DNA from: a virus | Reading direction: 5' to 3' (one strand) | Virus record (IMG/VR): IMGVR_UViG_3300034101_000598 | Span: 1-35,616 of that record | Length of the DNA stretch: 35,616 nt | Shown here: positions 1 to 35,616 of the stretch, piece by piece | Numbering within the stretch: position 1 is the stretch's first letter | Layout of the letters: the number at the start of each line of letters is the position of its first letter | The notes under the pieces: model-generated | What the model saw: only the letters and a program-made list of their open reading frames with translations | Databases searched by the model: none | What the model was told of the DNA's origin: nothing | Program-made: the position numbers and the translations under genes

Positions 1-29
1 GTCCATGTGAGCCATGTTAACTGATATTT
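1..29. repeat. Left copy of 29-bp terminal direct repeat
   Basis: The first 29 bases are identical to bases 35588-35616. The repeat lies in the early control region rather than beside the terminase genes, so it is more likely a circular-assembly overlap than a packaging end. It contains the -10 region of the minus-strand promoter and one operator-like site. Confidence 0.95.
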
Positions 30-41
30 ACGGCTTGTCAA
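14..41 (-). promoter_or_regulatory. Leftward early promoter
   Basis: Read on the minus strand, a perfect TTGACA (41 to 36) is followed after 16 bases by TAACAT (19 to 14), a good sigma-70-type promoter. Transcription would start near base 7 and, on a circular molecule, continue through the contig junction into the minus-strand operon beginning at 35553. The -10 hexamer overlaps the operator-like site at 16-27, so the promoter is probably repressible by the Cro-like protein encoded at 115. Promoter assignment is by consensus only. Confidence 0.6.
16..27 (+). promoter_or_regulatory. Operator-like site 1
   Basis: GTTAACTGATAT. Similar 12-base sites occur at 95-106 (inverted, GTTAACCGAGAT) and 369-380 (GTTAACTGCTAT), with a weaker match at 47-58 (GTTAATTGCTGT). 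This one covers the -10 of the leftward promoter. Binding by the Cro-like protein is an inference. Confidence 0.45.
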
Positions 42-94
42 GTAAAGTTAATTGCTGTCCATCTAGCGGTTACTTCCGCCAACACGGGCCGGAA

Positions 95-106
95 ATCTCG
101 GTTAAC
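95..106 (-). promoter_or_regulatory. Operator-like site, inverted copy, before the Cro-like gene
   Basis: The minus strand reads GTTAACCGAGAT. Extended to 93-108 it matches bases 14-29 at 14 of 16 positions in inverted orientation. On the plus strand it overlaps a TAACAT hexamer at 103-108 that lies 7 bases before the ATG at 115. If that hexamer is a -10 element, the Cro-like transcript would be leaderless. Confidence 0.4.
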
Positions 107-114
107 ATTACGCC

Positions 115-294
115 ATGGTCGCAATCAACGAAGTTTTGTCGTTTTTTAAGCAATCCCAAAGCGAAGTCGCTCGGGCGTTCGGCGTTAGTCGGGCAGCGGT
201 TTGTGCGTGGGTAAAACGCGGCAAACTGCCGGAATTGCGGGCATATCAGTTTAGGGACATGGTTTCGAAAAGGGCCACGGATACCGACCGTTAG
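115..294 (+). CDS. Cro-like helix-turn-helix regulator (59 aa)
   Basis: This 59-residue protein starts with MVAINEVLSFFKQSQSEVAR. Residues 16-40 form a clear helix-turn-helix: QSEVARAFGVSRAAVCAWVK, with the usual Ala/Gly turn and a recognition helix rich in Ser and Ala. Its size and simplicity match the Cro/YdaS group of phage regulators, which bind operators as dimers. It is the first rightward gene next to a divergent early promoter, the normal place for cro. No Shine-Dalgarno sequence is evident; a TAACAT hexamer 7 bases upstream raises the possibility of a leaderless message. No partner CI-type repressor is visible anywhere in the window, so it may be a lone regulator that damps early transcription. 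Confidence 0.8.
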   Translation: MVAINEVLSFFKQSQSEVARAFGVSRAAVCAWVKRGKLPELRAYQFRDMVSKRATDTDR

Positions 295-368
295 CGGTTG
301 CCCGACTGCTAGGTACTTTCACCGTACCCGGCGTTCGTGGTCCTTTTCTCCATCCCTAGGCATCGGGC

Positions 369-380
369 GTTAACTGCTAT
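369..380 (+). promoter_or_regulatory. Operator-like site before the replication gene
   Basis: GTTAACTGCTAT differs from the site at 16-27 by one base. It lies just upstream of the AAGGGTG ribosome-binding site (381-387) of the gene at 392, so binding could control replication-gene expression. The rest of 295-391 holds only a short inverted repeat (GGTAC, 7-base loop, GTACC) and no gene. Confidence 0.4.
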
Positions 381-391
381 AAGGGTGAAAT

Positions 392-1165
392 ATGGCGCGT
401 ATTCGATCCATCAAACCGGAGTTTCCACAGTCGGAAACCATGGGCCGGGTTAGCCGCGAGTCGCGGTTACTTTTCCTTCAACTGTTCACTGTAGCCGACG
501 ACGAGGGGCGTCTTCGCGGGAATTCGCGAATGCTCGCGAGTCTTCTATACCCCTATGACGACGATTCGCGAAACTTAATTGAAGGGTGGTTAGGCGAACT
601 AGAGTCGGTCGGCGCGATTCGGCGTTATGTCGTCGAAGGTGATTCTTACATTGACATTCCTAACTGGTTGAAACATCAAAAGATTGACCATCCGTCCAAG
701 TCTAAATTTCCGGCTTACTCTGAAGAATTCGCGAACATTCGCGAGGATTCGCGAAAACTAGCGTGGGATCAAGGAAGGGATAGGATAGGAAGGGAAGGGA
801 TAGGATCAGTATTGGCGGAAACGGCAAAACCGAAGAAAGCCAAACCAGCCATACCGGACTGGTTCGCCCAATTCCGCGACCTATACCCGGAGCGGGCAGG
901 GGATCAGGGCTGGCAGCGGGCATTGAAAGCCGCCAACGCACGGATGGCCGAGGGACACACGCCCGACGAATTCATCGAAGGCGCGATGCGATATCGAGCG
1001 TTTTGCGAAGCGACCGGCAAACTTGGGACCGAGTACGTCAAACAGGCGGCATCGTTCCTTGGACCCGACAAGGCGTTTGCATTGCCGTGGGCGTTACCGA
1101 AGACGAAAGCCGAGACGCAGCAAGACGCAAACGTGCTGGCCGTGCAGCAGTGGTTAGCGCAATGA
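392..1165 (+). CDS. Phage replication protein (O/replisome-organizer-like)
   Basis: This 257-residue protein begins MARIRSIKPEFPQSETMGRV, the conserved start of a common phage replication family whose N-terminal domain is a winged-helix DNA-binding module (residues 1-110: SRESRLLFLQLFTVADDEGR, then LYPYDDD and IDIPNWLKHQKIDHPSKSKFP). A low-complexity linker follows (about residues 120-140, DQGRDRIGREGIG), then a C-terminal domain (150-235) of the kind that recruits the helicase or its loader. As in lambda O, the linker DNA carries repeated sequence elements (see the origin candidate). An AAGGGTG ribosome-binding site sits 4 bases before the ATG. It heads a run of overlapping early genes. The exact biochemical role is inferred from the family and position. 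Confidence 0.75.
   Translation: MARIRSIKPEFPQSETMGRVSRESRLLFLQLFTVADDEGRLRGNSRMLASLLYPYDDDSRNLIEGWLGELESVGAIRRYVVEGDSYIDIPNWLKHQKIDHPSKSKFPAYSEEFANIREDSRKLAWDQGRDRIGREGIGSVLAETAKPKKAKPAIPDWFAQFRDLYPERAGDQGWQRALKAANARMAEGHTPDEFIEGAMRYRAFCEATGKLGTEYVKQAASFLGPDKAFALPWALPKTKAETQQDANVLAVQQWLAQ
523..806. other. Candidate replication origin inside the replication gene
   Basis: TTCGCGAA palindromes or near-copies occur at 523-530, 533-540 (CTCGCGAG), 565-572, 728-735, 738-745 (TTCGCGAG) and 748-755. The last three are spaced exactly 10 bp, one helical turn. They are followed by an all-purine-rich tract at 771-806 containing the 14-bp direct repeat GGAAGGGATAGGAT at 773-786 and 793-806, start to start 20 bp. 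Iterons followed by an asymmetric purine tract within the initiator gene is the architecture of lambdoid origins. Function is inferred. Confidence 0.5.
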
Positions 1166-1383
1166 CCCGCGACGAGATTACGGCAATGGCTAGAAATTGC
1201 GGATGGGCAAAAGTCGGGCGCGAAATGGAATACCCCGTCTTGACCGGACGACTTGAACGCTTCGCCGCCCTTATCGCCGCAGCCGAGCGGGAGGCGTGTG
1301 CAGTCATGGTTGAACGTGGGATGGGCGATTGGCAACTTGGAAAGAAAGTCGCCGCAGCCATCCGTGCGAGGGGTAACAAGTGA
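1162..1383 (+). CDS. Small conserved phage protein
   Basis: This 73-residue protein starts MTRDEITAMARNCGW at an ATG that overlaps the previous stop (ATGA). It has a short N-terminal helical region and then LTGRLERFAALIAAAEREAC, a stretch found in many small phage early proteins, followed by a region ending in KVAAAIRARGNK. No catalytic motif is visible. The tight coupling to the replication gene suggests co-expression, but no function can be given. Confidence 0.7.
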   Translation: MTRDEITAMARNCGWAKVGREMEYPVLTGRLERFAALIAAAEREACAVMVERGMGDWQLGKKVAAAIRARGNK

Positions 1384-1604
1384 TGCGCGAGGAATTCATA
1401 CCGGCCACAAAGCCACGCGTGCGATTCTGGAAGTCAAAAGACGGTCGTGCGTATGCGTGGTACGTCTACGCATTGCCGCAGGGCCGAAGCGATGATTGGC
1501 AAAACTTCGTACAGGTAGCGGACTTCAATTTCCAAAGCGACGCCGAAGAACTGGTCGAGTCGATCAACCAAAATGGCGGGTTCACTCGCCACTACGCGAG
1601 GTAA
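1383..1604 (+). CDS. Hypothetical early protein
   Basis: This 73-residue protein starts MREEFIPATKPRVRFWKSKD at ATG 1383, touching the preceding TGA. A GTG one codon earlier is an alternative start. It is aromatic-rich (YAWYVYALPQG, DWQNFVQVADFNFQ), suggesting a small mixed alpha/beta fold. No motif identifies a function. It belongs to the rightward early operon. Confidence 0.6.
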   Translation: MREEFIPATKPRVRFWKSKDGRAYAWYVYALPQGRSDDWQNFVQVADFNFQSDAEELVESINQNGGFTRHYAR

Positions 1605-1606
1605 CA

Positions 1607-2125
1607 ATGGAAGTCTCCGACAAGGTGGAAATGTCACGCGTGCTGTTAGGACTGGCCGCGATCATGCCGAACGCCAAGGTAACGCCAGAGGCACTCGAAG
1701 TGTGGTTCGGTGCAATGCGCGATTGGGACATTGCAGACTTTCGCGCAGCGGCGAGTCACTTGGCGAAAACGTGTCGCTTCATGCCGACCCCGTACGACTT
1801 CGAGCAAGTACGCAAGGCAGGAACGACGACCAGCGCCGAAGCATTCGCGCAAGCGTTAGCGCATTGCGCCAGCGGCCAGTGGCGACAGGTTCCGCATCCT
1901 GACCGCGCAATCGAAATGGCCGTGCAGGGTTTAGGCGGTTGGCGTGCGCTGGCATTCTGCGAGGAAGATAAAACGCACTTCCTCGAAAAGCGGTTTGCCG
2001 AGCATTACGCCGAACTAACCGATAAGCGCGATACGATTGCGGCATTGCCCGGTATCGTGAATGCGCCGAAGTTGGCAGGGCCAGCGGGAGCGGATCGACT
2101 GCTAGGGCGATTGCTCGACGCATGA
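1607..2125 (+). CDS. Putative helicase-loader-like replication protein
   Basis: This 172-residue protein starts MEVSDKVEMSRVLLGLAAIM. The start was chosen at ATG 1607, three bases after the previous stop, with GAGGTAA upstream as ribosome-binding site. Residues 5-65 have the pattern of the helical N-terminal domain found in phage helicase-loader proteins: a short helix, then VTPEALEVWFGAMRDWDIADFRAAASHLA and FMPTPYDFEQVRKA. Its place right after the initiator gene is where lambda P-type loaders lie. The C-terminal half (GLGGWRALAF... RFAEHYAEL) is uncharacterised but resembles regions of replication-associated phage proteins. The function is a contextual inference. Confidence 0.5.
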   Translation: MEVSDKVEMSRVLLGLAAIMPNAKVTPEALEVWFGAMRDWDIADFRAAASHLAKTCRFMPTPYDFEQVRKAGTTTSAEAFAQALAHCASGQWRQVPHPDRAIEMAVQGLGGWRALAFCEEDKTHFLEKRFAEHYAELTDKRDTIAALPGIVNAPKLAGPAGADRLLGRLLDA

Positions 2126-2379
2126 TCCGTGGCACGGAATTATTGGCGGTCGAGTTGTGGATCAGCAAAAGGCTGGTCGAGCATGGCGTACCGCACATAA
2201 CCGCAGGGCTAACGGATGCCACAATGCGCCGGGAGCGGATCAGGCAGGGTATCGCTGACAACGGACTATCGGCGGTTGTGGTGGGACGGAACCCGAAGGA
2301 CCGGAAACCCGAAACGTACGCACAGTTGTTCGAGCGGGTATACGGAATGCGATTAAACGAAAGCAGAGGCGATATATGA
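2122..2379 (+). CDS. Hypothetical early protein
   Basis: This 85-residue protein starts MIRGTELLAVELWISKRLVE, with its ATG overlapping the previous stop in an ATGA. A basic stretch (MRRERIRQGIADNGL) and the C-terminal NPKDRKPETYAQLFERVYGM are visible. No known motif was recognised. It is translationally coupled to both neighbours. Confidence 0.6.
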   Translation: MIRGTELLAVELWISKRLVEHGVPHITAGLTDATMRRERIRQGIADNGLSAVVVGRNPKDRKPETYAQLFERVYGMRLNESRGDI

Positions 2380-2684
2380 CACTGGAAGCGCCGGGGGTAG
2401 GGTTAGGCATAGGGGACGACGGAGAACGCCGTACAGAGCGTTTACGTTCGAAACAGGCATTTGACGGATTTGCACTGGTCAAGAGTGCATCGGGCGGGCT
2501 GTACTGGACCGGAGAACTTAACGTCGGGATCGGTCATGGGCCAATGTGGACCCGCAGCATCGAACGCGCACGCATCTTCGAGACTAGGCAAGACGCCTAC
2601 GCCGTCGCCAGTTGCATTACGGATTTGCAGGAATGCCGACCCGTGAGCGTCACCAAAGCGAAGCCGCACCGTGTTTCGCGCTAA
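2376..2684 (+). CDS. Hypothetical early protein
   Basis: This 102-residue protein starts MTLEAPGVGLGIGDDGERRT at an ATGA overlap with the gene before it. The centre (FALVKSASGGLYWTGELNVG, then WTRSIERARIFETRQDAYAVA) resembles small phage proteins that appear to form a beta-sheet followed by a helix. No function is evident. Its stop overlaps the start of the zinc-ribbon gene downstream by 14 bases. Confidence 0.55.
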   Translation: MTLEAPGVGLGIGDDGERRTERLRSKQAFDGFALVKSASGGLYWTGELNVGIGHGPMWTRSIERARIFETRQDAYAVASCITDLQECRPVSVTKAKPHRVSR

Positions 2685-2955
2685 CTGGGGGTTATGTGAA
2701 AAACCTACTAAACATTGTCCTTCGTGCGGTATTGAAACTACCGGCGGGTACGTCTGCCGAAGTTGTAAACGAGCCGCCAAAAAAGGACACGTTAACGCTC
2801 GACAATGTACCAACTGGACGAAAGACAAAGGACCGTTACGGTACGAAAGGCAGAAAAAAGTTTATTGGCGCAGCAAAGCGCGAAAAGCGGTAAGACCATT
2901 GGTCGACGAACTAAACAAGGCCGTCGACATAGGACGGCTAACAGCGCATTGGTGA
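2671..2955 (+). CDS. Small zinc-ribbon protein
   Basis: This 94-residue protein is read from GTG 2671, the only in-frame start upstream of the first cysteine. Two CxxC pairs (CPSCG at about residue 17 and CRSC at about residue 29) form a compact zinc ribbon, followed by a very basic region (KRAAKKGHVNARQCTNWTKD, RQKKVYWRSKARKA) consistent with nucleic-acid binding. The C-terminal helix is LVDELNKAVDIG. An overlapping ORF in another frame lacks such features. The precise role is unknown. Confidence 0.55.
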   Translation: MFRANWGLCEKPTKHCPSCGIETTGGYVCRSCKRAAKKGHVNARQCTNWTKDKGPLRYERQKKVYWRSKARKAVRPLVDELNKAVDIGRLTAHW

Positions 2956-2958
2956 CAC

Positions 2959-3180
2959 ATGGACCACATTAACCCACAGCATTACAAGCAAGACATAGAA
3001 ACCGTCGACTTCATGCGGGCGAATGCTAAAAGCGACGAACACTTCGTCGAGTTTTGCCGACTAACGGCGCTAGGCTACATAGCACGCGCAGGACGCAAGG
3101 AAGGCAACCCGATAGAGCAGGACGCAGCCAAAGCAATATGGTGGCTAACGTGGATGACCGGCAACGATCCGCGAAAGTGA
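2959..3180 (+). CDS. DUF3310 family protein
   Basis: This 73-residue protein starts MDHINPQHYKQDIETVDFMR and continues with FCRLTALGYIARAGRKEGNP and DAAKAIWWLTWM. This is the DUF3310 pattern (HY..., then a helix with Y-x-x-R-x-G-x-K, then a second helix with W-x-L), common in phages and sometimes fused to or annotated as nucleotide-kinase-like. Its molecular role is not established. It lies in the early operon and overlaps the next gene through a GTGA junction. Confidence 0.8.
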   Translation: MDHINPQHYKQDIETVDFMRANAKSDEHFVEFCRLTALGYIARAGRKEGNPIEQDAAKAIWWLTWMTGNDPRK

Positions 3181-3365
3181 AAGCGCGACGGTCGCCTGTG
3201 CTAACGCTCGATCAATACCGCATATTGCTCGACGTGAAGCAGACACGCCGCACGACACTTACCGCATTGGCTAAAGAATGGGACGTGAAACTTACAACCG
3301 TGCTGGACGCATCAAGTCGTGGTGTCAAGCGTTACGATTACGCGCTGTCAAAAGGTATGCGCTAA
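3177..3365 (+). CDS. Small HTH-like early protein
   Basis: This 62-residue protein is read from GTG 3177, which overlaps the DUF3310 stop as GTGA, the coupling style used throughout this operon. An ATG at 3138 is an alternative start deeper in the upstream gene. The segment TLDQYRILLDVKQTRRTTLT followed by ALAKEWDVKLTTVLDASSRG looks like a helix-turn-helix (ALAKEWDVKLTTVLDA), so DNA binding is plausible. It is short, and its start is uncertain. Confidence 0.5.
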   Translation: MKARRSPVLTLDQYRILLDVKQTRRTTLTALAKEWDVKLTTVLDASSRGVKRYDYALSKGMR

Positions 3366-3706
3366 TGCGTCACGCGATGCGCCGAGACTTAAACGACGCC
3401 GAGATAACGCAAGCCGTTAAAGCGGCAGGATTCAGCGTTATCGACTATACGAAAGCCGGAATCGGCATACCCGACAAACTCGCCATTAAGCCGCTACCGC
3501 ATCCGAACGGCATTGAGGGTACGTATTTCTTTATCTGTTGGCTGGAGATTAAGAGTAAGCACGGCAAACTGTCGCAAGGCCAGCAAGCCGCACGCGCCGT
3601 ATGGGAGCCACGCGGCGAGTGGATCGAAGCACGTACACCGGAACAAACCGTGCGTGACTTGTGGGAGCGATACAGCGCCAAGATTAAACCCGAGTACGCA
3701 CGATGA
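3365..3706 (+). CDS. VRR-NUC-type PD-(D/E)xK nuclease
   Basis: This 113-residue protein starts MRHAMRRDLNDAEITQAVKA at an ATG overlapping the preceding stop (TAATG). Asp37 (GIPDKLA), Glu61 and Lys63 (WLEIKSKHGKLSQGQ) form the D...E-x-K nuclease signature, and the Gln residues at 71 and 73 match the Q-x-x-x motif of VRR-NUC domains. These small phage enzymes act on structured or branched DNA, possibly as Holliday-junction or replication-fork nucleases. Its place between replication genes and the late switch fits a role in resolving recombination or replication intermediates before packaging. Confidence 0.75.
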   Translation: MRHAMRRDLNDAEITQAVKAAGFSVIDYTKAGIGIPDKLAIKPLPHPNGIEGTYFFICWLEIKSKHGKLSQGQQAARAVWEPRGEWIEARTPEQTVRDLWERYSAKIKPEYAR

Positions 3707-4059
3707 CGCTGGAATGGACACGCGTATTGCTCACGCAATGGGGGCGATGGTGCAGAGGTAAGCCGCGCACGGGATACCCTACAGCGTCGGCGTTTTACTT
3801 CGCCAACATGGGCAGCAGACGAGGCGACAACAACGACGAACCGCCCGAGGAAGTGCAGTTAATCGAACGCGTGATATGCAAGATTCCGCATCACGATAAG
3901 CAGTTACTAACCATGCAATACGCGTCGAATGGGCCGCTATGGATGAAGGCGATTCGGCTAAATCTGTCTCGCAGAACATATAGTCGACGCGTAGGTAACG
4001 CCGAGCAGAAGGTATGGCGCACCTTGTTAAGTATTGACGATGCCCCGGAAAACGGCTAA
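3703..4059 (+). CDS. Q-like late antitermination protein
   Basis: This 118-residue protein overlaps the nuclease gene as ATGA. It begins MTLEWTRVLLTQWGRWCRGK; the L-x-x-W-G-x-W-x-R/A pattern near the N-terminus is typical of one phage antitermination Q family. The rest, with EEVQLIERVICKIPHHDKQL, an aromatic Q-Y segment and LNLSRRTYSRRVGNAEQKVW, gives a central helix and a C-terminal helix-turn-helix-like region. Q proteins bind DNA at the late promoter and modify RNA polymerase so that it reads through the promoter-proximal terminator. Its position as last early gene immediately before the late block is the canonical one. Confidence 0.65.
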   Translation: MTLEWTRVLLTQWGRWCRGKPRTGYPTASAFYFANMGSRRGDNNDEPPEEVQLIERVICKIPHHDKQLLTMQYASNGPLWMKAIRLNLSRRTYSRRVGNAEQKVWRTLLSIDDAPENG

Positions 4060-4062
4060 AAG
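4034..4062 (+). promoter_or_regulatory. Candidate late promoter (pR'-like)
   Basis: TTGACG at 4034-4039 and TAAAAG at 4057-4062 are separated by 17 bases. It lies over the end of the Q-like gene and directly upstream of the late genes, as pR' does in lambda. The predicted start is near 4069. Confidence 0.45.
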
Positions 4063-4109
4063 CGGGCAAAATGGGGTAACGTGTATGCGTAACCCACGAA
4101 TCAACCCCG

Positions 4110-4136
4110 ACCGGCACACTCCACACGGTATTTTTT
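4110..4136 (+). terminator. Weak terminator candidate downstream of the late promoter
   Basis: A 4-bp stem (ACCG 4110-4113 with CGGT 4126-4129) precedes a T6 run at 4131-4136. It is weak on its own, but its place about 60 bases after the predicted late start is where a Q-controlled terminator is expected. Confidence 0.25.
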
Positions 4137-4163
4137 ACGTTAAGGCCGACCACCGGGGTATTT

Positions 4164-4979
4164 ATGCAAATCGACATACGCGCTGACTTACGGGACGTAG
4201 AAAAGTCGTTACGCAACTTGCGTAAGGATCAAATCCCGTTTGCCACGGCGTATGCGTTGACCAAGACGGCGCAGGAAGCGAAAAAGGATATCGAAGCGGA
4301 CATTAAACGCGTATTCGATAGACCTACGCCGTACACACAAAAAGCCGTGTGGCTGAAGGCAGCAACCAAGGCAAGACTATTTGCCAAGGTGTACCTAAAA
4401 GACGAATCGTTTAAGGGCGTGCCAGCGGATCGCTACTTGATCCACCAAATTCGAGGTGGCACAAGACAGTTAAAGGGATTCGAAAAACTGCTACAGCGAT
4501 CAGGCGTTATGCCCGACAACTGGTACGCCGTACCTACAGCAGCAGCACCGCTAGACGCTTACGGGAACGTACCGGGTGGGGTGATCACTCGCATACTGTC
4601 GCAGTTGCAAGCATCACGCGATAGCCTAGCCAATGAGACGCCAGCATCGAAGCAACGTGCCATGCGTCGGCGTAACCGTCGACCATCACGCTACTTCGTC
4701 GCATACCCCGGTCGAGCAAGGACCGCGCACCTAACGCCGGGTATATATGAACGCGTCGGGTTCGGGTTTGGCGATGCGATACGGCCCATATTTATTTACA
4801 CGAACACCGCACCGAAGTACCGCAAGCGACTGAAGTTTGACGAGACAGTGCAAGCCGCAGTGAAGCGCGACCTACCGCGCTACTTCGAGCAGGGCTTTCG
4901 AGTTGCTACGGCCACGCAAGGCACGAAGGGCGACGTGATCGCAACCGAGCAAGCCATTACGGGCGCGTTGTTCGGATGA
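4164..4979 (+). CDS. Minor tail protein Z-like / tail completion protein
   Basis: This 271-residue protein begins MQIDIRADLRDVEKSLRNLR, followed by DQIPFATAYALTKTAQEAKK. A short amphipathic start and then an 'all methyl-type residues, N-A-x-A-x-N/T-K-T' segment is characteristic of the phage minor tail protein Z / tail completion group. The middle (ADRYLIHQIRGGTRQLKGFE) and end (RPIFIYTNTAPKYRKRLKFD, then a long helix) are consistent with that. It is basic and soluble, with no membrane segment. Its location upstream of the terminase genes, far from the other tail genes, is unusual. The assignment is moderate; a head-tail joining role is also possible. Confidence 0.5.
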   Translation: MQIDIRADLRDVEKSLRNLRKDQIPFATAYALTKTAQEAKKDIEADIKRVFDRPTPYTQKAVWLKAATKARLFAKVYLKDESFKGVPADRYLIHQIRGGTRQLKGFEKLLQRSGVMPDNWYAVPTAAAPLDAYGNVPGGVITRILSQLQASRDSLANETPASKQRAMRRRNRRPSRYFVAYPGRARTAHLTPGIYERVGFGFGDAIRPIFIYTNTAPKYRKRLKFDETVQAAVKRDLPRYFEQGFRVATATQGTKGDVIATEQAITGALFG

Positions 4980-5088
4980 TTGGGGTTCACGGGTCCTTCC
5001 AGCGTTGTCCACGGTACGGGTAATTCGGACCCCGATATATTCCTAGATATAAAGTAACACTAGCCGCCTACCGGACAGAATTTTCTTC
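4980..5088. promoter_or_regulatory. Intergenic region before terminase: promoter and cos candidates
   Basis: This 109-base gap carries an inverted repeat (GGGTCC 4991-4996, GGACCC 5027-5032) and a weak promoter-like pair (TTCGGA 5024-5029, 18 bases, TATAAA 5048-5053). Immediately upstream of the small terminase is where a cos or pac site is usually found, but no specific cohesive-end sequence can be recognised. Confidence 0.3.
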
Positions 5089-5592
5089 ATGAGTTTAAAC
5101 GCGTTAACACAAATTCAAGCGGCGGCGCTGTTGTCGATTGCGCCACGCACGTTGCGTGATTGGGTCGATTGTCCACGCAATCAGGACGGCAGTTACCCCG
5201 GCCCCGCGTTGGTAGCGTACTACGTCGCCAAACTAAACGGCAACGGCGAGTACGACAACCAGCGCGAACGACTCGCGGCAGCGCAAGCGGAAAAAGTCGA
5301 GACGGAAAATTTAGTGCGACGCGGCCAGTTGTGCGAAGTTGAAGCGGTCGCTTCGTTGTGGGCAGACGTGTTAACTAACGTCAAGTCTAAACTGCTAGGA
5401 TTACCGACTAAACTTGGACCCCAACTTGTCAACAGAAACGAACCCGGTCAAATCGTCGGCATCATCCGACAGGAAGTCGTCGACATACTCGACGAACTTT
5501 CGTCTGATACTGGCCCGTTGTCGGGAGGCGTTGAAACCGCCACCGACGTTGACCGTGAGCCAATGGGCGGATCAATACCGGAGACTGTCTAG
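5089..5592 (+). CDS. Terminase small subunit (Nu1-like)
   Basis: This 167-residue protein starts MSLNALTQIQAAALLSIAPR and has an N-terminal winged-HTH-like segment (IQAAALLSIAPRTLRDWVDCPRN, residues 9-31) of the Nu1 type, which binds the packaging site. Residues 58-90 (RERLAAAQAEKVETENLVRRGQ) form a long helix with a Y..Q.ERLA..QA.K.E..N...RG pattern typical of Nu1-like small terminases, where it mediates oligomerisation. It precedes the large subunit, with which it overlaps by up to 179 bases. Its C-terminal tail (after about residue 140) is Gly/Thr-rich and probably disordered. Confidence 0.85.
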   Translation: MSLNALTQIQAAALLSIAPRTLRDWVDCPRNQDGSYPGPALVAYYVAKLNGNGEYDNQRERLAAAQAEKVETENLVRRGQLCEVEAVASLWADVLTNVKSKLLGLPTKLGPQLVNRNEPGQIVGIIRQEVVDILDELSSDTGPLSGGVETATDVDREPMGGSIPETV

Positions 5593-7354
5593 CGAGTCTT
5601 CCGCCGAACCGGGTATCTGGCGTACCGACCGTGCCGAGTATCAACGCGGCATCATGGACGCCATTACCGACGACCGGGTACGCGAAGTTTGGGTGATGAA
5701 GTCGGCGCAAGTTGGCTGGACGGAAATTCTAAATAACGTCATCGGCTACCACGTCCACCAAGACCCGGCCCCAATGCTGTTAGTGCAGCCGACGCTAGAA
5801 ATGGCGGAAGCGTGGTCGAAGGACCGATTAGCGCCCATGATCCGAGATACGGCGGCGCTGACTAGCAAGATTGCCGACCCGAAGTCACGCGATAGCGGCA
5901 ATACGCTATTGCACAAGAAGTTTACCGGCGGTCATTTGACCGTAGCCGGTGCGAACAGTCCTTCGGGCTTGGCGAGTCGTCCAATCCGAATCGTACTATT
6001 CGATGAAGTGGACCGTTACCCGGCGAGTGCTGGCAGCGAGGGCGACCCGATTAGTTTGGGTCGCAAGCGCACCGCAACCTTTTGGAGTCGTAAAGTTTTG
6101 GCTGGATCGACGCCAACGATTAAAGGTTCAAGCCGCATCGAAGCCGGGTTCGAATCCGGCGACCAACGGTTCTATTACGTGCCGTGTCCGCACTGCGACG
6201 AATACCAACGCTTGCAGTGGTCGCAAGTGAAGTGGCCGGACAACCAGCCGGAGTTAGCCTGTTACGTATGTGTGGCGTGTGGCGCTACGCTCGACGAAGC
6301 AGACAAGGCGGTTATGTTGCGCGAAGGCGAATGGCGCGGCACAAAAGAGTTTCGAGGAATCGCGTCGTTTCACATTAGCGAGTTGTATTCGCCATGGTCT
6401 ACATGGGCGGATATGGCGGTCGCTTTTGTCGAAGCGAAACGATTTCCCGAAACTTTGCAAACGTGGATCAACACCGCGTTAGGCGAGACATTCGAGGAAC
6501 GCGGCGAGGAAGTCGAGTCTGTTGGCTTGGCAGCGCGACGCGAACAGTACGATTCGACGACGATTCCGGCTGGCGTACTTATGCTAACGGCTGGCGTCGA
6601 CGTGCAGGACGACCGATTAGAAGCCACGGTCGTCGGCTACGGACGCGACGAAGAAACGTGGGTTATCGAACACCACGTACTTCGAGGCGATCCGGGGTCG
6701 GAATCGCTATGGCGCGATTTGGATAATTGGCTGTTGCAGAAACGAACGACGGACGACGGACGCACGCTGTTAATTGAAGCGGGTGCTATCGACTCCGGCG
6801 GTCACTTCACGCAACAGGTATATGGATATGCCGCCAAACGAAAGGCCCGTAGAGTTTGGGCCATCAAAGGTGCGGGCGGATTCGGTCGGTTGATTTGGCC
6901 GAAACGCGCAGGGCGGGCGGGGCGCACGTCGGCACAGGTTTTCATTGTCGGCGTGGATACGGCGAAAGATGTTTTGTTTGGTCGATTAAAGCGAATACAG
7001 CAACCCGGTGCGGGTTACGTCCACTTTGCTAATTCGCTCGACGAAGTGTACTTCGACCAACTAACCGCCGAAACGCTAGTACACCGCATGGTGCAGGGTC
7101 GACGTGTGCGTAGTTACCGCCCGCGCACGTCTGGATCGCGTACAGAGGCGCTAGATTGTTTCGTGTACGCTTACGCGGCATTCATCGGTCGACAGGGGCC
7201 TATGGTTTTGCCGAATCGCAAATCAAACGAAAAACCTGTCGAGCAACCGGTAGCCGCAGCGACGCACGTTGTCGAGCAACCGAAACCGGTTCGACGGCCA
7301 TTGCCGGGTCGACCGCGTGGTGGTGGTGGCGGGTGGGTAAACGGGTGGAGATGA
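5414..7354 (+). CDS. Terminase large subunit (GpA family)
   Basis: The ATP-driven packaging motor and nuclease. The conserved part begins at LKPPPTLTVSQWADQYRRLS (residue about 40), typical of the lambda GpA family. The ATPase has a Walker A-like segment VMKSAQVGWTEILNN (residues about 94-108) and Walker B IRIVLFDEVDRYP (about 190-202). Two CxxC pairs (CPHCDEYQRL and CYVCVACG, about 257-290) form the zinc-binding insert seen in this family. The C-terminal nuclease contains AGVDVQDDRLEATVVGYGRD and a late Asp (EALDCFVYAYAA). No ATG precedes the conserved region; the longest frame opens at TTG 5414. The true start is uncertain, but it must lie well inside the small-subunit gene. Confidence 0.93.
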   Translation: MDPNLSTETNPVKSSASSDRKSSTYSTNFRLILARCREALKPPPTLTVSQWADQYRRLSSESSAEPGIWRTDRAEYQRGIMDAITDDRVREVWVMKSAQVGWTEILNNVIGYHVHQDPAPMLLVQPTLEMAEAWSKDRLAPMIRDTAALTSKIADPKSRDSGNTLLHKKFTGGHLTVAGANSPSGLASRPIRIVLFDEVDRYPASAGSEGDPISLGRKRTATFWSRKVLAGSTPTIKGSSRIEAGFESGDQRFYYVPCPHCDEYQRLQWSQVKWPDNQPELACYVCVACGATLDEADKAVMLREGEWRGTKEFRGIASFHISELYSPWSTWADMAVAFVEAKRFPETLQTWINTALGETFEERGEEVESVGLAARREQYDSTTIPAGVLMLTAGVDVQDDRLEATVVGYGRDEETWVIEHHVLRGDPGSESLWRDLDNWLLQKRTTDDGRTLLIEAGAIDSGGHFTQQVYGYAAKRKARRVWAIKGAGGFGRLIWPKRAGRAGRTSAQVFIVGVDTAKDVLFGRLKRIQQPGAGYVHFANSLDEVYFDQLTAETLVHRMVQGRRVRSYRPRTSGSRTEALDCFVYAYAAFIGRQGPMVLPNRKSNEKPVEQPVAAATHVVEQPKPVRRPLPGRPRGGGGGWVNGWR

Positions 7355-7355
7355 T

Positions 7356-7943
7356 ATGGCAAATTTATTTGATTCCAGCAACTACCCGGTAATAGAACCG
7401 GACACCGTGCAAGCCGGGGACAGGTGGGCGTGGAAACGTCCCGACTTGATTAGCGACTATCCGTCGTCGGCATACTCGCTGTCGTATGTGTTCCGCCGTG
7501 ACGTGACCGGCGAACGAATCGCCGTTAGCGCAACGCCGGGATCAGATAGTTACGTCGTCGAAGTGGCATCTAGCACGACGGCGAATTACGAACCCGGCAA
7601 ATACCATTGGGTCGCCTACATCACGCGCACATCGGATTCGGCACGCGTCGAAGTTGGCTACGGCACGACGGAAGTTAAAGCAAACAAAGCCACGTCGAGC
7701 GAGGACCCACGGTCGTTCGCGCAAATCGCGCTGGATAACATCGAAGCGTACCTAAAGGACCCGACAAACATTGCAGCCGCGTCGTACTCGATTGCGGGCC
7801 GCAGTTTGTCGCGTTGGAATCGCGCCGATTTGTTTGTCGAGCGTGACCGGCTGAAGGGCGAAGTTAACCGCGAAAAGCAAGCCGAGAAACTCGCCCGTGG
7901 GCTAGGATCAAATAGCACGGTTCGTGTGAGGTTTACCGTATGA
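7356..7943 (+). CDS. gpW-like head protein with extra N-terminal domain
   Basis: This 195-residue protein lies between the large terminase and the portal, the position of lambda gpW. The C-terminal 65 residues (SYSIAGRSLSRWNRADLFVE, RDRLKGEVNREKQAEKLARG) match the gpW-like pattern of a short loop with R-S-L followed by a long helix that contacts the portal. The N-terminal about 110 residues are a beta-rich domain (YVFRRDVTGERIAVSATPGS, YHWVAYITRTSDSARVEVGY) not present in lambda gpW. It probably acts as a head completion or connector protein. The start ATG is one base after the terminase stop. Confidence 0.6.
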   Translation: MANLFDSSNYPVIEPDTVQAGDRWAWKRPDLISDYPSSAYSLSYVFRRDVTGERIAVSATPGSDSYVVEVASSTTANYEPGKYHWVAYITRTSDSARVEVGYGTTEVKANKATSSEDPRSFAQIALDNIEAYLKDPTNIAAASYSIAGRSLSRWNRADLFVERDRLKGEVNREKQAEKLARGLGSNSTVRVRFTV

Positions 7944-9379
7944 AGTTATTAGACCTTTTCAAGCGAACCCCGAAGAAACCCCGACGCCGCGCATTTGAAG
8001 CGGCCAACACTGGCCGATTGTTTAACGATTGGATGACGGCCACGAAATCCGCCGACGCGGACATTCGATATACGCTAAAGGCAATGCGGGCGCGATCACG
8101 CGACCTTGCCCAAAACAACGATTACGCACGACGTTACCTAGATTTGGTCGCAACTAATGTCGTCGGACCGCGTGGCATTACGCTACAGGTTCGCGCACGG
8201 GAGCCGAACGGGTCGCTGGATCAACTCGCTAATCAAATCCTAGAACGTGCGTTTTACCAGTGGGGTCGTCCGGGTACGTGTACCGTCGATGGTCGCTTGT
8301 CTTGGGTTGACGCGCAAAAAGTATTCATCGAATCGGTGGTGCGCGATGGCGAATGTTTTGTGTTGTTCGTGGAAGACGAAGCAAACCCGTTTCACTTCCG
8401 CTTGCAATTCATCGACGCCGACTTGGTGGACCAAGACAAAAACGAAGTATTACCGGACGGAAGCCAAATTCGCATGGGCGTTGAGGTTGACGCGACCGGG
8501 CGTCCGGTTGCGTACTACGTAAAAGCGCGGCATCCAGACGACTATCAGTTTTCGGGGCAATACGTCCGCGACATTCGCATACCGGCTGACCGCATGATTC
8601 ACGCATTCCGACAGGATCGCGTCGGACAGACACGCGGCACGCCGTGGACGGCAACCGCGATGACGCGTCTAAAAATGTTGGGCGGTTATGAGGAAGCCGA
8701 GTTAGTCGCCGCGAGAATCGGCGCATCTAAAATGGGTTTCTTCATTTCGGAATCCGGCGACGAATTTCAAGCCGACGGCCCAAACGCCGACGGCACGCTA
8801 AACATGAACGCGCAACCCGGCGAGTTTATGCAACTTCCGGCGGGCGTGAACTTCAAGGAATACAACCCACAGCATCCGTCGACCGCGTTTCGTGAATTCG
8901 AAAAGGCGATGTTGCGCGGTATCGCGTCCGGCTTGGGCGTGTCGTACACGTCGCTTGCAAACGACTTGGAGTCGGTTTCGTATTCGTCAATTCGTCAAGG
9001 GTTGCTCGAAGAACGCGACCAGTGGCGAACGGTCCAGCATTGGATGATCGAACACTTTTGCCAGCCGGTGTACTTGCGCTGGTTACGTAACGCGTTGGAC
9101 TTCGGCGCGGTATCGCTACCCGGCAACAAGTATTTTAAATTTAGCGAAACACAATGGGTTCCGCGTGGCTGGCAATGGGTCGACCCGCGCAACGAAGCCG
9201 AAGCGCAGATTGTCGCCATCAACAACGGTTTGATGACGCGAACGCAAGCACTCGCGGAACGCGGGTTAGACATTGAAGACGTGTTGCGCGAAAGGGCATC
9301 CGAAGACGAACTAATTACATCTGTTGGCGTGACTCTGCCGGGTGGCACAGCGCCGCAGAATGTAGCACCGGGGGTTTAA
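7940..9379 (+). CDS. Portal protein (lambda gpB family)
   Basis: This 479-residue protein forms the dodecameric portal through which DNA is packaged. Recognisable segments of the lambda-type portal are RARSRDLAQNNDYARRYLDL (about residues 50-70), VVGPRGITLQVRA, a central RDGECFVLF with a DADLVDQ loop, HAFRQDRVGQTRGTPWTATA (about 215-235), the helical AELVAARIGASKMGFF, and LESVSYSSIRQGLLEERDQW near residue 350. Its start overlaps the preceding stop (ATGA). Unlike most lambdoid phages, no separate protease gene follows; the protease-capsid fusion lies about 6.5 kb downstream, after a fibre cassette. Confidence 0.92.
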   Translation: MKLLDLFKRTPKKPRRRAFEAANTGRLFNDWMTATKSADADIRYTLKAMRARSRDLAQNNDYARRYLDLVATNVVGPRGITLQVRAREPNGSLDQLANQILERAFYQWGRPGTCTVDGRLSWVDAQKVFIESVVRDGECFVLFVEDEANPFHFRLQFIDADLVDQDKNEVLPDGSQIRMGVEVDATGRPVAYYVKARHPDDYQFSGQYVRDIRIPADRMIHAFRQDRVGQTRGTPWTATAMTRLKMLGGYEEAELVAARIGASKMGFFISESGDEFQADGPNADGTLNMNAQPGEFMQLPAGVNFKEYNPQHPSTAFREFEKAMLRGIASGLGVSYTSLANDLESVSYSSIRQGLLEERDQWRTVQHWMIEHFCQPVYLRWLRNALDFGAVSLPGNKYFKFSETQWVPRGWQWVDPRNEAEAQIVAINNGLMTRTQALAERGLDIEDVLRERASEDELITSVGVTLPGGTAPQNVAPGV

Positions 9380-9380
9380 C

Positions 9381-9721
9381 ATGGCCGGTACACACGACAT
9401 AGTTTGCGATCAAGGCGCAACCTTTAGCCGCGTATTTACGTGGGAAGATTCGACAGGCGTTCCGGTTAACTTGACTGGATACACGGGACGAATGCAAGTG
9501 CGCGAGACAGTGACGGCGGCATCGACGTTGCTTTCGTTCACCACCGAAAACGGCGGTATAACACTAGGTGGCACAGCCGGAACTATTACCGTTACTGCGA
9601 CCGCAGCAACGACGGCGGCAGTTTCGGCGGGTTGTTACGTTTACGATTTGGAATTGATCAACGGCGCGACGGTTTACCGTTTGGTGCAGGGTCAATTTAC
9701 GGTCGATGGTGAGGTTACACG

Positions 9722-9725
<4 letters not shown>
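9381..9725 (+). CDS. Small beta-sandwich fibre-associated protein
   Basis: This 114-residue protein begins [20 protein letters not shown] and has the pattern [10 protein letters not shown]...[16 protein letters not shown]...[20 protein letters not shown]...[27 protein letters not shown]. This all-beta motif is common in phage structural proteins located beside fibres, including upper-baseplate adaptor-type domains. It stops within four bases of the fibre start (ATGA overlap) and may connect the fibre to the virion. The role is inferred from context. Confidence 0.6.
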
Positions 9726-12753
<3,028 letters not shown>

Positions 12754-12757
<4 letters not shown>

Positions 12758-13728
12758 GTACGTTAAGCCAATTTTCATCAACACGATTCGGGCCGCGTTA
12801 TACGCTTATCGCGTCTTCGCGTACCTTTACCATTCCGCAATCAGGCACGTATCGACTATATGTATGCGGTGGTGGTGGTAGCGGTGGCTCGCTCAATCCG
12901 GCATACGCTCCAGCGTGCGCTTTGGGTGGCGGCGCTGGCGGACTTGCTATTAAAACCGCTTACTTCAATGCCGGTACAAATCTTGTTATGACGATTGGCG
13001 CTGGCGGAACTGGCGCTTCTGGCGGAGCCGCGAACGGGTTTGCGGGCGGCGCGACTAACGTAGCCGGTGGCGGAATAAACGTCACGGCGAATGGTGGTGG
13101 CGCTGGCGGCGTTGCAAATGCTGGTACATTCAATGGCGGCGCTGGCGGCAATGCCAGCGGCGGAGATTTCAACTTCAGTGGCGGCGCTGGTGGTCAAGCA
13201 ACCGCTAATGCTGGTCAAGCGTGTTCGGGTGGCGGGGCCGTGGCTTGGAATGGCGTAGCCTATGCCGGTGGCAACGCACGCGGTGATAATAGTTGGGCTG
13301 GTGCTGGCGGCGCTGGTGTCGGTGGCGCTGGCGGCAATGCCTACGCGCAAAACACACAGTCTGCGGGTGGTGGCGGCGGCGCTTTTGGACCCGGCGCAAA
13401 TTCTTATGACGAGCGTTTCGCTCAAGGGGATAATGCACGCGGTCGTGGGTTAAATTCTCGTAGTAGTAACTTTCCTTTCATCGCGCAGGACTTATTAAAC
13501 CCCGTTGCATGGGGCGGCCCACAGGGAGGCGGCGTAGTAGATTGGGGTGGCGGTGGCGGCGGCATATCTCAAGGCGGCACTGGCGGGTTCGTAATGGGCC
13601 TTGGTGGTAGTGGCGGCGCATCCGAAAACTCAATTAGTGGAAGTGTATTTTATGGCGGTGGGTCCGGCGGCGGTTCGAACGGCACTGGTTTTGGCGGGTC
13701 TGGATTTGTCATCATAGCGTGGAATTAA
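12754..13728 (+). CDS. Glycine-rich adhesin-like fibre tip protein
   Basis: This 324-residue protein starts at ATG 12754 overlapping the fibre stop (ATGA). Residues 1-40 are a beta region ([24 protein letters not shown]), followed by about 280 residues extremely rich in Gly with Ala/Asn/Ser: [80 protein letters not shown]. This pattern resembles phage glycine-rich domain proteins and the polyglycine-II sandwich adhesins (T-even gp38 type) that cap fibre tips and set host range, with variable loops between Gly stretches. It is most likely attached to the collagen fibre. A structural protein without receptor role is the alternative. Confidence 0.7.
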
Positions 13729-13729
13729 A

Positions 13730-14107
13730 ATGATCTACGAAATTTTGGATAAAGAAGGTAACGTCGTAAATAAAATTGTTGCTGATAAAGAATTTGTCGA
13801 CGAAGTTTACCCCGGTCAATATAGGCTAGTTGGGCCTGAACCAATCTTCGCCGATCCATCAATCATCACAAAAATTGCAATGATTACTAGATTTTTAGAC
13901 GCAGAATATACAGGCATTCTTGCTGCATCTAAAAATGACATTGAGGTGCAGGGATGGCTTGATCGCTTTTATGCGGCGAATTCGATTGATCTTGGTGACA
14001 ATAGAACAATCGACGGAATCAATATGATGGTTAGTAAGGGCTTGCTGCTACCTGATCGCGCAACGGAAATTTTAACAGCGCCAGTTAAACCGGAAGAAAA
14101 AGCATGA
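13730..14107 (+). CDS. Fibre-associated small protein
   Basis: This 125-residue protein starts one base after the adhesin gene ends. The N-terminal 35 residues (MIYEILDKEGNVVNKIVADK, EFVDEVYPGQYRLVG) form a small beta unit also seen at the start of phage tail-fibre accessory proteins. The rest is helical (MITRFLDAEYTGILAASKND, DIEVQGWLDRFYAAN) and ends LLLPDRATEILTAPVKPEEKA. It could be a fibre assembly chaperone. Its coding sequence is AT-rich compared with the surrounding head genes. No firm function. Confidence 0.55.
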   Translation: MIYEILDKEGNVVNKIVADKEFVDEVYPGQYRLVGPEPIFADPSIITKIAMITRFLDAEYTGILAASKNDIEVQGWLDRFYAANSIDLGDNRTIDGINMMVSKGLLLPDRATEILTAPVKPEEKA

Positions 14108-14766
14108 TTGTTGACGGAATGGAAAAGTGCAGCAATTTCTCGACTGCGGATATTCTCAAGCAAAAATACCCATTCTTAAGCCATAGCATGGGAAATGATT
14201 TCATTGGAGTTTTCGACGGTATATTTAGCAAACAATATTGTGATCGTTGGATAAAGCACTTTGACGAGGCTGAAAAAAACGGTTTGACGTATAACCGCCT
14301 TCAAGGAATGCAAAGGGATTCGCACATCAATGCGGACGATTCTATTGATTATGCAAATGCCACCTTTTATCACGATCATGGAATGTCGTTAGAGTGCAGA
14401 GAATTTAATTCTGCATTTTGGGAGGTTGTTTACAAACTATACGCAGAAAAGTATTCAATTTTAAAAACATCTGACCAACACAAAATTTATACAGTAAAAA
14501 TCCAAAGAACAAAGCCGCAAGAGGGATACCATATTTGGCATTGCGAAGATTCAACGCGGCTGACTAGAAATCGTCTATTGACTTTTATTATGTATTTGAA
14601 TGACATAGAAGACGGTGGAGAAACAGAGTTTTTATATTTGAGTAAAAGAGTAAAGCCGGTAGCCGGGCGGGTTGTGTTGTGGCCCGCAGGATTTACGCAC
14701 ACTCACCGTGGAAACCCACCGCTTTCACAATCAAAATATATTATTACCGGGTGGGTTGAGTTTTAA
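14104..14766 (+). CDS. 2-oxoglutarate/Fe(II) oxygenase, prolyl-4-hydroxylase type
   Basis: This 220-residue protein has the double-stranded beta-helix motifs of the P4H branch. The iron ligands are His146 and Glu148 (YHIWHCED) in an H-x-D/E pair and a distal His (His201 in THTHRGNPP), and Lys211 (KYIITGW), 10 residues after His201, is spaced as the 2-oxoglutarate-binding Lys of P4Hs. The conserved MYLNDIEDGGETEFLYLSKR segment is typical of phage P4H-like proteins. The enzyme would use oxygen and 2-oxoglutarate to hydroxylate a substrate, giving succinate and CO2. It lies in the fibre cassette 1.3 kb after a proline-rich collagen domain, an obvious candidate substrate. It overlaps the previous gene as ATGA and is AT-rich. 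Nucleic acid or small-molecule substrates are not excluded. Confidence 0.85.
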   Translation: MIVDGMEKCSNFSTADILKQKYPFLSHSMGNDFIGVFDGIFSKQYCDRWIKHFDEAEKNGLTYNRLQGMQRDSHINADDSIDYANATFYHDHGMSLECREFNSAFWEVVYKLYAEKYSILKTSDQHKIYTVKIQRTKPQEGYHIWHCEDSTRLTRNRLLTFIMYLNDIEDGGETEFLYLSKRVKPVAGRVVLWPAGFTHTHRGNPPLSQSKYIITGWVEF

Positions 14767-14780
14767 AAGGCTATAAGCAA

Positions 14781-15845
14781 ATGAAAATTGCCGTTTACGC
14801 TATCAGCAAGAACGAAGCGCATTTTGTTAAGCGGTTTTGTGAATCTGCAAAAGACGCGGATTTAATCCTGATAGCGGACACCGGTAGCACGGACGACACG
14901 ACTGTTATAGCCGCCGAGTGTGGCGCAATCGTTCACGATATTTGCATTACTCCTTGGCGTTTTGACACGGCCAGAAATGCGGCGCTGGCGTTGGTTCCGC
15001 GTGACATAGACATTTGCATTTCGCTCGACCTAGACGAAGTGCTGCAACCCGGATGGCGCGAGGAAGTCGAGCGGCTATGGGTAAACGGCGTAACGCGGTT
15101 GCGCTATCCGTTCGATTGGGGATCAGGCATTAAGTTTTTGTCTGAAAAAATCCATGCACGGCATGGTTACTTGTGGCATCACCCATGCCACGAATACCCT
15201 GTACCGGATGGGCGCATAATCGAAGTTTGGGGACAGAGCGACAAACTATTGGTGACGCATCACCCCGACCCGCATAAAAGCCGGGGCCAGTATTTAGATT
15301 TGCTGGCGCTGTCGGTTAAAGAGGACCCGAACTGTCCGCGCAATGCGTTTTACTACGCACGCGAACTGACCTTTTACCAGCACTGGCACGAAGCAATCGT
15401 CGCTTTGAATAAGTATTTAGCCATGCCGCAAGCGACGTGGCGCGATGATCGTTGTTATGCCATGCGACTATTAGGCAAGTGTTACGCGGCACTAGGCGAC
15501 CAGCAGCAAGCCGAAGCGTATTTGCTACGAGCGTGCGCCGAATCGCCGGGAACGCGTGAACCGTGGTGCGAACTAGCGATGCTGTATTACCAGCAAAGCC
15601 GGTGGACCGAATGCTATTCGACCGCTATTCGTGCGCTGTCGATTACCGAACGCGCATTGATTTACACAGCGGAACCGGCGGCGTGGGGTTCGTGGCCGCA
15701 CGATCTAGCCGCAATATCGGCGTACCGACTTGGGTTGAAAGACGCCGCGATAGAGCATGGCCGGTTGGCCGTGGAACATTCGCCGGACGACGTGCGATTG
15801 GCCGACAATCTGAAATGGTATAGGGGGGCGCACAATGGCGATTGA
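14781..15845 (+). CDS. GT2-family glycosyltransferase with TPR-like C-terminus
   Basis: This 354-residue protein has a GT-A fold domain: MKIAVYAISKNEAHFVKRFC, then LILIADTGSTDDTTVIA (residues 28-45) and the DLDE metal-binding motif (ISLDLDEVLQPGW, about 81-93). GT2 proteins of this kind transfer sugars from nucleotide sugars. From about residue 190 the protein is all helical with repeated pairs (FYYARELTFYQHWHEAIVAL, LGKCYAALGDQQQAEAYLLR, CELAMLYYQQSRWTECYSTA), a TPR array like that of TPR-containing protein glycosyltransferases. It lies between the oxygenase and the capsid fusion. Candidate acceptors are Thr residues of the collagen fibre, or virion or host surface glycans. Confidence 0.85.
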   Translation: MKIAVYAISKNEAHFVKRFCESAKDADLILIADTGSTDDTTVIAAECGAIVHDICITPWRFDTARNAALALVPRDIDICISLDLDEVLQPGWREEVERLWVNGVTRLRYPFDWGSGIKFLSEKIHARHGYLWHHPCHEYPVPDGRIIEVWGQSDKLLVTHHPDPHKSRGQYLDLLALSVKEDPNCPRNAFYYARELTFYQHWHEAIVALNKYLAMPQATWRDDRCYAMRLLGKCYAALGDQQQAEAYLLRACAESPGTREPWCELAMLYYQQSRWTECYSTAIRALSITERALIYTAEPAAWGSWPHDLAAISAYRLGLKDAAIEHGRLAVEHSPDDVRLADNLKWYRGAHNGD

Positions 15846-18222
15846 CCTACAACCGACGGCAACGATGGCCGAGGAAGCCGAACGCGGGTTAGCGTGGCGC
15901 GAGGAATTCGGGCGGGGCGGAACCGCCGTCGGCGTCGCAAGGGCGCGTGATATAAAAAACCGTGTTACATTATCACCGGAAACTGTCCGAAGGATGGTTT
16001 CGTATTTTGCAAGACATGAAGTCGACAAGCAGGGCGAAGGGTGGTCGCCGGGGGAAGATGGCTACCCGTCCGCCGGACGGATTGCATGGGCGCTATGGGG
16101 CGGCGATCCGGGCCGCGCATGGGCGAATGAAAAAGACCGGCTATTAGATGCCGAGGAAAGCGAGGGTCGGAATATGGACCAACAAAGACACGTTATCGCT
16201 GTCGTCGAAGACGAAGCGACTGTAACCGTAACATTCGAAAAATCCCTAATGGATATGGACGAATCCGAGGAAGCCGAAGCCGCTATTGAAGCGGTCGAGG
16301 AAGCCGCCGAGGATGAAGCCGAGTTAATCGGCGAACGTCCGAAAGATATTTACGGTAATGAGCCGTGGGAGGAAGATTACGCAGGACCGGCCAAACGTAA
16401 AGGCCCGGAGAAACGCGTATTCCGCAGCGCGGTATTCGAACGCGAGTCGGTGCAGGACGCCGACCGCCGGGTTAGTTTGGCATTCTCCAGCGAAGCCGCC
16501 GTCGAGCGCGGATGGGGTATGGAAGTGCTGGACCATTCGCCCGGTGCGATAGATTCATCGTTTATTGGTAGTGGCCGTGCGCCGCTACTGGTCGACCATG
16601 ATCCCGCCGACCAAATCGGCGTGGTCGAAATGGTTTCCTTGGGTTCGGATCGTGTTGCACGCGCCGTTGTTCGCTTTGGGAAAAGCAAACGAGCCGAGGA
16701 AATTTGGCAAGACGTGAAAGACGGGATACGTGGGAACGTGTCTGTTGGATACGTCATTAACGAGATGGTCGCTGATGGGAAGCGTGATGGCCGGGAGGTT
16801 TACCGCGCAACCAGTTGGTCGCCACTCGAAATTAGTATCGTGTCCATTCCGGCAGATACTAGCGTCGGCGTAGGCCGAAGCATGGCGGAAACGCCGAAAC
16901 CGGAAGTTATTTCACATTCACCGAAGGTACAAATTATGAGCGATATTTCTAGCGAAGCCGTCCGCGAAGACGGCATGAAGGCCGAGCGCAGCCGCGTTTC
17001 GGCGATCATGGACCTTGCCGCCCGTCACAACCAGCGCGACCTTGGCGAATCTGCCGTGCGCGAGGGTGCGACGATTGAGCAATTCCGTGGTGCGTTGCTC
17101 GACAAGGTGGCGTCCAAGCCGCTTAACGTCGACATTGAGGTTGGGTTGTCGGACCGCGAAGCGCGTTCATTCTCATTCGTGAAGGCCATTCGCGCCCTTT
17201 CGAATCCGCAGGATCGCCGCGCACAGGAAGATGCCCGCTTCGAGTTTGAAGTATCCGAAGCAGCCGCCAAGAAGGAAGGCCGCGACAGCCGTGGTATCAC
17301 CGTGCCGGTGGACGTGCTGAAGCGTGACCTTACGACTTCGATTGCGTCGGGTACGTCAAAAGCCGGTTACACGGTTGCGACCGACCTTTTGGCCGGTTCG
17401 TTTATCGACGTGTTGCGTAACAAGATGGTCCTCAACACGTTGGGCGCACAATTCCTTACGGGCTTGCAGGGCAACGTGGCGATTCCTCGCAAAACTGCCG
17501 GTGCGACTTCGTATTGGGTTGGCGAGAACAGCGCCCCGACCGAGGGCAACATGACCTTTGATCAGGTTACGTTGTCGCCGAAGACGCTTGCCGCGTATGT
17601 CGACTACAGCCGTCGTTTGATGTTGCAGTCGTCCATGGACGTTGAGACGATGGTGCGTAACGACCTTGCCGCGTCAATCGCCGTGGCAATGGACGGAGCC
17701 GCTATCTCTGGTTCGGGTTCTAACCGTCCGACCGGCATTCTCAACACGTCCGGCATTGGTTCGGTGACGCTTGGCACGAACGGCGGTGCGCCGACTTGGG
17801 CCATGGTCACGGGACTTGTGAAGGAAGTGGAAATCGACAACGCGTTGACGGGTGCGGCGGCGTTCCTGACCAACGGCCAAGTTAAGGCGAAGTTGGCGTC
17901 GACTCCGAAGCAGACTTCGGGCGTCGAGGGTAACTTCCTTTTGGGGCCGGACGTGAACAGCATCTACGGTTATCCGTTGGTGGTGTCGCAGCAAATCCCG
18001 TCGAACCTGTCCAAGGGTTCGGCGTCCGGCACGCTGTCGGCCATGATCTTCGGCGTTTGGAGCGACTTGTTGGTTGGTCAGTGGTCGGGCATCGACCTTA
18101 TGGCCGACCCGTACACTGGCAGCAACGCCGGTACGGTCCGCATCGTGGCGTTCCACGACTGCGACTTCGCCGTGCGCCATGTCGAGTCGTTCGCCGAGTG
18201 TAATGAGATTGTGACCGCCTAA
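15835..18222 (+). CDS. Fused HK97-type prohead protease and major capsid protein
   Basis: This 795-residue protein joins three regions. Residues 1-113 hold a conserved segment (WSPGEDGYPSAGRIAWALWG, GDPGRAWANEKDR) found as a phage virion-protein domain, followed by an acidic linker. Residues about 195-345 are an S78-type protease: LLVDHDPADQIGVVEMV supplies the catalytic His, RGNVSVGYVIN the Ser, and WSPLEISIVSIPAD the closing strand. Residues about 368-795 are an HK97-fold capsid protein with helical delta-like scaffold (RSRVSAIMDLAARHNQRDLG) and core YTVATDLLAGSFIDVLRNKM, VDYSRRLMLQSSMDVETMVR, GSGSNRPTGILN. An ATG at 16936 with GAAGG eight bases upstream could start the capsid alone (428 aa). 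Another ATG at 16174 lies before the protease part. Self-cleavage would otherwise free the capsid. Confidence 0.92.
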   Translation: MAIDLQPTATMAEEAERGLAWREEFGRGGTAVGVARARDIKNRVTLSPETVRRMVSYFARHEVDKQGEGWSPGEDGYPSAGRIAWALWGGDPGRAWANEKDRLLDAEESEGRNMDQQRHVIAVVEDEATVTVTFEKSLMDMDESEEAEAAIEAVEEAAEDEAELIGERPKDIYGNEPWEEDYAGPAKRKGPEKRVFRSAVFERESVQDADRRVSLAFSSEAAVERGWGMEVLDHSPGAIDSSFIGSGRAPLLVDHDPADQIGVVEMVSLGSDRVARAVVRFGKSKRAEEIWQDVKDGIRGNVSVGYVINEMVADGKRDGREVYRATSWSPLEISIVSIPADTSVGVGRSMAETPKPEVISHSPKVQIMSDISSEAVREDGMKAERSRVSAIMDLAARHNQRDLGESAVREGATIEQFRGALLDKVASKPLNVDIEVGLSDREARSFSFVKAIRALSNPQDRRAQEDARFEFEVSEAAAKKEGRDSRGITVPVDVLKRDLTTSIASGTSKAGYTVATDLLAGSFIDVLRNKMVLNTLGAQFLTGLQGNVAIPRKTAGATSYWVGENSAPTEGNMTFDQVTLSPKTLAAYVDYSRRLMLQSSMDVETMVRNDLAASIAVAMDGAAISGSGSNRPTGILNTSGIGSVTLGTNGGAPTWAMVTGLVKEVEIDNALTGAAAFLTNGQVKAKLASTPKQTSGVEGNFLLGPDVNSIYGYPLVVSQQIPSNLSKGSASGTLSAMIFGVWSDLLVGQWSGIDLMADPYTGSNAGTVRIVAFHDCDFAVRHVESFAECNEIVTA
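16936..18222 (+). CDS. Possible independently initiated major capsid protein
   Basis: In frame with the protease-capsid fusion, ATG 16936 begins MSDISSEAVREDGMKAERSR and is preceded by GAAGG (16923-16927) at 8-base spacing. Initiation here would supply 428-residue capsid subunits in excess over the protease, as head assembly requires. The alternative is that all subunits come from proteolytic processing of the fusion near this point (after SHSPKVQI). Confidence 0.4.
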   Translation: MSDISSEAVREDGMKAERSRVSAIMDLAARHNQRDLGESAVREGATIEQFRGALLDKVASKPLNVDIEVGLSDREARSFSFVKAIRALSNPQDRRAQEDARFEFEVSEAAAKKEGRDSRGITVPVDVLKRDLTTSIASGTSKAGYTVATDLLAGSFIDVLRNKMVLNTLGAQFLTGLQGNVAIPRKTAGATSYWVGENSAPTEGNMTFDQVTLSPKTLAAYVDYSRRLMLQSSMDVETMVRNDLAASIAVAMDGAAISGSGSNRPTGILNTSGIGSVTLGTNGGAPTWAMVTGLVKEVEIDNALTGAAAFLTNGQVKAKLASTPKQTSGVEGNFLLGPDVNSIYGYPLVVSQQIPSNLSKGSASGTLSAMIFGVWSDLLVGQWSGIDLMADPYTGSNAGTVRIVAFHDCDFAVRHVESFAECNEIVTA

Positions 18223-18235
18223 TAACGGCGCAGTC

Positions 18236-18763
18236 TTGATTGATCTAGCATCAATCCGGGGCCGTCATTCAGGGCAACGTGCTGTTGTCTTGGGTGGCGG
18301 CCCCACCCTTTTGTCGGACTTACGACGGGTCCGGCCACGCGTCCAGCGCGACGGCGTTTGGATTGGCGTTAACCAGCATTCGTTATTGCTGGCATTAGAT
18401 TACGTGGTGTATCAGGACCGGGAACTATTCCCAATCCTGACTGGCCACGGGTTCCCATTGGTCACGCACCATAAGGACCAAGCGGATATATGGTCGGGCA
18501 TTTGTCCCGACTTCGGCTTTTCTGGCGGCACTGCCGTTTGGATTGCCGAGTATTTAGGGTGCGAAGAAATCATCGTGTGCGGTTGCGATAACTACATGGA
18601 GAATCGCCGTTACTGGCATTCGAAGGTAGGCGACCGAGGGCTGGAATTAGGCATTTCGGCGATTGGTGCGTGGCAGCACGTCCGCGACCGAATGCAAGAC
18701 CCGGCACGGGTAAAAGTTGTATCAGGGACACTAATTAAGGTATTTTCCGCGTATGAAGGTTGA
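18236..18763 (+). CDS. MptE/DUF115-like (Maf-type) protein
   Basis: This 175-residue protein is read from TTG 18236; no ATG fits. It shows a Rossmann-like pattern: RAVVLGGGPTLLSDLRRVRP, then WIGVNQHSLLLALDYVVYQD, and FGFSGGTAVWIAEYLGCEEI IVCGCDNYM. The G-G-G-P-S/T-L, V-N-x and D-Y-x-x-x-x-D elements and the late S-G-x-x-A...A-x-L-G pattern are typical of the MptE/DUF115 group related to Maf motility-accessory glycosyltransferases and pterin pyrophosphokinases. It lies directly downstream of the capsid gene as part of a three-gene insertion. It may modify a glycan or nucleotide-like molecule; the specific substrate is unknown. Confidence 0.65.
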   Translation: MIDLASIRGRHSGQRAVVLGGGPTLLSDLRRVRPRVQRDGVWIGVNQHSLLLALDYVVYQDRELFPILTGHGFPLVTHHKDQADIWSGICPDFGFSGGTAVWIAEYLGCEEIIVCGCDNYMENRRYWHSKVGDRGLELGISAIGAWQHVRDRMQDPARVKVVSGTLIKVFSAYEG

Positions 18764-18980
18764 AATGCGACGGTCCCGTATGTATATGGGCCGAACCTTG
18801 GAAGCCGGACGGGTTGTCGAAGTCGACGACAAATTTGGCTTATGGCTAACGTCAAAAGGAATGGCGGTCCCGTATCACGGCGCGGAACCAGTCGCGGAAC
18901 CGTCGATGCTGGACACCGTTTCTAACTTGATCGAAACACAGGTTAAGAAACGTGGACGACCGGCAAAAGGAAATACTTAA
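18753..18980 (+). CDS. Small protein with basic AT-hook-like tail
   Basis: This 75-residue protein overlaps the upstream gene by 11 bases. The N-terminal half (RSRMYMGRTLEAGRVVEVDD KFGLWL) is a small beta unit like those of head-associated phage proteins, and it ends in VKKRGRPAKGNT, whose RGRPAK core is like an AT-hook. It could bind DNA in the capsid. The function is not established. Confidence 0.55.
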   Translation: MKVEMRRSRMYMGRTLEAGRVVEVDDKFGLWLTSKGMAVPYHGAEPVAEPSMLDTVSNLIETQVKKRGRPAKGNT

Positions 18981-19497
18981 ATACCGACAGGTTTACGCGA
19001 AATATCCTGATTACCGGATGTTTCCTGACCGCTTGCAGCCGGTTGTTGCCGCTTTAAAAGGGCGGTCTGGTTCATTTCTCGACGTGTCTTGTGGCCGTGG
19101 CGAATTGCTGCAAGCAGCCGCCGACATGGGATTTTCGCCCATCATGGGAACGGAAGCCGTGCCGGAGTTGTGCGGCTACGGGATAACCGAGGCGCAAATA
19201 CACGCGTTACCGTTCGACGATAACGCATTCGACGTGGTTACGTGTATTGACGTAATCGAACATTTGCTACCGCAAGACGTAATCCCGGCATTGCACGAAC
19301 TGCAACGCGTAACGCGTAAGTATCTGTTGATTGCCGCAGCCGATTACCCGACCTATTGGGACGGAGTAAATTTGCATCCGTCCGCTAGACCGTATCCGGC
19401 ATGGGATCAACTTTTTAGACAGGAATTAACCGGAACGGTTCACGAAATCGGGCCAACGTCCACGTCGGTTATGTGGGGTATCACTTATGGCAGTTGA
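18952..19497 (+). CDS. SAM-dependent methyltransferase (class I)
   Basis: This 181-residue protein is read from GTG 18952. It contains motif I FLDVSCGRGELLQAAADMGF (about residues 42-61), an acidic GTEAVPE at the end of the second strand, ALPFDDNAFDVVTCIDVIEH (motifs around 85-104) and a following LLIAAADYP strand, matching the Methyltransf_11 fold. The substrate is not shown by the sequence; small molecules, sugars or proteins are possible. It belongs with the MptE-like gene to a non-structural insert between the capsid and connector genes. Confidence 0.8.
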   Translation: MDDRQKEILKYRQVYAKYPDYRMFPDRLQPVVAALKGRSGSFLDVSCGRGELLQAAADMGFSPIMGTEAVPELCGYGITEAQIHALPFDDNAFDVVTCIDVIEHLLPQDVIPALHELQRVTRKYLLIAAADYPTYWDGVNLHPSARPYPAWDQLFRQELTGTVHEIGPTSTSVMWGITYGS

Positions 19498-19798
19498 AAC
19501 CGCAGCGGATCGCGCATCCATGTGCGCCGCGTCCGATTGGGGCGTGGCCGCTATCTACAAAAGCGGCGGCAAGCGTTACCCAGTGCAGGGCATTTTCGAC
19601 CGCGAGTATATCGGCGTGAATGTGTCCGACGTGGAGTTTGCCAGCACGCTTCCGGCGTTCCATTTCCCAACCGCATCGTTACCGTGCCGTGCCTACGTCG
19701 GCGATACGCTTTATATCGACGACGACGTATATACGATTCGTAACATCGAAAACGACGGAACGGGCATCACTCGCTTGCGGCTGGAGGCGACCGAATAA
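19487..19798 (+). CDS. Head-tail connector (Gifsy-2/gpFII-like)
   Basis: This 103-residue protein starts MAVETAADRASMCAASDWGV. The pattern of a short acidic helix, then GVAAIYKSGGKRYPVQGIFD REYIGV, PCRAYVGDTLYIDDDVYTIR and GITRLRLE is that of a lambda FII / Gifsy-2 head-tail joining family. It overlaps the methyltransferase gene by 11 bases and the tail-terminator gene by 1 base. The protein would sit between the portal/gpW-type complex and the tail. Confidence 0.7.
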   Translation: MAVETAADRASMCAASDWGVAAIYKSGGKRYPVQGIFDREYIGVNVSDVEFASTLPAFHFPTASLPCRAYVGDTLYIDDDVYTIRNIENDGTGITRLRLEATE

Positions 19799-20238
19799 TG
19801 GCGCACGTAAGACAGCAAATCCGCGAAGCGTTTGCATCCGTCCTTACTACGGCAAACGTGGCATCGACCATTTCATCGTCGCGTGTGTATCCGTTACCGG
19901 CAGACACGACTACGGCGGCATTGATTTACACGAATGCCGATAGCGTTACTGATACGACTTTGCACGCACCGCGTAACCTAACCCGCGAACTAATTATCGT
20001 GGTCGAGTGCGTTGCGCGAAAACTTGCAGATTTAGACGACCAGTTAGACACGCTTTGTAAGAACGTAGAAAACGCCGTTGGCGCTAACAACACGTTAAGC
20101 GGGCTGGTTAAAGATTGCATCATGGCGGACACGACAATTACGCACGACTTCACAGGCGACGCGCCGATTGGGTCGGCTAGGATGCAATTTCGAGTTATGT
20201 ATAGGACCGCAGAAAACAACGCGGAAATTTCAGTTTAG
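19798..20238 (+). CDS. Tail terminator / minor tail protein U-like
   Basis: This 146-residue protein starts MAHVRQQIREAFASVLTTAN; the following VYPLPADTTTAALIYTNADS, then RNLTRELIIVVECVARKLAD LDDQLD and the C-terminal FTGDAPIGSARMQFRVMYRT match the minor tail U/terminator group, which caps the tail tube. It lies in the normal slot between connector and tail tube. ATG 19798 overlaps the previous stop. Confidence 0.75.
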   Translation: MAHVRQQIREAFASVLTTANVASTISSSRVYPLPADTTTAALIYTNADSVTDTTLHAPRNLTRELIIVVECVARKLADLDDQLDTLCKNVENAVGANNTLSGLVKDCIMADTTITHDFTGDAPIGSARMQFRVMYRTAENNAEISV

Positions 20239-20254
20239 TTTAGAGGCAAAAAAC

Positions 20255-20650
20255 ATGGCAACACATCACGGATCGGAAGGATTGGTAAAGATTGGCGCAA
20301 ACACGGTCGGCGAAGTGACCGGGTTTTCGTTCACGCTCACGGCGGAGTATGCCGAGGATACCACGCTGTCGGATACCGCGAAGACGTACAACGTCACCGC
20401 GATTACCGCGTGGAACGGTAGCGTTACCGCGTTTTGGGACGAAGGTGACACTAACGGCCAATTGGCTTTTGTGACCGGCGCAAATGTGGCGTTGAAGTTG
20501 TACCCCGAGGGCGCGACCACGGGCGACACGTACTACTATGGCGATGCGTTGGTTACGGAAATTACCCGTAACGTGCAGCGCGGCGCGATCACCGAAATTT
20601 CGTTTAACTTCGTCGGTAACGGCGCGTTGACGACGGGTACAGCATCCTAA
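20255..20650 (+). CDS. Major tail tube protein
   Basis: This 131-residue protein starts at ATG 20255 with TTTAGAGGC upstream. The pattern GSEGLVKIGANTVGEVTGFS, ITAWNGSVTAFWDEGDTNGQ, YPEGATTGDTYYYGDALVTE and ITEISFNFVGNGALTTG is that of a short siphovirus tail tube subunit (beta-sandwich with a central loop). It is followed by the tail chaperone, as in lambda V-G-T order. Confidence 0.8.
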   Translation: MATHHGSEGLVKIGANTVGEVTGFSFTLTAEYAEDTTLSDTAKTYNVTAITAWNGSVTAFWDEGDTNGQLAFVTGANVALKLYPEGATTGDTYYYGDALVTEITRNVQRGAITEISFNFVGNGALTTGTAS

Positions 20651-20663
20651 CAGTTGAGGGTTT

Positions 20664-21020
20664 ATGGATTGGAAAGATAAAGCCAAATCGCAATTCGCTG
20701 AACGGCGCAAGCCAGAAACGCTAGTTGCGATCCCGGTTCCCGAGTGGGACACCACGGTTTATTACTGGCCGGATATGACGCTAGCGGAAAGACGCGAAAT
20801 CTTTTTGCTGGCGAAACAGGACGGCGATTCGACCGTGTTGGACCTAGAAGCAATGGCGGTAACGCTGTTGGTTCGGGCGCGGGATAAGAACGGCAAACGA
20901 ATTTTCGTCAATGCGGAACGGCGCGAATTGCTCAACGAATACGACCCGGAAGTGATGGCTACGATTGTCGCAGCCATGAACAACGGGACCGTATCGGTGG
21001 AGGACGCCGAAAAAAAATAA
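20664..21020 (+). CDS. Tail assembly chaperone, gpG-like
   Basis: This 118-residue protein (MDWKDKAKSQFAERRKPETL, then TVYYWPDMTLAERREIFLLA, and LLVRARDKNGKRIFVNAERR) is the shorter product of a gpG/gpGT type gene. It ends at TAA 21018-21020, immediately after the run of eight A residues that acts as the slip site. Chaperones of this type coat the tape measure before tail tube polymerisation. Confidence 0.85.
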   Translation: MDWKDKAKSQFAERRKPETLVAIPVPEWDTTVYYWPDMTLAERREIFLLAKQDGDSTVLDLEAMAVTLLVRARDKNGKRIFVNAERRELLNEYDPEVMATIVAAMNNGTVSVEDAEKK

Positions 21021-21181
21021 TTGAGGACGTGCAATTAAGGATGATTTACGCACTGGCGTTACGTCTGCACGTCCTACCGGAACAAATTTTCGAAATGACG
21101 GAAACCGATTTTTCCTATCTGATCGCAACCTGTAAGTTAGAAGCACAAGAGCAGGAAGACAAATGGCGCAAGCACAAGTAA
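20664..21181 (+). CDS. Frameshifted tail chaperone, gpGT-like
   Basis: The zero frame ends GCC GAA AAA AAA TAA. A -1 slip on A AAA AAA (21011-21017) joins to a second frame that reads IIEDVQLRMIYALALRLHVL and ends KWRKHK at 21179-21181, giving a 172-residue fusion. The second frame has no separate start with a ribosome-binding site at its beginning and lies between the chaperone and the tape measure, exactly like lambda G-T. The join is made by the ribosome, so the sequence of the fusion is not a single frame. Confidence 0.8.
21011..21017 (+). promoter_or_regulatory. Programmed -1 frameshift slippery site
   Basis: The run of eight A (21010-21017) contains the heptamer A AAA AAA in register with zero-frame codons and is followed at once by a TAA stop. 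This matches the X XXY YYZ rule for -1 slippage and sits in the gpG/T position. Confidence 0.8.
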
Positions 21182-22365
21182 TCATTACCGCAGTCGATAG
21201 GACACAGGCGGCGCTGAAGTCGGTATCTAGCGGCATGAAGACGCTAGAAAAGACCGCGAAGGTTACTAGCAAGGCCATTAACCTTGCTTTTGGATTGCTA
21301 ACTGGCGCGGCACTCGTCGGTAGTTTTAACAAGATTGCCGAAGCCGCAAAGAAAACCGAGGAAGGCCGTCGAGCGTTGGATCGCTTTAACACAGCGTTAA
21401 AGGACCCGACGCTAGTACAAGCAGCCAACAGTTTTACCGCAGCACTTGTTACCGGCTTTGCCAAGGTAGTCGAGTTTTCCGCCGAGGCGCTTCGAGGCGT
21501 TAAGGCTATCGGTCAAGAAATGGGCGTTATTGGTCCAGACATTGACCGTTCGCAGTTGACCGGAAACCGTGGCGGGTTCCGTGGATTTGCGGCGCGTGGG
21601 CGTCGCAGTTTTAACGAAACGACCGCGATGGAAAACGACTGGAAGTTTCGTCAAAAGGCACTGGCAACTGAAAAGAAGTGGGCCGAAGCCGCAGCGGAAG
21701 CACGCGCCAAGGTAAACGAAGCCGACGCAGCGCGGGCGCGAGAAATGGCCGCGTTTAAAAAAGACTTGGAAGAAATACCCGAGTTGTTTTCCACGACATT
21801 CACCGCAGCCGACGTAACTATGGCATCCAGCGTTCAAAAGATGCTGGAAGAAATGAACATGGCCGACGATATGATGCTGAACTTTGCCCAACAAGCAGCA
21901 TCCAGTATACAAACCGCGTTTGCCGACTTCCTGTTTGATCCGTTCCAAAACGGCTTACGCGGCATGGTTAAAGGATTTATCGACGCGATCCGTCGCATGA
22001 TTGCGGAACTAATGGCGTCGTATCTATTGCGCCAATTCTTCCAGTATATGAGCGGATTTGGCGGTATCGCCGGTAGCATCGGGCAGTTTGCCGTTTCTAC
22101 GCTGTCGGCGCGGGCCATGGGTGGTCCGGTCACTGGCAATACGCCATACATGGTCGGCGAACGCGGGCCGGAATTGTTCGTGCCGAATACATCTGGCAGC
22201 ATTGTTCCTAATCACGCCATGGGTGGCGTAAACGTGTCGCCGGTTTACAACATCGACGCACGCGGGGCCACGGCAGATTTGCAAAAGGCATTGCCGGGAA
22301 TCATGGCCGAAAACAATCGGCGCATATTCGATGAACTAGACCGACGTTATGGGATAGGGCGATGA
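21163..22365 (+). CDS. Short tape measure protein
   Basis: This 400-residue protein starts MAQAQVIITAVDRTQAALKS and is helical with a hydrophobic stretch at about residues 40-55 (LAFGLLTGAALVGSF), a long coiled region (RQKALATEKKWAEAAAEARA) and a membrane-like segment near residue 290 (IAELMASYLLRQFFQYM). The C-terminal AMGGPVTGNTPYMVGERGPELFVPN is the hallmark of lambda gpH-type tape measures. At about 1.5 Å per residue it predicts a short tail of about 60 nm, well under lambda's. It overlaps the frameshifted chaperone by 19 bases. Confidence 0.88.
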   Translation: MAQAQVIITAVDRTQAALKSVSSGMKTLEKTAKVTSKAINLAFGLLTGAALVGSFNKIAEAAKKTEEGRRALDRFNTALKDPTLVQAANSFTAALVTGFAKVVEFSAEALRGVKAIGQEMGVIGPDIDRSQLTGNRGGFRGFAARGRRSFNETTAMENDWKFRQKALATEKKWAEAAAEARAKVNEADAARAREMAAFKKDLEEIPELFSTTFTAADVTMASSVQKMLEEMNMADDMMLNFAQQAASSIQTAFADFLFDPFQNGLRGMVKGFIDAIRRMIAELMASYLLRQFFQYMSGFGGIAGSIGQFAVSTLSARAMGGPVTGNTPYMVGERGPELFVPNTSGSIVPNHAMGGVNVSPVYNIDARGATADLQKALPGIMAENNRRIFDELDRRYGIGR

Positions 22366-23369
22366 CCGACTACATACTACCGCCGGATTTAGTCGCCAAC
22401 GAAATACAGTGGCGCATCCTAGACAATACCGCGTCGTATTCGTCGCCGCTTTCGGGAGCGGTTAAGACTTATTCCCGGCCCGGTAATCGGTGGGCCGCTA
22501 CGCTGTCCTTCCGTGCGCTGTCGGATCAGAAACGACGACGCTTGCTATCATTGCTGGCCGCGTTGCGCGGTCGTTCAAATCGACTATGGTTTACCGAACC
22601 GGGCTATTCGTTTGCGGGTTCCTTTTCCTGCCCCGAGTTGATTACGAATAACGCCGCAGTCGTGGCAACCACAGGGTGGTCATCGTCGAGTGCCGAAGTC
22701 GCACTGTCGGCAGATTCGCACTTTGGTTTACGTCTTGCCCGCACAGCGGCCACGACGGATGCCTACGCTTACCAATCCGCAGCCACCACGGTTGCCAGTG
22801 CGCCATACGCAATACGAGCCGTTTATGGGGCCGGAAAAGGCAACGTCCGTATCGGTGCGGCGGCTGGCACGTCCCAAGGTGGGACTACCCTATTAAACGG
22901 CGCTGTACGTACAACAGCCGGACGCTATACCGACTACTTCACCGCGTCCGGTACATCCACGCACGTTAGTTTCTACGACTACTACAGCGGTCGTGCGGCT
23001 GGAGCGTTCCAGTTTCTTTCGTGGGCGTCTTTGTCCCGGTGTGCGCTAGTGGCGGGGGGATCGCAAACTGGCGGCGCGTTGAACATCGACGGCTTGCCGA
23101 CTTCGACAAACGGATTGGCCCGTGCGGGCGATTGGGTCGAGATTAACGGCGAACTAAAGCGACTGACCGCCGACCTAAATTCCGATAGCAGCGGCGCGGG
23201 TTACATCATGTTCGAGCCGACGTTACGCACGTCGCCAGCGGATAACACGCCAGTCGTGTTCCGTAACCCCATGGGGCGTTTCCTGTTGGCCGAGGATGCG
23301 GGCAGTTGGTCGACACGACCCGGCACGCTTTCAGAAATGACGATTGATCTAGTCGAGGACATAGCCTAA
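22362..23369 (+). CDS. Distal tail / minor tail protein with inserted binding-like domain
   Basis: This 335-residue protein starts MTDYILPPDLVANEIQWRIL. The N-terminal 85 residues (SRPGNRWAATLSFRALSDQK RRRLLSLLAALRGRSNRLWF) and the C-terminal part (IDGLPTSTNGLARAGDWVEI NGELKRLTADL, FRNPMGRFLLAEDAGSWSTR) resemble phage minor tail proteins near the tape measure. Between about residues 87 and 227 there is an extra all-beta domain with CBM-like pattern (ELITNNAAVVATTGWSSSSA, TTAGRYTDYFTASGTSTHVS FYDYY). Such inserts may contact host-surface glycans. It overlaps the tape measure gene as ATGA. Confidence 0.65.
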   Translation: MTDYILPPDLVANEIQWRILDNTASYSSPLSGAVKTYSRPGNRWAATLSFRALSDQKRRRLLSLLAALRGRSNRLWFTEPGYSFAGSFSCPELITNNAAVVATTGWSSSSAEVALSADSHFGLRLARTAATTDAYAYQSAATTVASAPYAIRAVYGAGKGNVRIGAAAGTSQGGTTLLNGAVRTTAGRYTDYFTASGTSTHVSFYDYYSGRAAGAFQFLSWASLSRCALVAGGSQTGGALNIDGLPTSTNGLARAGDWVEINGELKRLTADLNSDSSGAGYIMFEPTLRTSPADNTPVVFRNPMGRFLLAEDAGSWSTRPGTLSEMTIDLVEDIA

Positions 23370-23986
23370 TGACGCGTTGGGTTAGCAACACGAACCAAAC
23401 GGAAGCGGCGAAGGCGTCGCTTTTTATTATTACGATGGCGAAACTGGAATTCGATTCCGGTACGGTCTACGTCCACGACGGCGTTGGTAGCGTGACCTTC
23501 GACGGTAATACGTACTTGGGCGTTGGCAAATACGGTTCGTTCGACATTATCGACGAAAACATTGATACCGTAGCCCGTGGAATCAAAGTCACGTTGTCCG
23601 GCGTCGATACGTCGCTGGTTCCTATCGTGATGGACGAAGTTTATCAGGGACGACCGGCAACCTTTTATGTCGGGTTTTTGGATCAAAACCTAAACTTTGT
23701 CGCCGACCCCGAAGAAATCTGGTCGGGCCGCATGGACACCATGTCAATTAGCATGGACCAAAACAGCGCGGTCATTTCGTTATCTTGCGAATACCGTTTG
23801 AGAAAAGAGCCGGTATTAGCAAGGTTCACGGATGAAGACCAGCGCCTAGCATTTGCTGGCGACACATTCTTTAACCTAACGCAATTCATCCCACGCTATA
23901 AAGCGACATGGGGCGACAAACCGACGAACTTTAGTGGTGGCGGCGGTCGTCCGTACGATCCTAACTTCCGCTTGGACCCGTTCTAA
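23369..23986 (+). CDS. Tail tip/baseplate hub protein (DUF2163-like)
   Basis: This 205-residue protein starts MTRWVSNTNQTEAAKASLFI. It contains the pattern TVYVHDGVGSVTFDGNTYLG VGKYGSFDIIDENIDTVARG IKVTLSG and GRPATFYVGFLD plus ISMDQNSAVISLSCEYRLRK, matching tail-tip proteins of the DUF2163/gpL-like type, and then a Gly-rich C-terminus. It lies directly before the NlpC/P60-like and J-like genes. TAATG junctions connect it to its neighbours. Confidence 0.65.
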   Translation: MTRWVSNTNQTEAAKASLFIITMAKLEFDSGTVYVHDGVGSVTFDGNTYLGVGKYGSFDIIDENIDTVARGIKVTLSGVDTSLVPIVMDEVYQGRPATFYVGFLDQNLNFVADPEEIWSGRMDTMSISMDQNSAVISLSCEYRLRKEPVLARFTDEDQRLAFAGDTFFNLTQFIPRYKATWGDKPTNFSGGGGRPYDPNFRLDPF

Positions 23987-24390
23987 TGCGACACGAAGAT
24001 TGGGTCGACCGCTTGTTTGCGGCGATTGAGCAAGTTAGCACCGAAACCTTTGCATACGGCAAAAACGATTGTTGCCTGTTTTCGGCGCGTGTCGTCGATG
24101 CAATGACCGGTAGCGATTACGCAAAACGTCTTGCAGAAATGTATCACGACGAACGGTCCGCACTGGCCTATATCAATTCGCATGGGTCGATACAGGACGC
24201 TGTGAAAGATTGGCTAGGCGAACCGTGTATATCCCTAGCGTATACACAGCGCGGCGACGTTGTGCTGTTTAACAACGAAGGACGCGAAACCCTAGGTATT
24301 TGCGTGGGTGATCGCATTGTGACGGTTGGCGAAACCGGCATTGCTCACGTACCCATGGCACAGGCTATTTGCAGTTGGAAGGTTAAATAA
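23986..24390 (+). CDS. Tail assembly protein, DUF6950/NlpC-P60-like
   Basis: This 134-residue protein starts [20 protein letters not shown]. The motif [20 protein letters not shown] (about residues 22-41) holds a Cys at the position of the NlpC/P60 or DUF6950 catalytic residue; later [20 protein letters not shown] is also typical. It lies between the hub and the J-like protein, where lambda K-type peptidases occur, and may cut peptidoglycan peptides or serve assembly. A full catalytic His is not obvious (candidate in IAHVPMAQA). Confidence 0.65.
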
Positions 24391-27300
24391 TGGCTCCAGT
24401 TGTAAGTGCGGTAACAAACTTCCTGTTGGTGGTTTTCGGCGGCACGTCTGCCGCAGCCACGGTTGCCGCAATGGTGGCCGCTAACGCCATTGTCTACATT
24501 GGCGGAAACTTGCTTTTAATGAAGGTTTCGCAAGCGTTGGGGCCGAAGGTTCCACGCGCTACGTCACGACCGCCCGACGTGGAATACTCCGATACGGTTG
24601 CACCGCGTCGCATTGTCTACGGCGAAAACAAGATTTCTGGAATGAACGTCATTCCGGCGATTGTGACCGGATCAAAAGGGGAATATTTGCATCAAGTGTT
24701 GGCACTAGTCGGACACGAAGTCAACGCAATAAACACCGTTTACTTTAACGACGAAGCGTTAACACTAAACGGCAGCGGCGACGTAACGGCTGGCAGTTTC
24801 TCCGGTAAAGCATCCGTCCGTAAATACACCGGCACATCGACGCAAACAGTCGACAGCATCCTAAACGCCGCGATTACGGAATGGGATTCCGACCATCGTG
24901 GACGCGGTATCGCGTATTTGGCATTGCGTTATACATTCGACCAAGAGGTATACCGCAATGGCAAACCCGACGTTACCTGTATCGTGCAGGGCAAGAAGTG
25001 TTACGACCCGCGATTAGACACGTCACCGGGCGCGAATCCGACAAACTCAAGTTACGCCGCGTACACGACTAACCCGGCGTTGTGTCTTGCCGATTATCTC
25101 ATGGCGTCGTATGGGTTGAGCGAGGACGGAACCCGAGTCGATTGGGCGTCCGTTGTAACAGCCGCGAATATCTGCGACGAAAACGTAGCCATTCCGGGGT
25201 CGACGACGCAAAAGCGGTATACCTGTAATTTGGTGCTGGAAGCGACCGCCGAATTCGAGAACAACATTCAAGCGTTAACACAGGCCATGATGGGCGCGTG
25301 CTACTACTCCGGTGGCAAGTGGCGCATGGCAGCGGGCGCGTGGTCATCTTCGGCGTTTACGATTACCGAAGACGACATTATCGGACAGGTGACGGTCCAG
25401 ACGGCGCAGAGCCGCAAGCGCGAAGGTTATTACAACGCCGTTCGCGGACAGTTTGTCGATAAGGACCGCAACTATCAGCCGGTCGAATTCGAGCCAATCC
25501 TAAACTCGACATACGAATCGGAAGACGGCGAACGTATCTATACCGAAGTCGCGTTCCCGGCGTGCAATAACCAGTACGAAGCGCAGCGTAACGCCATCAT
25601 TCTGTCGCGCCAATCGCGCCGACAAAAGACAGTGCAAGTCGTTTGCAGTTTGAACGCGTACAAAATCCGTCCGTTCGAAACTGGCACGGTCACGATTGCC
25701 GAAGTCGGCTGGACCAATCAAAGCGTGCGTTGTATCGGTTGGAAATTTCGACCGGAACCGGCTATCGAACTAACATTGATTGAAGCAGAGTCAAGCGATT
25801 ACAGCGACCCATCGACCGGGACTTATGTAACCCCGGCATCCGTCGTGATAAGCGATCCGGCGACTTACTCGCCCGGTTCGCCACAATCGTTTACGGCGAC
25901 GCAAGAAATCGAATCCATCTTGCTGTCGTGGGCCGCACCGTCTAACAGCGTTCCCGGCATTCTGTACCGCGTCTTTCAGTACACAGCGTCGACACCGTTT
26001 TCGTCGGCCACACAGATTTACGAAGGCGCAGACACACAGTTACGTGTGCCACGCACCGATACCGCAACGCGGTATTTTTGGGTGCAGTCGTACTATGGCG
26101 TTACTGGCGGCACATCCGACCCGACGCCATCCGGCGCGGGCCTGTCGTCGTCCGGCAAAATTGCGACGCTCAACGGCTACCTGACGAACGAAGCGACGCT
26201 AGTACCGGCGGATTCGTCCGGTACGGTTAGCAGTTATGCTGATGCGGTCGGCTTGTTTAAGTTGTTTAGCGGTCCGAACGACGTTACCGCCAGCACGACC
26301 TTTGCCATCGTTTCCGAAGTGAATTGCGATGGCGATTTAAACACTGCCGCCAACACGCCGGTTAGCGGTCAACCGATTGGTTACTATCGCGTCACGTCAC
26401 TAACTGCCGATACCGGACAATTCACCATGTCGGCGACGTATGGCGGCGTTACCGTTACCAAAGTGTTTACGGTTGCCAAAGCGAAAGCGGGCGAAGATGG
26501 CACAGGAACTAGCGCCGTATCCATCATATTAAGCCGTACAGCCGTTCAATTAACCGCCTACGCCGACGGCAGTGTGCCGAGTTACGCGGACGCATCCGGC
26601 CAGTTGACCGTTTATAGCGGCGCGACGGACGTAACGGCATCGGCTACGCTGTCCGCGTCGGCCAGTAGCGGCGTGACCGGCACGATTAACACCGCGACAA
26701 ACACGCCAGTTAGCGGACAGCCAAAAGGTTATTACCAAATCACCGCTATGTCGGGCGACGTTGGGTCGCTGACGTTTACCGTTCTATATAACAGCGTCAC
26801 ATATACTGCGACGTTTAGCGCATCGAAAAGCAAAGTCGGATACGAAATCGTCGGATCATTGCCTACGACCAACCTGTTCGAGGGCCGAATCGTATTCCTA
26901 ACGACCGACGACAAGTTGTATCGCTACACCGGGTCCGCTTGGACGGCAGCGGTTAGCGGCGCGGATATTACGGCTGGAACGCTACAAACGGCAGCGTTCG
27001 CGTCGAGCATTGAGCCGGTAACAATCGTTTCGTCGGTTCCCGGCACGAAGTCGACGAATTCTATTTTCAACACGTCCGACGGCAAGTTGTATCGCTGGAA
27101 TGGTTCGTCTTATGTTGCTTCGGTTGCTACAACCGACTTGTCGGGACAGATTACCGGCACGCAGATAACCGACGGCGCGATCACAACCGCCAAAATGACG
27201 GCGAATAGTATTAACGGCGACCGTATATCTGCCGGAACCTTGGACGCTTCGAAGATTGTTGCCGACAGTATCACTGCCGGACAAATTGCAGCGGGAGCGA

Positions 27301-28547
27301 TCAGTACTACCGAGTTGGCCGCAAACGCGGTTACATCGACAAAAATTGCGGTTGGCGATTTTAGTGTACAGGCTAAAAACCCCGGCTTTGAAGATGGTAA
27401 CGTAGGCTGGAATCTCGAAGGCAACTGGTCGATTAACTATAACGCGTCGATTGCGCGGGCTGGTTTCTGGTATGCGTCCTCGACCTTTACTTCGCCAGCG
27501 GCATTGCGAAATCAGCAAATCGTTTCGACCAATCCCGGCGAAGTGTTTTATGTTGAAGCGTGGATTAAATATAGCGGCGCGAGTGGCAACGGATCATACG
27601 TCCGCTTAACAGGGCTAAACGCATCCGGCGTCGAGGTTAGCAACCAATCTGGAAATGCGGTTGCTGTCGGCAATACGAGTTACACGAAATCTAGCGGTAC
27701 GTTTACTGTCCCGTCGAGCGTGTACTACGTCAAAGTGGAAGTTGTTTCGGACATTAGCGGCGGTACGTGCTACGTAGACGACGTGCGAATCATTCGTGCG
27801 TCAAACTCTGTATTGATCGAAGACGGCGCAATTACAGCCGACAAGGTTTCAGCAAACGCCATCACCGCCGACAAGATTAGCGCGGGCGCGGTCACTGCCG
27901 CGAAAATTAGCGTTACTAATCTTGCCGCGATTAGCGCCGACTTGGGCAGCATCACTGCCGGTACTATCGTATTGCCGTCGGGCGGCTTTATTCGCTCCGG
28001 CCAAACCGCATACAACACCGGAACCGGTTTTTATATCGGCAACGATAGCGGTACGCCTAAATTCTCATTTGGAAACGCCAGCGGGAAAAATATCCGTTGG
28101 GATGGTTCGGACCTAACCGTTAACGGCGGCATCATTCTTACCGGTAGCGTCGCCGCTAATGCGATTACCGCCAGCGCCACGGACCTTCCAGCCGACGTAA
28201 CGCTAACTAGCGCCAACACGGGCGTCGATAACACACTGTCGACCATTACGATTACCGCGACCGGCAGCACAAATATGCTGATTCGGTGCGACTTGACGTT
28301 TAAATTCACGTTAGCCAGCGGCGCACTAATCAATATCTACAAGATTTATCGCGGGTCAACCTTGCTGGTCGATATACCGATTACCAGTCTTGCGTCGGGT
28401 GGTACGTATCGCGTGCCATTGCAATACATGGACACGCCGTCGGCGGGCAGCACGACGTACTACATCAAAGTCGAGCCGACCCTAGGCGGCAGCACAACCT
28501 ATATTTACGAAGACATTATCAGCGTCGTTACGGAATTTAAGCGATGA
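24390..28547 (+). CDS. J-like tail tip / host specificity protein
   Basis: This 1385-residue protein forms the tail tip. Residues 1-55 are hydrophobic ([20 protein letters not shown]), as often seen in central fibres of this type. Up to about residue 480 it has the central tail tip domain, with [16 protein letters not shown] at the end. There follow a fibronectin-III-like domain (about 497-585: [15 protein letters not shown]), two tandem Ig-like repeats (about 590-704 and 707-817) sharing NTPVSGQP and GYY, a stalk with coil-like segments ([20 protein letters not shown]), a CBM-like jelly roll (about 993-1133: [28 protein letters not shown]) and a C-terminal adhesin part with repeated [20 protein letters not shown]. 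It determines host binding and tail closure. Confidence 0.88.
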
Positions 28548-28927
28548 GATACGCCACTATTGCGCCAAACGGTCGGATTCTTGGCATCTTTACGTGCGAA
28601 CCGGATTTGTTGTCGGATCGCCCAAAGCCGGACGACGCCATATTCGTTGAATGCCCAACGGCAAATGCTGTTAATTCGTATTGGAGCGGTAACGAATTTG
28701 TCGACAAGCAGCCGTCCGGTATCACGCATACCGTCGACGGAAATACGGTCACGATTACGGGACTACCCGACAACGCCATTATTAACGTCACGTTGCCGGA
28801 TCGCTACGAAGTCTATCAAGCGTCGACGGAATTTAGTATTTCGTTGCCGGGACCGGGTGGGTATGTGTTCCAAATCGACCCGTGGCCGTATCTGAAAAAG
28901 ACCTTTGCCGTTTTGATTGAGGGATAA
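28544..28927 (+). CDS. Hypothetical tail-associated protein
   Basis: This 127-residue protein overlaps the J-like gene as ATGA. It begins [20 protein letters not shown], has a repeated-looking beta pattern ([45 protein letters not shown]) and ends [11 protein letters not shown] comparable small gene after J is common in phages, some of them tail-fibre chaperones or accessory tip proteins. No specific function is visible. Confidence 0.6.
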
Positions 28928-28930
28928 CTT

Positions 28931-29188
28931 ATGGACGTATCGAAATTTAAGGTTCCGCCCGGATCGCTAGTCCTCGACGTAGCGTTGGTATTTGGTTTGG
29001 TCTACGCCATGGGCCAGATTACGGAACGATTAGAAGGAATTTCGAAACGTCTGGAAGTTGTCGAGGCGGTCAAGATTCAGCCAGAAGCCGACAGGCGCAT
29101 TGCCGTGATTGAGGCGCAAATGGCAAGCCAAACCGAACGACTAAAGAGCATCGAAACAAAACTAGACCGAGTGTTAGAGCGACGATAA
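28931..29188 (+). CDS. Membrane-anchored coiled-coil protein (lysis block)
   Basis: This 85-residue protein has one N-terminal hydrophobic segment (SLVLDVALVFGLVYAMG, about residues 12-28) followed by a long charged coiled coil (ITERLEGISKRLEVVEAVKI, EAQMASQTERLKSIETKLDR). This resembles small i-spanin or other phage lysis-associated membrane proteins, but no paired o-spanin lipoprotein was found. It opens the lysis block. Confidence 0.55.
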   Translation: MDVSKFKVPPGSLVLDVALVFGLVYAMGQITERLEGISKRLEVVEAVKIQPEADRRIAVIEAQMASQTERLKSIETKLDRVLERR

Positions 29189-29204
29189 ACGATGGGGGGC
29201 GGCT

Positions 29205-29357
29205 ATGGAACTATTCGAAATCTTCACGCGTGCATGGCCGGTCATACTTGCACTGATTACGCTAATCATTGTCCTATCGAAACTCGACTTACGGGTTGCG
29301 GTACTCGAAGACAAGATAAAAACACTGTTCGACCTAGTGAACAAACGGGATAAGTGA
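29205..29357 (+). CDS. Small single-helix membrane protein (50 aa)
   Basis: This 50-residue protein (MELFEIFTRAWPVILALITL) has one strong hydrophobic segment (WPVILALITLIIVLS, residues about 11-25) and a charged C-terminus (AVLEDKIKTLFDLVNKRDK). A GGGGGG run ends 7 bases before ATG 29205. It was found only by reading below the usual 60-codon cutoff. A holin-like or lysis-regulatory role is suggested by position only. Confidence 0.65.
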   Translation: MELFEIFTRAWPVILALITLIIVLSKLDLRVAVLEDKIKTLFDLVNKRDK

Positions 29358-29367
29358 GGCACGCCAG

Positions 29368-29853
29368 ATGACGACGTTATTATCGACATTCTTATCGTTC
29401 CTTGCTGGCGGCTTGCCGAAGATTCTGCAAATCTTCCAAGACAAGCAAGACAAGAAGCACGAACTAGCGTTAGTAATGGCGCAGAAGGAACGCGAGTTAG
29501 CACTTGCCGAAAAAGGATTTATCGCACAGGCCCGCGTCGAGGAAATCAAGACCGAACAAATCGCCATGGAGACAGCCGCAGAGGAACGCGTGGCGCTGTA
29601 TCAGCACGACATGGAGATTGGAAAAGGCGCGTCGCAGTGGATCATCAACCTTCGCGCCAGCGTGCGACCGGTTGTTACCTATATTTTCGTGCTGGAGTTG
29701 GTCGCGCTAAACATTGCTGGCGTCTGGTACGCCTACTCGACCGGCATTCCGTTTGTCGAAGCAATGGAAAACGTCTTCGGCGATGACGAAATGATTATTC
29801 TGTCGTCCATTATTGCGTTTTGGTTTGGATCACAAGCATTCCAGAAAAAATGA
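29368..29853 (+). CDS. Holin-like protein (GTA holin 3TM type)
   Basis: This 161-residue protein has an N-terminal hydrophobic stretch (LLSTFLSFLAGGLPKILQIF), a charged helical middle (KERELALAEKGFIAQARVEE) and a C-terminal part with IINLRASVRPVVTYIFVLEL VALNIAGVW and IILSSIIAFWFGSQAFQKK. The W-I-x-x-L-R-x-x-V-R-P pattern and three hydrophobic segments match the GTA-type 3TM holin family. It directly precedes the endolysin, with an ATGA overlap, as expected for a holin-endolysin pair. Confidence 0.75.
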   Translation: MTTLLSTFLSFLAGGLPKILQIFQDKQDKKHELALVMAQKERELALAEKGFIAQARVEEIKTEQIAMETAAEERVALYQHDMEIGKGASQWIINLRASVRPVVTYIFVLELVALNIAGVWYAYSTGIPFVEAMENVFGDDEMIILSSIIAFWFGSQAFQKK

Positions 29854-30347
29854 AAGTTAGTCCGGCGGCAATCGCAATGATCCGCCACCATGAAGGGGTA
29901 AGAAGTAGGCCGTATTTGTGTCCGGCTAAACTTTGGACCGTGGCCGTGGGCCATGTGCTGTACCCGGAACAAGCAAAACTAACTGTATCCGATAGGCTAC
30001 AGTATCCGTTAAGGCCCGAAGATAATCGGACATGGAGCAATGACGAAATTAACGCTTTACTTGTTGCGGACCTTGCGCGATTTGAGCGCGGCGTGGCCCG
30101 ATATTGCCCTACTTCTACTAATCATCAAGGCCAATTTGACGCACTGGTAAGTTTCGCGTTTAACGTCGGATTAGGTAACTTGCAGCGGTCTAGTCTTCGC
30201 ATGAAACACAATCGCGGCGACTACGAAGGCGCAGCCGAAGAATTTATGAAGTGGACCAAGGGCGGCGGTCGGGTACTGCCGGGGCTGGTTAAGCGTCGAT
30301 TAGACGAACAACGGCTATATATGCGGGGGTTACATGGCGCGACGTAA
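29850..30347 (+). CDS. Endolysin, GH24 lysozyme
   Basis: This 165-residue protein starts at ATG 29850 (ATGA overlap with holin-like gene). The GH24 (T4/P21-type lysozyme) triad is Glu15, Cys24 and Thr30 in HHEGVRSRPYLCPAKLWTVAVGH, with spacing E-9-C-6-T. The Cys variant at the Asp position occurs in several phage enzymes. It cleaves peptidoglycan glycan strands. SFAFNVGLGNLQRSSLRMKH matches the second half of the family. No signal peptide is visible, consistent with release through a holin. Confidence 0.92.
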   Translation: MKVSPAAIAMIRHHEGVRSRPYLCPAKLWTVAVGHVLYPEQAKLTVSDRLQYPLRPEDNRTWSNDEINALLVADLARFERGVARYCPTSTNHQGQFDALVSFAFNVGLGNLQRSSLRMKHNRGDYEGAAEEFMKWTKGGGRVLPGLVKRRLDEQRLYMRGLHGAT

Positions 30348-30663
30348 CGACGGCATTCCTTCAAGTTTTATGGTTGCAGCGCACAAAATCGAGGTTGTAA
30401 CGGTTCCGGTTAAAAAGTGGAAGCACGGGAAAAACTGTGTCGGAATGTATTTGCCGGATCAGTACCGCATCGAAATCATTGGATCACTTAAAGGGTCGAA
30501 CAGGCAACAGACTTTCGTTCACGAATTGCTGCATTGCCTGACCGATATTTCGGGTTATCACGAGTTGTGCGAAGACGAAGTATTTATCGACTCCGTAGCG
30601 CACTTGTTAGCACAGGCATTAGTTACGTTCGAGCCATCTACTTATGACAGACCGAAGACCTAA
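30334..30663 (+). CDS. HExxH zinc-metalloprotease-like protein
   Basis: This 109-residue protein contains HELLH (residues 63-67) in QTFVHELLHCLTDISGYHEL, the zincin HExxH motif, with a downstream acidic EDEVFIDSVAHLLAQAL that could supply the third zinc ligand or Glu. It overlaps the lysozyme by 14 bases. It is conserved in shape with small phage peptidase-like proteins (SprT- or ImmA-like size). Its substrate is unknown; the catalytic assignment rests on this motif. Confidence 0.65.
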   Translation: MARRNDGIPSSFMVAAHKIEVVTVPVKKWKHGKNCVGMYLPDQYRIEIIGSLKGSNRQQTFVHELLHCLTDISGYHELCEDEVFIDSVAHLLAQALVTFEPSTYDRPKT

Positions 30664-31840
30664 AAACCTAATATCGCAAGACGTATACGAAGCGTTTTGC
30701 CGCAACGACAGAAACGTATCGGCAACCGCCCGCGAGTTAGGACTTCACCGCCAAACCGTAATTGCTCACGTTGACCGAGTAGAAAACGGCGCAACGCATA
30801 AGGCAAAAGGCGAAAGCGAACTAATCTACCTTCGCCAACAGGTCAAGCAATTACAGAAACAGCAGTTAACCGACGAAGCGGTACGCGCCGAGATACTAAA
30901 GGTAGCCGCAGCCACGCCGAAAACGCCGGACTGGTTGACCAAGCCGAGCAAACCCGCAACCGACCTTATGGGCGTGCCGACGCTATTTGCGTCCGACTGG
31001 CACTTTGGCGAGGTTGTACGGCCAGCCGAAATCGGCGGCGTTAACGAATACAACATGACGATAGCAAAGGAAAGGGCGCGAACCTTTATTAACGTCGCTA
31101 TCGACCTATTGCGTAACCACTTGCGCGGCAAATACCCCGGCGTCGTCTTCGCGTTGGGTGGCGATATGCTGTCCGGCGATATTCACGAAGAACTGTCGGA
31201 GACTAACGAGGTTCCGACCATGCCCGCGTTGCTGGAGTTGGTCGGCGTGCTGGCGTGGTGTATTCGCACGCTGGCGGACGAATTCGGAAACGTATTCGTG
31301 CCATGCGTCACTGGCAACCATGGCCGTACGTCACGTAAGCCACGCGCCAAGCGGCGCAATCACACTAACTTCGATTGGTTGCTGTACCAACTGTTGCAGC
31401 GGTATTTCGAGAACGACAAACGCGTGACCTTCCTGATTCCAGAGGGGCCGGACGCGTATTTTATGGTTCATAACACGCGTTATTTGCTCACTCATGGTGA
31501 CCAATTCCGAGGTGGCGACGGCATGATTGGCGCACTAGGCCCGATTAGCCGAGGCGATAAAAAGAAACGCGCACGCAACGGACAAACCGACCGGTCCTTT
31601 GACGTAATGATGCTAGGACACTGGCATCAATACATCCATTTAACGCGATTTTGTGTCAATGGGTCGCTGAAGGGCTACGACGAATACGCCGACGCTAACA
31701 ACTTCGACGTTGAGCAAGCACAGCAAGCCATGTGGATTACGCATCCACAGCACGGCATCACGTTTCGTATGCCGATATTCGTACAACGCAAAACGACTAC
31801 GGAAAAAACAGAATGGGTGTCCTTACCCAAGAGCAACTAG
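30644..31840 (+). CDS. Calcineurin-like metallophosphoesterase with N-terminal HTH
   Basis: This 398-residue protein has an N-terminal helix-turn-helix-like stretch (NVSATARELGLHRQTVIAHV, about residues 24-43) and a coiled segment, then the complete metallophosphoesterase signature: DWHFG (about 118), GGDML (about 172), GNHGR (about 224), THGDQ (about 284) and GHWHQ (about 325). These enzymes are two-metal hydrolases acting on phosphodiesters or phosphomonoesters, including DNA ends. It overlaps the peptidase gene by 20 bases. A regulator-like HTH fused to a nuclease/phosphatase core is noteworthy. The substrate cannot be told from the sequence. Confidence 0.85.
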   Translation: MTDRRPKNLISQDVYEAFCRNDRNVSATARELGLHRQTVIAHVDRVENGATHKAKGESELIYLRQQVKQLQKQQLTDEAVRAEILKVAAATPKTPDWLTKPSKPATDLMGVPTLFASDWHFGEVVRPAEIGGVNEYNMTIAKERARTFINVAIDLLRNHLRGKYPGVVFALGGDMLSGDIHEELSETNEVPTMPALLELVGVLAWCIRTLADEFGNVFVPCVTGNHGRTSRKPRAKRRNHTNFDWLLYQLLQRYFENDKRVTFLIPEGPDAYFMVHNTRYLLTHGDQFRGGDGMIGALGPISRGDKKKRARNGQTDRSFDVMMLGHWHQYIHLTRFCVNGSLKGYDEYADANNFDVEQAQQAMWITHPQHGITFRMPIFVQRKTTTEKTEWVSLPKSN

Positions 31841-32019
31841 ACGAACTGGCGTACTGCGAACACGACCGTTGCCAGAATTGCCATTTCTTCAAGTACCGCA
31901 ACGCGGCGTTTTGTTGCACGCATCCAGCGGTTAATCAGCCACTCGACGGCGACTGTTTATGCGACGGGTTGCTGTTTATTTCTTCACGACCTTACGCACG
32001 GGAGCATTGCGGCGACTAG
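31813..32019 (+). CDS. Cys-rich small protein
   Basis: This 68-residue protein starts at ATG 31813 (MGVLTQEQLDELAYCEHDRC), overlapping the phosphoesterase end by 28 bases. It has several Cys (CEHDRCQNCHFFKY, FCCTHP, CLC) suitable for one or two zinc sites. It is the last rightward gene and overlaps the minus-strand gene at 31976-32116. Function unknown. Confidence 0.55.
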   Translation: MGVLTQEQLDELAYCEHDRCQNCHFFKYRNAAFCCTHPAVNQPLDGDCLCDGLLFISSRPYAREHCGD

Positions 32020-32116
32020 CCGACTTCGGCGGTTCCGGCTTTTGCGGTTCGATTCCCGTAACCAGCGTTTTTAGGTAGGCCCAAAACGCAACGAACTTCG
32101 CTTTAATCTTTTCCAT
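31976..32116 (-). CDS. Small basic protein (46 aa), end of leftward operon
   Basis: This 46-residue protein (MEKIKAKFVAFWAYLKTLVT) begins with an amphipathic helix and continues in a Pro/Lys/Arg-rich tail (EPQKPEPPKSASRRNAPVRK). Its start is 3 bases after the stop of the gene at 32120-32575, with AGGTGACA upstream as ribosome-binding site. It converges with, and its last 44 bases overlap, the plus-strand Cys-rich gene. Function unknown; the overlap lowers confidence. Confidence 0.45.
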   Translation of the reverse strand: MEKIKAKFVAFWAYLKTLVTGIEPQKPEPPKSASRRNAPVRKVVKK

Positions 32117-32119
32117 TTG

Positions 32120-32575
32120 TCACCTATCTAGCGTGTCCATAGGGTGTAATTCGTCTTGCGGTATCCAATACGCCGGTCGATTATGGCCCTTGTCGCCCCA
32201 AAATCGCTCGACCTTACCTTCGACCGCATCAATCCAACCGGCCAGCCTATAGACGCCGTACTTCCCAATAACCAGCACAAAGCGCCGGTCCGGGTCCTCG
32301 TCGTGCAGGATTAGACAGCCGTTAGGGTGCGGAGTGTACCGCACGTCGAATGATCCAGCGTCATTTGCCCGGATGCGTTCCGCGCCGGTCCAGTAAATGC
32401 CCAACGCTTTGCAGACTGCAACTTCGGCGCAGCAACCTTCTATATCCTGTTCCCACAAATTGCTGTTGGGTTGTCCGTGTGTCCGTTTCCCGTTTTGAGC
32501 GATACCACGAACACGACGGACGACCCCGGCATTAGCCGCCAGCATTATTTCCTGTGCTGACAGTTGGACCAACAT
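32120..32575 (-). CDS. Conserved phage protein of unknown function
   Basis: This 151-residue protein starts MLVQLSAQEIMLAANAGVVR, then WEQDIEGCCAEVAVCKALGI YW, DAGSFDVRYTPHPNGCLILH, RRFVLVIGKYGVYRLAGWID and PAYWIPQDELHPM. I recognise this pattern as a family found in many phages, without assigned function. The acidic residue in AEVAV, FDVRYT and a following VLVIGK strand could fit a PD-(D/E)xK-like fold, but the motif is not complete. It begins at a TAATG overlap with the coiled-coil gene. Confidence 0.7.
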   Translation of the reverse strand: MLVQLSAQEIMLAANAGVVRRVRGIAQNGKRTHGQPNSNLWEQDIEGCCAEVAVCKALGIYWTGAERIRANDAGSFDVRYTPHPNGCLILHDEDPDRRFVLVIGKYGVYRLAGWIDAVEGKVERFWGDKGHNRPAYWIPQDELHPMDTLDR

Positions 32576-32751
32576 TAGCGAGTGTGTACTTCCTTGCCGT
32601 GATACTGGCGCTGTCCCGTTTGCCAGTCTTTCAGCAACTTGCGAAGCATTTGGTTTTCTTCATCCAGCGCGGCCACGCGGCCATTAAGAAACTGGATTTC
32701 CTCGCGTTGACGCTTGATCACAGCGTCGCCCCAAATCAGTTTGCTATCCAT
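32575..32751 (-). CDS. Small coiled-coil protein
   Basis: This 58-residue protein starts MDSKLIWGDAVIKRQREEIQ, followed by FLNGRVAALDEENQMLRKLL, a clear heptad-like coiled coil. The start chosen overlaps the stop of the membrane-protein gene by 16 bases; an extended frame upstream to 32886 lacks protein-like character. Function unknown. Confidence 0.55.
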   Translation of the reverse strand: MDSKLIWGDAVIKRQREEIQFLNGRVAALDEENQMLRKLLKDWQTGQRQYHGKEVHTR

Positions 32752-32864
32752 TGCGCGACCTTCCACGTTACGCCAACAAAAATACCCGTGACGATTGCTA
32801 ACAGCACTGTTCCGGCTATTCCAACAACCACGGTCGCTACCTTGTCTTTCGAATCTGTGTTCAT
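32736..32864 (-). CDS. Small single-helix membrane protein (42 aa)
   Basis: This 42-residue protein (MNTDSKDKVATVVVGIAGTV) has a hydrophobic segment at about residues 9-33 (VATVVVGIAGTVLLAIVTGIFVGV in two pieces) and an Ala/Trp tail. It sits upstream of the coiled-coil gene in another frame. Position and shape are plausible, but no ribosome-binding site is strong. The gap 32865-32930 shows no gene, only GC-rich sequence with a short inverted repeat. Confidence 0.45.
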   Translation of the reverse strand: MNTDSKDKVATVVVGIAGTVLLAIVTGIFVGVTWKVAQWIAN

Positions 32865-32930
32865 AAGAGTTGCCGACTACGCGCACGGCGTCGGCGGTCC
32901 GCTAGGGGGCGTGGCGCGTTCACGCTTTAA

Positions 32931-33185
32931 TTAAAACGGAATTTCGTCGTCGAATTCTGGATCGACAGCCGGGGCCGCTTTTGGAGCCGGAGCCGCGCTA
33001 GACTCGCCAACGGGTTTGTACTTCACGCCGAAATACTTTCGTCCGTCCTTGGATTCGTTAACCCAAGCATCGACGTAGTATTCGACGCCAGCGATAACCG
33101 CTTTGCCGCGATAGTCGGCGTCCTTTTTACCTTCGCGTTTGCGGTCATTCTTAAACAACGCACCGCTATTGTCTTTCCTTTCCAT
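32931..33185 (-). CDS. Mini SSB-like protein with acidic tail
   Basis: This 84-residue protein starts MERKDNSGALFKNDRKREGK. The body (DYRGKAVIAGVEYYVDAWVN ESKDGRKYFGVKYKPV) resembles the beta-barrel core of small phage DNA-binding proteins, and the last residues are DPEFDDEIPF. An acidic tail ending D-D-x-I-P-F is the C-terminal peptide by which bacterial SSBs recruit partners. It is translated with the RecT-like gene through a TAATG overlap, fitting ssDNA protection during annealing. Only half the size of normal SSB, so the fold is uncertain. Confidence 0.7.
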   Translation of the reverse strand: MERKDNSGALFKNDRKREGKKDADYRGKAVIAGVEYYVDAWVNESKDGRKYFGVKYKPVGESSAAPAPKAAPAVDPEFDDEIPF

Positions 33186-33871
33186 TATTCAACTTCCACC
33201 GTGATTGCTTCTAACTCCGACTTGCGCCGGTCCTTTGCTTCGTTCAAGCGGCGTTCTAACTCGCCGTCTTTCGCTTTTTTGGCGGCTTTAATTGCGGCAA
33301 TGTAGGCATTCTTTAAGCCGTCCAAGTCTGCCGCAGCCATGATTGCGTCGACCGGATCGACTGCCGTTTCCATTTCCGTATACGCCACTGGCGTACCGGC
33401 CATGTCGCGTACTTCCTCGACCGTGTACGTGCCGACCGTAACGCCGGGGTACACCGTGCGGACACCCTCGCTAATCACGCGGGCTTTCAGCATGGCGCGT
33501 GGGAACTTTGCCCACGTCGGGTTATTGGCAACACCGGCACGTTTGGCGCGTTCGATGGTCCAATCGACAACGACCGAGCCACCTTGCGGGTGCGTGAATC
33601 GTGCAGATACCTTGTCGTCCGTGAAGTCTAGCCACTCCACGCGACCGCCCGCAGTCTGAAAGCGGGCCAGCATTGCGTCGGACTTCAACGCGGGTTTGCC
33701 GTTGATAACGTGATAGTCACGCGCCGCGATAGCAGGGTGCAAACCCTCGGCTTGCGCGATGAGCATTAGCGACATGGCTTGCTCTGGCGTTCGCACGCCA
33801 AACATTCCCGACTTGGCGACGGCGACCGCCATCGTTTGAATATCGTTTACCGATACGATTGCATTAGACAT
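33185..33871 (-). CDS. RecT-family single-strand annealing protein
   Basis: This 228-residue protein starts MSNAIVSVNDIQTMAVAVAK, then SGMFGVRTPEQAMSLMLIAQ, AEGLHPAIAARDYHVINGKP, ALKSDAMLARFQTAGGRVEW, and PTWAKFPRAMLKARVISEGV. The 'E-G-L-H/N-P...V-I-N/G-G-K-P-A-L-S/K-x-D-A-M-L-A-x-F' pattern is that of RecT/RedB-type annealing proteins. It pairs ssDNA ends produced by the adjacent exonuclease. The gene lies downstream of the exonuclease, with an 8-base overlap, and upstream of the SSB-like gene. Confidence 0.88.
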   Translation of the reverse strand: MSNAIVSVNDIQTMAVAVAKSGMFGVRTPEQAMSLMLIAQAEGLHPAIAARDYHVINGKPALKSDAMLARFQTAGGRVEWLDFTDDKVSARFTHPQGGSVVVDWTIERAKRAGVANNPTWAKFPRAMLKARVISEGVRTVYPGVTVGTYTVEEVRDMAGTPVAYTEMETAVDPVDAIMAAADLDGLKNAYIAAIKAAKKAKDGELERRLNEAKDRRKSELEAITVEVE

Positions 33872-34496
33872 TTTGAATTTCCCGTAGTTTTGTAACCATA
33901 GCGTCGACTTCGGTTAAGAACTGGTCGACGTTTTCTTCGATCAACGAAATCATTTTTTCGTCGCGTTCAATGCGTTGTACGTACAACTTCAAACCTTCCG
34001 GCATTCGTGGGTCGTACGAAATGAAGTCCGCGTAACTTCGATGGGTCACATATAAGTTACCTTGGATTTGGTACGCGTGTTCGTCCGGCATCCCGTTAAG
34101 GATGGTGCGAACGTGTATGCCACTCGACCACGGGCATTTGATTTCGATTAGCCCGTCTTTACCAACCAAGCCGTCCGGCGATCCGCCGAACATCCGTTTT
34201 TCGTGGACCCACAAGCCTGTTTCCTCGACTTCAATTTGCCGCGACCATGCGTACTCGACGCGTGCCGCCGGTTCGTTATCCGTACCGTGTTGCATTGCCG
34301 AGTTGGTAAAGTGCGGGACAGGTTGGCCGGTTAATCGCTCCGTGACGATTTCGATTAAGTAACCATCACGCGCAGCCGACGACTTACCGGACTTCAAAAA
34401 ATCGCATACGTCTTTAAGCCGCGACGACGTAACGCGACCCACGCGGGCAGACAACCAGTCGCCCGAACCTTGCACAACATCCACTAACCTAAACAT
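33864..34496 (-). CDS. YqaJ/lambda-type recombination exonuclease
   Basis: This 210-residue protein (MFRLVDVVQGSGDWLSARVG) contains RVTSSRLKDVCDFLK, a central GGSPDGLVGKDGLIEIKCPW with Asp, Glu-x-Lys residues typical of the YqaJ/lambda exonuclease active site, and HAYQIQGNLYVTHRSYADFI. It degrades one strand of double-stranded ends for use by the RecT-like partner. ATG 34496 with GGCGG five bases upstream was chosen; a GTG at 34502 within a GTGA overlap is an alternative. Together with the neighbours it forms a Red-type recombination set. Confidence 0.88.
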   Translation of the reverse strand: MFRLVDVVQGSGDWLSARVGRVTSSRLKDVCDFLKSGKSSAARDGYLIEIVTERLTGQPVPHFTNSAMQHGTDNEPAARVEYAWSRQIEVEETGLWVHEKRMFGGSPDGLVGKDGLIEIKCPWSSGIHVRTILNGMPDEHAYQIQGNLYVTHRSYADFISYDPRMPEGLKLYVQRIERDEKMISLIEENVDQFLTEVDAMVTKLREIQNV

Positions 34497-34650
34497 AGTC
34501 ACCGCCCATCCGTCCGCGACGGCACTTCCAATTCGGCGGCGGGACTGACGACCAGTCGTAATCCCGAAGCATTTTCTTTTCCCGTTTCGCCGCCCACAGT
34601 GCGATTAACAGCACTGTTCCGACGATTAAGATACTCACGATATAACGCAT
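34489..34650 (-). CDS. Small membrane protein overlapping in another frame
   Basis: This 53-residue protein starts MRYIVSILIVGTVLLIALWA with a hydrophobic segment at residues 3-19 and a charged tail (AKREKKMLRDYDWSSVPPPN). AGGGTGG lies about 9 bases before its ATG. It lies almost wholly inside the gene at 34499-34735 in a different frame, like embedded small phage membrane genes. Support is from hydrophobicity and ribosome-binding site only. Confidence 0.45.
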   Translation of the reverse strand: MRYIVSILIVGTVLLIALWAAKREKKMLRDYDWSSVPPPNWKCRRGRMGGDYV

Positions 34651-34735
34651 ACTTTGATACCACCCTAGTCGACCCGTCTGGATCAATCACCGAAACGAAT
34701 TCCGACAGGTTCAAAAAGAATTCGTCTTCGTGCAT
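34499..34735 (-). CDS. Hypothetical early protein
   Basis: This 78-residue protein starts MHEDEFFLNLSEFVSVIDPD with GGAG 8 bases before the ATG; a longer frame upstream to 34774 would overlap the preceding membrane gene. The sequence STRVVSKYALYREYLNRRNS suggests a small alpha/beta N-terminus, while the C-terminal half, overlapped by the membrane-protein frame, looks less protein-like (TVGGETGKENASGLRLVVSP). Function unknown. Confidence 0.5.
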   Translation of the reverse strand: MHEDEFFLNLSEFVSVIDPDGSTRVVSKYALYREYLNRRNSAVNRTVGGETGKENASGLRLVVSPAAELEVPSRTDGR

Positions 34736-34740
34736 TGCTG

Positions 34741-34875
34741 CTACTCCGTGTAGTGCGTGTTCGGGTTGTCGCACGACTTACCATCGCACGGAACGATGAT
34801 CCCGGCGACGATTAACAGAATCAGTAAACCGATTGCTTGCGGCAACCAATCGCGTTTTGTGTATTTGCGTTGCAT
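34741..34875 (-). CDS. Small single-helix membrane protein (44 aa)
   Basis: This 44-residue protein (MQRKYTKRDWLPQAIGLLIL) has a positively charged N-terminus and one hydrophobic helix (QAIGLLILLIVAGIIVP, residues 13-29), then a short tail with two Cys (CDGKSCDNPNTHYTE). The orientation rule places the tail outside the cytoplasm. It was found below the 60-codon cutoff. GGGGTAA lies upstream of its ATG. Function unknown. Confidence 0.6.
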   Translation of the reverse strand: MQRKYTKRDWLPQAIGLLILLIVAGIIVPCDGKSCDNPNTHYTE

Positions 34876-34880
34876 GGTTG

Positions 34881-35129
34881 TTACCCCGAAATTTGCATTT
34901 TGTTGATTGCAGCCAATGTCGCTTTCGCACTTGCTTTAATCGACGGGCATAAATCCGGGCCGAATTTGTGTGCGTAAAATTCCGCGTCCGACCACAACGA
35001 ATTTAAGTGCGGGTCGTATGCGCTGATATAAACGTGTTGATCAGTTGATTTAATGTCATCCGGCGTCGGCAAGCCGCGTTCGTAATGATCAAGATAAAAC
35101 TTCCAAGGAATTTTGATTAACTTTTGCAT
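34881..35129 (-). CDS. Hypothetical early protein
   Basis: This 82-residue protein starts MQKLIKIPWKFYLDHYERGL and includes TPDDIKSTDQHVYISAYDPH and FYAHKFGPDLCPSIKASAKA TLAAINKMQ. The pattern of a short N-terminal beta/helix, a His-rich middle and a C-terminal helix resembles other small phage early proteins of unknown role. It is preceded by an AGGGAAC site belonging to the 40-bp leader repeat. Confidence 0.65.
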   Translation of the reverse strand: MQKLIKIPWKFYLDHYERGLPTPDDIKSTDQHVYISAYDPHLNSLWSDAEFYAHKFGPDLCPSIKASAKATLAAINKMQISG

Positions 35130-35134
35130 GATTG

Positions 35135-35174
35135 TTCCCTAGGTAAAGAAGGGACCGCTTACGCGGCCACCTTT
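35135..35174 (-). repeat. 40-bp leader/terminal repeat, copy A
   Basis: This sequence is repeated at 35357-35396 with one difference in 40. On the minus strand it contains the coding end (V-A-A-stop) of the gene at 35159-35347, then CCTAGGGAA, the ribosome-binding site of the next gene. The CCGC-TTAC-GCGG core can form a small hairpin around the stop codon. Confidence 0.85.
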
Positions 35175-35347
35175 GATTTAGCAATTTGCTTGGCGTAAAC
35201 CTGACCCGTGACGTACGCAATAACGTCGTCATTCATACGAGCCGGTTCGCCAACAAACCCGCGTTGCCAAGCATCACGAAATTCTCCGTCGATATACGGA
35301 TTCGAGTCTTCGCCGAATTGCCACCACTCAAAAGTTTGAACGCTCAT
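35159..35347 (-). CDS. Hypothetical early protein
   Basis: This 62-residue protein starts MSVQTFEWWQFGEDSNPYID. The region DGEFRDAWQRGFVGEPARMN DDVIAYVTGQVYAKQIAKSK is helical and acidic/aromatic at its N-terminus. It has an AGGGAAG site 10 bases before ATG. Its last codons (KVAA) are repeated as a coding relic upstream of it near 35381-35396. No function recognised. Confidence 0.65.
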   Translation of the reverse strand: MSVQTFEWWQFGEDSNPYIDGEFRDAWQRGFVGEPARMNDDVIAYVTGQVYAKQIAKSKVAA

Positions 35348-35356
35348 GTTTTGTAC

Positions 35357-35396
35357 TTCCCTAGGTAAAGAAGGGGCCGCTTACGCGGCCACCTTT
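35357..35396 (-). repeat. 40-bp leader/terminal repeat, copy B
   Basis: Second copy of the 40-bp unit, with a perfect GGCCGC-TTAC-GCGGCC hairpin. On the plus strand the hairpin is followed by ACCTTTTTG, a terminator-like T run. On the minus strand the reading frame through it ends K-K-V-A-A-stop, although the gene upstream (35413-35553) ends in another frame before it. Confidence 0.85.
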
Positions 35397-35412
35397 TTGT
35401 GAATGTGCTGTT

Positions 35413-35553
35413 TTATCCAACCATGTTTACGCTTCTAACAACGTAACCCATGCGTTCGACTATCTTTGCGGCTTGGTTTCTGGTTCTTGCCTGAACAGAA
35501 ATGAACGCGATATTTCCCTGCTCATTTTTAATTTCAACGTCGTATGAGTGCAT
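35413..35553 (-). CDS. First leftward early gene, small protein (46 aa)
   Basis: This 46-residue protein (MHSYDVEIKNEQGNIAFISV) shows a beta-beta-alpha pattern: YDVEIKNEQGNIAFISVQAR, then TRNQAAKIVERMGYVVRSVN. AGGGAAA lies 8 bases before its ATG. It is the first gene after the leftward promoter on the circular map. A small regulator or host-takeover protein is possible but unproven. Confidence 0.6.
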   Translation of the reverse strand: MHSYDVEIKNEQGNIAFISVQARTRNQAAKIVERMGYVVRSVNMVG

Positions 35554-35587
35554 TGTTGTATTTCCCTAGTTGGGACAGCACCGCGCC

Positions 35588-35616
35588 GTCCATGTGAGCC
35601 ATGTTAACTGATATTT
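35588..35616. repeat. Right copy of 29-bp terminal direct repeat
   Basis: Identical to bases 1-29. Between 35554 and here there is no gene, only the leader of the leftward transcript, including a short inverted repeat (GGAC...GTCC) before the ribosome-binding site. Confidence 0.95.

Follow-up and report, generated by a model that had tools for sequence, protein, structure and literature searches.

The window, that is, the whole stretch of DNA analyzed here (virus record IMGVR_UViG_3300034101_000598, positions 1 to 35,616; 35616 bp), probably represents a whole circular genome of an uncultured phage with a unit of 35587 bp, because it carries a 29-bp terminal direct repeat. A contig of the relative L003/L009 is continuous across the junction between the window's ends. 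As a consequence of the terminal repeat, the divergent region spans this junction (35554-35587 plus 1-114, 148 bp). Leftward from it lie small genes followed by the genes for a YqaJ exonuclease, RecT and SSB, and rightward lie cro, rep, further genes, a Q-like gene (3703-4059, weakly similar to antitermination proteins of the Q type by phrog_79, E 4.9e-6), terminase and virion genes. The main elements of this layout are:

1-29, no strand: terminal direct repeat, same sequence as 35588-35616
115-294, plus strand: cro-like gene, 59 aa (PHROG, P22_Cro profile, fold model)
295-391, plus strand: intergenic stretch between cro and rep, identical to L003 at all 97 positions
392-1165, plus strand: rep, replication initiation protein (phrog_16167, E 1.4e-31)
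32931-33185, minus strand: single-strand DNA binding protein (phrog_18154, E 3.2e-11)
33185-33871, minus strand: RecT-type annealing protein (profile matches)
33864-34502, minus strand: YqaJ-type exonuclease (profile matches)
35413-35553, minus strand: first leftward gene, 46 aa, without a PHROG match (ORF list)

The 59-aa protein matches a PHROG transcriptional regulator family (E 2.7e-9) and the P22_Cro profile (PF14549; E 8.8e-7), the latter with 29.1 bits, below the cut-off of 30.2 that is passed by the proteins of the relatives L014 (30.4), L004 (37.3) and L186 (35.9). A structure model built from 13 sequences (pLDDT 87.7) had N15 Cro as its best Foldseek match (TM 0.75, rmsd 1.2, 24% identity, probability 1.00, E 0.18), and no match of the model reached E 0.001. 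From these profiles and the model, the protein looks like an all-alpha Cro of the N15/P22 type. Searching phages with Cro by tblastn returned 3 records, none of which reached 80% coverage.

The earlier note on this DNA had described a lone Cro-like protein in a window lacking a CI-type repressor and an integrase, and six-frame searches at E <= 0.001 agree with this. Integrase (PF00589), HTH_3 (PF01381) and S24 peptidase (PF00717), searched among 35 records, were all absent from the window record, as were resolvase (PF00239) and ParA (PF13614), searched among 16. A homologue of the CI of the cousin G029 was not present in the lone-Cro loci either. The note had pointed to a repressor search in related genomes as a check; there, close relatives share the CI-less arrangement, and among the 10 records that reach 28 kb and match P22_Cro, 8 carry none of PF00589, HTH_3 and S24 (G000, G002, G005, G007, G014, G019, G025 and G032, which may be fragments). 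The remaining two contain an integrase, together with HTH_3 in G011 and without it in G026, and HTH_3 without an integrase was found in G028 (39.5 kb) and G027 (15 kb). CI and integrase thus do not always occur together, because G026, G028 and G027 each carry one without the other. A Fisher test on these records (P 0.006) was set aside since its table was hand-picked (3 versus 8 records, G026 and G028 being left out).

Within the divergent region and downstream of cro we delimited the following sites:

14-34, plus strand: left arm of an inverted repeat, a putative operator covering the leftward -10; one difference from L003 in 21 positions
88-108, minus strand: right arm, a putative operator covering the rightward -10; no difference from L003 in 21 positions
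14-41, minus strand: leftward promoter, TTGACA at 41-36, 16-nt spacer, TAACAT at 19-14; 10/12 consensus matches
103-108, plus strand: rightward -10-like TAACAT, 6 nt before the cro ATG, without a good -35
16-27, plus strand: 12-mer GTTAACTGATAT
47-58, plus strand: 12-mer GTTAATTGCTGT, possible auxiliary site; motif not beyond chance
106-95, minus strand: 12-mer GTTAACCGAGAT
369-380, plus strand: 12-mer GTTAACTGCTAT, upstream of rep, overlapping TGCTATAAG at 375-383

What stands above chance is the 21-bp inverted repeat, in which ATGTTAACTGATATTTACGGC at 14-34 and ATGTTAACCGAGATTTCCGGC at 108-88 are identical at 18 of 21 positions (P 0.002 in 500 shuffles). Trying four lengths gave P values of 0.010, 0.002, 0.002 and 0.002 in the intergenic region, and of 0.052, 0.028, 0.002 and 0.006 in the longer region up to rep. 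An arm motif, built from the two arms themselves, matched at up to 3 mismatches only the two arm positions in the window (0.05 expected). The region has also diverged little from L003: 2 of 95 positions differ in the non-coding stretch 14-108 (P 0.003) and 0 of 97 in 295-391 (P 3.5e-5), both compared with the third codon positions of cro and rep, at which 29 of 289 differ.

The 12-mers fared less well. The earlier note had proposed four sites sharing GTTAAyTGmTrT; all four are present, but the weak copy is the one at 95-106 (two mismatches), the copy at 47-58, described there as weak, being perfect. As four equal operator-like sites they did not stand, since as motifs the copies at 47-58 and 369-380 do not exceed chance, and we dropped this idea on the clustering and conservation results. 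Clustering of 12-mers was not in excess in the 148-bp intergenic region (P 0.28-0.36 under each of three settings); over the 425 bp extending to rep it gave P 0.01 at up to 2 mismatches and 0.25 at up to 3, and 10-mers at up to 1 mismatch gave P 0.14. In the whole window there are 21 consensus matches at up to 2 mismatches versus 11.65 expected, and 0 of 100 shuffles reach 21, in a count for which the consensus was derived from the same sites and the terminal repeat makes one copy count twice. A perfect copy at 30859-30870 was rejected as an operator: it lies inside an exonuclease gene, and we regard it as coding sequence because relatives with a different Cro also match there. The copy at 369-380 lies in the 295-391 stretch that is invariant relative to L003 and overlaps both the extended -10-like TGCTATAAG and a predicted stem, so it is not assignable to Cro; it may be an operator, an extended -10 or an RNA stem, which are not separable here, and its conservation may have another reason. 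For 295-391 there was no Rfam match, and folding of this cro-rep stretch showed no significant RNA structure (z -0.59).

The promoters bear out what had been read at first sight, namely two sites overlapping TAACAT on opposite strands (19-14 on the minus strand and 103-108 on the plus strand) and a perfect TTGACA for the leftward promoter. This promoter, for which shuffles give an expected number of 0.3, was the only one of the two picked up by a promoter scan of the window, and among the other cassettes the scan found the rightward promoter only in types C and D. Read by eye, the sequences of 8 of 9 cassette types place a -10-like hexamer 6-7 nt ahead of the cro start codon, which suggests that the cro mRNA is leaderless; the eight are types A, B, C, D, F and G plus two temperate ones, E (L239) being left out for its unsure start codon. 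The cro gene has no Shine-Dalgarno match, which is no argument for a leaderless mRNA because 21 of 38 window genes score equally low; L062 was excluded from this scoring for an erroneous coordinate. We also observed CCCTAG (CTAGGGAA on the coding strand) directly before three leftward start codons (35564, 35359 and 35137), before the first leftward gene of L014, and once more in the window at 354.

Relatives with a complete lysogeny region help to place this locus. Background for the comparison is the lambda-type cI/cro region, in which divergent early promoters drive recombination genes leftward and cro followed by a replication gene rightward. In G029, recT, yqaJ, cI (HTH_3 plus S24), cro and rep occur in the order of the window, together with an integrase, and G035, G037, G038 and G039 also carry integrase and HTH_3. 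The layout of the window is thus like that of the lambda-type region and of these cousins, except that it has neither cI nor integrase (PF00589, PF00239); of the shared operators of a lambda-type switch, the window has putative counterparts in the arms over both -10 hexamers. The window combines a Cro-like gene, no detected integrase or CI, and temperate relatives. The temperate cousins L062 and L063 have near-identical rep genes and two different, unrelated cI/cro pairs, a difference that, judged from the sequences, is a classical immunity exchange. On the labelled rows of the YqaJ tree, CI versus lone Cro needs at least 2 changes; this tree is unrooted and gives no direction. One of its clades holds three different lone HTH genes in the place of cro (L106, L115 and L109; types D, G and F).

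Operator-like sequences were also found beside the regulatory genes of neighboring clades. Group F, a sister clade with 23 loci and 15 different upstream regions, carries a lone HTH gene of 60 aa, with dyads located 95, 50 and 26 nt ahead of its ATG. GACA-N4-TGTC is intact in 14 of 15 regions at site 1 and in 15 of 15 at site 2, and by inspection site 3 reads GACA-N4-TGCC in 15 of 15; the dyad arms are kept and the spacers vary, and shuffling three of the 15 regions gave P 0.007, 0.020 and 0.003. The inverted TAAACC / GGTTTA blocks of group D (9 loci; the second block invariant, with variable flanks adjoining) and the invariant GACCATT(C/G)TGCGGTC of group B (5 loci) are suggestive only as operator evidence. 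None of the 14 intergenic regions tested from groups A-E and T had a significant single palindrome (P 0.098-0.852), and groups B, C and E had no significant inverted pair. Among the nearest cultured phages, the arrangement was absent in the early-region stretches compared of Xanthomonas phage PBR31, which has a c repressor and an integrase, and of PHS21, Shpa and GJ44.

Comparison with L014 revealed that the proposed operator region is part of a larger exchanged unit:

12-826, no strand: exchangeable cassette; homology to L014 ends at 11 and starts again at 827
523-754, no strand: within rep, probable iterons of an origin (TCGCGA at 524, 534, 566, 729, 739 and 749)

The window and L014 are 92-94% alike except in 12-826 and in a stretch of small genes (34892-35561). 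The cassette comprises the proposed operators, cro, the rep N-terminus and the probable origin repeats, and occurs as type A in the window and L003 and as type B in L013-L016; a pattern scan of viral contigs for the window's region returned the L003 contig only. Cassettes moved between backbones that are about 93% identical, because the trees of the left arm and of YqaJ split the window from L003: for 2.6 kb from the left arm, a topology joining the two was rejected (AU p 0.00026), and in the YqaJ tree the window groups with L014 and L016 (97/83) and L003 with L013 and L015 (95/84). The right arm (339 nt) is too short for supported branches. TCGCGA occurs six times in the genome, always in rep and partly at 10-bp spacing, and is markedly absent elsewhere; the rep gene of L014 contains GCTAGCA five times in its place. 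This pattern makes the TCGCGA repeats probable origin iterons. As a separate observation, two 40-bp direct repeats (98% identical; 35135-35174 and 35357-35396) with a GGCCGC stem-loop lie between small leftward genes, and the genes around them differ between close relatives, which marks a variable early island.

Our preferred reading, with a probability of about 0.6, is that Cro acts as the sole negative-feedback governor of divergent early transcription in a phage without a detectable lysogeny branch. Two divergent promoters would serve the leftward small genes, yqaJ, recT and ssb, and rightward cro-rep; the Cro-type protein of 59 aa, all-alpha and probably made from a leaderless mRNA, would bind the inverted 21-bp arms over both -10 hexamers, and once enough of it is made both early transcripts would be turned down. 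The circuit may be a remnant of, or common to, a lambda-like cI/cro region; cI and integrase are retained in cousins of identical gene order. The operators, cro, the rep N-terminus and the probable origin repeats would travel as one specificity cassette. What this reading builds on was obtained by computation: the arms as an inverted repeat, the searched families missing from the record, the gene order common to the cousins, and the exchange of the cassette. Counting against it are the arms, which lack a clear internal dyad, the P22_Cro score under its cut-off and the fold match at E 0.18, the records in which CI and integrase do not go together, and the small membership of cassette A, of which the window and L003 are the only two found. 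The Cro-only switch of the earlier note survives in its first part, a lone Cro with no CI or integrase found; 'switch' is the wrong word because no antagonist was found, and a lone repressor without one gives negative feedback and not two stable states.

The same arms could instead be a pair of like promoters, or sites of a host or phage activator, with Cro acting elsewhere or on a single one of the two. The -10 TAACAT is present in both arms, the poor rightward -35 would suit activation, and PY54 Cro offers a precedent in its action on OR3 (PMC4488713). However, the identity of the arms extends 15 bp past the hexamer into the spacer, which is rarely common to promoters, and neighboring clades have dyad sites over the same promoters, so that we hold this explanation to be unlikely while granting it some weight. 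Chance as the source of the sites, with nothing real beyond the promoters and the HTH gene, agrees with the lack of significant 12-mer clustering in the intergenic region and of a significant single palindrome; with the 21-bp inverted repeat at P 0.002 and the low divergence of the region, it is very improbable. The phage might also be temperate by an unrecognized route, through a repressor of an unrelated family or as a plasmid-like prophage. Many small genes of the window had no match in a PHROGs scan that covered 50 of its 300 ORFs of at least 40 aa, and temperate cousins exist, yet integrase, resolvase, ParA, HTH_3 and S24 are absent from the record at E <= 0.001 and 8 of the 10 long records with this Cro type agree, which leaves this route improbable.

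It is doubtful, though conceivable, that the Cro of the first infecting phage silences a co-infecting phage with the same cassette, rare types being favored and recombination swapping them; if so, this would be immunity-type diversification without lysogeny, and Cro specificity as the driver would give non-lysogenic phages a route to exclude each other. Selection on the origin could also be the driver, since the cassette also holds the probable origin repeats, and Cro would then be a passenger. The job of Cro is here detached from lysogeny: in one or more clades of environmental phages, the Cro half of the lambda circuit, with its divergent sites and the probable origin repeats, appears constrained and moves as a single block, either after cI and integrase or without them.

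Known systems resemble the window in part. The telomere phages N15, whose Cro is the best fold match of our model (E 0.18), and PY54 carry a cI/cB repressor adjoining cro, unlike the window. According to PMC4488713, the cro mRNA of PY54 was mapped as leaderless by RACE, resembling the 6-nt spacing in the window, and its Cro, of the all-alpha type, binds a single 16-bp palindrome without repressing its own gene; autorepression by the window's Cro is therefore not a given. Cro-like regulators without an integrase are already known from virulent dairy phages of Streptococcus thermophilus, where the relevant passage of PMC5338259 reads them as prophage descent; these phages have Gram-positive hosts, and that passage does not describe operators or cassette exchange. 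What is new here is the exchange of a CI-less cassette of Cro, operators and origin, and, next to a lone HTH gene, a conserved array of putative operators; a literature search, with most subscription journals outside it, returned no account of such exchange in CI-less phages.

As to the rest of the genome, megablast of window positions 1-20000 against phages gave no match. Searching genome contigs with RecT returned 6 MAG loci of mixed taxa, from which no host is therefore assignable. Among the virion genes, a 795-aa protein (15835-18222) matches, over its length, both head protease and major head protein families and is perhaps a fusion, and around this head gene (14104-19494) lie genes resembling a 2OG-Fe(II) oxygenase family protein, a glycosyltransferase and a methyltransferase.
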